Assembly: GCF_000969825.1 (NCBI RefSeq)
Contig: NZ_KQ033919.1
Location: forward strand, 896,873 to 960,872
Source: Parabacteroides gordonii MS-1 = DSM 23371
GTDB lineage: Bacteria > Bacteroidota > Bacteroidia > Bacteroidales > Tannerellaceae
DNA length: 64,000 bases
Reading direction: 5' to 3'
Below the pieces are notes generated by a model that worked only from the letters and a program-made list of their open reading frames with translations, ran no database searches and was not told where the DNA came from. Both the position numbers and the translations under genes were made by a program. This document shows, piece by piece, positions 1 to 64,000 of the stretch (positions are counted from its first letter, which is position 1; the number at the start of each line of letters is the position of its first letter).

Positions 1-543
1 TGCGCCGTTCTCTCTCGAATGCGGGTGCAAAAGTAGTCGATTACTACATACACTCCAAACTTTTCACCAATTATTTTTTATTTATTTTTTCACGGCAGGC
101 ACTGTATTATAATGTACGCATAAAAGAGAAGAAAAAAAGCATAGGACTTTATCTTTCTATCTCTATGAATAAAGTTTACCACCGATAAAAATTATATTTT
201 CATCTCATATATTTAATCATTTGATATCTGTTCTTTATTCGTTTGACATATGTCGAATAATTAAAGAACAGATATCAAATGAATAGAAAACAATTATCAA
301 ATGATTAAATATATAAGACAAAATTTTTACATAACAAGGTTGAATTGAATAATAACTTTCTATACTAAAATTACGACAAGAGTACCCAACTGATTTATTA
401 CAGTATATAATAACAAAAACCACACAAAAGTGTTATTTAATAGAGAGATGCCTTTATAGCCCAAATTAATCAACGCAAAAGAATGGTTAGTATCAAGATG
501 TTAACTATATTTGCTGTCTGATAAAAACTTACAAAACATAGAT
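1..543. other. AT-rich leader upstream of sppA, no credible gene
   Basis: I see no convincing gene here. A 62-residue minus-strand frame at 235-423 has no recognisable features and overlaps inverted repeats, so I treat it as chance. The clearest content is the nested inverted repeat at 203-318, listed separately. The left edge may contain the end of an upstream transcription unit, but no coding end is visible. Confidence 0.6.
203..318. repeat. Nested inverted repeats
   Basis: Two overlapping inverted repeats are visible. The inner pair is 20 bp and perfect (218-237 with 262-281), around a short palindromic centre (GACATATGTC near 245-254). The outer pair is 19 bp perfect (207-225 with 296-314) and extends to 203/318 with one mismatch. 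The outer left arm overlaps the inner left arm, so the two hairpins exclude each other. No T-run makes it an obvious terminator. Confidence 0.7.
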
Positions 544-2310
544 ATGAAACAATTTTTTAAAATGATGTTTGCCTCAGCACTAGGCGTATTTATTGCTGCA
601 GGCCTGATTTCCATCGCATTTGTCTTTACTTTAATCGGTATTGCCAGTAGTATGAGCAGTACTCCCGATTACAGTCCGAAAAGTAATACTGTCTATAAAT
701 TAACACTCGACGGGAGTTTATCAGACAACACAGAGGAAAATCCTCTTGCCATGCTGATGGGGGAAACAGATAAAGCTCTTTCTTTAAAAGATATACTTTC
801 AACCATTCAGACGGCCAAAGAGAACAAAAGCATCAATGGTATATATATAGAAGCAAAATCACTCAGTGCCGGTTCTGCCAGCCTTGAAGCGATCCGCAGA
901 GCGCTGACTGATTTTAAAGAAAGCGGTAAATTCGTTGTCGCTTATTCTGATAACTACAGCCAGGGATGTTACTACCTCTGTTCTGTTGCCGACAAAGTAT
1001 TTCTTAATCCCCAAGGAACATTAGGATTAGTCGGAATGGCCTCACAAACCATGTTCTATAAGGAATTACTTAAGAAAATAGGTGTTGACATGATGATCTT
1101 TAAAGTCGGAACATACAAAGGAGCCGTAGAACCCTTTATGTTGGATAAATTAAGTGATGCAAACCGTGAGCAGATCCAGTCATACATGAGTACGATTTGG
1201 GACAATGTTACCAGTGGTATTGCAGAATCAAGACGTATCCCCGTAGAAGACATCAACAACTTTGCTAACCAGGGGTATGCCTTCGCTTCCGCTGAAAAAA
1301 CGGTTGAATGCGGATTGATCGACGAATTAAAATATCGCCCGGAAGCAGAAGAATATGTTAAAGAGCTGGCCGGACAAAGCGACAAACGCCTGCAAACAGC
1401 CGATATAACTAAAATTAAAAGTATCAAAACAGTCAATCGTGACAAGGCAGATCGTATAGCAATCCTGTACGCTGAAGGCGAGATCAAACCGGAAGTTTCT
1501 TCTTCTCCTTATAATGTAGAGCAGGCAATCACTGAAAAAGTGGCCTCCGAACTGATAAAACTGAAAAATGATGACAATGTTAAGGCCGTCGTTTTCCGTG
1601 TAAATTCACCGGGAGGAAGTGCCTTCGTTTCCGAACAGATCTGGCGCCAGGTCGTTGAACTGAAAAAAGTAAAGCCTATCGTCGTATCGATGGGTGATGT
1701 TGCAGCCTCAGGTGGCTACTATATATCATGCGCTGCCAACAAAATCGTAGCCGAACCGAATACACTAACCGGGTCAATCGGTATTTTCGGTATATTTCCT
1801 AATGTGACCGGCTTATTTGATAAGCTATCATTAACAACCGACATTGTCAAGACCAATACATACGCCGACCTGGGAGACATGAGTCGCCCGATGCGCGAAG
1901 ATGAAAAAGTTCTTATTCAATCTTTTGTCGAAAGAGGATATGATACTTTCCTTACCCGTTGTGCCGATGGCCGCGATATGAGTAAGGAAGCAATCAATGA
2001 AATCGGACAGGGACGTGTTTGGACTGGTGAACAAGCTAAAGAACGTGGCTTGGTAGACGAGTTAGGCGGTATTAACAAAGCAATCGAAACAGCAGCATCT
2101 TTAGCCAACCTGAGCGATTACAGCCTGACTTATGTCTCAGGAACAAAAGATTTCTGGAAAGAATTCATCGAAAAACAGCTGGGTGAAGTAAAAGTATCCA
2201 TCGTTAAAAGTGTTTTGGGTGATGAATACGAATATTTCAAAACTCTGAACAATGTTAAATCAACAACCGGCGTCCAGGCGCGACTTCCTTATGATGTTAA
2301 ACCCCTGTAA
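544..2310 (+). CDS. sppA: Signal peptide peptidase SppA, 67K type
   Basis: Membrane-bound serine protease that degrades signal peptides left after secretion; it acts at the cytoplasmic membrane facing the periplasm. An N-terminal membrane segment spans about residues 8-36, followed by two SppA/S49 repeats. The Lys of the Ser/Lys dyad is visible in the first repeat (TYKGAVEP, about K192) and the Ser in the second (VAASGGYY, about S389), as in the double-length bacterial enzymes. The frame can be opened to a TTG at 511, but the ATG at 544 starts directly before the membrane anchor. It leads a tight run with lpxK (6 bp gap) and thiL. Confidence 0.93.
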   Translation: MKQFFKMMFASALGVFIAAGLISIAFVFTLIGIASSMSSTPDYSPKSNTVYKLTLDGSLSDNTEENPLAMLMGETDKALSLKDILSTIQTAKENKSINGIYIEAKSLSAGSASLEAIRRALTDFKESGKFVVAYSDNYSQGCYYLCSVADKVFLNPQGTLGLVGMASQTMFYKELLKKIGVDMMIFKVGTYKGAVEPFMLDKLSDANREQIQSYMSTIWDNVTSGIAESRRIPVEDINNFANQGYAFASAEKTVECGLIDELKYRPEAEEYVKELAGQSDKRLQTADITKIKSIKTVNRDKADRIAILYAEGEIKPEVSSSPYNVEQAITEKVASELIKLKNDDNVKAVVFRVNSPGGSAFVSEQIWRQVVELKKVKPIVVSMGDVAASGGYYISCAANKIVAEPNTLTGSIGIFGIFPNVTGLFDKLSLTTDIVKTNTYADLGDMSRPMREDEKVLIQSFVERGYDTFLTRCADGRDMSKEAINEIGQGRVWTGEQAKERGLVDELGGINKAIETAASLANLSDYSLTYVSGTKDFWKEFIEKQLGEVKVSIVKSVLGDEYEYFKTLNNVKSTTGVQARLPYDVKPL

Positions 2311-2316
2311 TCCGAG

Positions 2317-3417
2317 ATGCCGACAGAAAACAATATAAAAATACACACGCTGCTCTCCCCTGTCTCTTTCTTATACGGATTGGGAGTCAGATTCCGGAAT
2401 CAACTGTTTGATTGGGGGGCATTTCCAAAAGAGTCATACCCGATACCTGTCATTTGTATCGGGAATCTGGCTGTCGGGGGAACAGGAAAAACCCCTCATA
2501 CCGAATATATCATCCGACTGCTAAAGGGCAATCATAGGATTGCCGTACTCAGCCGGGGATATAAACGGAAAACATCCGGCTTTATCCTGGCGGACAAGCA
2601 AAGCACAAGTTCTGATATTGGTGATGAACCTTATCAGATGAAACGTAAGTTTCCCGATATACTTGTCGCAGTAGATGCCAATCGCCGCCGGGGGATCCGC
2701 AACCTGCTGGCACTTTCTGAAGAGCAGCGTCCGGAAGTCATCCTGCTCGACGATGCCTATCAACACCGTTATGTCAGCCCTTCACTATCGATCGTACTGA
2801 CAGACTATCATCGCCTGTTCTACAACGATAAACTGCTGCCTGCAGGCTTGCTACGTGAACCTGCCAGTGGAATACGTCGCGCAGACATGGTTATCGTAAC
2901 CAAGTGTGAGGAAGACATGAAGCCGATCGAGTACCGCATCATTGAAGAGAATATGAAACTTCTGGCGCATCAATCCATTCACTTTACCCATATCGCTTAT
3001 GGTGAGATTGAGCCGGTATTTGCTTCACAGGCAAAACCTCTCATGCGGCAAGAGATACGGAAAGAGGATGAGCTTCTGGTATTATCAGGCATCGCGTCTC
3101 CCGGAAGCTTTATTAAAGAAGCCAAAAAACTATCTGATAAAGTGACTCCCCTCGTCTTCCCGGATCATCACGATTTTGGAAAAGCTGATATAAAACGGAT
3201 AAAAAGTACATTCGATCAGATGAAGCCATCCGGAAAGCGTATACTGACAACAGAAAAAGATGCAGCCCGGTTATTAGATAATCCGCATATCCCTGAAGAA
3301 TGGAAAACATGTATGTATTATCTACCGATCACCATCGAGTTCTGCCTGGAGAAAAGTTTCGACGATGAGATAAAAAAACATATTACAACCTTTCATAGAA
3401 ATAACATTTTACGTTAA
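2317..3417 (+). CDS. lpxK: Tetraacyldisaccharide 4'-kinase (lipid A)
   Basis: Phosphorylates the 4' position of the tetraacyldisaccharide-1-phosphate lipid A precursor at the inner membrane. The 366-residue length is normal for LpxK. A hydrophobic N-terminus (about residues 10-25) precedes the P-loop GNLAVGGTGKT (49-59). The family segments IGDEPYQM (about 101-108) and DDAYQHR (about 145-151), which includes the catalytic region, are intact. It lies 6 bp after sppA and 5 bp before thiL on the same strand, so the three are probably co-transcribed. lpxD and lpxC lie at the far end of the window. Confidence 0.95.
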   Translation: MPTENNIKIHTLLSPVSFLYGLGVRFRNQLFDWGAFPKESYPIPVICIGNLAVGGTGKTPHTEYIIRLLKGNHRIAVLSRGYKRKTSGFILADKQSTSSDIGDEPYQMKRKFPDILVAVDANRRRGIRNLLALSEEQRPEVILLDDAYQHRYVSPSLSIVLTDYHRLFYNDKLLPAGLLREPASGIRRADMVIVTKCEEDMKPIEYRIIEENMKLLAHQSIHFTHIAYGEIEPVFASQAKPLMRQEIRKEDELLVLSGIASPGSFIKEAKKLSDKVTPLVFPDHHDFGKADIKRIKSTFDQMKPSGKRILTTEKDAARLLDNPHIPEEWKTCMYYLPITIEFCLEKSFDDEIKKHITTFHRNNILR

Positions 3418-3422
3418 ATAAA

Positions 3423-4454
3423 ATGAGCAAAAGAACAGAAATAGCAACATTAGGCGAGTTTGGTTTAATCCGCCACCTGACAGAGAAAATAGAGTTAAAG
3501 AACGAAAGCACCATAAAAGGTGTCGGCGATGATGCCGCAGTGCTTGACTATAAAGAGAAGCAAGTCCTGGTTACGACCGACCTTCTGCTGGAAGGCGTTC
3601 ATTTCGACCTGACATACGTTCCTCTGAAACATCTGGGGTACAAATCGGCAGTAGTCAATTTCTCCGATATTTATGCGATGAACGGCAAACCGAAACAGAT
3701 CACCGTTTCAATCGGTATCTCCAAACGTTTCTCTGTAGAAGACCTGGAAGAATTCTATTCGGGATTGCAACTCGCATGCGACATATACGGTGTCGATATC
3801 GTAGGTGGTGATACATCTTCTTCATTAACCGGCATGTGCATCAGCATTACTTGCATTGGCGAAGGGGAAAAAGGAAAAGTGGTAACCCGCAGTGGTGCCA
3901 AAGAAACCGACCTGATATGCATATCAGGTGATTTAGGAGCAGCCTACATGGGTCTGCAGTTACTGGAGCGTGAGAAGAGCGTATTCAAAGGAGAAAAGGA
4001 TTTCACTCCTGATTTCTCAGGGAAAGAATATTTATTAGAACGCCAACTAAAACCGGAAGCACGCAAAGATATTGTTGAAGCTTTGGAAAAAGCAGGTATC
4101 GTTCCTACCGCCATGATGGATGTTTCCGATGGTCTTTCTTCCGAGTTATTACATATATCGAAAGAAAGCAATGTTGGTTGTCACATTTACGAAGACCGTA
4201 TCCCTATCGATTATCAAACAGCTGCCATGGCCGAGCAATTCAATATGAACCTGGTAACAGCAGCCTTGAATGGTGGTGAAGATTATGAACTATTGTTCAC
4301 CGTTCCTTTGACAGAGCACGATAAAGTATCTGATATGAAAGGTGTTAAAGTGATAGGCCATATTACAAAACCGGAACTTGGCAGCTATCTGATAGGCCGT
4401 GATGGTGGAGAAGTTGAATTGAAAGCTCAAGGATGGAATTCACTTAGTGAATAA
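3423..4454 (+). CDS. thiL: Thiamine-monophosphate kinase
   Basis: ATP-dependent phosphorylation of thiamine monophosphate to thiamine diphosphate, the last step of vitamin B1 cofactor synthesis, in the cytosol. The AIR-synthase-like fold is recognisable: GVGDDAAVL (about 33-41) and TTDLLLEGVHF (about 51-61) form the metal/ATP site in the N-terminal half. VGGDTSSS follows near residue 128 and the family's GGEDYELLF sits near the C-terminus. Length (343) fits ThiL. It is the last gene before tRNA-Phe and the integrated elements. Confidence 0.93.
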   Translation: MSKRTEIATLGEFGLIRHLTEKIELKNESTIKGVGDDAAVLDYKEKQVLVTTDLLLEGVHFDLTYVPLKHLGYKSAVVNFSDIYAMNGKPKQITVSIGISKRFSVEDLEEFYSGLQLACDIYGVDIVGGDTSSSLTGMCISITCIGEGEKGKVVTRSGAKETDLICISGDLGAAYMGLQLLEREKSVFKGEKDFTPDFSGKEYLLERQLKPEARKDIVEALEKAGIVPTAMMDVSDGLSSELLHISKESNVGCHIYEDRIPIDYQTAAMAEQFNMNLVTAALNGGEDYELLFTVPLTEHDKVSDMKGVKVIGHITKPELGSYLIGRDGGEVELKAQGWNSLSE

Positions 4455-4480
4455 ATTTAGGCAAAATTTTCACCAAACTA

Positions 4481-4510
4481 TTGCATATTTAAAAAAAGTC
4501 CGTATCTTTG
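4481..4510 (+). promoter_or_regulatory. Promoter of tRNA-Phe
   Basis: A TTGC at 4481-4484 and TATCTTTG at 4503-4510 match the Bacteroidetes -33/-7 pattern (TTTG / TAnnTTTG) with about 18 bp between them. The -7 box lies about 20 bp before the tRNA. Confidence 0.65.
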
Positions 4511-4530
4511 CACCCGTTAAACAAAACAAC

Positions 4531-4603
4531 GGTGCCATAGCTCAGTTGGTAGAGCAAAGGACTGAAAATCCTTGTGTCCCCGGTTCGATTCCTGGTGGCA
4601 CCA
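4531..4603 (+). tRNA. tRNA-Phe (GAA anticodon)
   Basis: A full cloverleaf is readable. Acceptor GGTGCCA (4531-4537) pairs with TGGCACC (4596-4602) before discriminator A4603. The D arm follows, then an anticodon stem-loop with CTGAAAATC, giving anticodon GAA, and a T arm with GGTTCGATT. The T stem contains one apparent C/U mismatch. The 3' end is the integration target: the terminal CTGGTGGCACCA is repeated at 20992-21003 and 36279-36290. Confidence 0.95.
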
Positions 4604-4608
4604 CTTTT
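4592..4608. repeat. att site, left (tRNA 3' end)
   Basis: CTGGTGGCACCACTTTT, identical over 17 bp to 20992-21008. The left part is the end of tRNA-Phe; the TTTT flank is element-derived, since the third copy at 36279-36291 lacks it. Confidence 0.85.
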
Positions 4609-4627
4609 TAAGAAAGAAAAACGATGT

Positions 4628-4660
4628 AAATCCCTGAATTTCAAAGAAGTTCAGGGATTT
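4628..4660 (+). terminator. Element-borne hairpin just inside left end of IME1
   Basis: AAATCCCTGAA (4628-4638) pairs with TTCAGGGATTT (4650-4660). It lies 25 bp after tRNA-Phe and probably ends the tRNA transcript. A near-identical hairpin lies at the same place in IME2 (21028-21059). Confidence 0.65.
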
Positions 4661-4825
4661 CTCATTTCCAAGAATAGGTAAAATAAGTGGGATTGAAGCA
4701 GACTATACGTCCTTATTCGGGGGACAGTTTTAGAAAGCCTTGAATGTTCCACTGCACAATAGCTACTTCATTCTTTTACAGCACGCTGCGCTTTTTTACA
4801 CAACAGAGTCCTCGGTTCGATTTCC

Positions 4826-4833
4826 TAACTTTG
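4826..4833 (+). promoter_or_regulatory. -7 box of the IME1 integrase promoter
   Basis: TAACTTTG fits the TAnnTTTG consensus, 21 bp before the chosen ATG at 4855. No good -33 box is visible. IME2 has TAACTTTA at 21214-21221, 18 bp before its integrase ATG. Confidence 0.45.
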
Positions 4834-4854
4834 TATCATTAAAAATTGAGCTGT

Positions 4855-6072
4855 ATGGAAAGAAAAAGATTCAGTGTTTTGTTCTTCATCAAGAGAAGCA
4901 AACTGTTAAAAAACGGGGAAGCTCCCGTGCGTGTGCGTGTTACTTATGACCGCTTGTATGTGGAACTTCAACTAAAACGAAGCGTAAAAGTCCCACTTTG
5001 GTCGCAGGACAAAGAGAAATCAATAGGCAAAGACCGCAATTCCATAGAACTAAACCATTACATTGATGCCTTACGTGTGAAATTCTATCAAATCTATCAA
5101 GATTTAGAACTGGAGGGAAAGATTATTTCTGCCCATGCCATAGTAAACCGCTATCAGGGAAAGGACGAAACTTTCAAGACATTATATAATGTATTCAAGG
5201 AGCATAACGACAACTGCCGGAAGCTAATCGGAACGGATTATGCCGACATTACCGTAAGACGTTACGATAATTGCCTTAAATATCTTATGGAACTGGTGAA
5301 ACGAGATTATAAGGTAGATGATATTCTACTACGTGAAGTAAACGGGGAATTGGTGCGTAACTTTGATTTATACCTGAAAACGGAAAAGCATTGCGCACAA
5401 AATACTGTTATCCGTTATATGAAGTGTTTCAAGAAAGTGATAAACCTTGCCATTGCAAATGAATGGATAACAAAAAATCCATTTGCCGGAATCAAGTTTC
5501 ACGAGATAGAAGTAAACAAACAGTTCCTTAGCCAAGCCGAAATAAATAAGATATGGCAGAAAGAGTTCAAAATAGAACGGCTGGAACTGGTACGGGATGT
5601 ATTTATCTTCTGTGTGTACACGGGACTGGCGTTTATAGACGTATATAATTTACGTCCCGAACATATTTCAGAGGATAGCAACGGCAACTTGTGGATAGTA
5701 AAAGCTCGTGAAAAGACAAACAATCTTTGTAATATTCCACTTCTGAGTATTCCGAAACAGATACTTGACAAATACAAGGACAATCCGTATTGCCTTGACA
5801 AAGGCGTTATGTTGCCAGTTCCCTGTAATCAAAAGATGAACAGTTATTTGAAAGAAATTGCCGACCTGTGCGGAATTAGAAAAAATCTAACCACGCACAC
5901 CGCCCGACACAGCTTCGCAAGCGTCATTGCACTGGCTAACAATGTATCACTTCCAAATGTGTCTAAAATGTTGGGACATTCTTCTACGAGAATGACACAG
6001 CATTACGCAAAGGTATTAGACCTAAGTATTTTGAAAGATATGCAAAATGTTGAAAATCTATTACTACTGTAA
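4855..6072 (+). CDS. Tyrosine recombinase (integrase) of IME1
   Basis: Site-specific recombinase expected to insert and excise IME1 at tRNA-Phe. Of the 405 residues, the first ~80 form the arm-binding region typical of Bacteroidetes integrases, followed by a SAM-like core-binding domain (about 110-205) and the catalytic domain. Visible catalytic residues are H348 and R351 (HTARHSF), H375 (LGHSS) and Tyr384 (TQHYAKV). At the Arg-I position the motif reads TGLAF (A259), as IntDOT-type enzymes also lack this arginine. The ATG at 4855 is preferred over the TTG at 4846, and IME2's integrase begins at the equivalent residue. The two align without gaps in the catalytic part. Confidence 0.93.
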   Translation: MERKRFSVLFFIKRSKLLKNGEAPVRVRVTYDRLYVELQLKRSVKVPLWSQDKEKSIGKDRNSIELNHYIDALRVKFYQIYQDLELEGKIISAHAIVNRYQGKDETFKTLYNVFKEHNDNCRKLIGTDYADITVRRYDNCLKYLMELVKRDYKVDDILLREVNGELVRNFDLYLKTEKHCAQNTVIRYMKCFKKVINLAIANEWITKNPFAGIKFHEIEVNKQFLSQAEINKIWQKEFKIERLELVRDVFIFCVYTGLAFIDVYNLRPEHISEDSNGNLWIVKAREKTNNLCNIPLLSIPKQILDKYKDNPYCLDKGVMLPVPCNQKMNSYLKEIADLCGIRKNLTTHTARHSFASVIALANNVSLPNVSKMLGHSSTRMTQHYAKVLDLSILKDMQNVENLLLL

Positions 6073-6122
6073 CATATTAGGGAGAAGATGAAGTTCATCT
6101 TCTCCCTACAGTATAGCAATAA

Positions 6123-7712
6123 TTACAAAATAAACGAACCCAATCTCACAAGTAAAAAAATCAATAGTCCGAATATTACTATTATTGATTTAAAAGCAAA
6201 TATCATTCCAGCAAACATATTTCCAATAGGAGACAGAACTGTTACGATAACACATAAAGTCAACAAAGAACAAATCCATAAAGCTGTATATTTTTTCTTT
6301 ACCAAATCAATATATCCCATTTGTTCTTTTAGTTCTTCTCCATTTCTTAATATTATATCAATCTCTTTAGGGATCAGTAAATCTGAATATCGTTTTTTTA
6401 AAACAACATATCGATTGCTTATGTTTTTCTTCTCTACTTCAATATCACCTCGCATCCAAAGTAAATATAAAAATGAAATAAAAAAGACGGCATAACACAA
6501 TATGCAAACTTCCTTTGTAAATAAAAAATAAGACTTAGAATTACCACCTAATACTTCTAAAACGATAGTACTAAAAAAGAACGTAATACAGGCAAGAAGA
6601 TTGTGTTTAAACCCTTCTAAAAAATCTTTTTTAACAGCAGAAGACAAAGAGATTATAGCATCAAGTTCTTGATAAATCTGATTTCTAATAGCAACATATT
6701 TATCTAGATTTTCTTTTAAATAGGTCTTAAATGAAGACTGAATAGAAATAAAAACATTATCTTCAATAGCAATATTATCATTTGCAATAAAAAGGCTTAA
6801 TACATTTCTTGCAATACCGATCTTATCTGTTTTATTACCTTCTCCAATATAAATCCATCTAAATATTTTAAAATACTCGTTTTCGGTATTTTTTAGTAAT
6901 GAAAATGAATTATCAATATTCAACTCTCCATTAATATTCTTATAACCACAAAGTTTGTAAACCAGTTTTCCATCCTTTGCATTCAATGATACTATATCTA
7001 AAATAGAGCACAATGAAAAAACAGCCGATAGAACATCAAATGTTTCTTGAAATATATTTTCCACATTACTTCTTTGAGTTATATGAAAATATAGAGGGGT
7101 CAATTTGTATACATCAAGATTTCCCCAATACACATTTTCTCTAATATCCTCTAAACAATTTACTATATGAGGCTTTTCTTCCCTGTTGTGGGAGAAATAG
7201 AACCCCTCTGTTTTAAAAGAACATATATCATCCTCCAAAAGATAAAAGACTATCCCCCTCTTCAACTCTTCTTTTGATAAAACAAATAATCGGTTTTCCC
7301 ATGTCAAGTCATTCCAATAATTACATAAAGCTATAAAATCATAAATATTCAATACCCTTTCTCTAATTTCTTTTCTAATTTTTACTAGAATAGAGAAAGA
7401 GTTTACAACTTCTATATCATCAGGATCATTTAAATCTAAACTTGCAAGTTTATCACTAATATGACTTACAAAGTTTTCTACATCAGTTATACTATGCAAA
7501 GAATTAATGGTTATTTCAGAATTGCCACAATACAAAAAATCAAACTGACAATCATCCAGTATTTGCGCATAAAATAAGTTTATATCATCAGCTATCACAC
7601 AAAATGGACGAGGTAATCGAAAGCATACCTCAACTTCATTAAATGATTCTTTCAATAAGAGATCTTGTACACCAATCCCAAATGTTGTCGAAATAAGATT
7701 AATCAGTTTCAT
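6123..7712 (-). CDS. Unknown protein with four C-terminal membrane segments
   Basis: I do not recognise this 529-residue family. About 350 residues look soluble (mixed alpha/beta). A hydrophobic C-terminal part follows with four likely membrane helices in two pairs. The first pair is around LLACITFFFSTIVLEVL and ILCYAVFFISFLYLLW, and the second around WICSLLTLCVIVTVL and IIVIFGLLIFLLV. A charged helical stretch of about 60 residues separates the pairs. The frame can open at 7730, but the ATG at 7712 (MKLINL) is also plausible; both overlap the end of the upstream gene (7699), so the two are translationally coupled. Codons are AT-rich compared with the flanking chromosome. A soluble partner plus membrane protein is a common architecture of abortive-infection cargo, but the function is not known. 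Confidence 0.75.
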   Translation of the reverse strand: MKLINLISTTFGIGVQDLLLKESFNEVEVCFRLPRPFCVIADDINLFYAQILDDCQFDFLYCGNSEITINSLHSITDVENFVSHISDKLASLDLNDPDDIEVVNSFSILVKIRKEIRERVLNIYDFIALCNYWNDLTWENRLFVLSKEELKRGIVFYLLEDDICSFKTEGFYFSHNREEKPHIVNCLEDIRENVYWGNLDVYKLTPLYFHITQRSNVENIFQETFDVLSAVFSLCSILDIVSLNAKDGKLVYKLCGYKNINGELNIDNSFSLLKNTENEYFKIFRWIYIGEGNKTDKIGIARNVLSLFIANDNIAIEDNVFISIQSSFKTYLKENLDKYVAIRNQIYQELDAIISLSSAVKKDFLEGFKHNLLACITFFFSTIVLEVLGGNSKSYFLFTKEVCILCYAVFFISFLYLLWMRGDIEVEKKNISNRYVVLKKRYSDLLIPKEIDIILRNGEELKEQMGYIDLVKKKYTALWICSLLTLCVIVTVLSPIGNMFAGMIFAFKSIIVIFGLLIFLLVRLGSFIL

Positions 7713-8730
7713 TGCGTTTAAAATAATCATATCCAGAATCTGTTTTTATCTGAATCCATTTTCCATCTTCATTCTTTAATGGAATAATAAGACTTTTCTC
7801 TTCTTGAAAACTCATATCATCTATTTGCAATTTCAACTTTGGACTTAATGGAATATTTCTTTTAACTCTACGATTTATACTTGCAGGTATAATAGAAAAA
7901 GATGTATCGAAATTTTTATTTTCAGACATTTTGTTTACCTTGTCCTTACACCTGTCAAGAGAGAGCCCTTCAAGAATTGGAGTATAATGCTCCCAAACAT
8001 GTTGCAGATATTCAGATAAATTAAACTCCTCATGACTTCTAAAATAATAAATTGTATTGTCCCGTAGTACTCTATAATCATCTGGACTTTTCACTTTCAC
8101 CGAAAAGATAATCTTATCGATCAAATGCGTCAATACTTTCTCAGTATTCTTTGCATCAGAATTACAAAGCTGTACATCCAAATATCCTTCCCACCAATAT
8201 CTAGCCGAGCGTCCTGAAGGATCATAGATAAAAGCATTGATTAACTGATTATCAACTATCTCACAAAAGAATGATTTATACGTTTTCTTATTCAATGGAA
8301 TGCCTCTTCTAGTCAACAGCTCTCTCTCATCGAGAAATTTATCATGGTCAGTTTTAGTTATTATGAAATAAGTCTTACCATCGTCCTCTACCAACAAATG
8401 AAACAAACTACCTTTAGGTATTTGTGTAATAGAGCCATATAGTTCTTGAGCATCTTTTTCTTTACGAAGCAATCTTTCGGCACTAATGGTAACAGATGAA
8501 TTTTGTATTTCTACAATATCATTCTCAATTCCTTCAACAATAGCACTCAAGAGTCTATTATCAGGAGGAATCAAACAAGCTCTCTTATTCTTACCTGAGA
8601 ATATCTCATTTAGAATTGATTGCACTATTGGCTCAATATCACTATAATGTTCTGTTAGATCTACAGCATCGATTGTATTCAAACTTTGTTCAATATGGTG
8701 CAGAAAAGCCTTTCTAATGTTCATAAGCAT
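7699..8730 (-). CDS. Unknown soluble protein, first gene of the IME1 membrane-protein pair
   Basis: A 343-residue protein without signal peptide or membrane segment. The middle (about 105-200) has alternating strands, then a basic SFFCEI segment and YDPSGRSARYWWEG (YWW at 178-180). The order of blocks faintly recalls the nucleoid-associated YejK/NdpA family (NA37), including an early KNK segment near 47-49. This is only a visual resemblance. It overlaps the downstream membrane-protein gene, so the two probably form one operon transcribed toward the integrase. The position between integrase and excisionase genes is a usual cargo slot. Confidence 0.75.
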   Translation of the reverse strand: MLMNIRKAFLHHIEQSLNTIDAVDLTEHYSDIEPIVQSILNEIFSGKNKRACLIPPDNRLLSAIVEGIENDIVEIQNSSVTISAERLLRKEKDAQELYGSITQIPKGSLFHLLVEDDGKTYFIITKTDHDKFLDERELLTRRGIPLNKKTYKSFFCEIVDNQLINAFIYDPSGRSARYWWEGYLDVQLCNSDAKNTEKVLTHLIDKIIFSVKVKSPDDYRVLRDNTIYYFRSHEEFNLSEYLQHVWEHYTPILEGLSLDRCKDKVNKMSENKNFDTSFSIIPASINRRVKRNIPLSPKLKLQIDDMSFQEEKSLIIPLKNEDGKWIQIKTDSGYDYFKRNETD

Positions 8731-8824
8731 TTATATTTAAGTAACATAAGACAAATGTAGCTCTTTTTCTGCACATAATAATCAAACTCTTTAGCCTATT
8801 TTATACGATCATAAAAGAAATGTG

Positions 8825-9112
8825 TTAATAACTTCTTCGATAATGATTTTCTAAAAGGACACAAATTTCTGATTCTTTATAAATTATCTTTCCTGGAAGC
8901 TGTACATATCCCAACAGTCCTGTATCTCTGTAATCCTGCAAAGTTCGCTTGCTGATACACAGCTTTTGACAGACTTCCTCACCTGTCAGGTAATGTTCGC
9001 CACCCAGTACCGGATGATAATTCGTTACCATGTATTCCACATTCTCCAACATCCGGTCAAGGGATGAAAACAAGACTTGTGTTATATTGGAATCTTTCGT
9101 TATCAAATCCAT
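8825..9112 (-). CDS. Small HTH protein, excisionase-like (type B)
   Basis: 95 residues with a helical N-terminus and a MerR/excisionase-type winged helix (HTH_17): EEVCQKLCISKRTLQDYRDTGLL then a beta-wing with LPGKIIYKESEI. It probably binds DNA to control excision or gene expression. It forms a pair with the type A gene directly upstream (5 bp gap). The same A-B pair occurs in IME2 at 23137-22532. The N-terminus MDLITKDS matches the IME2 type B proteins (MDLYTNED, MELINKDT). Confidence 0.88.
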   Translation of the reverse strand: MDLITKDSNITQVLFSSLDRMLENVEYMVTNYHPVLGGEHYLTGEEVCQKLCISKRTLQDYRDTGLLGYVQLPGKIIYKESEICVLLENHYRRSY

Positions 9113-9117
9113 AGGTT

Positions 9118-9405
9118 CTATTTTTTAGAGTTATTCTTCACGTGATTTTGCATAAAGGTTTCCACATCCGAAACCTTATAATAAATCTTGTTATTGATTT
9201 GCGAATAAGGTAATTTACCCGTATCACGATAGGTTTGCATCGTCCGGGCAGACACGTTCAGCAAACGGCAGGTTTCGCAGTTATCCAACCACTTATCCTG
9301 TTTTCTCCGCAAAGGAATACACAGGGCATCCATACGATTGATAAAGTGGTTAAATTTTTCCTGCCAAAGCTCGAATGTTTTCTTTTCAATGGTTACTATT
9401 TCCAT
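9118..9405 (-). CDS. Small HTH protein, excisionase-like (type A)
   Basis: 95 residues. The N-terminus MEIVTIEKKTF is the type A signature shared with the IME2 genes at 22841-23137 (MDIVAIERVSF) and 24053-24367 (MEVVTIERRTF). The HTH_17 fold follows: CETCRLLNVSARTMQTYRDTGKL and wing KIYYKVSDVE. It starts the A-B operon and is divergent from the HTH gene at 9748. The intergenic region between them holds the TGTCC array. Confidence 0.88.
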   Translation of the reverse strand: MEIVTIEKKTFELWQEKFNHFINRMDALCIPLRRKQDKWLDNCETCRLLNVSARTMQTYRDTGKLPYSQINNKIYYKVSDVETFMQNHVKNNSKK

Positions 9406-9484
9406 ATTTCATTATGTTTTGATATTACTTCTTTTTTCTTGTTTGATGCAAATATATAGCCTTGAATAATAGCTTGTTTCAGAC

Positions 9485-9519
9485 TGTCCGCAGATGTCCT
9501 TATATGTCCTCATTTGTCC
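9485..9519. promoter_or_regulatory. Four TGTCC units with exact 10-bp spacing
   Basis: TGTCC begins at 9485, 9495, 9505 and 9515, always 10 bp apart with unrelated filler. This phasing puts all copies on one face of the helix, as expected for cooperative protein binding. It lies 80-114 bp from the type A HTH start. Confidence 0.6.
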
Positions 9520-9685
9520 CACTTGCATAGAGAAAAGTATAAGAAAAACCCAAAAAGGTAAGCGATATAAAGAACTTCGTTCACATTTCATTCCCTATTA
9601 TAATAAGGTAAAGAACACAAGCGAACTTTCACAGTCTGATAGTATTTTGAAGCAGAGCCGAGCAAAGCAATTCCAAATGCCTGAC

Positions 9686-9747
9686 GCTTTGTTTTTTACC
9701 ATTTTTTCTTATTTTATTTGTGGTGCTAATTCAAAAAACAAAGCACC
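9686..9747 (+). promoter_or_regulatory. Competing leader hairpins before the 9748 HTH gene
   Basis: GCTTTGTTTTTT (9686-9697) pairs perfectly with AAAAAACAAAGC (9733-9744). An alternative short hairpin pairs GGTGCT (9722-9727) with AGCACC (9742-9747), ending at the start codon. The two share 9742-9744 and cannot coexist, so access to the start may be structure-controlled. Confidence 0.4.
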
Positions 9748-10053
9748 ATGAACAATCCTTTTGAAGAAATTTTCAAGCAGCTGGAAAACATCGAAAAGAT
9801 GATTTCCCCCATAGTCAGTTCTTCATCCAAAGAACCGGACAGCAAGCAATCCGTTTTAGTCAAAATATCCGTAGCCAGCCGGATAACCGGATATTCAGTT
9901 AATTACCTCTACCACTTAGCCAGCAGCGGAGCAATACCATGTGTCAAACGTGGACGCTCCTTACGTTTCGATGTGGACGAGTTGCAGCGGTGGATGCAGC
10001 AACAATATGTACCAGCTTCCAGCAAACTATCCGATGAAAGAGAAAAGGGATAA
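9748..10053 (+). CDS. HTH_17 DNA-binding protein upstream of the VapE-like gene
   Basis: 101 residues. A helical N-terminus (FEEIFKQLENIEKM) is followed by an excisionase-type HTH: KISVASRITGYSVNYLYHLASSGAIP, then a wing with RGRSLRFDVDELQRWM. It is a typical first gene of the replication/mobilisation cluster in Bacteroides mobilisable elements. It overlaps the following ATPase gene by 20 bp (ATG at 10034), so translation is coupled. Confidence 0.88.
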   Translation: MNNPFEEIFKQLENIEKMISPIVSSSSKEPDSKQSVLVKISVASRITGYSVNYLYHLASSGAIPCVKRGRSLRFDVDELQRWMQQQYVPASSKLSDEREKG

Positions 10054-11266
10054 CGAAGCGGAACACACCGAGGGTAGGTTATCCAAGAACGAGCGCATCG
10101 AAAGGCAGCTTAATTCCTTGTACGACTTCCGGTTTAATATTGTGAAAAGCAGGACAGAATACCGGGCTGCAAATACTTCCGGTTTGTATCAGCCAGTCAC
10201 AAAGTTTGCTTTGAACTCTTTCAGGCGCAAACTGGATGTTACCGCAGGTATTACCACCTCTGCCGAAAACATCCGTATGATATTGGAAAGCGATTTCGCA
10301 AATAAGGTGCATCCCATACGGGAATACCTTACTGCCCTACCCTTGTTGAATCCTGCCGGACATGGATATATCAAAAAACTGTTGAACACGGTGCAAGTAG
10401 CCAATCCCGGCAAGTGGGAGGAGTATTTTACGAAATGGCTTGTCGGTGTGGTAGCTAATGCCATGAATGATACAGGCTGTCAAAACCATACTTGTTTAGT
10501 CCTTACTGGCGACAATCAGGGACAGTTCAAAACATGGTGGCTGGATAACCTTTGCCCGTCATCGCTAAAAAATTATCTATTTACCGGGAAGATAGACCCA
10601 CAAAGCAAAGATATTCTGACACTGATAGCCGAATATCTGTTTATCAACATCGACGACCAGCTAAAGGAACTCAACAAGCAGAATGAAAACGCATTAAAGA
10701 ACCTGATAACCACCCCGGCAGTTAAATACCGCAGACCGTATGATATTTACATAGAGGAATATCCGCATTTAGCCAGCTTCATGGCTTCGGTGAACGGTAA
10801 CGAGTTCTTGACAGACCCGACAGGGAACAGACGATTTCTGCCTTTTGAAGTCCTGCACATTGATAAACCGACAGCAGAAAGTATCAACATGGATAATGTC
10901 TACTCCGAAATCATGTACTTGTATCGGCAAGGTGTACGCTATTGGTTTAATGATGCGGAGATTGAAGAACTGCACCTGACAAATGCGGAATTTGAGGTGC
11001 AAACGGTTGAGTTTGAAATGCTGATGCAGTATTTTGAGAAGCCCACAGAGGAAGAAGAAAGCCTTTTCTTTATGACAACAGCGCAAATTCTCACTTGTTT
11101 ACGGGATGTCTGCCCTATGCAGTTATCTGAAAAACGGTTGGGGGAAGCATTGCGGAAAGCCGGATTTAAACGGGTACAAAAGCGTATCAGCAACTGCAAC
11201 TATTCAGTATATGGGTACAGAATAAAGCCTGTTTCCATACCCTACACCGATAACGATTACGGTTAA
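10034..11266 (+). CDS. VapE-like P-loop ATPase (virulence-associated E family)
   Basis: Probable helicase/primase-type ATPase of element replication. 410 residues from the ATG at 10034; an upstream extension to 9941 would run through the HTH gene and is unlikely. The core shows WEEYFTKWLVGVVANAM, then LTGDNQGQFKTWW (about 157-169) at the Walker A place, Walker B-like INIDDQ, and TGNRRFLPFEV (about 272-282), a family hallmark. The Walker A loop reads QGQFKT where the usual form is QGxGKT, so the second glycine is replaced by Phe. A winged-helix-like C-terminus follows. Next downstream is a region of CTTACT repeats and a primase. Confidence 0.82.
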   Translation: MKEKRDNEAEHTEGRLSKNERIERQLNSLYDFRFNIVKSRTEYRAANTSGLYQPVTKFALNSFRRKLDVTAGITTSAENIRMILESDFANKVHPIREYLTALPLLNPAGHGYIKKLLNTVQVANPGKWEEYFTKWLVGVVANAMNDTGCQNHTCLVLTGDNQGQFKTWWLDNLCPSSLKNYLFTGKIDPQSKDILTLIAEYLFINIDDQLKELNKQNENALKNLITTPAVKYRRPYDIYIEEYPHLASFMASVNGNEFLTDPTGNRRFLPFEVLHIDKPTAESINMDNVYSEIMYLYRQGVRYWFNDAEIEELHLTNAEFEVQTVEFEMLMQYFEKPTEEEESLFFMTTAQILTCLRDVCPMQLSEKRLGEALRKAGFKRVQKRISNCNYSVYGYRIKPVSIPYTDNDYG

Positions 11267-11601
11267 CACAGCCGTTTTATAATTGGCACAGTTACTCCCA
11301 TGTAGTAACTACCGCAAAACATCTTACTGTGTTTTATTCATTGAATACCAATCATTTATACAATACGCAGTAAAGAAGTAAGATAAAACCCTGAACTTTC
11401 AGGAAATTAAAAAAAAAGAAAAGTCAGAAAACAACATAGGTAATATTTCGATCTCTTTTGTATAGAATAACTTACTTATCTTACTGCATAGAGTATAATC
11501 CGTTGAAAGAAAAAGAGATAGGTGCAAAAAGTTGACTATTTTTCTTCTTACTCGCTTCTTACTTCATTACTGCAATTTACAAACATTCAAAAATAAAGAT
11601 T
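11267..11601. other. Intergenic region with six CTTACT repeats, possible origin
   Basis: Six CTTACT units occur at 11323, 11377 (inverse strand), 11471, 11480, 11547 and 11558, most inside (A/T)TCTTACT(G/T/C). Two close pairs have 9 and 11 bp spacing. The setting between ATPase and primase genes fits a replication origin or an operator of the primase gene. No protein frame is seen. Confidence 0.45.
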
Positions 11602-12636
11602 ATGACTTATCAGGAAGCTAATCATATCAGTATCAAAGACTATCTGAAATCATTGGGCATTCTGCCCGCAGTGGATAAATATTATTACGGCATGTACCAT
11701 AGTCCGTTCCGTCAGGATGATACGCCCAGTTTCAAGGTGGATTACGGTGTAAACCTGTGGTGTGACTTCGGGACAGGCGAGGGTGGCTCGCTCATCGACC
11801 TTGTAATGAAGCAGCACGGGTACAACGCCTACGATGCTATCTGTCGGCTGGAACAGTATTCATCCGGAAATTCTTTTTCTTTTCAAGGAAAAGAGGTTTC
11901 AGAAAAGAATCAGCATGAAAGGAAACAACCGACCAGCCCGATAGAAATCCGTAAAATCCAGCCGTTGCAGAATCCAGCACTCATAGATTATTTGAGAAGC
12001 AGGAACATTCCACCTCAAATGGCAGTACACTATGTGCAGGAAATGTATTACCGTATCGGCGACAAACCTTATTTTGCACTCGCTTTCAAGAACGATGCCG
12101 GAGGTTACGAGCTTCGCAATCCACGTTTCAAGGGCAGTACATCACCCAAAGACATCACACACATACGGCAGTCAGGCAAAAAGAACGATAGCTGTTTTGT
12201 TTTCGAGGGAGTTATGGACTATCTTTCTTTTATCGCCATCCGGCAGAAAACAAATCCTACCTATCCTTGTCTTGACTGGCAGGATTATGTTATCCTGAAC
12301 TCAACCACAAATGTAGATAAAGCCTTATACCCGTTAGCCGAATACGAACATATCCACTGCCTTTTGGATAATGACGATGCAGGGCGTAAAGCTACCCAAG
12401 CCATACAAAAAGAATATTGTTGGCATGTACGTGATTCATCACATCTGTACAATGAATACAAGGACTTGAACGATTACCTGTGTGGGAAGAAGTTCAACCA
12501 AGCAGAGAATAGGATGCAACAGTCAACCCAACAAACGCAGTCGGAGAAACAAAAACAGTCTGCCAAGCAACAACAGCAGGAAGATAAAAATAGACAAACT
12601 CCCGATGAAAAAAGAAAAAGGGGCAGGCGGTTGTAA
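11602..12636 (+). CDS. Toprim-domain DNA primase of IME1
   Basis: 344 residues. The N-terminus (about 1-85) follows the CHC2 primase layout (YHSPFRQDDTPSFKVD, then WCDFGTGEGGSLIDLV), but the zinc-binding cysteines are mostly absent, as in many element-borne primases. A Toprim domain follows with the acidic motif FVFEGVMDYLSF (about 195-206) and LLDNDDAGRKA (about 253-263). The C-terminal ~60 residues are Gln/Lys-rich and low in complexity. It probably primes second-strand synthesis after transfer, or element replication. The gene precedes the mob genes. Confidence 0.88.
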   Translation: MTYQEANHISIKDYLKSLGILPAVDKYYYGMYHSPFRQDDTPSFKVDYGVNLWCDFGTGEGGSLIDLVMKQHGYNAYDAICRLEQYSSGNSFSFQGKEVSEKNQHERKQPTSPIEIRKIQPLQNPALIDYLRSRNIPPQMAVHYVQEMYYRIGDKPYFALAFKNDAGGYELRNPRFKGSTSPKDITHIRQSGKKNDSCFVFEGVMDYLSFIAIRQKTNPTYPCLDWQDYVILNSTTNVDKALYPLAEYEHIHCLLDNDDAGRKATQAIQKEYCWHVRDSSHLYNEYKDLNDYLCGKKFNQAENRMQQSTQQTQSEKQKQSAKQQQQEDKNRQTPDEKRKRGRRL

Positions 12637-12639
12637 TTA

Positions 12640-12790
12640 GTAGAACAGGCAAAGCATACCAACGGCAAGCGGTATGATTTAGGGGAGCAAGGTTATGTTT
12701 CGGTAGACCGAAACACCGTGCTTTGCTCATCGCAAAGGGAAATTTCTCCCGTTGGTCGCAATTTCTAAGATACCACCTAAAAAGCAAAAA
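12640..12790. other. Candidate oriT of IME1
   Basis: The gap between primase and mobC carries a tight perfect hairpin: GTTTCGGT (12697-12704), 2-nt loop, ACCGAAAC (12707-12714). Short flanking inverted repeats are also present (GCTTTG near 12720 with CAAAG near 12734; GGGA with TCCC around 12737-12750). A hairpin directly upstream of mobC/relaxase genes is the expected place for a transfer origin. The nick site cannot be named. Confidence 0.5.
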
Positions 12791-12793
12791 CGT

Positions 12794-13177
12794 ATGACAG
12801 AGATAAGAAACAAATCAGGAGGTCGACCGGCAAAGAACCGGATAGACAAACAAAAACGGGTAGTCAGTACGAAGCTGACAGAGTTACAGTATTACGCTAT
12901 CAAGAAGCGAGCCGGAGAATCCGGTCTGCCTATTAGCGAATACGTCCGGCAAGCGATTATTTCGACAGAGGTAACACCCCGACTGAACAAGCAGGACGCA
13001 GACAGTATCCGCAAGTTAGCCGGAGAAGCCAACAACCTCAACCAGCTTGCGCACCGTGCCAATGCAGGAGGTTTTGCGCTCGTGGCAGTGGAGCTTGTGA
13101 AACTGAAAAACAGGATTATTGAAATCATAAACCAGTTATCGGATGATTGGAAAAATAAAAAAGGGAAGCGGATTTAA
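12794..13177 (+). CDS. mobC: MobC-type relaxosome protein
   Basis: About 127 residues from the ATG near 12794; the frame opens at a TTG at 12752. The N-terminus is basic (KSGGRPAKNRIDKQKR). A ribbon-helix-helix-like segment follows, KLTELQYYAIKKRAGESGLPISEYVRQAI. The conserved MobC tail LAGEANNLNQLAHRAN and LVKLKNRIIEIINQL completes it. It assists the relaxase at oriT. It overlaps the relaxase start by 35 bp, so both are translated together. Confidence 0.88.
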   Translation: MTEIRNKSGGRPAKNRIDKQKRVVSTKLTELQYYAIKKRAGESGLPISEYVRQAIISTEVTPRLNKQDADSIRKLAGEANNLNQLAHRANAGGFALVAVELVKLKNRIIEIINQLSDDWKNKKGKRI

Positions 13178-14060
13178 AGGTTGTGTGAACTATGTACTCG
13201 GCAAGGAACAGGCAGCTTTGCTTCATGCGGAGGGAGTGTTAGCCGAAAGCAAGCAGGACATTATCCGTAGTTTCTGTATGCAAACAGAAATGAATCCCGG
13301 TTTGAAGAAGCCAGTCGGACATATTGCGCTAAGTTATTCGGTAGTGGATGCCCCAAAACTAACAGACGAGAAAATGATACAGTTGGCACAGGAGTACATG
13401 CGTGAAATGAAAATCACCGATACGCAGTATATCATCGTGCGGCATCAAGACCGGGAGCATCCGCATGTGCATATCGTATTCAACCGGATAGATAATAACG
13501 GTAAAACCATTTCAGACAGTAACGATATGTACCGGAACGAGCAAGTTTGCAAGAAGCTGAAAGAAAAACACGGACTGTATTTTGCCAAAGGGAAAGAACA
13601 GGTGAAACAACATCGTCTAAAAGAGCCGGACAAAACGAAATATGAGATTTACACGGCTGTAAAGAATGAAATCAAAAAATCAAGGAACTGGCAGCAGTTA
13701 CAGGAGCAGTTAACGGAAAAAGGTATCAGCATTCAGTTCAAACACAAAGGTCAGACGGATGAGATACAGGGTATTTCCTTTTCCAAAGGTGAATACACGT
13801 TCAAAGGCTCGGAGATTGACCGCAGTTTCAGTTTTTCCAAACTGGATAAATATTTCGGGGATGCAGGGTTGACAACAGCCGGAAGCAACAAACAGACAAT
13901 TACCATACAAACACAGGAGCCAGCAATAAACAAAAGTGATAATTCGCTACTGGCAGGTTTAGGTGGTCTGTTTTCTGTTTCGTCCTCTCCGGTTGATGAA
14001 ACGCCTGACAATCCCGATTTGAGAAAGAAGAAGAAAAAGAAACGACAATTAAAGTTATAA
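13143..14060 (+). CDS. Relaxase / mobilisation nuclease
   Basis: Nicks oriT and leads the transferred strand. The 305-residue protein starts MIGKIKKGSGFKGCVNYVLG, the usual motif I region with tyrosine, and has the three-histidine metal motif HQDREHPHVHIVFNR at 101-115 (H106, H108, H110). The C-terminal third is charged and ends in a Lys-rich tail (RKKKKKKRQLKL). It overlaps mobC and is followed after 4 bp by a coiled-coil membrane protein gene. The overall form matches MobA-type relaxases of Bacteroides mobilisable elements. Confidence 0.92.
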   Translation: MIGKIKKGSGFKGCVNYVLGKEQAALLHAEGVLAESKQDIIRSFCMQTEMNPGLKKPVGHIALSYSVVDAPKLTDEKMIQLAQEYMREMKITDTQYIIVRHQDREHPHVHIVFNRIDNNGKTISDSNDMYRNEQVCKKLKEKHGLYFAKGKEQVKQHRLKEPDKTKYEIYTAVKNEIKKSRNWQQLQEQLTEKGISIQFKHKGQTDEIQGISFSKGEYTFKGSEIDRSFSFSKLDKYFGDAGLTTAGSNKQTITIQTQEPAINKSDNSLLAGLGGLFSVSSSPVDETPDNPDLRKKKKKKRQLKL

Positions 14061-14064
14061 GCGT

Positions 14065-14790
14065 ATGGAAGAAAATTTGATTTTAGAGGGGCTTCTCTCT
14101 ATAATTACGGAACTGAAAGAGAAGCAGGAGCAACAGGTGACACCAGCCAGTCGGGAGGAAACGATAAACCGACTGGATGTTATCGAGCAGCGTATTTTGG
14201 AATTACAGGGAAAGCCTGCCATTCCTGAAAACATAGTGCAGGAGATTTTAAGTCAAATCGCCAGTATTAAGCAAGGACAGTCCGAGAACCAAAAACAAGA
14301 CCTTGAAGATATAAAGGGGCTTATCGTAGCTTCACACAGATATTTCAAGGAGAAAGTAAAGATATTGTTTCCAGCTGACACACAACAATTGGAAAAGATA
14401 GAACCCAGTTCTTTATATGACAAATTTCTAAACCGAATTACTCCCTACTTAAAACCTAAATACTTTCTTTTTTCAGCAGGAATACTCATTTGCCTTGTAT
14501 CGTTAGTCCTGAATATCCGTTTTGCTGAACGGATGCAGCAGTTACAGGACAATGATATAAAATACCGTTATCTCCTGATGAAAGGAAAGACAGACGGTAA
14601 CAGTTTAGATTTGCTGGAAATGAATTTCAGCCGGAAACGGGATAATGCTTTTATTCAAAGCGTAACAGATACGGTTATAGATTTTGAATATCGTAGCCGT
14701 AAGCAAGCGGAAGCGTTGGAACGTGCAAGGCTGTTGGACGAGCAAGCCAAACAGTTAAAAAAGGAAGCGGATAAGTTAGAAAAACCATAG
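14065..14790 (+). CDS. Coiled-coil protein with one membrane segment, mobilisation accessory
   Basis: 241 residues. A helical N-terminal region (about 1-120) is rich in Glu/Gln/Lys. One clear membrane helix follows (YFLFSAGILICLVSLVLNI, about 133-151), then a charged coiled coil ending in Lys/Glu repeats. No enzyme motif is visible. It lies 4 bp after the relaxase, so it is most likely part of the mob operon, perhaps linking the relaxosome to the membrane or to a helper coupling protein (inference). Confidence 0.7.
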   Translation: MEENLILEGLLSIITELKEKQEQQVTPASREETINRLDVIEQRILELQGKPAIPENIVQEILSQIASIKQGQSENQKQDLEDIKGLIVASHRYFKEKVKILFPADTQQLEKIEPSSLYDKFLNRITPYLKPKYFLFSAGILICLVSLVLNIRFAERMQQLQDNDIKYRYLLMKGKTDGNSLDLLEMNFSRKRDNAFIQSVTDTVIDFEYRSRKQAEALERARLLDEQAKQLKKEADKLEKP

Positions 14791-14799
14791 AAAAGAAAG

Positions 14800-14831
14800 A
14801 GCCGGAGTAAGTGATACCCACCACTCCGGCT
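14800..14831. terminator. Bidirectional terminator
   Basis: AGCCGGAGT (14800-14808) pairs with ACTCCGGCT (14823-14831). It lies between the convergent mob operon and the HTH gene ending at 14840. T-runs are weak on both sides. Confidence 0.65.
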
Positions 14832-14839
14832 TATCTGTC

Positions 14840-15166
14840 TTACTTCTTTTCCCCGAACTGCTTTTCAAAGTTACAGAGCATGACCGCATTAAACCGTTCC
14901 TTGATGAACTTCCGGACATCCGAAGCCCGGTAATAGACTTTTCCGCTAATCAACATATAGGGAAGCTCGTTTTTGCTTCGTAGCCGTTGCAAAGTTCTGA
15001 TGCTAATTTTGAACAATAGGCATAAATCTTGATTATCCAGTAGGTTATCATCTTCGGACAGCACTTTATCGGCATTGCGCAATATTCGTACATCCTTGCA
15101 AAGCTCATCCAATTTGTCAAATAGCTTTTGCATCCATTCCTTGAAATCATAGTTTTCTATATACAT
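14840..15166 (-). CDS. HTH_17 protein after the RteC-like gene
   Basis: 108 residues from the ATG at 15166 (MYIENYDF); an ATG at 15193 would add nine residues but lies in the conserved leader. An amphipathic N-terminus is followed by the HTH NQDLCLLFKISIRTLQRLRSKNEL and wing GKVYYRASDVRKFIKERF. It is the homologue of the IME2 gene at 28333 (MYIDNENFEKWMEKL). Both follow an RteC-like gene and share a 17-bp block with a 12-bp palindrome upstream plus the leader AAAAATGAAGCAAA before the start. A regulator acting on its own promoter is plausible. Confidence 0.85.
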   Translation of the reverse strand: MYIENYDFKEWMQKLFDKLDELCKDVRILRNADKVLSEDDNLLDNQDLCLLFKISIRTLQRLRSKNELPYMLISGKVYYRASDVRKFIKERFNAVMLCNFEKQFGEKK

Positions 15167-15200
15167 ATTTGCTTCATTTTTCAGATTATACATTAATGAT

Positions 15201-15217
15201 TGTCAATCGATTGATGA
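15201..15217 (-). promoter_or_regulatory. Palindromic operator shared with IME2
   Basis: On the minus strand this reads TCATCAATCGATTGACA, identical to 28285-28301 in IME2, with the perfect palindrome TCAATCGATTGA at 15203-15214. A TTTGC just upstream resembles a -7 box, so the palindrome would sit near the transcription start, about 36 bp before the HTH start codon. Confidence 0.65.
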
Positions 15218-15296
15218 AGCAAAGTTCGGAAAACCAGTGCAAAGAAATTACGGGGTAGCACATGGAATCCCCTATAAATTAAAGCTAAGTCATTGA

Positions 15297-15909
15297 TTAT
15301 CTATATCCTTTTTTATCATGTTCGTTTCGGATAAGGTCAGATAGTCCATTAAGAAATCCGGTTATTTTTCCCGGCTTGCGCTTTATTACGTCCTCATGCT
15401 TTTGGTGATAGTCTTTCAGTTGAATGTTAAATACCCATTCAAAGGCTTTAGACAAGTCGGACAAGAAAGCAGGTTTGCCATTTTTATAGACGATACGTTT
15501 GGAAAGGAATAAACCGCTGATAATTTCCATTATATCAATCAGGTTTGTTTTGTCTGCCAAATAAAGAGGGGAAAAAGGTTGTTTGTTAAAGTGTGATTTG
15601 AATTGTTCCGGGTACTTGATGTGCCATTCAACAAGGCGTATTTCATTGTTCAGTAATCCTATCGCTTCATCAACAAGATACAAATAAGGCATTTTTTTCT
15701 TGCTCAAACCGTACATGATACGATTTAAGTCTATGCAATCCGAATGAAAAATAGCGTAATAAAACGCTATTATCCTGTTCGCTGATACTGAAATCAGCCA
15801 AATGAATAGCCAATTCTTCAATAGCTTCTGTAAACTCTGATACGGAAACTTTACGTTGTGAGCATTCCGATAATAATCGAAAGAAACTCAAATCTGATAT
15901 TTTGTTCAT
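15297..15909 (-). pseudogene. RteC-like gene split over two frames
   Basis: The N-terminal frame starts at 15909 (MNKISDLSFF) and stops at 15673. The C-terminal frame runs to 15297 and carries the RteC-like part: YLYLVDEAIG, NLIDIMEIISGL, ASLSKAFEWVFN-like segment and YHQKHEDVIKRKPGKITGFLNGL. The two join by a single +1 step at a run of seven A (minus strand, about 15690). RteC-type proteins regulate excision and transfer genes in Bacteroides elements. The homologue in IME2 (27550-28177) is broken at the equivalent position. It may be a pseudogene, a homopolymer sequencing error or a programmed +1 frameshift. Confidence 0.7.
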
Positions 15910-15953
15910 ACAATAGAAATACTAAATGTTTTTTTATTAAGCACATATATTTG

Positions 15954-16592
15954 TCATCCCATTAAATAGCATTCAAGTGAAGCTATTGAATAAAAAACAT
16001 TCCCAGCATTGTGAGCTTCTAATTTTTGTGCATCTAAGCAAGAAGTTACCCATGAAGCAGATAAACATCGTATTCTAACTTCCCTACAAGACACAATATC
16101 TGAAACTGTATCACCTATATATATCATTTCATCCGGTTGTAATTTATAATCTGCGAGCAGTTCCCTAAAATTCTCTGCTTTATTATTTTTGAAAGGATTT
16201 CCAGTTTTTACTTTATCAAAACACGTGTCCATATTAAATTGACGTAATGTTATCGCACAGCTCTTTTCTCCTTTTCCTGTAACCAAAGCAATAAGAATAG
16301 ATTTCTTTTTTAACTTCTCAATCAGTTCTGTTATACCGTCAAAAGGACGAGGGCACATTATATGCATTTGTTCGTATATCACGTAGAAGTCATCCAAAGC
16401 ATTTTCCCAATTATAACCAACAAGTTTTTTTATCATCCCTTTTTCATTTAACCCAAAAGTTTCTAAAATATCATTTTCGGATATATCATTAAGAGTAACA
16501 TAGGGAGTTACTGCCTTTTTTAAGGCTTTGAGGCACATGGGAATTGTATCTCCGATTGTACCATCTAAATCAAAGGCTACTAATTTAATCAT
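15954..16592 (-). CDS. HAD-superfamily phosphatase, phosphoglycolate-phosphatase-like
   Basis: 212 residues with all HAD motifs: DLDGTIGDT (about 8-16, the first Asp being the nucleophile), VTGKGEKS (about 104-111), a Lys further on, and YIGDTVSDI (about 157-165) with the metal-binding aspartates. A helical cap lies between motifs I and II, as in Gph/PgmB-like enzymes. The substrate cannot be named. It is 4 bp downstream of the acetyltransferase gene on the same strand, so they form an operon divergent from the AraC regulator. Confidence 0.85.
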   Translation of the reverse strand: MIKLVAFDLDGTIGDTIPMCLKALKKAVTPYVTLNDISENDILETFGLNEKGMIKKLVGYNWENALDDFYVIYEQMHIMCPRPFDGITELIEKLKKKSILIALVTGKGEKSCAITLRQFNMDTCFDKVKTGNPFKNNKAENFRELLADYKLQPDEMIYIGDTVSDIVSCREVRIRCLSASWVTSCLDAQKLEAHNAGNVFYSIASLECYLMG

Positions 16593-16596
16593 AACC

Positions 16597-17193
16597 TTAC
16601 ATTTGATTGATTTTCCGTATCACCCGGCAAGGATTTCCTACCGCCAAGCTATTTGCCGGAATATCTTTAGTTACAACACTTCCTGCACCAATCACACATT
16701 TTTGCCCTATTGTCACTCCCGGTAAAATAATTACTCCACCACCAATCCAGCAGCCATCCTCTATCATGACAGGGAGGGCAAAAGTTCGACGGACATACTT
16801 ACAGCCATCCGGGGTTTCTGTCAATACAAGCCGTTCATTAAACTCTACCGGGTGAGTTGCCGTATAGATTTGTACATTAGGTGCTACCAGCACATTGTTC
16901 CCTATGGTAATCTTATTGCAATCGACAAATGTACAACCGGTATTTACGGTGACATTATCACCGATGTGTATATTGCATCCATAATCACATATAAACGAAT
17001 GACCGACAGAAACATTTGCACCTATGCTTCCAAACATTTCCTTTAGTACGGCATGTTTTTCAGTCTTTTGTTCATACGGCAAAGAATTGTATTTCATCAA
17101 CAAGTGATGAGCTTTACTCTTCAAATTCATAAAAAATGGGTCGTGGCAATCATACCATTCACCAGCCAAACATTTTTCCATTTCAGTTTTCAT
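16597..17193 (-). CDS. Sugar O-acetyltransferase (Maa/LacA type)
   Basis: Acetyl-CoA-dependent acetylation of a sugar hydroxyl in the cytosol. 198 residues: an N-terminal helical cap (MEKCLAGEWYDCHDPFFMNLKSKA) followed by left-handed beta-helix hexapeptide repeats (NIHIGDNVTVNTGC, KITIGNNVLVAPNV). The catalytic histidine lies in TATHPVEF, and a final GGGVIILPGVTIGQKCVIGAGSVV precedes ANSLAVGNPCRVI. The family is normally 180-205 residues. It starts the operon with the HAD phosphatase; the divergent AraC gene is the likely local regulator. Confidence 0.9.
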   Translation of the reverse strand: MKTEMEKCLAGEWYDCHDPFFMNLKSKAHHLLMKYNSLPYEQKTEKHAVLKEMFGSIGANVSVGHSFICDYGCNIHIGDNVTVNTGCTFVDCNKITIGNNVLVAPNVQIYTATHPVEFNERLVLTETPDGCKYVRRTFALPVMIEDGCWIGGGVIILPGVTIGQKCVIGAGSVVTKDIPANSLAVGNPCRVIRKINQM

Positions 17194-17303
17194 AAGCTAT
17201 GATTTTAAATATACTGCAAAGTTATACCGATTTTTCGGCTAATTTTAGGTATTATTTTTCGTTATTTTGGTATTAATCCGTTTTTTAGGGCTATATTTAT
17301 GGC

Positions 17304-18143
17304 ATGAAAAGAGAAAACCTACATCAACCATTCGAAATTAGTTTTAGCGAGCTTGACGAATCCTTGCTAAAAGAGCATGAACATACCTTTTTTGAATTAG
17401 TATATATTCTTTCAGGAACAGGCATCCAATGGATTAACAACAATATGTTTCCTTATCATGACGGACATTTGTTCATGATTACTCCCGGAGATACGCATTC
17501 TTTCGAAATCCATACAACAACTAAGTTTGTCGACATCAAGTTTAACGACATATATATACATTCTTCTGTTTTCGGTGCTGAAAATATCCAAAGACTGGAG
17601 TTTATTCTTCAACATGCTAATCATCAACCCGGTTGTATACTAAGAAATAAAGTAGATAAGTTACTGGTGAAACCCATGATTGAAGCGATTATCAGGGAAT
17701 ATATTAACCGAAATTTATACAGCAAGGAGATTATAACACAAATAATTAATACGATTATTATTGTGGTAGCACGCAATATCGCAATGTTCTTGCCTGAACA
17801 GGTGGATGAATGCTCTGAGGACAAATCGCTTGACATATTGCAGTATATTCAAGCAAACATCTATAAAACAGGTAAAATCAGAGCAAAAGATATAAGCCAA
17901 CATTTTGGCATTTCGGAGAATTATTTAGGACGATATATCAAAAAACATACTAATGAAACTATGCAGCAATACATTTTAAACTACAAACTAAAGTTAGTAG
18001 AAAATAGATTATTGCATAGTCAAATGAGAATTTGTGAAATCGTTGAAGAATTGGGGTTTACCGATGAGAGCCATCTTAATAAGTTTTTCAAAAAGTATAG
18101 AGGATGCAGCCCCTCTAATTTCAGAAAGAACAAATTGAAGTAA
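17304..18143 (+). CDS. AraC-family transcriptional regulator with cupin N-terminus
   Basis: 279 residues. The cupin-type ligand-binding part (about 15-110) has HEHTFFELVYILSG and HLFMITPGDTHSF. The C-terminal two-HTH AraC domain (about 185-279) has ARAKDISQHFGISENYLGRYIKKHT-like order and the family end FTDESHLNKFFKKYRGCSPSNFRK. It is divergent from the acetyltransferase/HAD operon. The shared gap contains repeats of GGTATTA (near 17249 and 17270), a possible operator. Confidence 0.9.
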   Translation: MKRENLHQPFEISFSELDESLLKEHEHTFFELVYILSGTGIQWINNNMFPYHDGHLFMITPGDTHSFEIHTTTKFVDIKFNDIYIHSSVFGAENIQRLEFILQHANHQPGCILRNKVDKLLVKPMIEAIIREYINRNLYSKEIITQIINTIIIVVARNIAMFLPEQVDECSEDKSLDILQYIQANIYKTGKIRAKDISQHFGISENYLGRYIKKHTNETMQQYILNYKLKLVENRLLHSQMRICEIVEELGFTDESHLNKFFKKYRGCSPSNFRKNKLK

Positions 18144-18173
18144 ATCATATACATATCCTTGTTCTTAGAGTTA

Positions 18174-18200
18174 TTGAAACAATAGAAATGACTATTTTTG
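18174..18200 (+). promoter_or_regulatory. Promoter of the AlbA_2 gene
   Basis: TTG at 18174-18176 and TATTTTTG at 18193-18200 (perfect TAnnTTTG) lie 15-40 bp before the start at 18215. Confidence 0.5.
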
Positions 18201-18214
18201 CATTATATTTATAG

Positions 18215-19585
18215 ATGTCTATGACAAATACAGAAACCATACAATCACTCATCGATAGCGGAGAAGGCTATAATGTAGAGTTCAAAGTTCGTGTTCCTTC
18301 AAAGGTTCGTGAACTAACAGAGGAAATTTGCGCTTTTGCTAATGCCGACGGAGGATATTTACTCATCGGTGTAGATGATAACGGGAAGATTATTGGCACA
18401 GATTTAGAGAATGACAAACGTTCAGCCATTCAAGGCTCTATCAGTGAAATATCTCCGGTTCTTCATTGTGATATGTATGCGGTAAATATCGAAGATAAGA
18501 CAGTTTGGGTAATTGATGTTCCGTCAGGGAAAGATAAACCTTATATATTTTCCGGTTCTATCTTTGTGCGTGAGGGTGCAAACTCGCAGAAACTTCGTAC
18601 TGTTGAAGAAATGCGCAGCTTCTTTCAGGAATGCAACAAGATATTCTTTGATGCTATTCCCTGCTCATGGTTCAACATCTACACTGATTCAGACGAACAA
18701 GCGATAAAAGACTTCCGCACGGAAGCAAAGCTAAGTCCATCGACTGCCAACAAACAGATATTTGAGAATTTAGAACTGTTTACGGATAAAGGAGTAGCCA
18801 AGAATGGAGCAGCCATGTTCTTTGGGAAACAACCTGAACGAAAGTTTCCACACGCAGTAACAAGATGTATCCTTTTCAAAGGAACAACCAAAGTATATAT
18901 CATTGATGATAAAACCTTTGGCGGTCCACTATACCAACAATATTTGCAGGCTATGGCATGGCTGGAAAGTAAACTGCAAGTAGCTTATAAAATTGAGGGA
19001 GCAGGACCAAGAGAAGAAATTTGGGAAATTCCTCTTACTGTGTTTAAAGAAGCCATTATTAACGCTCTCTCACATCGTGATTATTACGAACAGGGAGCAA
19101 CCATTACAATAGAAATGTTTGATGACCGGGTAGAGGTTTCCAATCCCGGAGGGCTTTTGCCTATTGTAGCTAAAGATTTCGGACACAAGAGTATGACACG
19201 TAACCCGTTAATCTTTGGATTATTTACCCGCATGCATTTGGTTGAAAGGGTCGCATCCGGTATTCCCCGTATGCAGGAAGCCATGAAAGAAGCCAATCTT
19301 CCTGAGCCTGAATTTCATACGGACGGGATGTTTACGGTTATATTCAAAAGAGGTATCAGTATCAAGAATGATACTGTAAATGATACTGTAAATGATACTG
19401 TAAACTCAAAAGAACAAGAAGTACTAAATATCATCAAGCAATATCCGGGACTTAATTCGTCTAAGATTGCAGGATTAATAGGCAAAAGTGTTCCGACTGC
19501 TAAACGCTACTTAAATTCTTTGGTAAAATTAGGATTAATAGAGTTTAGGGGGGCACAGAAAACAGGTGGATATTATTTAGTATAA
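18215..19585 (+). CDS. AlbA_2 (Schlafen-like) ATP-binding regulator with winged helix
   Basis: 456 residues. The N-terminal AlbA_2 domain is recognisable by EGYNVEFK, EEICAFANADGGYLLIGVDDNGKIIG (broken by chance into known blocks) and the following KPYIFSGSIFVREGANS (residues ~15-125). The middle is the HATPase_c_4-type region with INALSHRDYYEQGATITIE, VEVSNPGGLLP and RNPLIFGLFTRMHLVERVASGI. A winged helix ends the protein (LNSSKIAGLIGKSVPTAKRYLNSL). The linker has three exact 12-bp repeats encoding NDTV units (19367-19402). The family occurs both as regulators and in phage-defence islands. A second gene follows after 6 bp. Confidence 0.88.
   Translation: MSMTNTETIQSLIDSGEGYNVEFKVRVPSKVRELTEEICAFANADGGYLLIGVDDNGKIIGTDLENDKRSAIQGSISEISPVLHCDMYAVNIEDKTVWVIDVPSGKDKPYIFSGSIFVREGANSQKLRTVEEMRSFFQECNKIFFDAIPCSWFNIYTDSDEQAIKDFRTEAKLSPSTANKQIFENLELFTDKGVAKNGAAMFFGKQPERKFPHAVTRCILFKGTTKVYIIDDKTFGGPLYQQYLQAMAWLESKLQVAYKIEGAGPREEIWEIPLTVFKEAIINALSHRDYYEQGATITIEMFDDRVEVSNPGGLLPIVAKDFGHKSMTRNPLIFGLFTRMHLVERVASGIPRMQEAMKEANLPEPEFHTDGMFTVIFKRGISIKNDTVNDTVNDTVNSKEQEVLNIIKQYPGLNSSKIAGLIGKSVPTAKRYLNSLVKLGLIEFRGAQKTGGYYLV
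19367..19402 (+). repeat. Three tandem 12-bp repeats inside the AlbA_2 gene
   Basis: AATGATACTGTA is present three times without change. The unit is a multiple of three, so slippage would lengthen or shorten the linker between the ATP-binding region and the winged helix without breaking the frame. Confidence 0.85.
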
Positions 19586-19591
19586 AAAAAT

Positions 19592-20821
19592 ATGGCTCAA
19601 ATTGAATTTAATGAATTTGATTTCAGAAAAGTTCATCCAATAAAGTTACCATTCGCAGAAAAATACATATATGATGTTGACAATATTTTTTATGCAGATA
19701 CAGGACTATTGGATGCAAGACAAACAAATATGTTCTTTCAAGAAGCAGGAAGAATGTTGATTAACGCTATTAACTTATTTTGTGATGGATATTTTGATTG
19801 TGCTTTTTACAGTTTACGCCAGTCTTTTGAAATATCAGTAACTTCTTTATATTTGAATGAAAATAAATCTATCATAGATAAATGGAATAAAAAACAAAGT
19901 GGGTTTGAGCAACACACTATGGTTAAATCCTTAAAAGAACAATTAGAAGATTACAAGGAACTAAGAGAAGGATTACTCAAACCATATTTTGAGAAACTAC
20001 GTTCTATTATGGAAAAAATGAATAAATATATCCATAAACAGGGATTTTCTACAATGTATACTATGAGATATAGTTTTGAAGGGCGTAAAATATATAAAGA
20101 AGAACAATTGATAAAATTTTTCACCTATTGTTTAAAGGCTTGTATTGGTGCTGTTGCTATATGGAGAATTGTTATAGACCCAATGCCTGCATTATTAAAC
20201 GATGAGACTATTTTTCGAAAAACACGTGAAATGATTACAGAACCATACAGTGATGAATTTATCGAAACATATATAGGAAATGATATATTTGAGTTATATA
20301 AGCAATCAACTCTCTATAAAGAATATTACCAATATTTCAATCAGTATGAGGAACAGAACGAAGCTGTATTTTATCTTATTCATTATCAATGTATAAATAG
20401 AAATAACCTTGATGATATTTATAAGCAAATTCATCTATTAGACATTAAAGAAAGAATTGCAGTATTATTTATAACATTCTCAGAACATATAACAAATATC
20501 ATATTTGGTAATGGTCTTTTTAACTTTACATCCAATATTGTTTTTAAAGGAGATGATAAATCTATTACATATGGAGAAGGAATATATGATAATTATTTCA
20601 AAGAACATGATATAAACCAACCATACAAAGGAGGATTTATTTCCCGTTTCAAATTTAAAAACGAGAATGTAATTGTAATTCATAATGAATTGTTTCTTGC
20701 AGAAGAATTATCAGCATTCAATCTGATTAATGAGAAATGTGCAGACTATTTACAAAAAGAAAATGATAATTTTAATAGGATAATAGATGAATATACAAAT
20801 ACTAATCAACAAAAGATGTGA
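19592..20821 (+). CDS. Unknown 409-residue protein paired with AlbA_2 protein
   Basis: I do not recognise a family. It is mostly helical, without signal peptide or membrane segment. The segment CDGYFDCAFYSLRQSFEISVTSLYLNE (shortened here: residues about 63-90) resembles the helix seen in HEPN-like proteins with an Arg after a conserved helix, but the RxxxxxH motif of HEPN nucleases is not evident. The C-terminal ~150 residues contain a possible beta-rich part (NIVFKGDDKSITYGEG). It begins 6 bp after the AlbA_2 stop, so they are one operon. Very AT-rich, ending 170 bp before the middle att site. Confidence 0.7.
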   Translation: MAQIEFNEFDFRKVHPIKLPFAEKYIYDVDNIFYADTGLLDARQTNMFFQEAGRMLINAINLFCDGYFDCAFYSLRQSFEISVTSLYLNENKSIIDKWNKKQSGFEQHTMVKSLKEQLEDYKELREGLLKPYFEKLRSIMEKMNKYIHKQGFSTMYTMRYSFEGRKIYKEEQLIKFFTYCLKACIGAVAIWRIVIDPMPALLNDETIFRKTREMITEPYSDEFIETYIGNDIFELYKQSTLYKEYYQYFNQYEEQNEAVFYLIHYQCINRNNLDDIYKQIHLLDIKERIAVLFITFSEHITNIIFGNGLFNFTSNIVFKGDDKSITYGEGIYDNYFKEHDINQPYKGGFISRFKFKNENVIVIHNELFLAEELSAFNLINEKCADYLQKENDNFNRIIDEYTNTNQQKM

Positions 20822-20848
20822 TTTCCTTTAACTTTATGAATAAATCTC

Positions 20849-20856
20849 TATCTTTG
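20849..20856 (+). promoter_or_regulatory. Possible promoter pointing at the middle att site
   Basis: TATCTTTG followed by C matches the -7 consensus. There is no gene between it and the att site at 20992, and the -33 region is weak. Transcription would run across the att site toward IME2. IME2 has a comparable box near its own right end (35985-35992). Confidence 0.35.
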
Positions 20857-20991
20857 CATTCAGAAATCGTACCCAAGATACAAACTTGTGTTGAACGGTG
20901 CAAAGCTGTGAAAACCTTATTCAAGGGACTTACATCGTAGCAAAGATATAACTTACTGAAAGATAGTGCTATATCAACCCGGTTTCAGTTG

Positions 20992-21008
20992 CTGGTGGCA
21001 CCACTTTT
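20992..21008. repeat. att site between IME1 and IME2
   Basis: CTGGTGGCACCACTTTT, 17 bp identical to the left site (4592-4608). Its upstream flank TTG makes a 16-bp match with the right site (TTGCTGGTGGCACCAC, also at 36276-36291). It is therefore a hybrid of a right-end flank and a left-end flank, as expected at a junction of two tandem elements. Confidence 0.85.
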
Positions 21009-21027
21009 AAAAGACTTCAAATTTGGT

Positions 21028-21059
21028 AAATCCCTGAAAATTAAACATTTCAGGGATTT
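21028..21059 (+). terminator. Element-borne hairpin just inside left end of IME2
   Basis: AAATCCCTGAAA (21028-21039) pairs with TTTCAGGGATTT (21048-21059), followed by TCTTTTTCT. Same stem and same distance from att as in IME1. Confidence 0.65.
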
Positions 21060-21239
21060 TCTTTTTCTCCTAATCCGCATATTTTCGGCAAAATAACGCA
21101 CTTCCGTAGTGCTAAATCGTGGACAATTTTAGTCTCGAAAAAAATGTCCACGAATTGTACCGTAAGTCGTTGATTGTCTTATCTTTTGATTCTTGCTATT
21201 CTGCACGATTCAGTAACTTTAAACATTAATTTTTAGAGT

Positions 21240-22466
21240 ATGAAACGACAGACTTTCAACGTGCTGTTCTTCATCCGCAAAACAAGAACAGTAAAATCAG
21301 GTGAAACACCTATCATGTTGCGGATAACTATTCAAGGCCAATTAGCTGAAATGCAGCTAAAACGAACCGTTAAGCCTGAACTCTGGTCACAAGCCAAAGA
21401 ACGGTGTACAGGTAAAGATTCTAAATCAGTAGAAGTAAACCGTTATCTGGAATCGGTAAAATTACGCTTGTATGAGATTCATCGGACTTTGGAAGATGAA
21501 AACAAACTTATTAATCCGATGGAAATCAAAAAACGTTTTCTTGGACTGGATGAAAAGCATAAAATGTTCTTTGAAGTATTCCAAGAACATAACGACAAAT
21601 GCAGGGAACTGATAGGCAAGGATTACGCAAAGGTCACTATCTCCCGTTTTGATACATGCTTGAAGTATTTTAGAGAAATGCTTCTAAAACAGTACCATCT
21701 AAAGGATATTCCGATGAAAGAAATAAATAATGCCATCATTCAGGACTATATTCATTTCTTGAAATCAAAAAAGAATCTGCAAGAGAATACCGTTATTCGC
21801 TACATGAAAGTAGTCAAGAAGATTACTAACATGGCTCTTGCAAATGACTGGATAGATAAAAATCCGTTTATGAATATCCATTTCCATGAGCAGGAAGTAC
21901 ATAAGGAGTTTCTAACCAAAGAAGAATTAGAGATTTTACGAACTAAAGTTTTCAATGTACCACGCTTGGAATTGGTACGTGATATTTTCTTATTCCAGTG
22001 TTGGACTGGATTAGCGTTCATAGATGTATCGGAATTGAAACCCGAACATTTGGTAACAGACAATCAAGGGAACGTCTGGATAAGAAAAGCCCGCCAAAAG
22101 ACAAAAATCATGTGTAACATTCCACTTTTGGATATTCCGTTAGCGATATTGGATAAGTACAAAGGCTATCCGCTTTGCGAAAAGAAAGGTACATTATTGC
22201 CCGTTCCATGCAACCAAAAGGCAAACAGTTATTTAAAGGAAATAGCTGATTTCTGCGGAATTAAGAAGAACCTAACCACTCATACAGGGCGTCATACTTT
22301 TTCGACTGTTGTTACGCTAGCTAACAATGTTTCATTGGAAAATGTATCTAAGATGCTCGGTCATACCAATACGAAAATGACACAGCGATACGCTAAAGTA
22401 TTAGATCAGAGTATTCTCCGGGATATGCAGAATGTACGGGAGAACTTCTCTACTAAAACGACCTAA
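21240..22466 (+). CDS. Tyrosine recombinase (integrase) of IME2
   Basis: 408 residues, same architecture as the IME1 integrase: arm-binding N-terminus, SAM-like core-binding domain and catalytic domain. Catalytic positions are identical in number: H348, R351 (HTGRHTF), H375 (LGHTN), Tyr384 (TQRYAKV). TGLAF (A259) stands where most recombinases have Arg I, as in IntDOT-like enzymes. Large parts are identical to IME1's protein (for example PVPCNQK and NSYLKEIAD), consistent with both using the same tRNA site. The ATG at 21240 follows a TAACTTTA box. Confidence 0.93.
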   Translation: MKRQTFNVLFFIRKTRTVKSGETPIMLRITIQGQLAEMQLKRTVKPELWSQAKERCTGKDSKSVEVNRYLESVKLRLYEIHRTLEDENKLINPMEIKKRFLGLDEKHKMFFEVFQEHNDKCRELIGKDYAKVTISRFDTCLKYFREMLLKQYHLKDIPMKEINNAIIQDYIHFLKSKKNLQENTVIRYMKVVKKITNMALANDWIDKNPFMNIHFHEQEVHKEFLTKEELEILRTKVFNVPRLELVRDIFLFQCWTGLAFIDVSELKPEHLVTDNQGNVWIRKARQKTKIMCNIPLLDIPLAILDKYKGYPLCEKKGTLLPVPCNQKANSYLKEIADFCGIKKNLTTHTGRHTFSTVVTLANNVSLENVSKMLGHTNTKMTQRYAKVLDQSILRDMQNVRENFSTKTT

Positions 22467-22472
22467 AGATGA

Positions 22473-22509
22473 AAACGGCTACCTAATCCATTCGGACGGT
22501 AGCCGTTTA
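22473..22509 (+). terminator. Terminator between integrase and HTH genes
   Basis: AAACGGCTACC (22473-22483) pairs with GGTAGCCGTTT (22498-22508). It can serve the integrase gene and the convergent HTH operon. Confidence 0.7.
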
Positions 22510-22531
22510 TCTATCTTCATTATATTAAAAG

Positions 22532-22834
22532 CTAAAGAGAATAATCTTCTATATTATAGGCAGAACGAAACCTATCTTCCAAAACCTTCCTAATATCCGA
22601 TTCACGAAACAGCACTTTGCCCGGAAGTTGAATAAAAGGGAAAATGCCATCATCCCGATAATGCTGTAAAGTCCTACGGCTGATTTTGAGAATGGAACAA
22701 AGTTCTTCACTTGTCAGATACCGTTCACCCTCAAACATGGGCTTATTATTCTTCAATGCATATTCTATATAAGGTAAAGCCCTATCCAACGATTGCAATA
22801 ATTCTTGGCTATCCTCATTCGTGTACAAATCCAT
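22532..22834 (-). CDS. Small HTH protein, excisionase-like (type B), copy 1
   Basis: 100 residues from MDLYTNED; two extra residues are possible from 22840. HTH SEELCSILKISRRTLQHYRDDGIF and wing LPGKVLFRESDIRKVL. It follows the type A gene with almost no gap. It is the counterpart of IME1 8825-9112, placed next to the integrase as expected for an excision factor. Confidence 0.86.
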   Translation of the reverse strand: MDLYTNEDSQELLQSLDRALPYIEYALKNNKPMFEGERYLTSEELCSILKISRRTLQHYRDDGIFPFIQLPGKVLFRESDIRKVLEDRFRSAYNIEDYSL

Positions 22835-22840
22835 AAGCAA

Positions 22841-23137
22841 TTATTCTTTAATGGTTACTTTTATTCTACCTGAATCCAATAATTTTTGTACTTCGGCAAC
22901 CTTATAATATACTTTCTTGCCAACAGCCGAAAAAGAAAGTTTGCCACTCTCCCGTAGAGACTGTAATGTTCTCAAAGAAATATTTAAGGAAGCTGCCAAT
23001 GTCTTGCCCTCTATCCATTCTTTCTCAATACACATATCAGAGGAAGATAAAGAAGTATTATCTGCTAATGATATAATCTGTTCCAGCTTCTTTCTAAAAG
23101 AATCGAAGGAAACTCTTTCTATTGCTACTATATCCAT
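22841..23137 (-). CDS. Small HTH protein, excisionase-like (type A), copy 1
   Basis: 98 residues from MDIVAIERVSF, preferred over 23155 because the other type A proteins start at the same place. HTH GKTLAASLNISLRTLQSLRESGKL and wing KKVYYKVAEVQKLL. Directly upstream of a type B gene. This copy is more diverged from IME1's than the 24053-24367 copy. Confidence 0.85.
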   Translation of the reverse strand: MDIVAIERVSFDSFRKKLEQIISLADNTSLSSSDMCIEKEWIEGKTLAASLNISLRTLQSLRESGKLSFSAVGKKVYYKVAEVQKLLDSGRIKVTIKE

Positions 23138-23397
23138 ATATAAATTACTTTTCAAAATTCATTTTCTCAATCCTTTTCTTTTAAAGTAAGTTTTTCAGAA
23201 CTCAATATGAAGCATTGACAAAGGTAATGTTCTGTATTTAGCCTGTTCAAGTCCAAGCCTTCGGTTTAGAAGAAAATCTTCCTCTCACTATGTTCGAGCG
23301 TATTTTCATCTAAAGACTTGCACAGACTAAATACTTCACTGGAAAAGTCAATGATTCAAATTAAATTCCGAAAAACAATGTTTTCGGGGCTGATAGG

Positions 23398-23691
23398 CTA
23401 TTCTTTCCAACTTTCAAAGTAGTGCTTTTGGAGCAGTTTGTCAATATCACTTTGGCGGTAGATGATTTTGCCTTTTATCTGGATAAAGGGGATTAATCCT
23501 GTATCTCGCCATTCTTGCAAGGTTCGCAAACTGACATTCAGTTTCTTGGAAACTTCATGGTTAGAAAGAAAGCATTCCCCGTTCAGGTGAGGTTTGTAAT
23601 GCTTGACAATAGATTCAATGCCGTTCAGCATTGAATCGAGCGAAGAAATAAATTCTTTGACTTGTGGTGTATCTTTATTTATTAGTTCCAT
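23398..23691 (-). CDS. Small HTH protein, excisionase-like (type B), copy 2
   Basis: 97 residues starting MELINKDTPQ. HTH NHEVSKKLNVSLRTLQEWRDTGLIP and wing IKGKIIYRQSDIDKLL. It belongs to a second A-B set in which a DUF3876-like gene is inserted between the two HTH genes. A 260-bp gap with small inverted repeats separates it from copy 1. Confidence 0.86.
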   Translation of the reverse strand: MELINKDTPQVKEFISSLDSMLNGIESIVKHYKPHLNGECFLSNHEVSKKLNVSLRTLQEWRDTGLIPFIQIKGKIIYRQSDIDKLLQKHYFESWKE

Positions 23692-23772
23692 GATTGAAAG
23701 ATTGTTTTATTGAAATATTGATTTCAAGATTACCAGATGGCTAATCAGTTATATGATTAGCTGGTTGATAAG

Positions 23773-24066
23773 TTAGTTACGCAGATAGTCACCCAGTGAT
23801 GAAATGCTAAGTACATCTTTTGCCGGATCATAATCTATATAGAGCCATTTGGATGCAGTGGCAATAAAATACTGACTACTATCTTTTTGTATCTCATACG
23901 TAGCAGGAGAAGCCTGTTTGGTGGTTTCCGATACATATATAATAGAAAGAAGATAATCTTTGTCGTTCCGGTAGATAATAACCGTAGGATTCAGATTAAT
24001 GCTTTCCCATGTTCCGACAATGGAAAACAAATTGAAGGTCGGATAATCTTCTTTAGTTCTTTTCAT
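23773..24066 (-). CDS. DUF3876-like small protein
   Basis: 97 residues from the internal ATG at 24066 (MKRTKEDYPTFN); the frame also opens at 24105. The body is beta-rich with VGTWESINLNPTVIIYRNDKDYLL and a final YDPAKDVLSISSLGDY. I associate this with DUF3876, a family found in Bacteroides mobile elements, from memory of its WES...P...IYR pattern. Its role is unknown. The start overlaps the end of the upstream type A HTH gene by 14 bp, so it is translationally coupled to it. Confidence 0.7.
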   Translation of the reverse strand: MKRTKEDYPTFNLFSIVGTWESINLNPTVIIYRNDKDYLLSIIYVSETTKQASPATYEIQKDSSQYFIATASKWLYIDYDPAKDVLSISSLGDYLRN

Positions 24067-24367
24067 AAGGCGTAATTTGTTTGGGTGATTGATTCTGTGT
24101 TTCACTGTCTGCTATAATTCTTTCAATATCAGCAGATTTATAATAAATCTTACTGCCTATTTGAGAATAAGCCAATCGTCCGCTACTCCGGTAATATTGT
24201 AACGTTCGTTTGCTAAAGCCTAATAACAGGCACACTTCCTGACTATCCAGCCAATTTTCTACTTTCTGTGTATGAGGGCTACACAAACTTTCTATCCGTT
24301 TGGCAAACTCGGTGAACCGTTCGCAGACATACGAAAATGTTCTTCTTTCGATGGTTACTACTTCCAT
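24053..24367 (-). CDS. Small HTH protein, excisionase-like (type A), copy 2
   Basis: 104 residues starting MEVVTIERRTF. HTH SQEVCLLLGFSKRTLQYYRSSGRL and wing SKIYYKSADIERII. It leads a three-gene run, HTH A, DUF3876-like, HTH B, transcribed toward the integrase and divergent from the tetR operon. Confidence 0.87.
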   Translation of the reverse strand: MEVVTIERRTFSYVCERFTEFAKRIESLCSPHTQKVENWLDSQEVCLLLGFSKRTLQYYRSSGRLAYSQIGSKIYYKSADIERIIADSETQNQSPKQITPYEKN

Positions 24368-24541
24368 ACTCTTTTAATTTTAAATGGTTTATAAAACGTG
24401 TTGATTCTATTTTCATCGGCAAATGAAAGAAGAATCAAGAGCCGTTTTAAAAACTGTCTAGGGATGGCATAGTAAGTTCAGCATTGGCTTGATAGCAAAA
24501 AACTATCTTCCACTGCAAATTTACCAAGCAAATTATTTGTA

Positions 24542-24559
24542 TGTTTCCGATAAGTAACA
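24542..24559. promoter_or_regulatory. Operator upstream of tetR-type gene
   Basis: TGTTTCCGATAAGTAACA, repeated with one change at 26172-26189 upstream of the DUF2271 gene. The outer arms TGTTtC/GTaACA are imperfectly palindromic, as TetR-family operators are. It is 33 bp before the regulator start. Confidence 0.65.
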
Positions 24560-24592
24560 TATATTTATTCCCAAATAGTAACAACATATAAA

Positions 24593-25207
24593 ATGGCAGG
24601 AAAAAGCATAACAGGAGAAAGAGATCGGGAAGCTACTGAAAAACGGTTGCTGGATACTATCGGTAAAATGATTGCCGAAGATGGCTTCGAGAAAATCGGC
24701 ATTAACGCTATAGCTACCCAATCAGGTGTTTCAAAGATATTGATATACCGCTATTTTGGCTCGGTAGAGGGACTTATGGCTGCTTACATACGGCAACATG
24801 ATTTTTGGCTCAATTTCCCACTTGAATATCCCAGCCGTAAAGAACTACCTACATTCGTGAAAGGCATGTTTCAAGGACAGATTGAGCAATTAAGGAATAA
24901 TCCTACTTTAAAAAGGCTTTATCGCTGGGAACTATCTTGCAATAATGATATGATCGTAAAGCTAAGAGAGCAGCGGGAGAAAGTTGGAATAGACCTTATT
25001 AAAAAAGTGAGTGAACTAACAGGACATCCGCAGAAGGAGATAGCGGTAATGGCTTCCCTCTTGACTGCATCTATTACTTATCTGGTGATGCTGGAAGATT
25101 TCTGTCCGGTATATAACGGCATCCCCCTAAATGAAAACTCCGGTTGGGAACAAATAAACGAAGGAATTGAGGTCTTTATCAATAAGATATTTCAAAATGA
25201 ACACTGA
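24593..25207 (+). CDS. TetR-family transcriptional regulator
   Basis: 204 residues. The N-terminal TetR HTH (about 12-60) is clear: ATEKRLLDTIGKMIAEDGFEK then NAIATQSGVSKILIYRYFGS. The C-terminal ligand domain is helical and not specific enough to name an inducer. It starts a four-gene run with a nitroreductase-like protein, a DUF2271 lipoprotein and a small outer-membrane protein. The same 18-bp site lies before this gene and before the DUF2271 gene, suggesting that it represses itself and the second half of the cluster. Confidence 0.9.
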   Translation: MAGKSITGERDREATEKRLLDTIGKMIAEDGFEKIGINAIATQSGVSKILIYRYFGSVEGLMAAYIRQHDFWLNFPLEYPSRKELPTFVKGMFQGQIEQLRNNPTLKRLYRWELSCNNDMIVKLREQREKVGIDLIKKVSELTGHPQKEIAVMASLLTASITYLVMLEDFCPVYNGIPLNENSGWEQINEGIEVFINKIFQNEH

Positions 25208-26153
25208 TTTCATACAAATAGCCAGCTATGCTTCTAAGGCTCCTTCGGGACATAACACGCAACCTTGGAAATTTCACATTGCTGATAATACAATTACGGT
25301 TATTCCAAACTTCGAGGTTGCATTACCTGTCGTTGATGGAAATAACCGGGAGTTATTCATTAGTTTAGGTTGTGCAGTCGAAAACCTATGTATTGCGGCT
25401 AACCATTTCGGCTATACAACTCAAATAGTTGAATATAGCATCAAAGGAATCATTCTTGAATTAACAAAGAATGACCTCATGGTTGAAAATCCTCTATTCC
25501 ATCAAATAGAAAAACGGCAAACAAACCGTAGTGTCTATAATGGTAATAAAGTATCGAATGAAATGCTGCAACAGCTTCAATCCATTCAAAAAGAAGATGC
25601 TGTTCAATTCTACTTTGCCGAAATAGGTACACCATTTGCCGACACAATAATCAAATACATACTAAAAGGGAATGAAATTCAAATGAATGATGCTGCTTTC
25701 AAAAATGAATTACTTTCGTGGATGAGATTTAATAAGAAACAGGTTACAGAGACACAAAACGGATTAAGTTATCTCGTTTTCGGAAACCCGCCATTGCCCG
25801 GAATATTTGCACGCCCCATAGTTCGCTTATTCCTAAAATCCAATATGCAAAATAAATCGGATAGGAAGAAAATCGGTTCTTCCTCACATTTCGTTATATA
25901 TACCACGCAGAATAATACCATTGAAGAATGGCTTAATTTAGGGAGAAGCCTTCAACGCTTTTTATTAAAAACTAGTGAAATAGGAATTTCTTACGCTTTC
26001 CTGAACCAACCATGTGAAGTTACCACATTGTCGATTGCTCTACGGAAAGAGTCACCTATTAATAAGGAATATCCTACCTTGATATTGAGAATAGGTTATG
26101 CAAATCCAGTGCCCTATTCTCCTCGTAAGAATATTGAAACATTATTAAGATAA
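25197..26153 (+). CDS. Nitroreductase-fold protein, Acg-like
   Basis: 318 residues from ATG 25197, overlapping the tetR stop by 11 bp; an upstream start at 25167 would only add residues read in the tetR end. The opening SYASKAPSGHNTQPWKF is the flavin-binding nitroreductase signature. The long central part and the C-terminal block WLNLGRSLQRFLLKTSEIGISYAFLNQP fit the Acg/double-nitroreductase family rather than classical NfsB types. A reductive or flavin-storage role in response to a toxic compound is possible, given the TetR context. Confidence 0.85.
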   Translation: MNTDFIQIASYASKAPSGHNTQPWKFHIADNTITVIPNFEVALPVVDGNNRELFISLGCAVENLCIAANHFGYTTQIVEYSIKGIILELTKNDLMVENPLFHQIEKRQTNRSVYNGNKVSNEMLQQLQSIQKEDAVQFYFAEIGTPFADTIIKYILKGNEIQMNDAAFKNELLSWMRFNKKQVTETQNGLSYLVFGNPPLPGIFARPIVRLFLKSNMQNKSDRKKIGSSSHFVIYTTQNNTIEEWLNLGRSLQRFLLKTSEIGISYAFLNQPCEVTTLSIALRKESPINKEYPTLILRIGYANPVPYSPRKNIETLLR

Positions 26154-26171
26154 TCTTTTTTTTGCTTGAAA

Positions 26172-26189
26172 TGTTCCCGATAAGTAACA
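26172..26189. promoter_or_regulatory. Second copy of the TetR-type operator
   Basis: TGTTCCCGATAAGTAACA differs from 24542-24559 in one base. It lies 32 bp before the DUF2271 gene; in the first copy the gap to the tetR start is 33 bp, so the geometry is the same. Confidence 0.65.
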
Positions 26190-26220
26190 AATGATATAAT
26201 AACAATTTAATAAAACTAAC

Positions 26221-26943
26221 ATGAAGAAAATGGGATTGACATTCATTTATTTATGGCTCATTAGCCTTTGTTCCTGCCAAAAGGAACTAATTGAATATGA
26301 GAAAGGAGATGTAAAAATCTGCATAGAACAGGGTGAGCATTGGCTGCATGATTTTCCTTTGTTTTTGGGTATTAATAAAAAGAACCCACCTCAAATTGCT
26401 ATTTGGTTGGAAGATACACAAGGGAATTATCTTTCAACGGTTTATGTAACTCATAAAATCGCCACTCAATCTTGGCAAGCATCGGGAGGAAACCGACGAA
26501 AAGAAGCTCTACCTCATTGGTGTTATTCACGTGGAGTTAAATACGATGATGGACTTTATTTGCCAACAAAGAAAGAGCCATTAATAGATGGCATATCAGG
26601 AGCGACCCCACACGAAAACTTTGATATAAAATTAAATCTGGCAACAGCATTAAAGAAGTTCGTAGTAAAAATAGAAATAAATCATTCCACTGATTTCAAT
26701 GAAGCCTTCCCTAAATCAGCCAAAGATGGAGAAGCCAACTATTCAGGAGGTAAAGAAGGAAGCGGACAACCTGCAATCGTATATGCTGCCAATGTAGATT
26801 TATTGTCAGGTGAAAAATCATTTGAAGCAAATCTGGTGGGGCATAGCAGCCCTGACGGTAGTTCCGGAGAAGTCAATAAAGATACATCGGGGCTGACAAC
26901 TGCTTTACATATTGTGAAACGTATAACTGTAATTATCCAATGA
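26221..26943 (+). CDS. DUF2271-type lipoprotein
   Basis: 240 residues with a lipoprotein signal (FIYLWLISLCSCQKE, Cys about 19), so a membrane-anchored periplasmic or surface protein. The body matches my memory of DUF2271: IAIWLEDTQGNYLSTVYVT, HWCYSRG, DGISGATPHENFDIKLNL and QPAIVYAANVDL. The family often lies beside flavin-transfer or PepSY-type membrane proteins in oxidative settings, but no such partner is seen. Its end overlaps the next gene by ATGA, so translation is coupled. Confidence 0.8.
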   Translation: MKKMGLTFIYLWLISLCSCQKELIEYEKGDVKICIEQGEHWLHDFPLFLGINKKNPPQIAIWLEDTQGNYLSTVYVTHKIATQSWQASGGNRRKEALPHWCYSRGVKYDDGLYLPTKKEPLIDGISGATPHENFDIKLNLATALKKFVVKIEINHSTDFNEAFPKSAKDGEANYSGGKEGSGQPAIVYAANVDLLSGEKSFEANLVGHSSPDGSSGEVNKDTSGLTTALHIVKRITVIIQ

Positions 26944-27467
26944 AAAAGATTATTCTACTTATTATTATAGTTTGTTGCGCTGCTACCATTGCAACAGCGC
27001 AACAAACAGAACGCTTCACTCTTGCTACAAGTGTAGGAACAGGGGTTGATATGAACGAGCCGGCAACCACTCCGTTTACGTGGCAAGCTCTTGGCTATTA
27101 TGCTATCAACAAACGGATATCGGTCGGTATCGGGACAGGATTATCTATTTATGAGAAAACTCTGATTCCGCTATTTGCCGATGCAAAATTGTTAATCATA
27201 AAGCCTAGAAAATTCACTCCTTATATAGAATGTGGCGTTGGGTATAGTTTTGCACCGGATAAAAATGCTAATGGAGGTTTTTATTTGAATCCGTCTGTTG
27301 GGGTAGAATATTCAATTTGTAAAAGTAAGAAGTTATTCTTGGCTTTAGGATATGAATCCCAAAAACTTGAACGGCTGAAAACGCAAAAACAATCATTGTT
27401 TACAGCCGAGTTTGCAGAGAAGTTAAGCCATCATGTTATTTCAATAAAGATTGGATTCATGTTTTAA
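26940..27467 (+). CDS. Small outer-membrane beta-barrel-like protein
   Basis: 175 residues with a clear signal peptide (MKKIILLIIIVCCAATIATAQ, cleavage after TAQ). Alternating strands follow with Gly/aromatic ends (SVGIGTGLSIY, YIECGVGYSFAP, NPSVGVEYSI) and a terminal Phe (IKIGFMF), as usual for outer-membrane barrels. ATGA overlap with the DUF2271 gene. Function unknown; it is part of the TetR-linked cluster. Confidence 0.8.
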   Translation: MKKIILLIIIVCCAATIATAQQTERFTLATSVGTGVDMNEPATTPFTWQALGYYAINKRISVGIGTGLSIYEKTLIPLFADAKLLIIKPRKFTPYIECGVGYSFAPDKNANGGFYLNPSVGVEYSICKSKKLFLALGYESQKLERLKTQKQSLFTAEFAEKLSHHVISIKIGFMF

Positions 27468-27549
27468 AGACATAAAGAAATCATTCAGCAACATGTAACA
27501 GACTTTAGTCTGATTATTAATACTCATTAATTATTAAACACTCGTGCCT

Positions 27550-28177
27550 ATGAATGATTTATCAAAAACGAGGATTATCATCTTATTGACTGATTCCTCA
27601 CAAAAAGTAACTGACACAGAAATGCAAGACGCTTATGACGAATTTATCAGGTGCATAGCAATAATTGGCAGTTCAAAAGATAACTCCAATATCTTTCGGA
27701 TGCTGAATCTCACTCGTATTGAGATAGCACCCTTAAAAGAGCTATATCAGTACGGGCAGGGGGAAAAATGCGCTTAAAAATTCTTATTTACATAAAGTGC
27801 TGGCTATTATCAATGTAGAATTGGAACTATTAAGTCTAAAAATTAAGCATCCTGAATCATTTGATTCTCCCACCTTACCAACATTCGAATCAGATCTATA
27901 TGTAACCCCTAAGTCAAAGGACTTGGGGATTATTGGTATTGCTGAAATAGTAATAGGGTTATCTTTTTTAGGCGAAGTAGTCGGAAAAGACGGAAAACCC
28001 GTCCCATTAGTTCGTTTAGCTCACGGTTTTGAAGTCCTTTTCAATTTAAAATTTGGAAGTATATACGATAAACTGGATGCTATTTTTATGCGTAAACCAT
28101 TCAATCTGACCAAAACATTAGATGCTTTAAAGAATGCAATTAACAAAGAAGCCCGTAAACGAGCTAATAAACATTAG
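27550..28177 (+). pseudogene. RteC-like gene split over two frames (IME2 copy)
   Basis: The first frame (from ATG 27550; GTG 27544 possible) ends at 27777. The second frame runs to 28177 and contains YLHKVLAIINVELELLSLKIKHPESF, then DLGIIGIAEIVIGLSFLGEV and a C-terminal LARLAHGFEVLFN-like block recalling RteC. Frame one becomes frame two by one +1 step in GGGGGAAAAA (about 27760-27768). The order RteC-like, then HTH, matches IME1, where the break is at the homologous place. A pseudogene is the simplest reading, but a programmed shift must be considered. Confidence 0.65.
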
Positions 28178-28284
28178 ACAAAATGGTTTTATAATTCTCT
28201 TATTTACAACTATTTGAATTTTATTTTTAGGGGAGTAGGTAACTACTCCTCTTTTTCTAGTTCTCCATTCTGCCGATTTTTGCA

Positions 28285-28301
28285 TCATCAATCGATTGAC
28301 A
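28285..28301 (+). promoter_or_regulatory. Palindromic operator shared with IME1
   Basis: TCATCAATCGATTGACA, identical to the minus strand of 15201-15217, around the palindrome TCAATCGATTGA (28288-28299). TTTTTGC directly upstream resembles a -7 box. The HTH start codon lies 33 bp after the palindrome. Confidence 0.65.
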
Positions 28302-28332
28302 TTCATAATGTATCACTAAAAAATGAAGCAAA

Positions 28333-28665
28333 ATGTATATAGACAACGAAAACTTTGAGAAATGGATGGAGAAGCTATCCAAGAAACTTACTGAAATAGG
28401 GAAAGACTTAAAATCCCTAATCAATACTGATAAAGTATTAGATGATAATGAAAAGATACTCGATAATCAGAATTTAGCCTTTCTTCTGAAAGTATCTTTC
28501 CGAACTCTTCAACGTTATAGGGTAAGCGGTCAACTACCTTTCTTTACCATCGGAAAGAAAACTTATTATCGTGCTGGTGATATTCGGTCTTTCGTTCGTG
28601 AACGTGCCGATTTCCAAACCTACAAACAGTTTGAAAAAGCCAATCAATTAGAGAATCAGCCTTGA
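28333..28665 (+). CDS. HTH_17 protein after the RteC-like gene (IME2 copy)
   Basis: 110 residues, homologous to IME1 14840-15166: MYIDNENFEKWMEKL, DNQNLAFLLKVSFRTLQRYRVSGQL, wing KKTYYRAGDIRSFVRER. The start is fixed by the conserved leader AAATGAAGCAAA before it. It precedes the candidate oriT and mobilisation genes, so it may control transfer. Confidence 0.87.
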   Translation: MYIDNENFEKWMEKLSKKLTEIGKDLKSLINTDKVLDDNEKILDNQNLAFLLKVSFRTLQRYRVSGQLPFFTIGKKTYYRAGDIRSFVRERADFQTYKQFEKANQLENQP

Positions 28666-28689
28666 AAGCAAAAGGTAGCAAGAGAAAGA

Positions 28690-28860
28690 AGTCTGTGTTT
28701 AGGCTATTTCTCTGTGCTACCACCCCGATTTAGCAAAAACTGCTTCACCTATCGGTTCAGCCCGTTTCGCTAAATCGAGCAAGAGGAAACTGGACTTTGT
28801 CCTGTTCTCCCTCTTGCCCTGCGGGGCAAAGCCTTCGGCTTTAGCGTGTTACAAAAACAT
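28690..28860. other. Candidate oriT of IME2
   Basis: Several inverted repeats are packed before the mobilisation genes: CGATTTAGC (28726-28734) with GCTAAATCG (28769-28777), GCAAGAGG (28779-28786) with CCTCTTGC (28810-28817), and AAAGCC/GGCTTT (28829-28843). It lies 90-260 bp before the BfmA/BtgA-type gene. No protein frame is visible in this gap. Confidence 0.5.
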
Positions 28861-28949
28861 GCTGTAATGACACCTGTAATAAGCATTTTCTTTGCAATGT
28901 TTATTATCAGGTATTTATCTATTCATATTTCTATAAAAAAGTAATTACC

Positions 28950-29534
28950 ATGCCAAATAACAGTCGAAAAACGATATTCACTACCATTTCCATAGACAAA
29001 GAAACGGCAGCTTTGGTAGAAAAAATATGCAAACGCTATTCACTGAAAAAGAGCGAAGTTGTAAAGTTGGCGTTCGGATATATTGATAAGGCACATATCA
29101 ACCCATCCGAAGCACCTGAATCCGTAAAATCGGAACTGGCAAAAATAAATAAGAGGCAGGATGATATTATCCGTTTCATCCGTCACTACGAGGAAGAACA
29201 ACTGAATCCCATGATACGAGCAACAAATTCTATCGCTTTGCGCTTCGAGACTATCGGCAAAACATTAGAAACTTTTATTCTCTCTCAACTGGAAGCCAGT
29301 CAGGAGAAACAAACAGCCGTACTTAAAAAACTAAGTGAGCAGTTCTGCAATCATGCCGATGTGATAAACAATCAGTCCAAACAGATAAATGCACTTTACC
29401 AGATACACCAACGGGATTATAAAAAGTTGCTTCAACTGATACAACTCTATTCAGAACTATCTTCTTGCGGTGTGATGGATAGCAAAAGGAAAGAGAACTT
29501 GAAAGCTGAAATCTTCAATCTGATAAATACGTAG
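28950..29534 (+). CDS. BfmA/BtgA-family mobilisation protein
   Basis: 194 residues. The ribbon-helix-helix-like N-terminus (TTISIDKETAALVEKICKRYSLKKSEVVKLAFGYI) binds DNA, and a long helical coiled-coil tail follows (NKRQDDIIRFIRHYEEEQ...). This matches the BfmA/BtgA accessory proteins of Bacteroides mobilisable transposons, which help the relaxase at oriT. The relaxase gene starts 2 bp after its stop codon. Confidence 0.87.
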   Translation: MPNNSRKTIFTTISIDKETAALVEKICKRYSLKKSEVVKLAFGYIDKAHINPSEAPESVKSELAKINKRQDDIIRFIRHYEEEQLNPMIRATNSIALRFETIGKTLETFILSQLEASQEKQTAVLKKLSEQFCNHADVINNQSKQINALYQIHQRDYKKLLQLIQLYSELSSCGVMDSKRKENLKAEIFNLINT

Positions 29535-29536
29535 TT

Positions 29537-30472
29537 ATGCACATAGACTTTGCTCCACCATCAAACGGAACATATAATAATGCTGGCAGTAGCCGACAAT
29601 TAGCTAATTATATGGAACATGAAGATTTGGAACGGATGGAAAAAGGTATCTATACCGAAGGCTTTTTCAATCTGACAGATGATAACATTTATAAGTCAAA
29701 GGTTATAAAGGATATAGATAGTAATATAGGGCAACTCCTAAAAACAGATGCTAAGTTTTATGCTATTCATGTCAGCCCATCGGAAAAGGAGCTCCGAGTA
29801 ATGGGTAGTACGGAGCAGGAACAAACCGAAGCAATGAAACGCTATATTCGTGAAGTATTTATTCCTGAATATGCCAAGAATTTCAACAAAGGGCTATCCG
29901 AAACAGATATAAAGTTTTATGGGAAGATTCATTTTGATCGCAACCGTTCAGATAACAATTTGAATATGCACTGTCATTTGATTGTAGGCCGGAAAGATCA
30001 ATCCAATAAGAAAAAACTATCTCCGCTTACTAATCATAAGGACACCAAGAATGGAGTAATAAAAGGCGGCTTCGACCGTGTGAATCTGTTCCAAGAAGCG
30101 GAGCAAGGTTTTGACAAGCTATTCGGCTATAACCGTCAATTATCAGAATCCTTTGAGTATGCCAATACCATGAAGAACGGCAGCATAAATGATAAACTGA
30201 AAATGCAGGAACAAAAATTACAAGAACCAAAACAATATCTTGTTGGCGAAAATAAAATAAGAATATTCCAATCCAGTGAAAAAGATAACATGATTTCTTG
30301 CAATCTTAATAGTAAGGTAGATACAAAACACATTTACAATCAGCAAAAGAACAATGGTGGAGATCCTCTTTTGTCTATCTTTTCATTGGGAGAGGGTAAT
30401 AATTACGATGCAACATCGGTAGAAGATATACAGGCACAGAAGCGCAAAAAGAAGAAAGAGATAAGAAAATGA
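29537..30472 (+). CDS. BtgB-type relaxase (DUF5712-like)
   Basis: 311 residues. The opening MHIDFAPPSNGTYNNAGSSRQLANYMEHED and the metal-site block NLNMHCHLIVGRKD (H145, H147; another His at 78 in YAIHVSPSE) mark a relaxase of the BfmB/BtgB type, often annotated DUF5712. It is unrelated in sequence to the IME1 relaxase, so the two elements mobilise differently although their integrases are close. The stop overlaps a 36-codon frame by ATGA. Confidence 0.85.
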   Translation: MHIDFAPPSNGTYNNAGSSRQLANYMEHEDLERMEKGIYTEGFFNLTDDNIYKSKVIKDIDSNIGQLLKTDAKFYAIHVSPSEKELRVMGSTEQEQTEAMKRYIREVFIPEYAKNFNKGLSETDIKFYGKIHFDRNRSDNNLNMHCHLIVGRKDQSNKKKLSPLTNHKDTKNGVIKGGFDRVNLFQEAEQGFDKLFGYNRQLSESFEYANTMKNGSINDKLKMQEQKLQEPKQYLVGENKIRIFQSSEKDNMISCNLNSKVDTKHIYNQQKNNGGDPLLSIFSLGEGNNYDATSVEDIQAQKRKKKKEIRK

Positions 30473-30579
30473 TTGAAAATGAAAAACTAAGAACTGAAAT
30501 AATCCATTACCCAATGGAGTGGTTCAAATATCGAAAATCGCTTATAAGACTGACAGTGGATAACATTATTACCACCTAA
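30469..30579 (+). CDS. Possible 36-residue coupled ORF after the relaxase
   Basis: The ATG at 30469 overlaps the relaxase stop as ATGA. The frame reads MIENEKLRTEIIHYPMEWF and ends at 30579 without domain. It may be the remnant of an accessory gene like the coiled-coil gene after the IME1 relaxase, or chance. Confidence 0.35.
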   Translation: MIENEKLRTEIIHYPMEWFKYRKSLIRLTVDNIITT

Positions 30580-30936
30580 AGAAAAAAACAAGATTAGATT
30601 GATGAAATCACAACTTAGAATATACTAAAAAGTTATGTCTTAGAAAACCTATATTAAATGCATTTGTGAAATCCTGAATTACCATATCTGATCTAAGCTA
30701 TTACAATTTGTGCCAATCCCTTACAAAATATGCTTTGATTAACTTGTGTCCATCAAAAACATTATCTACCTTTGTGTTAGAGGACTATATGAATTTATGT
30801 AGAGAATACTGTGTATGGTTGGACTTCCACTAATCTATTGTACACACTTCTTTTCAAAATCTAATCTAGTTCCTTTTTATAAAACAATTAAAAGGATATA
30901 TCTAATATTGTTATTTACATATATTTATTATTAGCA
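30580..30936. other. AT-rich gap before the Detocs operon
   Basis: No gene frame of note. It contains the probable Detocs promoter (30743-30774), leaving about 160 bases of untranslated leader before the kinase gene. I see no clear hairpin in that leader. Confidence 0.5.
30743..30774 (+). promoter_or_regulatory. Probable promoter of the Detocs operon
   Basis: CTTG at 30743-30746 and TACCTTTG at 30767-30774 fit the Bacteroidetes -33/-7 boxes with 20 bp spacing. Confidence 0.5.
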
Positions 30937-33900
30937 ATGAGACAAAAAAAGAATATTGATATTATTTATAACTCTTTCTTTGATAGACGTGTTCAGAAGG
31001 ATATTTCAGCTAATATGCTATATTCCAACTTAAAATATAAAGAACAAAAACGTATTATTACTAGAATATCTCCTATATTTAAGTCTTGTATTTACTTGAA
31101 AACACTCTTGCCTCAAAATTATAATGACCTATTGGGTAAAATTAATTTTACGGTATCCAACTTATGCAACGGGGTAGGTTGTCTCACCACACAATGCATA
31201 CATTTTTCAAATGAGATAAATAGTTATCTCGAAAAGAGGAAAGATTTTGAAAAGCATATACTGCTGGGAAATTATGATAGATGTTATACCATACTTGATG
31301 ATATTGACTGTATTTGTGTTTCAATGTGGTCTTTAGAAAATAGAATATTACTAAGTAAGTTGAAATATGGTACTAAGGGAGCTATTGACTTTAAGGATGA
31401 ACTAAATTCTAAAGTAAAATCTCTTCTATCTATATTCATTTCTTTCTTTTGGAAAAATGCAGATGTAAAATATTCATTAGCAGGGATTAAGCAAGAGCTT
31501 AATATGTTAATAAGATTGTCTAACTCTAGTGATGAAATCTCTGATGTTTTTAGATATGAATTTCTAAAATTTCAATCATCTTATAAATATGAACATCTTT
31601 TTTGGAATATCTTAAGAATGTCTATAATTGATGTATATGAATTTTTATTAGAGATTTTAATAAATTCAGATTTTGACGACTGTGATTTAGAAGATATAAA
31701 AGCATGTATTAAGGATTTAAATAATAATGTTCAAGATTCTACTTTAGGCAAATTATATGCTAATTATAGCATAGGGTCAAATATACAAGAAGACTCTCTT
31801 GAACATATTTTACTAATGAATTTATTTAGAACTAAGCAATATAGCTATTTAATAGAAAAAGCTGCTAATTACATTCAAAATAATCCATGTGATATTGATA
31901 TTTTAGATATTTATATCAAGGCGCATTTATATATGGAATATAACAATATTGACTTGGCTTTTTTAGAAGAAAATTGTTTGCTCAAAAAAATGGCTCTCAA
32001 TCTTTTTTCTTACTTAAAGAGAGATTCTAATTATACCGTATCTTATAATGAACTTAATATACAATTAAATACTTTAAGCCATTTAAGGATTGGGAAACAA
32101 CTTTTTTGCAAACTGAGCTTTTATGAGAAATATGGTGTCTCTTTATTACATTATTCACTATGGACACCAAATATTAAATTCTCAGACATTGATATTAGTG
32201 AAAGTGATTATCAAACGATACTTTCACAAAAAGTGCCATCTTTTATACGGGAACAAGCGTTTTCTCATTTATTTTATAACTTTGTAGAGGTAGATAATAT
32301 CATTGATGCAATAAAAATATACGTGACTGCATACTTCGAAAACAAACAATTTGTACGTAATATTGAAACAAAAAATATTGTAAAAAAAGTAGAAGAGAAA
32401 ATATTAACTCAAGAATGTATTCCTTTAGAATTCAGTATATTTTTTTCGTTGGTAGATGCTCCTAATTATATTATTTATTATTATTTCAAAAAATATCTAT
32501 TCAGTATAAATGAGAAAAAACCGTCTGACATAAAATTTCCATCAAAGAAAATATCGAAAGAAGTAGAATTCTTTTTATTACATGTTTGTACTCCTAACAT
32601 TCTTTCTTTATATACTCGACAATTTCCAACTTCATCCGATGTTCTTGATGAGAGATTGAGGATATTAAAACAACTTAGTGGTATTGATAATAATAATAAA
32701 TACTTAACAGAATTGACAGAAATCACCAGAACAAAGACTATTCGTAAACGTGTGCAATCATTAGACCAAAGTATGATTTACGTTGATGAAAAAGCTCTAA
32801 AAGAACTGGAAATGGATGAGGTTTACAAACTTTACCAAAGTTATATAAATATTGATGAAAATATAAAAACGAAGGAAGTATCCATTGAATCATTAGAGGA
32901 ATTGGATTTTAATCAAGCCTTTGACGGAGAACAAGATTTAAATATAAAAATAAAACAAGTACAATATAAATACATACTTTTTCGGCAAATATTCATAACA
33001 ATAAGACGTAAATTTTTGGTTAGTTATAAAAATGGACTTGATTTCTACTTAAGTACTAGAATTAGACATGGTACTTTAATAAATCAATTACGTAGACAAT
33101 TTGATAATTCTCACTTAGTGACCAATATAACAAGTGAAGGAGAGTATGCACGAGATATGTTTATAACCAATAATATTTTAAGACTTGAAGATGTAAAAAA
33201 GGAAGCAATTCAGGATATACTACTATCATTTACAAAAGAAATTGATAATTTAATTCTTTCATTAAAGAATGATATTGTACAGGTACAAGCTTATGATCTA
33301 GACAAACAACACGCTGATGCAATATTCAACTATGACCATTTAAGGTTTGAGTTTGATTTAAGTTATCGATTCGTCGAAGAAATTTCGAAAATTAAAGACT
33401 ATAATGAGTTTATAGATTCAATTTTTATACATCTATGGGAATGCACAGATATATTACTAGAAAAAATGAGAGATTATCTTGAAATATTAAAAAAACAATT
33501 TATTTTAAAATTAAATAAATTAGAAGTGGATGTAGCTAGTATTGCCGAAAAAGAGTGTAATATAACATATTTTTCAGATCTAATAGCAACTTGTCGTACT
33601 GGAGTGCAAACAGATATAGACATAGTAAAAAAATGGTTCTATAGAAGTAAAGGTGATGAGAGTGATTTTACTATAAATGATTTAATTGATGCATGTATCC
33701 AAAGTGTAGCAATACATAGAAATGTAGGCAATTTCACTCCAGAAGTGATAGGTTGTAGCTTTATTGTTTTTAGAGGTGAATTCTTTAAAAAGCTGGGAGA
33801 TCTAATTCAAATTTTCTTAAATAACATTATTGACTATGAATTAGCATCAGGATATAGCACTTCTCCGATTATTGAAATTAAGGAGTCTTCAAATATTATT

Positions 33901-34179
33901 GCAATCGAAGTCAAAAACAAAATCCAAGAGAATGATCTACCTTCGCTAGAGGAGAAGTTGAAAATTAAAAAAAGTGATTTTTTAAACCCTGAAGCTATGA
34001 ATATGACGCGCAATGAGAAAAATTCAGGGCTTATAAAAGCATATAATATCGTACGCAATATTTTGCGATATGATGATTCTGCTTTTGATCTAAATATAAA
34101 AGATAACTATTTTTCAGTTGATATAAAAATTGATGCAACATATTTAATGCCTTATGAAAATATTAGTAGTAGAGGATGA
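30937..34179 (+). CDS. dtcA: Detocs sensor histidine kinase (DtcA-like)
   Basis: 1080-residue soluble protein. The first ~680 residues are helical without a named domain, probably the sensor. A DHp-type segment follows with STRIRHGTLINQLRR; His711 is the candidate phospho-acceptor. The ATPase part (about 900-1070) has an N-box-like LIQIFLNNIIDYE (N962, N963) and a G2-like NSGLIKAYNIVRNIL; a canonical DxGxG is not evident (IAIEVKNKI instead). Order and sizes of the three genes match Detocs, in which DtcA senses phage and phosphorylates the receivers (published work, from memory). The next gene starts inside its last 26 bp. Strongly AT-rich. Confidence 0.85.
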   Translation: MRQKKNIDIIYNSFFDRRVQKDISANMLYSNLKYKEQKRIITRISPIFKSCIYLKTLLPQNYNDLLGKINFTVSNLCNGVGCLTTQCIHFSNEINSYLEKRKDFEKHILLGNYDRCYTILDDIDCICVSMWSLENRILLSKLKYGTKGAIDFKDELNSKVKSLLSIFISFFWKNADVKYSLAGIKQELNMLIRLSNSSDEISDVFRYEFLKFQSSYKYEHLFWNILRMSIIDVYEFLLEILINSDFDDCDLEDIKACIKDLNNNVQDSTLGKLYANYSIGSNIQEDSLEHILLMNLFRTKQYSYLIEKAANYIQNNPCDIDILDIYIKAHLYMEYNNIDLAFLEENCLLKKMALNLFSYLKRDSNYTVSYNELNIQLNTLSHLRIGKQLFCKLSFYEKYGVSLLHYSLWTPNIKFSDIDISESDYQTILSQKVPSFIREQAFSHLFYNFVEVDNIIDAIKIYVTAYFENKQFVRNIETKNIVKKVEEKILTQECIPLEFSIFFSLVDAPNYIIYYYFKKYLFSINEKKPSDIKFPSKKISKEVEFFLLHVCTPNILSLYTRQFPTSSDVLDERLRILKQLSGIDNNNKYLTELTEITRTKTIRKRVQSLDQSMIYVDEKALKELEMDEVYKLYQSYINIDENIKTKEVSIESLEELDFNQAFDGEQDLNIKIKQVQYKYILFRQIFITIRRKFLVSYKNGLDFYLSTRIRHGTLINQLRRQFDNSHLVTNITSEGEYARDMFITNNILRLEDVKKEAIQDILLSFTKEIDNLILSLKNDIVQVQAYDLDKQHADAIFNYDHLRFEFDLSYRFVEEISKIKDYNEFIDSIFIHLWECTDILLEKMRDYLEILKKQFILKLNKLEVDVASIAEKECNITYFSDLIATCRTGVQTDIDIVKKWFYRSKGDESDFTINDLIDACIQSVAIHRNVGNFTPEVIGCSFIVFRGEFFKKLGDLIQIFLNNIIDYELASGYSTSPIIEIKESSNIIAIEVKNKIQENDLPSLEEKLKIKKSDFLNPEAMNMTRNEKNSGLIKAYNIVRNILRYDDSAFDLNIKDNYFSVDIKIDATYLMPYENISSRG

Positions 34180-34588
34180 TTCCAACAAACTAGCAGATGT
34201 AAAGAAATTCATCAACGATAATTTTCCTAATATCCAAATTGATGAAGCTGTTTCATATAACAAAGCTACAGAGCTATGTTATTCTATATTATATGATTTC
34301 TTATTGCTTGATATGAATATCCCTGTATATGAAAGAAATGATCCAGATAAATCTGTAATTGATAATGGAGGGGAAATGATTATTCGTGAATTAACAAGTG
34401 AAAATATTAGAATTAATTTTACCATTTTTACACAGTATGAAACTATTGGCAATGAGACTATAGATGATATAAATCGCAGATTAATGAATTTTTGTCCAGA
34501 TATTTATTGTGGATACGTCAGTTATGCCACTATAAATGATAATTGGAAACAGGAATTAAAAAAAATAATAAAAAAAATATATGTTTAG
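34154..34588 (+). CDS. dtcB: Detocs stand-alone receiver (DtcB-like)
   Basis: 144 residues, a single response-regulator receiver domain without output domain: ILVVEDDSNKLADVKKF with the acidic pair at 8-9, then DFLLLDMNIPV with Asp53 as the likely phosphorylation site, and TIFTQYE at the Thr/Ser switch place. In Detocs the lone receiver is described as a phosphate sink that prevents accidental activation of the effector. It overlaps both neighbours (26 bp with dtcA, 8 bp with dtcC), so expression of all three is coupled. Confidence 0.87.
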   Translation: MKILVVEDDSNKLADVKKFINDNFPNIQIDEAVSYNKATELCYSILYDFLLLDMNIPVYERNDPDKSVIDNGGEMIIRELTSENIRINFTIFTQYETIGNETIDDINRRLMNFCPDIYCGYVSYATINDNWKQELKKIIKKIYV

Positions 34589-35831
34589 AATATTAATAAT
34601 TGATGATTCCTATGAAAAAATAGGAAAAATAAAAGAAGTCTTAAACGAAATAGCAGAGCTTGATGTTAATAAAATAGAGACCGCATCAGATATAGAAACT
34701 GCAAGAATGAAATTATCAAGGAGTCAATACGATTTAATTCTATTGGATTTATACATTCCAGAAAGATATGGTAATACTCCTGATCCTGATAATGCAGCAT
34801 CATTTCTAGGTTATTTGAGAATTGAAGAAGATATCTATAAACCATATTTTGTAATAGGCGTTACTAAATATAAGGATATTCCTCAATCTAATAGACGTGA
34901 TTTTGAGAAGCATCTATATCATATTTTAAACTATGATGAAATGGCTGATGACTGGAAAATTAAGCTCAAAGATAAAATTGAATATTTAATAAGTATTGAA
35001 CATAAAATCAAATATAGTAAACAATATGATTATGACGTTGCATTTATTACTGCATTACAATTCCCTGAATTTGCGCAAGTCCTTAAATTAGGAGAACAAG
35101 AATGGCAAGAATATAAAAATATTATAAATGACAAAACAAATACATATTATATTACAACATTCAAGAATTCACGTGGAAAAACTATTCGTTGTGTAGCTGC
35201 ACATTCAGAACAAATGGGAATGTGCGCATCTGCAACTTTAACTTCTAAATTAATATATACTTTTAGGCCTAGATATATAATCATGACAGGTATATGTGCT
35301 GCAACAAGTAAAGATATTCATTACGGTGATATAATTGTGGCATCTGAAGCTTGGAATGGAGCCAGCGGCAAGATTAAGGATGTAAAAGATAAAGGAAAAT
35401 TATTCCTTCCCGATTATAGGCATGAAGTTCTTAATGCACAAATCATAAACTGTGTAAATAAGTTAAAAACAGACGAGCGTCTTTTTTTCAACATCGCGTC
35501 TGGATATCCAACAACTAATGGCAAACCACCTTATACATTAAAGGTACATTGTGGCCCAGTTTCCTCCATGCCTGCTGTAATTCAAAGCAAAGAGGAAGTT
35601 GGAAAGTTAAAGGAGCATTGTCGTAAACTCATGGGGTTGGAAATGGAAGGGTATGGTGTATACTATGCTGCAAATCATACAATTGAACCAAAGCCAATAT
35701 TTCTCTCTATAAAATCAGCTTCAGATTATGCAGATGAAGAAAAAGACGATGACTATCAAGAGTATTGTGCATATACTAGTGCCCAGTTTGCTTATCATTT
35801 AATAATTAATGAGTTTGACTTTGATTTATAA
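34581..35831 (+). CDS. dtcC: Detocs effector: receiver fused to nucleosidase (DtcC-like)
   Basis: 416 residues. The receiver (about 1-130) has LIIDDSYEK and LILLDLYIP with Asp56 as the phosphorylation site. A phosphorylase/nucleosidase domain (PNP_UDP/MTA-nucleosidase fold) follows from about 155: DVAFITALQFPEF, then IMTGICAATSKDIHYGDIIV, MGLEMEGYGVYYAA (E354/E356) and SIKSASDYAD (Asp382 at the catalytic acid place). In Detocs this effector cleaves ATP into adenine and ribose triphosphate once phosphorylated, stopping infected cells. All key positions appear intact, so it is probably functional. Confidence 0.9.
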   Translation: MFRILIIDDSYEKIGKIKEVLNEIAELDVNKIETASDIETARMKLSRSQYDLILLDLYIPERYGNTPDPDNAASFLGYLRIEEDIYKPYFVIGVTKYKDIPQSNRRDFEKHLYHILNYDEMADDWKIKLKDKIEYLISIEHKIKYSKQYDYDVAFITALQFPEFAQVLKLGEQEWQEYKNIINDKTNTYYITTFKNSRGKTIRCVAAHSEQMGMCASATLTSKLIYTFRPRYIIMTGICAATSKDIHYGDIIVASEAWNGASGKIKDVKDKGKLFLPDYRHEVLNAQIINCVNKLKTDERLFFNIASGYPTTNGKPPYTLKVHCGPVSSMPAVIQSKEEVGKLKEHCRKLMGLEMEGYGVYYAANHTIEPKPIFLSIKSASDYADEEKDDDYQEYCAYTSAQFAYHLIINEFDFDL

Positions 35832-35961
35832 TTTATTCAATATAATATTTTCACTAAGAAACAAAATGGAGTAAAAGTATTATTTATTCTTATTGAATTA
35901 CTACAGCAGAAAAAAAATAATATCCTTTTTAGTAAAAATATATTAAAATAGTTTTCTGGAT

Positions 35962-35992
35962 TTTGTAAATTCAAGAATACGGTTTATTTTTG
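35962..35992 (+). promoter_or_regulatory. Possible outward promoter at the IME2 right end
   Basis: TTTG and TATTTTTG with 19 bp spacing, about 290 bp before the right att. It may drive a small RNA across the end, or an int promoter in the circular form, where the integrase lies downstream of the joined ends. Confidence 0.4.
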
Positions 35993-36278
35993 TCTTAATA
36001 TTCTCCATGAGCAAACTACTGCAAAAGCACGTAGCAAATTAGTAGGATAAATCATGGGATATGCTTGAAGCTAAAAATATAAAGTTTTAAATATCAGCGC
36101 AGTAGCTCTAATAAGAGAATTTCAGGCGATGTTAAAACAATGAGATATTTGAAAATAGAATCGTTCATATAGCAAGCAAAATGATAAAACATAATCGTGT
36201 ACTAAATCATGTGGATTTCCAAATGGAAGAAACTATAAAACGGTGATAATCAATAGAGAAAACATAATAGTTCTCTTG

Positions 36279-36291
36279 CTGGTGGCACCAC
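36279..36291. repeat. att site, right end of IME2
   Basis: CTGGTGGCACCAC, matching tRNA-Phe 3' end; the match to the middle site extends upstream to 16 bp (36276-36291). The downstream flank CAGAAAATC is host DNA that originally followed tRNA-Phe. Confidence 0.85.
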
Positions 36292-36300
36292 AGAAAATCA

Positions 36301-36331
36301 AGCAGTTACTTTAAAAGTAACTGCTTTTTTG
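36301..36331 (+). terminator. Native terminator of tRNA-Phe, displaced by the elements
   Basis: AGCAGTTACT (36301-36310) pairs with AGTAACTGCT (36316-36325), followed by six T. Its place 11 bp after the right att shows it originally ended the tRNA-Phe transcript, now 31.7 kb away. Confidence 0.75.
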
Positions 36332-36382
36332 TTTAACTCAATCTGCTCCCACTATAAATTGAAAACTTTCAAGCATAGATAT

Positions 36383-36892
36383 TTATAAAATCGTTACTAT
36401 CTCAGCTTTCTCTTTTCGGGTAGAGAAATGCTCTGGCTGCTTCTCGATATAACCCAGTGATATAATAGCTACCGGATATTTTTCAGATGGCAACTGAAAA
36501 TTGGATCTGAATAAATCCAAATCGAAATTACATACCCAACAACTGCCTAATCCCATCTCTGTAGCAGCAAGGCAAATATGTTCTGTAGCGATAGCAGCAT
36601 CAATATCAGCATGATTTTTATTATCTGATTTCCGTACCCATGCTTCAGATTCATCTACACATACAGCTATATAGAGAGGCGCTTTTGCAAACCAGTCTCT
36701 ATTATAGCATTGACGCACCTTCTGTTTCTGTTCTTCACTTATTACAACCAAGAAATGCCACGGTTGATAATTTACTGCAGAAGGTGCTAATCGGGCACAC
36801 TCAATGATATAGTCAATCTTATCCTGCTCGACCTTATCTGATTTATAATTCCTTACTGAAAAGCGTTTCTTGGTAAGCTCTAAAAAATCCAT
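36383..36892 (-). CDS. Nitroreductase family protein
   Basis: 169 residues, FMN-dependent oxidoreductase of the nitroreductase superfamily. RFSVRNYKSDKV at the N-terminus and ARLAPSAVNYQPWHFLVV form the flavin site. AATEMGLGSCWVCNFD and PVAIISLGYIEKQPEHFSTRK complete the fold. The length is typical of small members. Substrate unknown. It is the first host gene after the elements and points toward them. Confidence 0.92.
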   Translation of the reverse strand: MDFLELTKKRFSVRNYKSDKVEQDKIDYIIECARLAPSAVNYQPWHFLVVISEEQKQKVRQCYNRDWFAKAPLYIAVCVDESEAWVRKSDNKNHADIDAAIATEHICLAATEMGLGSCWVCNFDLDLFRSNFQLPSEKYPVAIISLGYIEKQPEHFSTRKEKAEIVTIL

Positions 36893-36994
36893 ATCTTCTT
36901 TGTTTTAATATTCGAAGTAACGATATACTCTCTTTTGTTATATCGGTAAAATTACATTTTTCAATCTATATCTGTCTACATAATAGAGATAAAT

Positions 36995-37645
36995 TTATTG
37001 GGGTTCTATCCCGGAGCCGATTTCTGCCAGTAAGCCATCCAGATCACCTTTTGTCATATATGGCAAACACCGGCGTATTTTGTCAATAGGCCAATCCCAC
37101 CATTTCAGCATTGATAATCGCTCTATCACATCTGCTTCAAAACGTTTCCGAATTTCTTTGGCCGGAGTTCCACCAACGATAGTATAAGGTGGAACATCTT
37201 TTGCCACAACAGCACGTGCAGCAATAACCGCTCCGTCTCCTATATGGACTCCCGCCATAATCACAGCTTCATAGCCAATCCAAACATCATTACCTATGAC
37301 AATATCTCCTTTATTATCCCATGCAGCAGTAACATTTGATTTTTCTAAATCCCACTCTTCATAGAACAAAGGAAAAGTATAAGTCGATAAAGACTTCAAC
37401 GTATGGTTAGCACAATTAAACAGAAACTTCACACCACAAGCGATAGAGCAGAACTTGCCTATAATCAGCCTCTCCCGGTGGATAGGATAATGATAAAGCA
37501 CATTGTTCTTTTCAAATAACAATGGATCAGTCACAAAATCATTGTAAATAGTATAGTCGCCAATCTCTATTTGAGGATCTTTCACTACGGCGTTCAGATA
37601 CACCGTTTGCTTGTCTCCTGTACGTGGATATATTTTTGTCATCAT
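36995..37645 (-). CDS. Vat-type xenobiotic acetyltransferase
   Basis: 216 residues of left-handed beta-helix acetyltransferase. [36 protein letters not shown] (shown here as known blocks: residues about 60-95) is the hallmark of Vat/CatB-like enzymes, with the catalytic His in [36 protein letters not shown] and [17 protein letters not shown] follow. Relatives acetylate streptogramin A or chloramphenicol, but many chromosomal members have unknown substrates, so resistance is not claimed. Start 37645 or the next Met at 37642. Confidence 0.88.
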
Positions 37646-37879
37646 AATATCTTTTTAAAAGGATAGCAAACCGTACATACTACATCAGAGTAGTCTGCTA
37701 TCACGAAAATTGATAAAAAAGGATATAAAATCTCTGTGGCAAATAAATCGTTATTTGTCAGATAGCTGAATAGCTTTATTCGCAGGACTATCCAGAGGAG
37801 AGTAGCTATATACAGAGTTTCATAAGAGGTGAATACTTTCGTTAGTTGATACTATGCAAAAGTATAGAAAATAGGATTA

Positions 37880-38353
37880 TCAATCCAGTAATTCATGAAT
37901 TTCTTGAATGTGGAGATGCAAATGATCCAAATAACCTTCTATCATTTCTTTCAGTGTCACTTTTGTCCCTTCAAAATCGCACCAGTAACTATCCAGCTTT
38001 GTTATATCCACAGATTTAATCACCTGAACAATATGTAGGTTATAAAACTTCCATAACTGGATCAAATTTACCCAATCCGCATTTTGATAATCTTGTAGAG
38101 CTATCCATAAGTCATTATCCTGCCGATAATCCGGAAAGAAAAGCAAGTCTTTACTATATTGTAAACGAACCATTCGTTGATGATTATTTGAAGCCGAATC
38201 AATCAAATGACCGAGTATTTGTTTGATTGTACGATTCTGCCTGTTTCGTCTCTGCGTAATGACTTCCACAGATAAACCATTTAATAAACTCTCTTCTGTT
38301 TCAAGAACTTTTGCAATACCGTCAGTTATATGAATAAAATTATTTCCGTGCAT
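37880..38353 (-). CDS. DinB-like (DfsB) four-helix protein
   Basis: 157 residues from ATG 38353; an upstream start at 38449 would overlap the AraC gene and adds a non-conserved stretch. The helical body has RTIKQILGHLIDSASNNHQRMVRL and a C-terminal YLDHLHLHIQEIHELL. The spaced histidines (GHLIDSA..., DHLHLH) are the metal site usual in DinB/YfiT proteins. Function probably metal-dependent thiol or detoxification chemistry; not known. It is next to the AraC gene on the same strand. Confidence 0.8.
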   Translation of the reverse strand: MHGNNFIHITDGIAKVLETEESLLNGLSVEVITQRRNRQNRTIKQILGHLIDSASNNHQRMVRLQYSKDLLFFPDYRQDNDLWIALQDYQNADWVNLIQLWKFYNLHIVQVIKSVDITKLDSYWCDFEGTKVTLKEMIEGYLDHLHLHIQEIHELLD

Positions 38354-38445
38354 AACATATAGTTTTAAATACTTCCACAAAAATAAATTCTTTACGAATC
38401 TTCTACTTGTAAAAAACTGACTTTGTTTGATAACGGCTATACCAA

Positions 38446-39285
38446 TCAATGATATTTAATAATATTCAGCCTGCAATCTTCAGAAAAGAACGTAGAATAG
38501 GGAGAGCGGGAAGAAAGATATTGAGTTGGCGTACAGCCAGAGAACTCTCTAAAATCTTTTACTAAATGAGAAGGATCATAAAAGCCACAAATGTACGATA
38601 AATCAACGATCTCCATTTCGGGATTATTCTGCAATACATATAAGATCCGTTGGAAACGGACAACTCTGTAATATTCTTTGGGATTCATTCCTACATAATT
38701 TGTAAACACTCTTTTAAACTGTCTATATCCCAAACAGGCATTTCCCGCCAAAGTATCCACATCTATTTGTGGATGCCGAATAATTTGCCTGATTGAATTT
38801 TCTATCCTTTTATAATTATGGTCAGCATCAATCAAGCGCTTCATGCAAAAGAGCTCGATCAACCGAATGCAGGTTTGAGCATTTCTTTCACTTATAATAG
38901 AGTCTCTAAGGTGATTCAATTCTACATCCTCTATGTCTTCCACATCTATGTAACGGTTATACAGATCGTTCATAGAGCATCGTAAAAAAGGATTCATACC
39001 TAACGGATGAAATATAATAGCAATCATATCGATACTACCCTCTGAAACCAAGCTTCCATAGCATGAGAACTGCCCCCGAATAAAATTCTTAGGTTGTAGT
39101 AGACCTTTTGATTGGATATGTAAGTTATTACCTCGATGAAAAACAAGATGCACACATCCCGATGGAATCGTTTGAATAACCATTGGTTCTGTTTCATCAG
39201 TCTTTAGTACCCAATAATATTTAATATATTGGGAAAGTAATGGCGAGGGATATAAGATTTTACTTTCTCTCATACTTATACTCAT
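38446..39285 (-). CDS. AraC-family transcriptional regulator
   Basis: About 279 residues from ATG 39285 (MSISMRESKILYPSPLLSQYIKYYW); the frame opens at 39354. The N-terminal domain has VIQTIPSGCVHLVFHRG, seen in Bacteroidetes regulators of the DUF6597 type. A two-HTH AraC domain follows: VDTLAGNACLGYRQFKRVFTNYVGMNPKEYYRVVRFQRIL and LSYICGFYDPSHLVKDFREFSGCTPTQY. Divergent from the cupin gene at 39393, which may be its target. Confidence 0.88.
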   Translation of the reverse strand: MSISMRESKILYPSPLLSQYIKYYWVLKTDETEPMVIQTIPSGCVHLVFHRGNNLHIQSKGLLQPKNFIRGQFSCYGSLVSEGSIDMIAIIFHPLGMNPFLRCSMNDLYNRYIDVEDIEDVELNHLRDSIISERNAQTCIRLIELFCMKRLIDADHNYKRIENSIRQIIRHPQIDVDTLAGNACLGYRQFKRVFTNYVGMNPKEYYRVVRFQRILYVLQNNPEMEIVDLSYICGFYDPSHLVKDFREFSGCTPTQYLSSRSPYSTFFSEDCRLNIIKYH

Positions 39286-39392
39286 CTGATTTGTGACAAA
39301 GATATTCAATAAATCACTAATATTGTAGAGTATTCTTTTGAAGAAACAAATCAATATCAGATAGTAATAATAAACCTTTTAATTAAAAAATT

Positions 39393-39899
39393 ATGGCGAC
39401 AGTATTAAAATCAAACGAGAGAGAATTTAAAGAAAATCCCAACAAGATTGACAACTTCAGAGTTTTCTCAGATATCTCCAGGATCAAAAAAGGAATAAAC
39501 CCTCAAAATCTGAATTTTGATCTGCGGCAACTAAATCCTGGCCAATATTGCGCAGCTTATCATTTCCACCGATATGCAGAAGAGCTATTTATGATCATTA
39601 GCGGTTCGGCAACACTAAGAACACCCAAAGGATTGGAAATAGTCAATAGCGGAGACTTGATATTCTTTGAGAAAGGGGAAACAGGAGCACACCAATTGTA
39701 TAATCACACGGAAGCTCCTTGCATATACCTGGATATAAGAACTTTCATCGGATATGATGTCTGCGAATATCCGGACTCAAACAAAATATTTCTTGTTCCG
39801 TCATATGAGATATTCAATAAAGACACTCAAGTCAACTATTTTGACGGGGAAGAAAATATCCAGGAGAAATGGAAGCAACTAAAGAATAAAGAAGAATAA
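39393..39899 (+). CDS. Cupin-domain protein
   Basis: 168 residues with a cupin core: YCAAYHFHRYAEELFMIISGSATLRTPKG (metal-type His/His/Glu residues), then SGDLIFFEKGETGAHQLYNHTEAPCIYLDI with the second His. The family includes small metal-binding isomerases, dioxygenases and sensors; no reaction can be named. Lone gene divergent from the AraC regulator. Confidence 0.87.
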   Translation: MATVLKSNEREFKENPNKIDNFRVFSDISRIKKGINPQNLNFDLRQLNPGQYCAAYHFHRYAEELFMIISGSATLRTPKGLEIVNSGDLIFFEKGETGAHQLYNHTEAPCIYLDIRTFIGYDVCEYPDSNKIFLVPSYEIFNKDTQVNYFDGEENIQEKWKQLKNKEE

Positions 39900-39994
39900 C
39901 ATCATTAAAAGAACCTATCGCTTCTCTCCTTTCAGCGCCAAACGTTAAAGGTATCATATCGCCCAGGTGTGCAATACGATACCTGCTTTCACTG

Positions 39995-40798
39995 TCATTT
40001 CTCCGCAATAACAAACATTTCATTACTGGAAGTGAAATCATTATCACCTAATACACCTGTTGATATCTTTATATCTTTAAAGCCGATCTTCCCCAACAAT
40101 TCGCATATTTCCCCTTCTCCATAATACCGATCCCATACGATAATATGTTTCGTTTCATTATCCGTCAACAAATTATACTGACAGGCGAAACACTTTTCTT
40201 CCGGATAATGAAAAGTCTGACTTAACAAAAGATAGTCGCTTTCACTCCAGAAACCACCGGATGAAACATATTCCCAATGTTGATTTTCGGTTCTGTCTTC
40301 TATCAGTTTTTCGGTAAAGACATCAAAGATCAGTTTACCTCCGTCAACCAAAGAGTGATAGATTTTATCCAGTAATACATCGCGTTCCTGATCGGAATGC
40401 GTTCCCATATCACAATAAATCATCATTACTGCATCAAAATGACCTTCCGGATATTCCCGGATATAATCACCCTGAATATAGTTTATATCCTTACTGCAAC
40501 TGACTGCGTAGTCTATTGATGCCTTATTAAAGTCAATACCCGTTATTTGATATCCGGCATCCCGGAGTATTCCGGCATACAATCCGGGGCCACACCCCAA
40601 ATCGAGTATATGAGTACCCGGACAAACAATACCTTTTATATAATCGACCACTTTATAAATAGAATCCATTTTCCGGCTTGCTCCATCCGTACTTTGATCC
40701 AGATGTGCCTTCAGCATTTGTTGTTGTATATAAGGATCAGTCCATATATTACATGCAGACTTCTCAAATAAGGTAGGCCTTGTATTTTTTATATTCAT
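39995..40798 (-). CDS. Class I SAM-dependent methyltransferase
   Basis: 267 residues. Rossmann motif I HILDLGCGPGLYAGILRDAG (about 68-87), motif II ITGIDFNKASI, then FDAVMMIYCDMGT and GGKLIFDVFT mark a class I methyltransferase. A helical N-terminus precedes it and a C-terminal region may bind substrate, which is unknown. The next gene upstream is the nucleotidyltransferase-like gene, 27 bp away on the same strand. Confidence 0.9.
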   Translation of the reverse strand: MNIKNTRPTLFEKSACNIWTDPYIQQQMLKAHLDQSTDGASRKMDSIYKVVDYIKGIVCPGTHILDLGCGPGLYAGILRDAGYQITGIDFNKASIDYAVSCSKDINYIQGDYIREYPEGHFDAVMMIYCDMGTHSDQERDVLLDKIYHSLVDGGKLIFDVFTEKLIEDRTENQHWEYVSSGGFWSESDYLLLSQTFHYPEEKCFACQYNLLTDNETKHIIVWDRYYGEGEICELLGKIGFKDIKISTGVLGDNDFTSSNEMFVIAEK

Positions 40799-40825
40799 AC
40801 ACTTTTTATTAAATAAATTCAGTTA

Positions 40826-41410
40826 TCAGGGAGTCCACTCCAGACTATTTTTCAAAGGATTACCAATGCGGTATTGCATAAGCTCCTCATAGTTTTGCAC
40901 TCCTCCGGTAAAGACTGCATGATAGATTTCTATACCCGGGATATTTATATTATCCGGCATATCATACTTGATTTGAAGAATCGTTCTCTTGATTTCGGGA
41001 GTCAAACAACGAATAATAGCCTCCGTTACCTTCTCCACCACACCGTCATACTTTGAGCCACTTCGAAGATGGATCATATCAAACTTCCATCGGTTACTCC
41101 CTTCATCTTCATACAAAGCATGCCATTCAATACATTCCTCCTCCGTATCGATCAGGTTCTTATATTGAATCTCCTTCAAAGAAAGTTTCTCCGCCAGTTC
41201 GCTCATCACAGAAAAGCTATCGGCTATAGCCAGCTTATCTGTATAAATATGCATGTCAATATCTTTATTTTTCATCATCAGGCCAGTCTTGAGTGAACCT
41301 ACAATATTAACCCTGGCTCCAATACCTTCCCAAACCGGAATGATACGGGTATTCTTCAATATATTCCAAGCAAGTTGCTGATTATGTTCTGAGAGTGCTA
41401 TAATATCCAT
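40826..41410 (-). CDS. Nucleotidyltransferase-fold protein
   Basis: 194 residues. VNIVGSLKTGLMMKNKDIDMHIYT fits the pol-beta nucleotidyltransferase GS...DxD pattern (GSL and DID), and FDMIHL supplies the third acidic place. No domain for a partner such as an antitoxin is visible, and the length is near that of lincosamide/aminoglycoside nucleotidyltransferase-like families. Function unknown. Divergent from the helicase gene. Confidence 0.8.
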   Translation of the reverse strand: MDIIALSEHNQQLAWNILKNTRIIPVWEGIGARVNIVGSLKTGLMMKNKDIDMHIYTDKLAIADSFSVMSELAEKLSLKEIQYKNLIDTEEECIEWHALYEDEGSNRWKFDMIHLRSGSKYDGVVEKVTEAIIRCLTPEIKRTILQIKYDMPDNINIPGIEIYHAVFTGGVQNYEELMQYRIGNPLKNSLEWTP

Positions 41411-41525
41411 TTTGATTGATTTTTGGATTACGAAAATACAAAAACGAGCAGAAATATGGCTATAAATAGCTATTTATTACGTCAGAATACCCAAGTAACT
41501 TTGCCGACTTAACAATAAGTATTGC

Positions 41526-43601
41526 ATGATGGTATTTAATCAAACGGAAAAACAGGAAAAAGAGTATTTACATCAAGTGGTTAGTATTCTAAAAGATTCG
41601 ATCAATAATACCGATACATCAGTCAGGGAACATGTCGAAACATTACAAGAGTACAAAAGCTATATATGGTCAAACAAAGATATCGACCCGCACGAGATCC
41701 GCTCCATGCGTGAAAGTATCCTCAATCATTTTGCACTGGGCGAAAAGGTCATAGATAAACGCAAACGGTTAAGTAAGATACTGAATATCCCTTATTTCGG
41801 GCGAATAGATTTTTCAGAGACAAAAGAAGAAAAGAATAGTCCCTTACCTATATATATAGGAATACATACTTTCTATGATATCAATACCAAAATGAATCTG
41901 ATTTACGATTGGAGAGCTCCTATTTCAGGAATGTTCTACGATCATGAATTAGGAGCAGCTTCCTATATCTCTCCGGCCGGAGAGATAAAAGGGGAGATTT
42001 CCCTGAAACGGCAATACCGCATCAGGAATGGTAAAATGGAATATATGATAGAAAGTTCCCTGACCGTCCATGATGATATCCTGCAAAAGGAACTCAGTGC
42101 CAATGCCGACGAAAAGATGAAAAACATCGTTGCCACCATTCAGCACGAACAAAACCGGATTATCCGTAACGAAGATGCACATGTACTTATCATACAAGGT
42201 GTTGCCGGATCGGGTAAAACTTCAATAGCCTTGCATCGTATCGCCTATCTGCTTTACGCCTTTAAAGGTAGCATTTCATCAAAAGACATACTGATCATAT
42301 CTCCTAACAAGGTTTTCGCAGATTATATATCGAACGTACTTCCTGAACTGGGAGAAGAAACCGTCCCGGAAACCAGTATGGAACAAATACTTTCAGGCAT
42401 ATTGGATAACAAGTACAATTATCAGAATTTCTTCGGACAGGTAACCGAATTACTAGGCAAGCCAACCCCGGAATTCATCGAGAGGATACAATATAAGTCT
42501 TCTCTTGATTTCATTTCACAGCTCGATAAGTTCGTCCTATATATCGAGAATAATTATTTCAAAGCATCGGATGTACATTTGAATAAGCATATCATCATTC
42601 CCGCCGAATTTATCGATGAACAGTTCAGACGATTCAACCGTTATCCCATGCGCCAGCGTTTCGAGACAATGACCGATTACATACTCGAAATGATGAAAGT
42701 CCAATATGGGTTTACCGCAACAACAGCCGAACGCAACACATTGAAAAAGGGAATAAAAAAGATGTTTGCCGGGAATAACGATATGCAAGTTTATAAAGAC
42801 TTCTTCGATTGGATCGGCAAACCGGAGTTATTGAAGCTACGCAAAAACCGTATGCTTGAATACACTGACCTGGCACCATTGGCATATTTACATCTCTCTC
42901 TGGAAGGGAATACCATTCAATCTCCGGTAAAGCATCTGCTGATCGATGAGATGCAGGATTATTCTCCCATCCAATATAAAGTGATCTCAAAGCTCTACCC
43001 TTGTCGAAAAACAGTATTAGGAGATGCTAGTCAGTCTGTCAATCCTTACGGATCATCCACAGCCGGGATGATCTCGAAAACATTCGTTACAGGAGAAGTG
43101 ATGAAACTTTGTAAAAGCTATCGTTCTACTTATGAAATCACGGATTTCGCCCAGCGAATCCGTTCAAACGATGAACTGGAACCGGTGGAACGACATGGGG
43201 AGAAACCGGAAATATACAGGTTTACCAATCCTGAAAAAGAGGTTGCCGGGATTGCCAATTTAATTTCGACTTTCAAAAAGTCCGGCTATAAATCGCTGGG
43301 GATCGTTTGTAAAACAGAACTACAGGCAAAAGAGACAGACCTGCAACTGAAAAAATATACGGACGAAGTTTATTTCTTATCAAACCAAAGTACAGCATTT
43401 GTAAAAGGTATTATCATAACCTCAGCCCACATGGCCAAAGGGTTAGAGTTTGATGAAGTAATCATACCTCAAACCGATAATAAAAACTATCATTCAGAAA
43501 TCGACAGAAGCATGCTTTACGTGGCGACAACAAGAGCAATGCATAAGTTAACACTAACTTATAGTGGAAGAAAAAGCGAACTATTGCATAATAACACATG
43601 A
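41526..43601 (+). CDS. HelD-like superfamily 1 helicase
   Basis: 691 residues. The N-terminal coiled coil (about 1-75) and the following IYDWRAPISGMFYDHE block are typical of HelD/HelD-like proteins that recycle RNA polymerase. Walker A IIQGVAGSGKTSIALHR (about 224-240), Walker B LLIDEMQDYSP, motif IV-VI region KSYRSTYEI and SMLYVATTRAMHKL are all present. It probably removes stalled RNA polymerase or acts on DNA. Lone gene with a short leader; two in-frame ATGs at 41526 and 41529. Confidence 0.9.
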   Translation: MMVFNQTEKQEKEYLHQVVSILKDSINNTDTSVREHVETLQEYKSYIWSNKDIDPHEIRSMRESILNHFALGEKVIDKRKRLSKILNIPYFGRIDFSETKEEKNSPLPIYIGIHTFYDINTKMNLIYDWRAPISGMFYDHELGAASYISPAGEIKGEISLKRQYRIRNGKMEYMIESSLTVHDDILQKELSANADEKMKNIVATIQHEQNRIIRNEDAHVLIIQGVAGSGKTSIALHRIAYLLYAFKGSISSKDILIISPNKVFADYISNVLPELGEETVPETSMEQILSGILDNKYNYQNFFGQVTELLGKPTPEFIERIQYKSSLDFISQLDKFVLYIENNYFKASDVHLNKHIIIPAEFIDEQFRRFNRYPMRQRFETMTDYILEMMKVQYGFTATTAERNTLKKGIKKMFAGNNDMQVYKDFFDWIGKPELLKLRKNRMLEYTDLAPLAYLHLSLEGNTIQSPVKHLLIDEMQDYSPIQYKVISKLYPCRKTVLGDASQSVNPYGSSTAGMISKTFVTGEVMKLCKSYRSTYEITDFAQRIRSNDELEPVERHGEKPEIYRFTNPEKEVAGIANLISTFKKSGYKSLGIVCKTELQAKETDLQLKKYTDEVYFLSNQSTAFVKGIIITSAHMAKGLEFDEVIIPQTDNKNYHSEIDRSMLYVATTRAMHKLTLTYSGRKSELLHNNT

Positions 43602-43618
43602 TATTTATCTCTTCCCAA

Positions 43619-43656
43619 TTTCCTCCCTAGGAAGCTGAAGCTTCTTAAGGAGGAAA
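43619..43656. terminator. Terminator-like hairpin after the HelD-like gene
   Basis: TTTCCTCC near 43619 pairs with GGAGGAAA near 43649-43656, with an inner GAAGC/GCTTC stem. It lies between the convergent helicase and PNPOx-like genes and can serve both. Confidence 0.6.
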
Positions 43657-43662
43657 CCGGCA

Positions 43663-44082
43663 TTATTCAACACTAAAATCTTCAGACTTAAATCCGCTAT
43701 AGAACCTTCCCGAAAAGGCTGTGAACCTCAGCACACAATAATCCGGATCAGTAACCCCTTCTTTATAATACATTGTATCTCCGGGCATCCATATCATTTC
43801 TTTACTGGCAGGATCAGTCAGGACTTCGATAGTACCTTTCAGCATTACACCTTTGAAAAATCGCCTGTCACAAAAGTAAACACAAGCACGGTTATTCTCC
43901 TTGAACTGTGCAACCCGCATCGAAGAGGTGTTAGTGCTAAAATAAAACGTACGGATACCTTCCCGATTACGGGGTTGCAGCATAGCTTTAATATTCGGAA
44001 ACCCTTCCTGGTCGATCGAGCCGAGGAAAGCTACAGTTTGTTTATCGACAATATTTCCTATTGTCTTCGCTGAATCTCTCAT
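43663..44082 (-). CDS. Pyridoxamine 5'-phosphate oxidase-family protein
   Basis: 139 residues, split-barrel flavin-binding fold: TVAFLGSIDQEGFPNIKAMLQP, TFYFSTNTSSMRVAQFKEN, RACVYFCDRRFFKGVMLKGTIEV. The length fits small general-stress/FMN-binding members rather than true PdxH. Cofactor and role are not known. Lone gene upstream of an AraC regulator gene. Confidence 0.88.
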   Translation of the reverse strand: MRDSAKTIGNIVDKQTVAFLGSIDQEGFPNIKAMLQPRNREGIRTFYFSTNTSSMRVAQFKENNRACVYFCDRRFFKGVMLKGTIEVLTDPASKEMIWMPGDTMYYKEGVTDPDYCVLRFTAFSGRFYSGFKSEDFSVE

Positions 44083-44169
44083 AATTGAATTATTATATAT
44101 TTACATCGGCGAAGATAAGGAAAAGCCTGACCGGGGACAGAATAAAAAGAATGGGAGAAATATCACTTT

Positions 44170-45045
44170 TTACGGTTTATGAGCTTTCCGGTATGCCAAA
44201 GGGGTTTGTCCGGTATGCATCCGGAAAAAGCGAATAAAATAAGATACAGTTTCATAGGTTAGTATTGCTGCGATCTCAGAAACGGGTAAGTCGGTATAGG
44301 TCAACAATCGTTTGGCCTCTCCTATTATTTTGTTACAAATATACTGTTTGGCACTTATCTGCATGGATAATGTCACAAGCTCATTCAGATAATTCGGAGT
44401 GAGACATAACTTATCCGCATAATAAGCCACGGCATGTTGTTCTTTAAAAGACGTATCCACCCAGTAGACAAAATTATCGATATGGAGACTTCGCCCTTCT
44501 TTGGGAGATGCAAATGGTATACCGTCCTCCGTATAGACTCTGTCGAGAAGCATCAGTATTTCATATAGTTGTGCTCTAAGTATATGATCTCCATGTCGTC
44601 CATAGAGACTGATTTCTTCCTTTATATTGTGTATCTGCTGCAGAAGTCGTATGAAAAGGAAGTCTGCCGGATGTAACCTGGATGCAGTCTTTCCGGAATC
44701 AAAAAAAGAAAGGTGCCGGACAAACTGATCATCCTTAAAGAATGAGGATAAAAATTCTTCTTCAAAAATAAGTGCATATCCATTGGTTATACCATCCTTA
44801 TCCCAAGTACGTATTTCACCGGGTTTTGAAAAGATCACATCACCGGGGCAGGCTTTATAGACTTGATTATCGATAGAAAAACTTCCGGTGCCTTCAGTTA
44901 TAAATGTGATATCATAATAAGTCAATGTATGCACCGGGGTCTTTTCCAAATACTTTTTGATACTTTTCAAGTCAACGACATCGACTAACAGCTCGCTGCC
45001 ATACTTATTTTTATAGAAAGTATATCGTGGTATCGCTCTTTTCAT
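44170..45045 (-). CDS. AraC-family transcriptional regulator
   Basis: 291 residues. Cupin-like N-terminus (YYDITFITEGTGSFSIDNQVY, ACPGDVIFSKPGEI) and C-terminal AraC HTH pair (AVAYYADKLCLTPNYLNELV, LPVSEIAAILTYETVSYFIRFFRMHTGQTPLAYRK). It overlaps the preceding lipoprotein gene by ATGA (start 45045, stop 45042), so these are one operon; the lipoprotein may be a target. Confidence 0.9.
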   Translation of the reverse strand: MKRAIPRYTFYKNKYGSELLVDVVDLKSIKKYLEKTPVHTLTYYDITFITEGTGSFSIDNQVYKACPGDVIFSKPGEIRTWDKDGITNGYALIFEEEFLSSFFKDDQFVRHLSFFDSGKTASRLHPADFLFIRLLQQIHNIKEEISLYGRHGDHILRAQLYEILMLLDRVYTEDGIPFASPKEGRSLHIDNFVYWVDTSFKEQHAVAYYADKLCLTPNYLNELVTLSMQISAKQYICNKIIGEAKRLLTYTDLPVSEIAAILTYETVSYFIRFFRMHTGQTPLAYRKAHKP

Positions 45046-45683
45046 TTATAACTTGCCCGTGTCGGAACCCTGAAAGTTTCCTTTTCTGTCAAATAGCCGT
45101 TTGAATCCTTGAGACGGATGGAGAAGGCAGCCTCTCCACTTTTCAATTTTGGCCCGGCATAAACGGTTATAGTATAACTTACACGCCCGTTCGGACGGAT
45201 CTCACGGATTATGGCCGGATTCGATAATTTCAGATATTTAGTTCCACTTTCAGCCTTTACGACAGGTTCAATACTATAAACTGTTTTCTGACCATCATTA
45301 CGTATAATGAAGGAGATACGACAGGTCTCTCCGGCATCGATCATCTGATTGCCGTTACGGTCTTCCAGGTATATATCTTCAATCACAACGTAAGAACTTT
45401 GGTAAATCCTTCCCTCATTCCTTTGGGTATAACCGTTATTACGCTGGTTTTGAGAAGAGGCCGCAGCAGCACCAACAACCGTTCCTCCGACGGAACCGAC
45501 AAAAGAGCCGATCGCTTCACCCCGATATCCACCAATAGAGTGTCCGATTACTGCACCGGTAACCGTTCCGGCCAACATCCCAACCTGCGAACCAACAATC
45601 GTTCGTGATGCCGGATCCATCGTTGCACACCCTGTTCCAATCACAGGTATCATCAGAAACAGGAGCCAATTCTTTATTCTCAT
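45042..45683 (-). CDS. Glycine-zipper lipoprotein
   Basis: 213 residues from ATG 45683 (MRIKNW); 45689 is an alternative. Lipoprotein signal ending VIGTGCATMD. A glycine-zipper segment follows (GMLAGTVTGAVIGHSIGG, about 30-70), then a low-complexity Asn/Gln linker and a C-terminal domain resembling Ig-like/COG1470 folds (DRNGNQMIDAGETCRISFIIRNDG). Probably envelope-associated. The stop overlaps the AraC start. Confidence 0.82.
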   Translation of the reverse strand: MRIKNWLLFLMIPVIGTGCATMDPASRTIVGSQVGMLAGTVTGAVIGHSIGGYRGEAIGSFVGSVGGTVVGAAAASSQNQRNNGYTQRNEGRIYQSSYVVIEDIYLEDRNGNQMIDAGETCRISFIIRNDGQKTVYSIEPVVKAESGTKYLKLSNPAIIREIRPNGRVSYTITVYAGPKLKSGEAAFSIRLKDSNGYLTEKETFRVPTRASYK

Positions 45684-45794
45684 AATCATAACCAGTTTAC
45701 TTATCCGCTAAATTACAAACATTTAGCGAATAAGCCTGATCAAAAACGTTATAAGATTCGTCTAAACAGATAAAAAATGATATAACAAACGGGA

Positions 45795-47606
45795 TCAATC
45801 CAACGTCAGGTTAAATTCATCTTTCAGTTTTCCCAGAACAGGATTGACACTGAGCAAATGTTCAAACTTCTCAGTAGAAGTATAAGCCAGATGTTTTTCG
45901 TTTGCCTCAATGATACGGACACGCATCTGAATCCGTGTATTTTTAAGCTGTACACGCAAATAGTTAAGTAGATCGACACAGCCGTTACTTAACTCATCCT
46001 GCTGTCCCGGATTATGCACACCCACCTCGAAAAAGTAATTTTCCTGCAAAACCGGCTTGCAATTTATCATCGTATTTTTCAGATACACCTTCTTATCTAT
46101 ACTTGCGGCATAAGCATCCCAAACACGAACCAACTCGTCCTCACCGAAAGGTGTTACCACTTCCTGAACAGCCTGCGTATTTTGTTGTACTGTTTGATTT
46201 TTAGGTTTTTCCACACCGATCTCCTTCAACGATGTCCCCAAATGAGGAGGACGATTCACTTTTTTAGGCGGTGCAGCCGAAGGGCTCTGTGGAATGACGG
46301 TTGCCGAAGAAGGCATGTTTGTTGCTATCACACGGCCATTATCGTTACCCTGATTAACCGGTTGTTGCGGATAAGGCTGACCGGGTTGAACCGGCTGACG
46401 GGCAGGTTGTCCCTGATTAACAGGCTGCGCACCTTGACTAACAGCTTGTCCCGGAGAGCCGGAAGCGATAGGTTCAATCAGTCCTTTTTTTTTATCATCT
46501 ACCGCTTGCCCGGCATTACTAAGCTGGCATAGCTGGATAAGGGTCAATTCAAGCAGCAGCCGTTTGTTACGACTGGCCCGATAGTTCAGATCACAAGTAT
46601 TAGCCAATTCGATCGCCTTAAACAGCAATTGATCCGGACAACGTTTTGCCATCTCTTTATAACGCTCACGGATGGAAGCGCCCACCTCAAACAAAATTAG
46701 CGTAGCTTCATCCTTGCAGACCAGCAGGTCACGGAAATGAGCTGCCAGACCGGTAATGATATTCTGCCCATCGAACCCTTTGCTCAATATTTCATTCAGC
46801 GTCAGGATAGACGAACGAACATTTCCGGCCAAGATCGAATCTGTCAGGCGGAAATAATATTCATAGTCCAGTACATTCAGGTTATCGATTACAGCCTGAT
46901 AAGTGATATTACCATTGGTAAAGCTGACCACCTGGTCAAAAATAGACAAAGCATCGCGCATACCGCCATCAGCTTTCTGGGCAATAACGTTCAATGCTTC
47001 CGGTTCTGCCGTTACATTCTCCCGGGAAGCGACATATTCCAGATGTTCCACCATATCGGCAATCGATATGCGGGAAAAATCATATATCTGGCAACGCGAC
47101 AGAATAGTCGGAAGAACTTTATGTTTCTCGGTAGTTGCCAAAATAAACAAGGCATGGTGAGGCGGTTCTTCCAGCGTTTTCAGGAACGCATTGAAAGCGG
47201 CCGAACTCAACATGTGCACCTCATCGATGATGAATACTTTATATTTACCGATAGCCGGCGGAATACGCACCTGATCGATCAGCGAACGGATATCGTCTAC
47301 CGAGTTGTTGGAGGCTGCATCCAGTTCATGAATGTTATAGGAACGTTGTTCGTTGAAAGCCTGACAGGATTCGCACTCGTTGCAGGCTTCTCCATCGGCT
47401 GTCGGAGTCAGACAGTTGATCGTCTTCGCAAAGATTCGTGCACACGAAGTTTTTCCGACACCACGCGGTCCGCAAAACAGATAGGCATGGGCGAGCTTGT
47501 TACTTTGTATTGCATTTTTTAGTGTAGTGGTAAGAGACTTTTGCCCTACGACACTACGGAAAGTAGAGGGGCGGTATTTTCTTGCCGATACAATATAATT
47601 GTCCAT
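45795..47606 (-). CDS. dnaX: DNA polymerase III subunit gamma/tau
   Basis: Clamp-loader ATPase of the replisome. About 603 residues from MDNYIVSARKYRP (47606); upstream residues in the frame look spurious. Walker A CGPRGVGKTSCAR (about 45-57), zinc cysteines C65, C75, C78, C81 (NCL...CNECESC), Walker B VFIIDEVHML and sensor ILATTEKHKVLPTILSRCQ. A Pro/Gln-rich low-complexity linker (about 390-450) precedes a C-terminal domain. Divergent from the ftsB-like gene with promoters between. Confidence 0.95.
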   Translation of the reverse strand: MDNYIVSARKYRPSTFRSVVGQKSLTTTLKNAIQSNKLAHAYLFCGPRGVGKTSCARIFAKTINCLTPTADGEACNECESCQAFNEQRSYNIHELDAASNNSVDDIRSLIDQVRIPPAIGKYKVFIIDEVHMLSSAAFNAFLKTLEEPPHHALFILATTEKHKVLPTILSRCQIYDFSRISIADMVEHLEYVASRENVTAEPEALNVIAQKADGGMRDALSIFDQVVSFTNGNITYQAVIDNLNVLDYEYYFRLTDSILAGNVRSSILTLNEILSKGFDGQNIITGLAAHFRDLLVCKDEATLILFEVGASIRERYKEMAKRCPDQLLFKAIELANTCDLNYRASRNKRLLLELTLIQLCQLSNAGQAVDDKKKGLIEPIASGSPGQAVSQGAQPVNQGQPARQPVQPGQPYPQQPVNQGNDNGRVIATNMPSSATVIPQSPSAAPPKKVNRPPHLGTSLKEIGVEKPKNQTVQQNTQAVQEVVTPFGEDELVRVWDAYAASIDKKVYLKNTMINCKPVLQENYFFEVGVHNPGQQDELSNGCVDLLNYLRVQLKNTRIQMRVRIIEANEKHLAYTSTEKFEHLLSVNPVLGKLKDEFNLTLD

Positions 47607-47629
47607 TCTTTGCTTTTTTTTTGACAACA

Positions 47630-47661
47630 CAAAGATATACAAAATAATTCATTTACCTTTG
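47630..47661. promoter_or_regulatory. Divergent promoters of dnaX and the ftsB-like gene
   Basis: TATCTTTG on the minus strand (47637-47630) faces dnaX, and TACCTTTG on the plus strand (47654-47661) faces the ftsB-like gene. Both fit TAnnTTTG and lie 15-25 bp from their start codons. Confidence 0.55.
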
Positions 47662-47676
47662 CAAAAACGAAGTTCC

Positions 47677-47982
47677 ATGTCACGCATAAAAGACTTTTAC
47701 AACAAGTATCTTTCCAGGATAAACGCCTACTGGCTGGTTATCATCGGATTCTTGATCCTTACTTTCACAGTGGGCGACAGCAACTTGTATAAACGCTATA
47801 CGTACGATGAAAAGATACGCAGCCTGGAAAAAGAGATCAAACATTATCAGAAAGAAATCGAGATAAACAGTAAGAAACTGAACGATCTTCATACCGACAA
47901 AGAGGGTCTGGAACGCTTCGCCCGTGAAGAGTATTTCATGAAGAAGCCGAATGAAGACGTCTATATCATTAAAAAGAAATAA
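47677..47982 (+). CDS. FtsB/DivIC-family septum protein
   Basis: 101 residues from ATG 47677. One membrane helix (YWLVIIGFLILTFTV, about 18-32) then a coiled coil (EKIRSLEKEIKHYQKEIEINSKKLNDL) and the short domain GLERFAREEYFMKKPNEDVYII, typical of the FtsB/DivIC family in division. The next gene starts within its stop codon (47982). Confidence 0.87.
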   Translation: MSRIKDFYNKYLSRINAYWLVIIGFLILTFTVGDSNLYKRYTYDEKIRSLEKEIKHYQKEIEINSKKLNDLHTDKEGLERFAREEYFMKKPNEDVYIIKKK

Positions 47983-48311
47983 TGAATCAAAAAGCAAGAA
48001 CAATCATTTTCAGTATTGCCGGATTACTGATACTGGCAGGTGCAATCCTATTCCTGACCAAATGGTTTTTGGCTCCTTATCTGTTTGCCGTTGGAGCGGC
48101 AGGTATGGCAGTCTGCCACCTGACTCTCTCCACTAAAGATATGGAGTTTCGCGAACGCAGGTTACACCGTTTCAACGTGATTGCCTCCGTCCTGATGATC
48201 TGTGCATCCGGTCTGATGTTCAAAGATATGAAAGAGTGGATTATCTGCCTGACAATTGCAGCGGTACTGCAGCTCTATTCATCATTCGTTTCCGGAAAGC
48301 AACAAAAATAA
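47982..48311 (+). CDS. Small conserved membrane protein
   Basis: 109 residues with about four hydrophobic segments (IIFSIAGLLILAGAILFL, LAPYLFAVGAAGMAVCHL, FNVIASVLMICASGLMF, WIICLTIAAVLQLY). No enzyme motif. The ATG overlaps the ftsB-like stop (TAATG), so it is co-translated with that division gene. Function unknown. Confidence 0.78.
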   Translation: MNQKARTIIFSIAGLLILAGAILFLTKWFLAPYLFAVGAAGMAVCHLTLSTKDMEFRERRLHRFNVIASVLMICASGLMFKDMKEWIICLTIAAVLQLYSSFVSGKQQK

Positions 48312-48325
48312 TCCCTTCCATTTTT

Positions 48326-48417
48326 CCCCACTCTGTTTTATAATGTGGGGAATTTCACCCACCTATATGGGGAGATAATCCCATTGTAGTGGGGAACTTT
48401 ACCCACCTAAGTGGGTA
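48326..48417. repeat. Alternating GTGGGG / CCCAC repeat
   Basis: A 44-nt period gives two copies starting at 48345 and 48389 of a unit beginning GTGGGGAA and containing ACCCACCTA and a TGGG. A CCCCAC at 48326-48331 precedes them. Many pairings between the G and C blocks are possible, so alternative hairpins can form. It lies between convergent genes. Confidence 0.6.
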
Positions 48418-48456
48418 TTATTCTCTACATAACTATAAAAAAAACAGAATGACATA

Positions 48457-48494
48457 AAAAAAGCCGTTGCATTATATTGCAACGGCTTTTTTGT
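48457..48494. terminator. Bidirectional terminator between convergent genes
   Basis: AAAAAAAGCCGTTGCA pairs with TGCAACGGCTTTTTT around 48457-48493. Perfect stem with T-runs both ways; it serves ompH on the minus strand and the membrane gene on the plus strand. Confidence 0.85.
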
Positions 48495-48511
48495 ATATCG
48501 TTAGATACTGC

Positions 48512-49117
48512 TTATTTTCCGGTTGAATAGCTTTTATTCAATAAGTCGATCAGCTCGTTGGTAATATCATAAGAGTCACCGGCTAACAGAATATTATCTT
48601 CAGCTGTATTGCTGAAAATCACCTGATATCCTTTTTCTTTATTGTACACTTTTAATTTAGAAACTACAGTGTCACGCAGTTGTTCGTTCAACTTCTGACG
48701 TTCCATCAGCAAATCTTGTGACAGTTTTGCATCCAAGTCTTTTAATTCCTGTTCTTTTTTCATCAGACGTTCCTGCTCCTGCTGAGCTCTTTCGCGAGTA
48801 AGGAATGCGTTATTTTCCATTTTACGATAAAATTCCTGTACTTCGGTCTGTAAAGTCCGTGCCTGCTGTGTTACATTAGCACGTGAATTTTCTTCTTTTT
48901 TCAGGAGCTGTTCATTCAAGTCCTTGAAGTAGTTATAATTAAGCAAAAGCGAATCTACATTGACATAAGCAATAGGAAGTAAGTTTATGGAATCACCTTC
49001 TCCTGATGCAAATGTTTTTGTAACTGTTGATTCTTTCTTGTCGGAGAATTGCATAACGAACAATATCACGACAGCCACCGCGAGCACACCATTAATTACG
49101 TAGTTAATGTTCTTCAT
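48512..49117 (-). CDS. OmpH/Skp-family periplasmic chaperone
   Basis: 201 residues. A single N-terminal hydrophobic helix (VINGVLAVAVVILFVMQF), probably an uncleaved anchor or signal, then IAYVNVDSLLLNYNYFKDL, the OmpH start. A long coiled coil (KKEENSRANVTQQART...LEQE RLMKKEQEL) follows, and a short C-terminal domain with YQVIFSNTAEDNILLAG. Holds unfolded outer-membrane proteins in the periplasm. A small membrane protein gene lies 23 bp upstream. Confidence 0.87.
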   Translation of the reverse strand: MKNINYVINGVLAVAVVILFVMQFSDKKESTVTKTFASGEGDSINLLPIAYVNVDSLLLNYNYFKDLNEQLLKKEENSRANVTQQARTLQTEVQEFYRKMENNAFLTRERAQQEQERLMKKEQELKDLDAKLSQDLLMERQKLNEQLRDTVVSKLKVYNKEKGYQVIFSNTAEDNILLAGDSYDITNELIDLLNKSYSTGK

Positions 49118-49140
49118 AAAGTGTAAATTAAATCCTTATT

Positions 49141-49359
49141 TTATTCTTCTATTTCTTTTACTCTATCATATAGATTCTTTTGCTTCGCCTGTTCGCGGTC
49201 TTGTGTCTTGGCACAATGTATACCTTTTTTACCCAGTGCTCTGTTGCCTCCTACATGTGTATTCGGGAATCTTCCTCCCTTCTTGAATATCACTTTTATT
49301 GCAAGCAACACAACACAAATAACAAGAATTATGACCGTAAGCAATATCGTTGTAAGCAT
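49141..49359 (-). CDS. Small membrane protein upstream of ompH
   Basis: 72 residues: one N-terminal membrane helix (ILLTVIILVICVVLLAIKVIF) and a conserved-looking basic tail (FKKGGRFPNTHVGGNRALGKKGIHC). A -7 box TATATTTG on the minus strand (49387-49380) and a short leader support expression, and ompH follows after 23 bp. Function unknown. Confidence 0.75.
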   Translation of the reverse strand: MLTTILLTVIILVICVVLLAIKVIFKKGGRFPNTHVGGNRALGKKGIHCAKTQDREQAKQKNLYDRVKEIEE

Positions 49360-49506
49360 TTTCTCTATATTTGTGGACGCAAATATAAGAGTTTAAGTGA
49401 TTATAAAGTATCTTTTTGGTATTTAATTCTACTTTTTTTCATACACAACTCGGAAAACGATCACATTATTAACTATATAGTAACAACTATAATATATTGT
49501 AACATT

Positions 49507-50964
49507 ATGAAGATTACTGACTTAAAGCCTGAAATCGTTTGGAAGTTCTTCCACCAGGTAACACAAGTGCCCCGCCCTTCAAAGAAGGAAGGCAAAATGA
49601 TCCAGTTTCTGGAAACGTTCGCAAAAGAGTATAAAATCGCTATAAAGAAAGATGCTGCAGGAAATATCCTGATGTCGAAGCCTGCAACGCCCGGAAAAGA
49701 AAACCTCCCGGTTGTTGTGCTTCAGTCGCATATGGATATGGTTTGCGAGAAAAATAACGGTACTGCACATGATTTTGACAACGATCCGATCGAAACAATT
49801 GTTGACGGTGACTGGTTGCGTGCAAACGGAACAACACTCGGTGCCGACAATGGTATCGGTGTAGCTGCCGAACTCGCTATCCTGGCTTCCGATGATATCG
49901 AACACGGGCCGATAGAATGCCTGTTTACGGTTGATGAAGAAACAGGCCTGACAGGAGCTAAAGCGCTTGAAAAAGGGTTTATGACAGGCGAAATCCTGTT
50001 AAACCTGGATAGCGAAGATGAAGGCGAAATCTTTATGGGTTGTGCCGGTGGAAAAGATACACAAGCTGTTTTCCATTATGAACCGCTTGCCACTTCCCCC
50101 AACATGCAATATTTCCGTATTGATGTGAAAGGCCTGAATGGCGGTCACTCCGGTGGCGAGATCCATAAAGGACTGGGTAATGCCAATAAGATACTGGTTC
50201 GTTTCTTATTCTTAATGCAGCAGCAGTTTGATTTTGCTCTTTGTTCTATTGACGGAGGAAACCTGCGCAATGCGATTGCCCGCGAAGCACATGCTGTAGT
50301 CGGTTTGCACCCGGAAGATAAAGAGAAAGTACGCGTTATGCTGAATCATTTTGCTGCTGACGTTGAAAATGAGCTGAAACATGTAGATCCGAATGTACAG
50401 TTGGTAATGGAATCGGCCGATCAGCCTGCAACACGCATCGATACTGAGATTACTCAAAAACTGATCTACTCGCTGCATGCCTGCCCACACGGTGTGATCG
50501 GTATGAGCCACGATATCGAAGGATTGGTGGAAACCTCCACTAATCTGGCTTCAGTTAAAATGAAAGAAGGCAACACAATCGTGGTCGGAACCAGCCAACG
50601 CAGTTCCATTGAATCATGCAAGATCGCAGTTGCAAACCAGGTTGCTGCCACTTTCCTGCTGGCAGGAGCTAAAGTAACTCATGGCGATGGCTATCCGGGA
50701 TGGGCGCCGAACCCGGATTCTAAAATTCTGAAAGTAGCACAGGAATCTTACAAACGTCTATTCAACAAGGATGCCAAGATCATGGCTATCCACGCCGGAC
50801 TGGAATGTGGTTTATTCCTCGAAAAATATCCTAATCTGGATATGATTTCTTTCGGGCCGACATTAAGAGACGTTCACTCTCCGAACGAACGTATCGAAAT
50901 TAAGACCGTAGGTTTATGGTGGGCTCATCTTTTGGAATTATTAAAAAGCATCCCGGCAAAATAA
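49507..50964 (+). CDS. pepD: Aminoacyl-histidine dipeptidase (PepD)
   Basis: 485 residues from ATG 49507; the frame is open upstream but lacks similarity there. M20-family metallopeptidase: QSHMDMVCE (metal His and Asp), GADNGIGVA, TVDEETGLTGA (Glu pair), LNLDSEDEGE and the final HAGLECGLF with a second metal His. It hydrolyses Xaa-His dipeptides and related peptides in the cytosol. Confidence 0.93.
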   Translation: MKITDLKPEIVWKFFHQVTQVPRPSKKEGKMIQFLETFAKEYKIAIKKDAAGNILMSKPATPGKENLPVVVLQSHMDMVCEKNNGTAHDFDNDPIETIVDGDWLRANGTTLGADNGIGVAAELAILASDDIEHGPIECLFTVDEETGLTGAKALEKGFMTGEILLNLDSEDEGEIFMGCAGGKDTQAVFHYEPLATSPNMQYFRIDVKGLNGGHSGGEIHKGLGNANKILVRFLFLMQQQFDFALCSIDGGNLRNAIAREAHAVVGLHPEDKEKVRVMLNHFAADVENELKHVDPNVQLVMESADQPATRIDTEITQKLIYSLHACPHGVIGMSHDIEGLVETSTNLASVKMKEGNTIVVGTSQRSSIESCKIAVANQVAATFLLAGAKVTHGDGYPGWAPNPDSKILKVAQESYKRLFNKDAKIMAIHAGLECGLFLEKYPNLDMISFGPTLRDVHSPNERIEIKTVGLWWAHLLELLKSIPAK

Positions 50965-50988
50965 ACTTTAATATTTCACGTTATAGAA

Positions 50989-51027
50989 AGAGGATTAACA
51001 CTTTGACCGTGTTTTTCCTCTTTTTTT
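50989..51027 (+). terminator. Terminator after pepD
   Basis: AAAGAGGA with ACAC pairs with GTGT and TCCTCTTT around 50989-51024, followed by T-rich sequence. The stem has a small internal loop. Confidence 0.65.
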
Positions 51028-51114
51028 ATGTTAATGCCTGAAAACTTTCTTTATAAATAGTTTGTTTATTGAGAAACAAGAACACAAAGGCATATATTTT
51101 AACATTCAGAGAAA

Positions 51115-52620
51115 ATGAAAAAGATTACCGCGCCGTTGCTCATAGTATTTACCATATTACTCAACCTGTTGGCTGGATGCGACGGGCTGGACGAAAACTA
51201 TTCGACCAATCCGAATCATCGGTTGAGTTTCTCTACGGATACATTATCATTCGATACTGTTTTCACAACTATTGGTTCAGCAACGAAACAATTCATGGTT
51301 TACAACAGAAACGACCAACCACTAAACATTGAGAGAGTTATTCAAGCATCACCTGCTACCAGTGGGTTCCGCATTAATGTAGACGGACGTAAAGGAGATA
51401 ATTTCGATAACGTCCGGATAGCAGCCAAAGACAGTCTGTACATCTTTGTAGAAGTAACTGTCAATCCGAACGGAAAAGATCAGCCGCTATTGGTTCAGGA
51501 CTCGATTGTATTCTTCTTTAACGGAGTAAAACAATCCGTTCTGCTGGAAGCATGCGGACAGGATGTCAACCTGATCAAGGGGGGAAAAGTATTGACGGAA
51601 GATACTAAACTTACTGCCGAACGTCCCTACCTTATATATGACAGTCTGACTATCGACGAAGGTGTAACCGTAGAGATTGAAGAAGGAGCAGGTTTCTACA
51701 TGCATGACAAAGCTAAAATAATTTCAAAAGGAACTATCATAGCCAATGGCACGATGGATAAACCGATCGTTTTCCGTGGCGACCGTCTTGATTTCATATT
51801 GAATGATCTGTTACCCTACGACCGGACACCCGGACAATGGGAAGGTATTATATTCAAACAGGAAAGTTTTGACAATGTATTTAATAATGTAATAGTACGC
51901 AACGGAAACAACGGCATTTATTGTGAACCTTCTGATCCGGAAAAGTCAAAACTGAAGATCAACAATTCACAGATTACCAATATGGACGGCAGCGCATTCA
52001 GAGCAATAAATTGTAATATAGAGGCTACGAACACTGAATTTTCAAACGCAACGGTCGACGTTGTTTTGTTAGCCGGTGGAAAATACAACTTTACTCATTG
52101 TACGATTGCAAACTACATGAGCTTAAAGAAACGCCATTCGCTTGCGCAGGATGGAGAAGAAAGTCTTGCTCTGAATATAGTTAATAAATATCCTTTTACT
52201 AATAATTCAATATCTTACAATCTGGAACAAGCCTATTTTGATAACTGCATAATTGACGGTGGCCACGATGACGAACTGCAAATTGATCTTGAAAGTTCTT
52301 TACAAAGTGGCAATCAGAACTACCTGTTTAATCACTGCGTCATAAAATTGCAGGAAAAGAAAGATGACAAGTTCAAAGATATTATCTTTATCACGAAAAA
52401 AGGGGACAAAAAGATGGAATACAGAATGACAGGCGGAGATAAGAATAAATATATGTATGATTTCCGTCCCGACAAAGAGACAACGCCCGGTGTCGGCAAA
52501 GCAGATCTCTTTGTTACACAGAAGTATCCTATCGACCGTTATGGCGTTAACCGCCTCACAAACGACGGCCCCGATATCGGGGCTTACGAATATGTACCCA
52601 ACGAAGAAGAAGACAAATAA
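51115..52620 (+). CDS. Beta-helix lipoprotein
   Basis: 501 residues. Lipoprotein signal with Cys22 (LLNLLAGCDG). An N-terminal region (STDTLSFDTVFTTIGSATKQFMVYN) resembles Ig-like/adhesion-linked domains, then a right-handed beta-helix-like part (about 170-400) with VIVRNGNNGIYCEPSD, then a C-terminal YDFRPDKETTPGVGKADL, DIGAYEY. Widespread in Bacteroidetes, function unknown. It leads a short run with an EEP nuclease and an M23 peptidase. Confidence 0.82.
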   Translation: MKKITAPLLIVFTILLNLLAGCDGLDENYSTNPNHRLSFSTDTLSFDTVFTTIGSATKQFMVYNRNDQPLNIERVIQASPATSGFRINVDGRKGDNFDNVRIAAKDSLYIFVEVTVNPNGKDQPLLVQDSIVFFFNGVKQSVLLEACGQDVNLIKGGKVLTEDTKLTAERPYLIYDSLTIDEGVTVEIEEGAGFYMHDKAKIISKGTIIANGTMDKPIVFRGDRLDFILNDLLPYDRTPGQWEGIIFKQESFDNVFNNVIVRNGNNGIYCEPSDPEKSKLKINNSQITNMDGSAFRAINCNIEATNTEFSNATVDVVLLAGGKYNFTHCTIANYMSLKKRHSLAQDGEESLALNIVNKYPFTNNSISYNLEQAYFDNCIIDGGHDDELQIDLESSLQSGNQNYLFNHCVIKLQEKKDDKFKDIIFITKKGDKKMEYRMTGGDKNKYMYDFRPDKETTPGVGKADLFVTQKYPIDRYGVNRLTNDGPDIGAYEYVPNEEEDK

Positions 52621-52632
52621 AAACAATCAGAT

Positions 52633-53673
52633 ATGATCAAAACCTTAACTATCATTATTTATGTTTTATCATTCATCACGCTGCCCATAAGTGCCCAGCT
52701 TGATTTCAGAGTGATGAGCTATAATGTCGAGAACCTGTTCGACACCAACGATAATCCGGATAAAAACGATAATGATTTCCTTCCAACCGGAAATCGCCAC
52801 TGGACACGCGGACGTTATTATCACAAACTTCAACAGATAGCCAAAGTAATCAGTGCTGCCGGCGAATGGAGCACTCCCGCTTTGGTCGGACTCTGCGAAG
52901 TGGAAAACGACTCTGTGTTGATTCACCTTCTTAACCGGACACCGCTAAAGATGCAACATTATCACTATTGTATGACACACGGCTCCGACACCAGAGGTAT
53001 CAACACGGCTCTCCTTTACCAACGGGATAAATTCGGATATATAGGACATCAGGAGCATCCGGTAATCTTTACCCGCAAACAACATAAACACACCCGCAAT
53101 ATCCTCCATGTATGGGGAAAAGTTTTGACTTTGGATACATTAGATATCTTCGTCTGTCACCTTCCCTCCCGCTACGGTGGAGAAAAAGAAAGCGAAGCAG
53201 ACCGCTTTGATGCCGCCCGTACTTTGCGAAACCTTTGCGATTCGCTGATGCAAATCCGTGCGACTCCGCAATTACTTATCATGGGAGACTTTAACGATAC
53301 GCCCGAAAACAGCAGTATCACCCGGATTCTATCCGCACACCCCGTTAGCACAGCCCCCGACGCATCTTCCCTTTATAATCTTTTTGCAGACCGCCATACG
53401 CTAAATTTCCCGGGAACTCATAAATACCAGGGAGAATGGAGCCAGCTCGACCAGATCATCGTCTCCGGAAATCTGATCGATAAAGAATCACGTATGTACG
53501 TCATCCCCGAAAGTATCCGGATATTTACTCCCGAATTTCTATTCACCAAAGACAAAACCTGGCACGGCAATCGTCCGGCACGCACCTACTACGGTTTCAA
53601 ATATGAAGGAGGCTATAGCGATCATTTACCCCTTATTACCGACTTTTTACTATCTTTGCCTATCGAAGATTGA
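52633..53673 (+). CDS. Endonuclease/exonuclease/phosphatase-family protein, secreted
   Basis: 346 residues with a signal peptide (LTIIIYVLSFITLPISAQ). The fold motifs are present: MSYNVENLFD, GLCEVEND, VCHLPSRYGGE, LIMGDFNDTP and GYSDHLPL with the catalytic His. Periplasmic or exported metallonuclease or phosphodiesterase; substrate unknown. 12 bp after the beta-helix gene, 13 bp before the M23 gene. Confidence 0.88.
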   Translation: MIKTLTIIIYVLSFITLPISAQLDFRVMSYNVENLFDTNDNPDKNDNDFLPTGNRHWTRGRYYHKLQQIAKVISAAGEWSTPALVGLCEVENDSVLIHLLNRTPLKMQHYHYCMTHGSDTRGINTALLYQRDKFGYIGHQEHPVIFTRKQHKHTRNILHVWGKVLTLDTLDIFVCHLPSRYGGEKESEADRFDAARTLRNLCDSLMQIRATPQLLIMGDFNDTPENSSITRILSAHPVSTAPDASSLYNLFADRHTLNFPGTHKYQGEWSQLDQIIVSGNLIDKESRMYVIPESIRIFTPEFLFTKDKTWHGNRPARTYYGFKYEGGYSDHLPLITDFLLSLPIED

Positions 53674-53686
53674 ATAAAAAGAAGAT

Positions 53687-55372
53687 ATGAAGATACATCA
53701 TATATTGGTAGGATTCTGCTTTTTAACCGGAATTACAACCGTCACAGCGAAAGCTCAACAACTTAGAAAGCCAATGGATATTCCTATTCTTTTAAGTGGG
53801 AATTTCGGAGAACTGAGAAGCAACCATTTCCATTCCGGAATAGACTTCAAAACACAGGGCGTAGAAGGGAAACCGATCCATTCCGTACAAGACGGATATG
53901 TCTCGCGTATCTCGGTCAGCCCATGGGGATATGGAAACGGTTTATATATCACCCATCCGGACGGAACGACGACCGTTTATGGCCATTTGCAAAAATTCTC
54001 CGGCAAAATAGCGGCTTACGTCAAAGAAAAGCAATACGAACAGGAAAGTTTCAATGTAAACCTGACGCTCACACCGGAAGAACTACCAGTAAAAGAGGGT
54101 GAGCTAGTTGCCTTGAGTGGAAATACAGGAAGCTCCGGCGGCCCGCATCTTCACTTTGAAGTACGCGACACGGAAACAGAAGAGCCGATGGACCCGATCG
54201 ATTATTATAAAAATTTAATACAAGACACCCGTCCTCCGCAAATACAGGGAATCATGGTCTACCCTATGCCAGGAAAAGGTGTAGTAAACGGTAGCCGGCG
54301 GAAACTGGAACTTAAACCGGTAATGGCAAAAAACGGCAAACAAACACTGACCGGCAAAATCGAAGCATGGGGTGAAATCGGCCTTGCCGTAAAAGGATAC
54401 GATTACATGGACAACACCACTAATATATATGGTATCAGGGATATTACACTTATGGCCGACAGCCAGGTTATCTTCCGAAGCGACCTGAATCGTTTTGCCT
54501 TCGATGAAACCCGGTACCTGAACAGTTTTACCGACTTTGAAGAATGGAAAGAGCACCGTTCGTTCTATATAAAGAGCTTTGTCGATCCGGGCAACCGTCT
54601 CCGCTTTATCGAAAGCGTCAAACGGGGAATCCTGACAATCGACGAACCGCGCACCTATCATCTGACCTACCGCCTGGCGGATGCCTTCGGCAACACGACG
54701 CAACTATCCATCCGGATAGAAGGGAAAGAACAGCCCATTCCTGAAATTGATACAGACAACACGGAATTATTCCATTGGTGGAGCGACAACCGTTTCGGAG
54801 CTAAAGGAATCCGGCTGGCAATCCCCAAGGGAAATCTTTATGACGACCTGTATTTCCGTTACACGGTCAAAGAAGACAGCACCGCTTTAGGAGCAACACA
54901 TACATTACACAACAAACCGGTCGCCTTGCATAAATCGGCCAAGTTATCCTTACGGTTACAAACCGATACGCTTGAAAACAAACAACAATATGGAGTCGTA
55001 CGCATACTGAACGGGCGCAGATCGTGGACAGGAGGAGTTTACCGCAACGGATGGATCGATGCCGACATCAAAGAACTGGGAACTTACTCACTCGGACAAG
55101 ACATTGTACCTCCTACCATTACCCCTCTCAATCCGGCGACATGGGTTAGTAAACAAGCCATTTCGTTCAGGCTATCCGACAATCTGAGCGGCGTACAAAC
55201 CTATCGGGGAGAAATAGACGGACAATACGTTCTTTTTGAGATGAATAGCCGTTCCGTCATCACTTACCACTTCGACAAAGAGCGCCTGACAAGAGGAAAA
55301 CACACATTGAAACTGGATGTAACAGATGCCTGCGGAAATCAATCATCTTATACATATCCGTTTACGTGGTAA
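53687..55372 (+). CDS. M23-family metallopeptidase
   Basis: 561 residues with a signal peptide (ILVGFCFLTGITTVTAKAQ). The peptidase core is early: HFHSGIDFKTQGVEGKPIHSVQDGYV (first metal His and Asp), TVYGHLQKF, and PHLHFEVRD (about 151-159) with the HxH metal residues, so it cleaves peptidoglycan cross-bridges or acts in septum splitting. The long C-terminal part (about 180-561) is beta-rich with Ig-like segments. Confidence 0.9.
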   Translation: MKIHHILVGFCFLTGITTVTAKAQQLRKPMDIPILLSGNFGELRSNHFHSGIDFKTQGVEGKPIHSVQDGYVSRISVSPWGYGNGLYITHPDGTTTVYGHLQKFSGKIAAYVKEKQYEQESFNVNLTLTPEELPVKEGELVALSGNTGSSGGPHLHFEVRDTETEEPMDPIDYYKNLIQDTRPPQIQGIMVYPMPGKGVVNGSRRKLELKPVMAKNGKQTLTGKIEAWGEIGLAVKGYDYMDNTTNIYGIRDITLMADSQVIFRSDLNRFAFDETRYLNSFTDFEEWKEHRSFYIKSFVDPGNRLRFIESVKRGILTIDEPRTYHLTYRLADAFGNTTQLSIRIEGKEQPIPEIDTDNTELFHWWSDNRFGAKGIRLAIPKGNLYDDLYFRYTVKEDSTALGATHTLHNKPVALHKSAKLSLRLQTDTLENKQQYGVVRILNGRRSWTGGVYRNGWIDADIKELGTYSLGQDIVPPTITPLNPATWVSKQAISFRLSDNLSGVQTYRGEIDGQYVLFEMNSRSVITYHFDKERLTRGKHTLKLDVTDACGNQSSYTYPFTW

Positions 55373-55414
55373 AAAAGAACTTTTCTTTTTTCTTGAAAAT
55401 AAGGACACGAGCCA

Positions 55415-55443
55415 TTGTTTAAATCAATTAATTTGTATCTTTG
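55415..55443 (+). promoter_or_regulatory. Promoter of the phosphohexomutase gene
   Basis: TTG at 55415-55417 and TATCTTTG at 55436-55443 with 18 bp between. Confidence 0.55.
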
Positions 55444-55496
55444 TTTTCTCGATAACTTAAGAAATAACATATATAATAAATGCAAGATATTTGGGT

Positions 55497-57245
55497 ATGG
55501 AAAACAACGAACTGTTAGAAATGGTAAGAAGCAAAGCGCAAAGCTGGCTTACTAAAAGTTATGATGCCGAAACAAAAGCACAAGTTCAGGCTCTGCTGGA
55601 CAACGAAGACCCGACAGAACTGATCGAATCGTTCTACAAAGACCTTGAATTCGGAACTGGAGGCTTAAGAGGTATTATGGGAGTAGGTACCAACCGTATG
55701 AACATCTATACTGTAGGTGCTGCCACTCAGGGACTGTCAAACTACCTGAAAAAAGAATTTTCAGGACTTGACCAGATCAAAGTCGTTATCGGCCATGACT
55801 GCCGTAACAACAGCCGCAAGTTTGCCGAAATATCGGCTGATATCTTCTCTGCCAACGGTATCAAAGTGTACATGTTCGAAGATCTTCGTCCGACTCCGGA
55901 AATGTCTTTTGCAATCCGTAAACTGGGATGTCAGAGCGGTATTATCCTGACAGCTTCCCACAACCCGAAAGAATATAACGGCTATAAAGCTTACTGGGAC
56001 GACGGCGCACAGATGATCGCTCCGCACGATCGTAACACAATAGCCGAAGTAAACAAGATCCGTAATGCCAGCGATATCAAATTCAAAGGCAATAAGGAAC
56101 TGATCGAAATTATCGGTAAAGAAATAGATAATCTGTATATCGACGCTTTGACTACAATTTCCCTTTCACCGGAAGCAATCAAACGTCATCACGATATGAA
56201 GATCGTTTACACTCCGATCCACGGAACAGGTGTACAGATCATTCCGGATACATTGAAAGCATTCGGATTCACAAACGTAATCCATGTTCCTGAACAGGAT
56301 GTGGTAAGCGGTGATTTCCCTACTGTTATTTCTCCGAACCCGGAAGAACCGGCTGCTTTGGCAATGGCTGTTGAAAAAGCAAAAGAAACAGATGCCGACC
56401 TGGTACTGGCTTCCGACCCGGATGCCGACCGTGTAGGTGCTGCCGTTAAGAATAATGACGGCGAATGGGTATTGCTGAACGGTAACCAGACAGCCCTGAT
56501 GTTCGTTTATTACCTAATCACACGCTGGAAAGAACTAGGCAAAGTAAACGGCAAGGAATACATTGTAAAAACAATTGTTACAACCGAACTGATCCGCACA
56601 ATAGCAGAACGCAACGGCGTTGAATTATACGACGTTTACACCGGTTTCAAATGGATTGCCGACGTAATGAAGAAAAACGAAGGCAAGAAGAACTATATCG
56701 GTGGCGGTGAAGAAAGCTACGGTTTCCTTTGTGAAGACTTCGTTCGCGACAAAGATGCTGTTTCTGCATGTGCTATCCTGGCTGAAATTGCCGCATGGGC
56801 CAAAGACCAGGGCATCACAATGTATCAATTATTACAGAACATCTACGTACAATACGGTTTCTCAAAAGAAAAAGGTATCTCTGTTGTAAAGAAAGGCAAG
56901 AGCGGTGCTGAAGAAATCGAAGCAATGATGAAGAACTTCCGTGAAAACCCGTTGCAGGAAATTGCAGGTTCTAAAGTGTCTTTGTTCTACGATTACGCTT
57001 CACTGAAAGGTTACAGCTATATTGACAAGGAAACAATCACTTTGGATATGCCGACAACTTCCAATGTGCTGCAATATTTCACAGAAGACAACACGAAAGT
57101 TTCCATCCGTCCTTCCGGAACAGAGCCGAAGATCAAATTCTACTGCGAAGTTCACTCTAAGGTGAAAAGCCTGGAAGATCTGCCTGAAGCAGAAAAAGCG
57201 GCTGAAGAAAAGATCAACCAGATCAAAGTATCTCTGGGCATCTGA
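55497..57245 (+). CDS. Phosphoglucomutase / phosphomannomutase
   Basis: 582 residues from ATG 55497 (TTG at 55491 also in frame). Alpha-D-phosphohexomutase: catalytic-Ser loop TASHNPKEYNGYKAYWDDGA (about 151-170), metal loop ASDPDADRVG (about 304-313), sugar-binding GGGEESYGF and phosphate-binding RPSGTEPKIKFY near the C-terminus. Size fits the longer group related to PgcA. It interconverts hexose 1- and 6-phosphates; the preferred sugar cannot be decided. Confidence 0.93.
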   Translation: MENNELLEMVRSKAQSWLTKSYDAETKAQVQALLDNEDPTELIESFYKDLEFGTGGLRGIMGVGTNRMNIYTVGAATQGLSNYLKKEFSGLDQIKVVIGHDCRNNSRKFAEISADIFSANGIKVYMFEDLRPTPEMSFAIRKLGCQSGIILTASHNPKEYNGYKAYWDDGAQMIAPHDRNTIAEVNKIRNASDIKFKGNKELIEIIGKEIDNLYIDALTTISLSPEAIKRHHDMKIVYTPIHGTGVQIIPDTLKAFGFTNVIHVPEQDVVSGDFPTVISPNPEEPAALAMAVEKAKETDADLVLASDPDADRVGAAVKNNDGEWVLLNGNQTALMFVYYLITRWKELGKVNGKEYIVKTIVTTELIRTIAERNGVELYDVYTGFKWIADVMKKNEGKKNYIGGGEESYGFLCEDFVRDKDAVSACAILAEIAAWAKDQGITMYQLLQNIYVQYGFSKEKGISVVKKGKSGAEEIEAMMKNFRENPLQEIAGSKVSLFYDYASLKGYSYIDKETITLDMPTTSNVLQYFTEDNTKVSIRPSGTEPKIKFYCEVHSKVKSLEDLPEAEKAAEEKINQIKVSLGI

Positions 57246-57265
57246 TCAGAGAGTTGATTTAAAAT

Positions 57266-57303
57266 ATAACGGGGCAGGAAGTATTACTTCTTGCCCCGTT
57301 TCT
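57266..57303. terminator. Bidirectional terminator after the mutase
   Basis: AACGGGGCAGGAAGTA pairs with TTACTTCTTGCCCCGTTT around 57268-57301, with T-rich ends. It also serves cdd on the opposite strand. Confidence 0.85.
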
Positions 57304-57308
57304 TTTTT

Positions 57309-57782
57309 CTAAAGATTATCCTTTCCAAAGCAAAGGGGTAAAAGGGAAGCCGCACTCGGGGCCACCATCACATCCTTCGTCCCGCAAAGCAATACTTTTA
57401 CAGGTTTTCCATATCGTTGTTCCGTTTCGAGCAATACCTGCCGGCAAGCACCGCAAGGCGAAATACTTTCCACCTGCTTCCCTCCCGTTGCCGCAGCTAT
57501 TGCCAGAGCAACGACCGGAATATCCGGATACTGGTGTCCGGCATGGAATAAAGTAACCCGCTCGGCACACAATCCGGAAGGATAAGCGGCATTTTCCTGG
57601 TTACTTCCCGTCACAATCGTACCGTCAGCCAGCAAAGCCGCGGCACCGACATGGAATTTGGAGTAAGGCGCATACGATTGTTCCGTCGCTTTCAATGCGG
57701 CATGAACCAAAGGTAGTTCTTCATCCGGCACTTCATTCAGGGGATAAACAGTGATCTTAGTTTCCAGTCTGATTTCTTTCAT
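57309..57782 (-). CDS. cdd: Cytidine deaminase
   Basis: 157 residues. FHVGAAALLADG, GLCAERVTLF (zinc Cys and catalytic Glu) and SPCGACRQVL (two zinc Cys) are the full signature. Converts (deoxy)cytidine to (deoxy)uridine in pyrimidine salvage. Divergent from the methyltransferase gene; TATCTTTG on the minus strand (57810-57803) is its likely -7 box. Confidence 0.93.
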   Translation of the reverse strand: MKEIRLETKITVYPLNEVPDEELPLVHAALKATEQSYAPYSKFHVGAAALLADGTIVTGSNQENAAYPSGLCAERVTLFHAGHQYPDIPVVALAIAAATGGKQVESISPCGACRQVLLETEQRYGKPVKVLLCGTKDVMVAPSAASLLPLCFGKDNL

Positions 57783-57802
57783 AGGATCAATTATTAGATA
57801 AA

Positions 57803-57827
57803 CAAAGATAGTAAATTTGTATCTTTG
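57803..57827. promoter_or_regulatory. Overlapping divergent promoters of cdd and the methyltransferase
   Basis: TATCTTTG appears on both strands: minus 57810-57803 for cdd and plus 57820-57827 for the methyltransferase, only 9 bp apart. Confidence 0.55.
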
Positions 57828-57860
57828 CCGGATAAATTACAAATAAATCCATCTCAGGAT

Positions 57861-58592
57861 ATGCAAATCTCTTTACTCACACCCGATAAAGACCCGATGG
57901 GCGCGGCTATTGCCGATTATTATGCAAACGGAAAAGCAACTAAACTCCGTGTATTCTCTTCTATGTTCGATGAAGATGAGATTCCGGTGAAACAATTATT
58001 CCGTAACTTCGATGAAATGCCGGAGGCAGAGCGAGAAGCGCTCCGCATAAGTACGGGTAAAATCCTGGACGTGGGAGCCGGTAGCGGATGCCACTCGCTA
58101 GCCCTGCAGGAAATGGGAAAAGAGGTAAAAGCTATCGACATATCCCCGCTTTCAATAGAAACCATGCAGAAAAGAGGTGTGAAAGACGTTGCCCTGCAAA
58201 ACTTCTTCAGCCAACAATTTACCGGTTCGTTCGATACGATCCTGTTATTGATGAACGGTTCGGGAATTGTCGGCAGGATCGCAAATCTTCCGATCTTCTT
58301 TCAAACGATAAAAAGACTGCTTGCTCCGGGTGGATGCGTTCTGATGGACTCTTCAGACCTGCGCTACCTGTTCGAAGACGAAGACGGAAACCTCGATATC
58401 GACCCTGAAGACGATTATTACGGCGAAGTAGATTTCCGTATGCAATACAAAAACATCAAAGGCGATAGCTTCGACTGGCTGTACATAGATTTTCAAACGC
58501 TCAGCCTTCATGCTGCCAACAATGGGTTTAAAGCGGAGATGATAAAAGAGGGGGAACATTTTGACTATCTGGCCAAAATCCACCGGATATAG
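57861..58592 (+). CDS. Class I SAM-dependent methyltransferase
   Basis: 243 residues from ATG 57861 (MQISLLTPDKD); the longer frame from 57825 lies in the promoter. Motif I KILDVGAGSGCHSLALQEMG (about 73-92), then KAIDISPLSIETMQKRG and FDTILLLMNGSGIVG; the C-terminal half has DYYGEVDFRMQYKN. Substrate unknown. Convergent or tandem neighbours are unrelated. Confidence 0.87.
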   Translation: MQISLLTPDKDPMGAAIADYYANGKATKLRVFSSMFDEDEIPVKQLFRNFDEMPEAEREALRISTGKILDVGAGSGCHSLALQEMGKEVKAIDISPLSIETMQKRGVKDVALQNFFSQQFTGSFDTILLLMNGSGIVGRIANLPIFFQTIKRLLAPGGCVLMDSSDLRYLFEDEDGNLDIDPEDDYYGEVDFRMQYKNIKGDSFDWLYIDFQTLSLHAANNGFKAEMIKEGEHFDYLAKIHRI

Positions 58593-58639
58593 ACTAGTAT
58601 TTTATAGATTATTTTGAAGTAATATATCCCCAGCTTCAT

Positions 58640-58647
58640 TATCTTTG
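58640..58647 (+). promoter_or_regulatory. -7 box before the glucosaminidase gene
   Basis: TATCTTTG 31 bp before the start; TTTG at 58613-58616 is a possible -33 box at the long end of the spacing range. Confidence 0.5.
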
Positions 58648-58677
58648 CGAAAATAAATACTTTAGAGGACTCATTTT

Positions 58678-59583
58678 ATGAAATTAACGATACGGATTTT
58701 TTGCCTGTTATTTTTTATTACAACATTCGCGGAAGCTGCTACCCAGCGCAAAGTACCTTCCTACGAAAAGTATATAAAAACCTATAGCGACTTGGCCGTA
58801 CAACACCAAAAGAAATATAAAATCCCCGCCAGTATCACACTGGCACAGGGGCTTCTCGAATCCGGAGCCGGACAAAGCGACCTGGCACGGCGTTCGAACA
58901 ACCATTTCGGCATCAAATGTCATTCCGACTGGCGGGGTGGACGCGTTTACCATGACGACGACCTGCGCGGCGAATGCTTTCGCAAATACAAACGGGTGGA
59001 AGATTCATACGAAGACCATTCCAAGTTCCTGCTACGTTCGCGCTACGAACGGTTGTTCGATCTGAAAATAACAGACTATAAAGGCTGGGCCAGAGGTCTG
59101 CAAAAATGCGGTTATGCTACCGATCGCGCTTATGCCAACAAATTAATCAAAGTGATCGAAGATTACGAACTCTATCGTTATGACACGGGTAAAGGGCATA
59201 AAATATCACAAAAAGAAAGAGAAAAACAGAAATATCCTAAACTGAGATACACCATATACAGGACATTCGGCCTGTTGTATGTATATGCCAAGGAGAACGA
59301 CAGCTTCGACCGGATCGCACAAAGCCTGGACTTTAAGGTCAAAGACCTGAAGAAGTTCAATGAAGTACCCGAAGACTTCCCGTTGCAGAAAGGCGATATC
59401 GTCTATCTGGAAAAGAAGAAAAAGAAGGCCGACAAGCCTTATTACGACCATGTTGTACAGATCGGAGAATCTATGCATAGTATCTCCCAGAAATACGGAA
59501 TACAAATCAAGAGCCTGTATAAGATAAATAAAAAAGACAAAGATTACATTCCTGAAGAAGGAGATGTACTAAAACTTAGATAA
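58678..59583 (+). CDS. Glucosaminidase with LysM domain
   Basis: 301 residues with a signal peptide (ILFCLLFFITTFAEA-like N-terminus). The FlgJ-type N-acetylglucosaminidase domain (about 25-175) is shown by PASITLAQGLLESGAGQSDLARRSNNHFGIKC and KVIEDYELYRYD. Two LysM-like segments follow; the C-terminal one is clear (VQIGESMHSISQKYGIQIKSLYKINKKD). Exported peptidoglycan hydrolase. Confidence 0.9.
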   Translation: MKLTIRIFCLLFFITTFAEAATQRKVPSYEKYIKTYSDLAVQHQKKYKIPASITLAQGLLESGAGQSDLARRSNNHFGIKCHSDWRGGRVYHDDDLRGECFRKYKRVEDSYEDHSKFLLRSRYERLFDLKITDYKGWARGLQKCGYATDRAYANKLIKVIEDYELYRYDTGKGHKISQKEREKQKYPKLRYTIYRTFGLLYVYAKENDSFDRIAQSLDFKVKDLKKFNEVPEDFPLQKGDIVYLEKKKKKADKPYYDHVVQIGESMHSISQKYGIQIKSLYKINKKDKDYIPEEGDVLKLR

Positions 59584-59600
59584 GTAAGACAAAAAAATAG

Positions 59601-59608
59601 TATCTTTG
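59601..59608 (+). promoter_or_regulatory. -7 box before purM
   Basis: TATCTTTG followed by C, 20 bp before the start at 59629. Confidence 0.5.
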
Positions 59609-59628
59609 CGGCCAAATACGTAAAAACA

Positions 59629-60795
59629 ATGAGTGACCAACGTTACAACCTGCGCGGTGTATCCGCTTCAAAAGAAGATGTTCACAATGCAATAAAGAAC
59701 ATCGACAAGGGAATATTCCCTAAAGCATTTTGTAAGATCATCCCCGATATATTAGGCGGTGATCCTGAATATTGCAACATTATGCACGCTGACGGAGCCG
59801 GAACAAAATCATCCCTGGCTTACATGTACTGGAAAGAAACCGGTGACTTGTCTGTGTGGAAAGGTATTGCACAGGATGCACTGATCATGAACATCGACGA
59901 CCTGCTGTGCGTGGGCGCAGTCGATAATATCCTTGTTTCATCCACCATCGGACGTAACAAGCTCTTAATTCCCGGAGAAGTTATCTCGGCAATCATCAAC
60001 GGCACGGACGAACTGTTGGCCGAATTGCGTGAAATGGGCGTTGGCTGCTATGCTACCGGCGGCGAGACTGCCGATGTAGGCGACCTGGTTCGCACAATCA
60101 TTGTAGACAGTACCGTGACCTGCCGCATGAAACGGGCAGACGTTGTTGACAACAGCCGAATAAAGGGTGGCGACGTCATTGTCGGCATGGCCTCTTATGG
60201 ACAAGCCTCTTATGAAAAAGAATATAACGGCGGAACAGGCAGCAACGGTTTGACCTCTGCCCGTCACGACGTATTTGCCAAATATCTGGCAGAGAAATAT
60301 CCGGAAAGCTATGATTCTGCCGTTCCCGACGAATTAGTTTATTCGGGCGGGCTGAAGCTGACCGACAAGATCGAAGAACTGGGTATCGATGCCGGTAAAC
60401 TGGTATTATCTCCCACCCGCACATACGCTCCGGTAATCAAAGTGTTACTGGACAAGTTGCGTTCTGAGATTCACGGAATGGTACATTGCTCAGGCGGTGC
60501 ACAAACCAAAGTAATGCATTTCGTAGAAAACAAGCGTGTGACAAAGAACAACCTGTTCCCTGTCCCACCCCTTTTCCGTATCATTCAGGAACAAAGCGGA
60601 ACCGACTGGAGCGAAATGTATAAAGTGTTCAACATGGGACACCGCATGGAAATATACCTGTCGCCCGAACATGCAGAAGAAGTGATCGCGATTGCCAAAA
60701 GCTTCAACATTGATGCACAAATTGTAGGCTTCGTAGAAGAAGCGGATAAGAATGAATTGATTATTGAAAGCGAAAAAGGTCGCTTCGTATATTAA
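59629..60795 (+). CDS. purM: Phosphoribosylformylglycinamidine cyclo-ligase
   Basis: 388 residues, AIR synthase in purine synthesis: ring closure of FGAM to AIR with ATP. HADGAGTKSSLAYMYWK, DALIMNIDDLLCVGA, GCYATGGETADVGDLVRT and NMGHRMEIYLSPEHAEE fit the PurM fold of Bacteroidetes, which is longer than the E. coli enzyme. It starts the run purM-prfA-pyrF. Confidence 0.9.
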   Translation: MSDQRYNLRGVSASKEDVHNAIKNIDKGIFPKAFCKIIPDILGGDPEYCNIMHADGAGTKSSLAYMYWKETGDLSVWKGIAQDALIMNIDDLLCVGAVDNILVSSTIGRNKLLIPGEVISAIINGTDELLAELREMGVGCYATGGETADVGDLVRTIIVDSTVTCRMKRADVVDNSRIKGGDVIVGMASYGQASYEKEYNGGTGSNGLTSARHDVFAKYLAEKYPESYDSAVPDELVYSGGLKLTDKIEELGIDAGKLVLSPTRTYAPVIKVLLDKLRSEIHGMVHCSGGAQTKVMHFVENKRVTKNNLFPVPPLFRIIQEQSGTDWSEMYKVFNMGHRMEIYLSPEHAEEVIAIAKSFNIDAQIVGFVEEADKNELIIESEKGRFVY

Positions 60796-60803
60796 TCTGA
60801 TAA

Positions 60804-61910
60804 ATGGCTGATAATATATTAGGAAGACTAGACGGACTGGTAAGCCGTTTTGAAGAGGTCGGAACACTTATTACCGACCCGGCAGTGATTGCCGATATGA
60901 AACGGTTTGTTAAACTCAATAAAGAGTACCGCGATCTGGAGAAGATCGTGGCTACCCGAAACGAATATGTCAATACATTGAATGGCATAAAAGAAGCACG
61001 GCAGATGCTTGACACGGAGCAGGATCCCGAAATGAGGGAGATTGCGCGCGAAGAGCTCGAAGCCTGCAATGCCCGTATCCCGGAACTGGAAGAAGAGATC
61101 AAACTGCTGCTTGTTCCGAGCGATCCCGAAGACGACAAGAATGCGATCGTTGAAATACGTGGCGGAACGGGAGGCGATGAAGCCGCCCTTTTTGCCGGCG
61201 ACCTCTATCGCATGTACATGAAATACTGCGAAACCAAAGGTTGGAAAGTCGCCTTGTCGAGTTGTAGCGAAGGTTCATCGGGCGGATACAAAGAAATCAT
61301 TTTCACCGTTAGCGGTGAGAAAGCATATGGCACACTTAAATATGAATCGGGCGTGCACCGTGTTCAACGTGTGCCCAGTACCGAAACCCAGGGACGTGTT
61401 CATACATCTGCCGCCACGGTAGCAGTACTTCCCGAAGCGGATGAATTTGATGTTGAAATCAACGAAGGTGAAATTAAGTGGGATACTTTCCGTTCAGGTG
61501 GTGCCGGTGGACAGAATGTGAACAAGGTTGAGTCGGGCGTACGTTTGAGGTATGTCTGGAAAAATCCGAACACCGGCGTAAGCGAAGAGATCCTGATCGA
61601 ATGTACGGAAACGCGCGACCAACCGAAAAATAAAGAACGGGCCCTTACACGCCTGCGTTCTTTCATATATGACAAAGAACATCAGAAATACCTCGACGAT
61701 ATTGCCAACAAACGTAAGACAATGGTTTCGTCGGGCGACCGATCCGCGAAGATCCGTACATACAATTACCCGCAGGGACGTATTACAGATCATCGTATTA
61801 ACTACACGATTTACAATCTGTCTGCTTTCATGGACGGCGATATACAAGCCTGCATCGACCAACTGACTGTTGCCGAAAATGCAGAACGCCTGAAAGAAGC
61901 CGAATTATAA
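60804..61910 (+). CDS. prfA: Peptide chain release factor 1
   Basis: 368 residues. The GGQ motif is at 235-237 in RSGGAGGQNVNKVESGVRL, and the anticodon-like region of RF1 (PSTETQGRVHTSA) precedes it. The N-terminal coiled coil and the C-terminal YNYPQGRITDHRINYTIYNL are normal. It terminates translation at UAA/UAG. 8 bp after purM. Confidence 0.95.
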   Translation: MADNILGRLDGLVSRFEEVGTLITDPAVIADMKRFVKLNKEYRDLEKIVATRNEYVNTLNGIKEARQMLDTEQDPEMREIAREELEACNARIPELEEEIKLLLVPSDPEDDKNAIVEIRGGTGGDEAALFAGDLYRMYMKYCETKGWKVALSSCSEGSSGGYKEIIFTVSGEKAYGTLKYESGVHRVQRVPSTETQGRVHTSAATVAVLPEADEFDVEINEGEIKWDTFRSGGAGGQNVNKVESGVRLRYVWKNPNTGVSEEILIECTETRDQPKNKERALTRLRSFIYDKEHQKYLDDIANKRKTMVSSGDRSAKIRTYNYPQGRITDHRINYTIYNLSAFMDGDIQACIDQLTVAENAERLKEAEL

Positions 61911-61937
61911 CAATTTCATTATTTGACACGAAACAAG

Positions 61938-62780
61938 ATGAACAAGCAACAATTATTCGAGAACATCAAAAAGAAACAATCCTTCCTTTGCGTCGGATTG
62001 GATACAGATATAAAAAAGATCCCGCAGCATTTACTTTCTGAAGAAGATCCGATCTTTGCTTTCAACAAAGCGATCATCGATGCTACCGCCGATTATTGCG
62101 TAGCTTACAAACCGAACCTGGCTTTCTACGAAAGTCTGGGCGTAACTGGTATGCTTTCTTTCGAAAAGACTGTAGCTTACCTGCGCGAGAACTATCCGGA
62201 TCAGTTCATTATTGCCGATGCAAAACGCGGTGATATCGGTAACACATCCGAAATGTATGCCCGCTCTTTCTTCGATCATATCAAGGTAGATGCCGTAACG
62301 GTTGCTCCTTATATGGGTGAAGACAGCGTGAAACCGTTCCTGATCTATCCGGAAGCCTGGGTGATCCTGCTGGCTTTGACATCGAACAAAGGCTCACAGG
62401 ATTTCCAGATGACAGAAGATGCCAACGGCGAACGTCTGTTCGAAAAAGTACTGAAGAAGTCGCAGGATTGGGCTACCGACGAACAAATGATGTATGTTGT
62501 CGGTGCTACGCAGGGAAAAATGTTCCTTGATATCCGTAAGTATGCCCCCAATCATTTCCTGCTGGTTCCGGGTGTCGGAGCACAGGGAGGCAGCCTTCAC
62601 GAAGTGGCTCAATACGGGATGAACGACGAATGTGGCCTGTTGGTCAACTCTTCCCGTGCGATCATTTATGCTGATAAATCAGAAAATTTTGCCTCATTTG
62701 CCCGCAAAGCAGCAGAGGAAGTACAGCGTGAAATGGCAGGATATCTGCATGATAAGGGAATTATTCCCTGCAAAGCATAG
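61938..62780 (+). CDS. pyrF: Orotidine 5'-phosphate decarboxylase
   Basis: 280 residues from ATG 61938 ([10 protein letters not shown]). This is the longer PyrF type: [54 protein letters not shown] with the catalytic Lys/Asp, and GVGAQGG. Last step of UMP synthesis. 27 bp after prfA. Confidence 0.93.
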
Positions 62781-62867
62781 GCTATCCCAATTATTTTCAC
62801 CATTTTTGCAAACTGCTTTATTCTTAGTGGAGCAGTCTCAATTCAAATACAATTAACAAAATAAGTA

Positions 62868-63908
62868 ATGGAGTTATCAGCCCAACAAATAGCGGACTTT
62901 CTTGGCGGAACCGTGGAAGGCAATCCAGAAGTGAAAGTCAGCAACTTCTCAAAAATAGAAGAAGGACAACCCGGAACATTATCATTCCTGGCCAATCCTA
63001 AGTATGAACAATATATCTATAATACGGAAGCTAGCATTGTACTGGTGAATAACGACTTTTCTCCGGCTGAACAAATTACAGCAACTTTGGTTAAAGTTGA
63101 AAATGCATACGCTGCTCTTGCCATGTTACTCAACCTGGTAGAACAGTCGAAACCGAAAAAAGCCGGAGTATCTTCGGCTGCCTTTATTGCAGCCTCGGCT
63201 ACATTGGGAGAAGATTGCTATGTCGGCAATTTTGCCTATATCGGAGAAAACGTAAAGCTGGGTAAGAACTGCCAGGTATTTCCTAACGCATACATCGGTG
63301 ATGGTGTTACCATTGGAGATAACTGCATCCTCTACCCGCATACAACCATATACAACGGATGTAAAATCGGGAACAACTGTATCCTGCATGCCGGTTCGGT
63401 GATCGGTTCGGACGGTTTCGGTTTTGCTCCCGAAGGAGAGAATTACAAGAAGATCCCGCAGTTGGGTAATGTTGTCCTGGAAGACAATGTCGAAGTGGGA
63501 GCCAATACGACCATCGACCGTGCCGTAATGGGCTCGACCATCATTCATCGTGGCGTGAAACTGGACAACCTGGTTCAGATTGCCCACAACGTTGAAGTAG
63601 GCGAAAATACAGTAATGGCAGCCCAGGTAGGTATCGCCGGATCGGTAAAGATCGGCAGCCATTGCATGTTTGGCGGACAGGTCGGCCTGGCAGGACATAT
63701 CCATATTGCCGACCATGTGGTATTCGGTGCGCAATCGGGTGTGATCAGCGACATCAAGGAAGCCAAAACGGTATTAGGTGCCCCGGCCATCGACGCGAAA
63801 AACTTCATGCGCTCGAGTGCCGTATTCAACCGCCTGCCGGATATGTACCGCACACTCGGACAGTTGCAACGCGAGATCGAACAATTAAAGAAAGAAATCA
63901 ATAAATAA
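62868..63908 (+). CDS. lpxD: UDP-3-O-acylglucosamine N-acyltransferase
   Basis: 346 residues. N-terminal uridine-binding domain ([39 protein letters not shown]) then a hexapeptide beta-helix with [26 protein letters not shown] turns and the catalytic His in [10 protein letters not shown]-terminal helix ends [13 protein letters not shown]. Third step of lipid A synthesis. Followed after 7 bp by lpxC. Confidence 0.95.
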
Positions 63909-63915
63909 TATACGT

Positions 63916-64000
63916 ATGCAGAAACAAAAGACGCTAGCCAAGAGTTTCTCGATGCAAGGTAAAGGCTTGCATACCGGACTGGATATCCAGATAACGTTCA
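63916..64000 (+). CDS. lpxC: Start of UDP-3-O-acyl-GlcNAc deacetylase gene (lpxC), truncated by window
   Basis: 28 codons are visible: MQKQKTLAKSFSMQGKGLHTG, matching the LpxC start (S-x-x-G-x-G-L-H). In Bacteroidetes this gene is often a fusion with fabZ, which cannot be checked here. It continues beyond the window. Confidence 0.85.
   Translation, partial: MQKQKTLAKSFSMQGKGLHTGLDIQITF

Follow-up and report, generated by a model that had tools for sequence, protein, structure and literature searches.

A complete Detocs-type operon in Parabacteroides gordonii: probable exchangeable cargo of a mobilisable tRNA-Phe element

In a 64,000-nucleotide stretch of DNA from Parabacteroides gordonii MS-1 (the window), a mobilisable element inserted at tRNA-Phe very probably carries a complete Detocs operon as exchangeable cargo. 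Judged by its sequence, the operon appears to be well preserved and to belong to a defence family already known; it lies in the exchange bay of that element. Gene anatomy and order, conserved residues, predicted folds, element borders, an empty site and cargo replacement were observed, and together with PADLOC matches they bear out an earlier note on this DNA, which had proposed a Detocs-type operon as element cargo.

Anatomy and identity of the operon

Detocs (DtcA/DtcB/DtcC) reportedly goes back to Rousset et al. 2023, with a validated Vibrio system whose gene order we take to be that of the window operon. Both share the same domain types, and the window operon is made up of three adjoining genes:

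30937..34179, + strand: DtcA-like sensor kinase, 1080 aa
34154..34588, + strand: DtcB-like lone receiver, 144 aa, with phospho-acceptor D53 and acidic pocket D8/D9
34581..35831, + strand: DtcC-like receiver (D56) joined to a predicted MTAN/PNP-fold nucleosidase (E163, M355, E356, D382), 416 aa

In PMC11728103, DtcA is given as a histidine-kinase protein, DtcB as a phosphate-absorbing buffer and DtcC as a response regulator; passages of PMC11728103, PMC11249213 and PMC10952713 describe the parts as a histidine-kinase-like protein, a phosphate-buffer receiver and a fusion of a receiver to a PNP/MTAN nucleosidase. The window operon likewise runs from kinase to lone receiver to receiver-effector. 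Its ORFs are intact, all lie on the + strand and overlap by 26 nt (kinase/receiver) and 8 nt (receiver/effector), exactly matching the sizes and layout claimed earlier, and the residue numbers H711, D53 (protein 2) and D56 (protein 3) proved correct.

PADLOC assigned the kinase to PDC-M60A (2.8e-55), the receiver to PDC-M60B (1e-25) and the effector to PDC-M60C (2.2e-107), and the same A/B/C models were matched by the proteins of E. coli BR1220 and of a second operon in the P. gordonii genome. The best PDC-M60A stretch covers kinase residues 524-1040 only, with a weaker match over the sensor half. Among Pfam families, PNP_UDP_1 matched the nucleosidase part at 57.8 bits (cut-off 25.1), and Response_reg scored 20.0 and 26.7 in the two receivers, under its cut-off of 30.2. 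Chance similarity to PDC-M60/Detocs was dismissed on the PADLOC E-values and on synteny among relatives. Identity with Detocs is supported, on sequence grounds, by order, domains, sizes and residues, the validated DtcABC being known here by description. Unlike Detocs as described, the window operon sits in a mobilisable element, and its kinase has an Asn-type G1 box, as do nearly all relatives examined.

PMC11728103 places E. coli Detocs at yjcB-ssb; six E. coli operons were examined with their surroundings, and none of them shows that site. These lie at topB, near ssrA, on a plasmid, between fimbrial genes and hipAB, near rspB, and in AH04, where the operon has the same three protein accessions as the fimbrial/hipAB one and neither yjcB nor ssb occurs in the 16-kb region examined.

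Promoter-like sites numbered 39 against 43.9 in shuffles, and no promoter is claimed; the Bacteroides-type promoter pattern occurred 3 times in the whole window (2.44 expected), terminator-like sites twice (1.5 in shuffles), and Rfam had no match within 30400-36400. The terminator-like matches are one palindrome at 36300-36326, past the right repeat of the element, read on both strands.

Kinase, receivers and effector

Structure prediction, suggested in the earlier note as a check, gave a kinase ATPase fold and an MTAN-like nucleosidase fold. The N-terminal part of the kinase is predicted to be nearly all helix, H711 sits in an RIRHG motif, and a long predicted helical stretch separates the H711 helix from a GHKL-type ATPase domain predicted at about 904-1073. 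This fold and H711 suggest a histidine-kinase-type protein with a conserved phospho-acceptor His, as in DtcA. H711 is kept in 28/28 aligned rows and in 111/111 homologues; the genome loci, however, were retrieved with two patterns, one of which includes the RIRHG motif, and the rows that count as independent come from the protein search (27 in the alignment) and from seven enteric operons. No Pfam family, HATPase_c and HisKA included, matched the kinase at E values up to 1. Compared with histidine kinases and PDK/BCKDK, which are also GHKL ATPases, the window kinase shares the ATPase domain, the N-box Asn (N963, in 110 of 111 homologues) and the G2 Gly (G1031, in 108; K1034 is kept in 106), but differs in lacking a Pfam match and the G1 DxGxG and in having the long helical stretch after the H711 helix.

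The ATP site indeed lacks DxGxG, as had been pointed out, and the change is common to the examined relatives, not peculiar to the window copy. N994 replaces the Asp of the canonical G1 box; position 994 is Asn in 104 of the 111 homologues, Ser in 3, Thr in 2, a gap in 2 and Asp in none. A plain DxGxG search over the C-terminal 160 residues found the string in 2 of 81 kinases (L004 and L005), where it aligns at G2, not G1. Because the change is so common, a degenerate or dead kinase in the window copy was ruled out. The absence of Asp and the alignment of N994 to the G1 Asp of YycG and HK853 would also suit a Detocs-like build with an atypical DtcA, whose Asn-type pocket accepts a non-ATP nucleotide or which signals without autophosphorylation. 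We consider this unlikely: the placing of N994 depends on weak alignments (E 0.04 and 0.11), and the kinase fold, N-box Asn, G1031 and K1034 favour nucleotide binding.

The phospho-acceptor Asp is likewise kept in the receivers, D53 of the stand-alone receiver in 78/78 rows and D56 of the effector in 77/79, the other two being gaps. The effector would combine its receiver with a PNP-type nucleosidase with catalytic residues: E163/M355/E356/D382 pair in the alignment with E12/M173/E174/D197 of E. coli MTAN (5'-methylthioadenosine/S-adenosylhomocysteine nucleosidase), and the predicted fold with its catalytic Glu, Met-Glu and Asp points to the MTAN/PNP superfamily. Of the catalytic pair first named, E354 and D382, the latter holds as the counterpart of D197, while E354 is replaced by E356, which aligns with E174; position 354 varies (E 38, D 21, K 1, A 1 and gap 18 in 79 rows). 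The effector has the fold and catalytic residues of MTAN but is fused to a receiver, has 15-22% identity among the matches listed, and carries invariant K264 and K388 where E. coli MTAN has Gln and Ser.

We infer sensing, phosphotransfer, ATP cleavage and protection as follows. The helical N-terminal part of DtcA would sense infection, and its GHKL-type domain, going by fold and conservation, would phosphorylate H711. From there the phosphate would pass to D53 of DtcB, acting here as the buffer of its published role, and to D56 of DtcC. Phosphorylated DtcC would then cleave adenine off ATP through its MTAN-like site (E163/M355/E356/D382), and the loss of ATP would leave the infected cell out of energy, with no phage multiplication.

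The element and its cargo bay

The operon lies in the second of two elements arrayed at a tRNA gene:

4531..4604, + strand: tRNA-Phe(gaa), the integration site, whose 3' end bears the att core
20989..21004, + strand: 16-bp att repeat between the two elements, TTGCTGGTGGCACCAC
21005..36291, + strand: second mobile element of the tRNA-Phe array (IME2)
21240..22466, + strand: tyrosine integrase of the second element
29537..30472, + strand: putative mobilisation protein (Pfam DUF5712), at the left edge of the bay
30479..35983, no strand: cargo bay, the stretch swapped for other genes in sibling elements
35984..36291, + strand: conserved right end, the first about 145 bp of which recur next to the bay in 17 elements
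36276..36291, + strand: 16-bp att repeat, right end of the second element

A mobilisation role for the DUF5712 protein is our assumption. A copy of the att repeat with one mismatch lies at the 3' end of tRNA-Phe (4589-4604), and with the two 16-bp repeats it confirms that the operon stands at the right end of IME2, ending 444 bp short of the right repeat. With up to 2 mismatches allowed, the repeat has 3 matches where chance would give 0.04; in its exact form the 16-mer is present at two places genome-wide. Two integrases of like build follow, one the tRNA and the other the middle repeat. In a congener (G012), tRNA-Phe is directly joined to a match of the window's right flank; given this empty site, 4605-36291 most likely represents two stacked elements that inserted here. 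The G+C content is 28.1% in the operon, 36.4% in the element backbone and 41-42% in the flanks. As single-stranded DNA, the conserved right-end segment folds no better than shuffles (z 0.26 and 0.39).

Sibling elements carry other genes where the operon lies. An element of congener G011 matches 21005-30478 at 87.5% and 35984-36291 at 91%, and what lies between is replaced. Congener G002, at its own tRNA-Phe, matches 21006-23145, 24537-30178 and 35984-36291, again with different genes in between. A right-end search of the family (123 genomes, best 6 candidates per genome) gave at least 36 places. At least 17 of these, spread over 10 genomes of the genus, contain the opening part of the segment; 3 same-genus places with the later part only and 16 in other genera were left out. 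In all 17, a mob gene or a piece of one lies upstream in the same orientation, at a distance of 1.8-12.3 kb.

Counted together, the 17 bays have 63 ORFs of at least 80 aa (one mob piece excluded). Few of these match ORFs of another bay: the exceptions are the two Detocs sets, a set of three genes common to L193 and L199, three matches linking L195 with L196, and single ones linking L191 with L196 and L147 with L197. PADLOC, run on 15 of the 17 bays and mostly on one protein per bay (L198 and L199 fell outside), matched 9 at 1e-5 or better. Besides the two Detocs bays these are L147 (Beta/PD-Lambda-2-like, with an M78 peptidase), L148 (helicase), L191 and L196 (NsnA-like), L194 (QatC), and L195 and L201 (type II methyltransferases); L149, L190, L192, L193, L197 and L200 had no match. 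The L149 bay protein has a metallophosphatase and an HATPase domain. Among four backbone proteins of the second element, three had no match at 0.01 and one matched mad1 (2.5e-7). Since the methyltransferase and helicase models are broad, the bay matches are support for a defence bay, not proof. A literature search for such a bay returned nothing obviously about one, which is no proof of novelty.

The other Detocs bay is in the same genome:

contig 2 (L084), 6846-11984, - strand: second complete operon, PADLOC PDC-M60 A/B/C

Its A, B and C proteins are 26.5, 35.1 and 31.5% identical to those of the window and carry the same motifs. The operon is inverted and lies between a 48-residue mob remnant and a right-end copy, and thus in the same kind of bay.

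Since the element that carries it is mobile and stands in tandem with another, the operon might instead be a defence module chiefly against competing plasmids or elements, or an addiction module holding its element in place, and not be anti-phage. We think this quite improbable, as published Detocs (PMC11249213) acts on phages, and the window bay has no further non-overlapping ORF of at least 80 aa besides the operon's three. We give similarly little credence to a bolder, two-part conjecture. The Asn-type G1 pocket of Detocs kinases would stem from a non-ATP phosphoryl donor (an Asn could lie opposite the O6 of guanine, as Asp does opposite the amino group of adenine), and the alarm would fire on while the effector destroys the ATP pool; the mob-to-right-end bay, in turn, would be a dedicated site where one element family trades whole defence systems. 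A literature search on histidine kinases with G1 box, asparagine and GTP returned nothing.

Relatives and distribution

A protein search with kinase residues 500-1080 yielded 42 homologues. The closest, on a contig of 5.75 kb, is 98% identical; fifteen more follow at 39-43%, and the rest are mostly lower. A single Pfam accession, PF27260.1, is listed for the 42; it is absent from the Pfam scan of the window kinase. A contig scan with a single protein as query found no relatives; with an alignment as query, the scan of species genomes found 96, and 80 of them were retained.

In 75 of these 80 loci, kinase, lone receiver and receiver-effector are consecutive on one strand. Of the other five, L019 has its receivers in one 507-aa protein, L042 and L046 stop at a contig end, L073 is without a called kinase ORF and L079 without the lone receiver. 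Among the 75, the effector of L071 is split in three pieces. L080 has a 1.9-kb gap after the kinase, and in a few loci the kinase is cut by a contig end. Among 50,697 phage records there was one distant match, covering query residues 147-410 only.

Full-length DtcA was found in 1 of 38 genomes of the genus (the window's own), with a short match in one other (E 9.6e-4), and, taking the best 2 candidates per genome, in at least 4 of 393 genomes of the order, with four more short matches. In a tblastn neighbour search of 81 relatives (the 80 loci plus the second operon), 15 had nearby integrase or mobilisation genes resembling those of the window elements, most at low identity; we therefore make no cargo claim for the remaining relatives. 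Although the MTAN fold and residues would also fit MTA/SAH cleavage by a two-component regulator of host purine metabolism unrelated to defence, this sporadic occurrence, the operon's place as mobile-element cargo with defence-like genes in sibling bays, and the invariant K264 and K388 make that the least probable reading.

The Detocs reading, which we prefer, concerns a system of known kind, and the exchangeable slot is the more interesting part. Across the family, the altered G1 box of the kinase is an anomaly that can be tested, in a signalling pathway already described in print. A complete alarm system, predicted to destroy ATP, appears here as the exchangeable load of a small mobilisable element; the genome has two such operons, both in this kind of bay. 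With no PADLOC match in 6 of the 15 bays tested, mostly through one protein each, the bay is a ready place to seek more defence modules.

Effectors and kinase variants among the relatives

The ten divergent effectors found 3' of a kinase of the same type as that of the window's predicted Detocs operon (loci L031, L063, L029, L047, L056, L074, L026, L019, L066 and L078) were scanned against Pfam. The L031 effector matches a DpnII-MboI-type nuclease, that of L063 a patatin, and those of L066 and L078 PNP. Receiver aside, no Pfam domain was found in six of the ten (L029, L047, L056, L074, L026 and L019); L019 encodes a single protein with two receiver stretches. The kinase also has a shorter form:

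L145 81–6676 and L203 9282–15877: 966-aa kinase variant, 3' of a TIR-domain gene

A Klebsiella plasmid and E. coli S1 both carry this pairing of TIR-domain gene and short kinase. Among 5,426 E. coli genomes, six match the 3.9-kb query at 99% identity or more.

First element of the stack: its right end

Window 18215–20821: right-end genes of the first element, with Pfam and PADLOC matches

These include a Schlafen AlbA_2/HATPase_c_4 protein, with partial matches to the pAgo and SIR2-pAgo models of PADLOC, and a 409-aa protein whose sole match, DUF5677, is below threshold.

A cargo bay of changing modules

In the second element and its siblings, the interval between the mob gene and the right end is a cargo bay whose modules change and are often defence-like.

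Window 30479–35983, L084, L147, L148, L149 and L190–L201: bay copies
Window 35984–36129: conserved segment, about 145 bp, adjoining the bay
L084 6846–11984 (contig 2, about 378845–383983): second Detocs operon, same genome as the window

We found 17 copies of the bay in 10 genomes of the genus, with contents varying between copies. The segment adjoining the bay is kept in 17 elements (83 of 149 alignment columns identical) and folds no more strongly than its shuffles. The L084 operon is inverted, with what is left of a mob gene on one side of it and another right-end segment on the other. Its Detocs gene set is complete and has diverged from the window copy.

The 12-kb bays of L193 and L199 share a three-gene set, distantly similar, whose gene sizes we take to be reminiscent of Wadjet; the large L193 protein had no PADLOC match at 1e-5. 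PADLOC returned no match in 6 of the 15 bays tested, and these six are candidates that may house undescribed systems.
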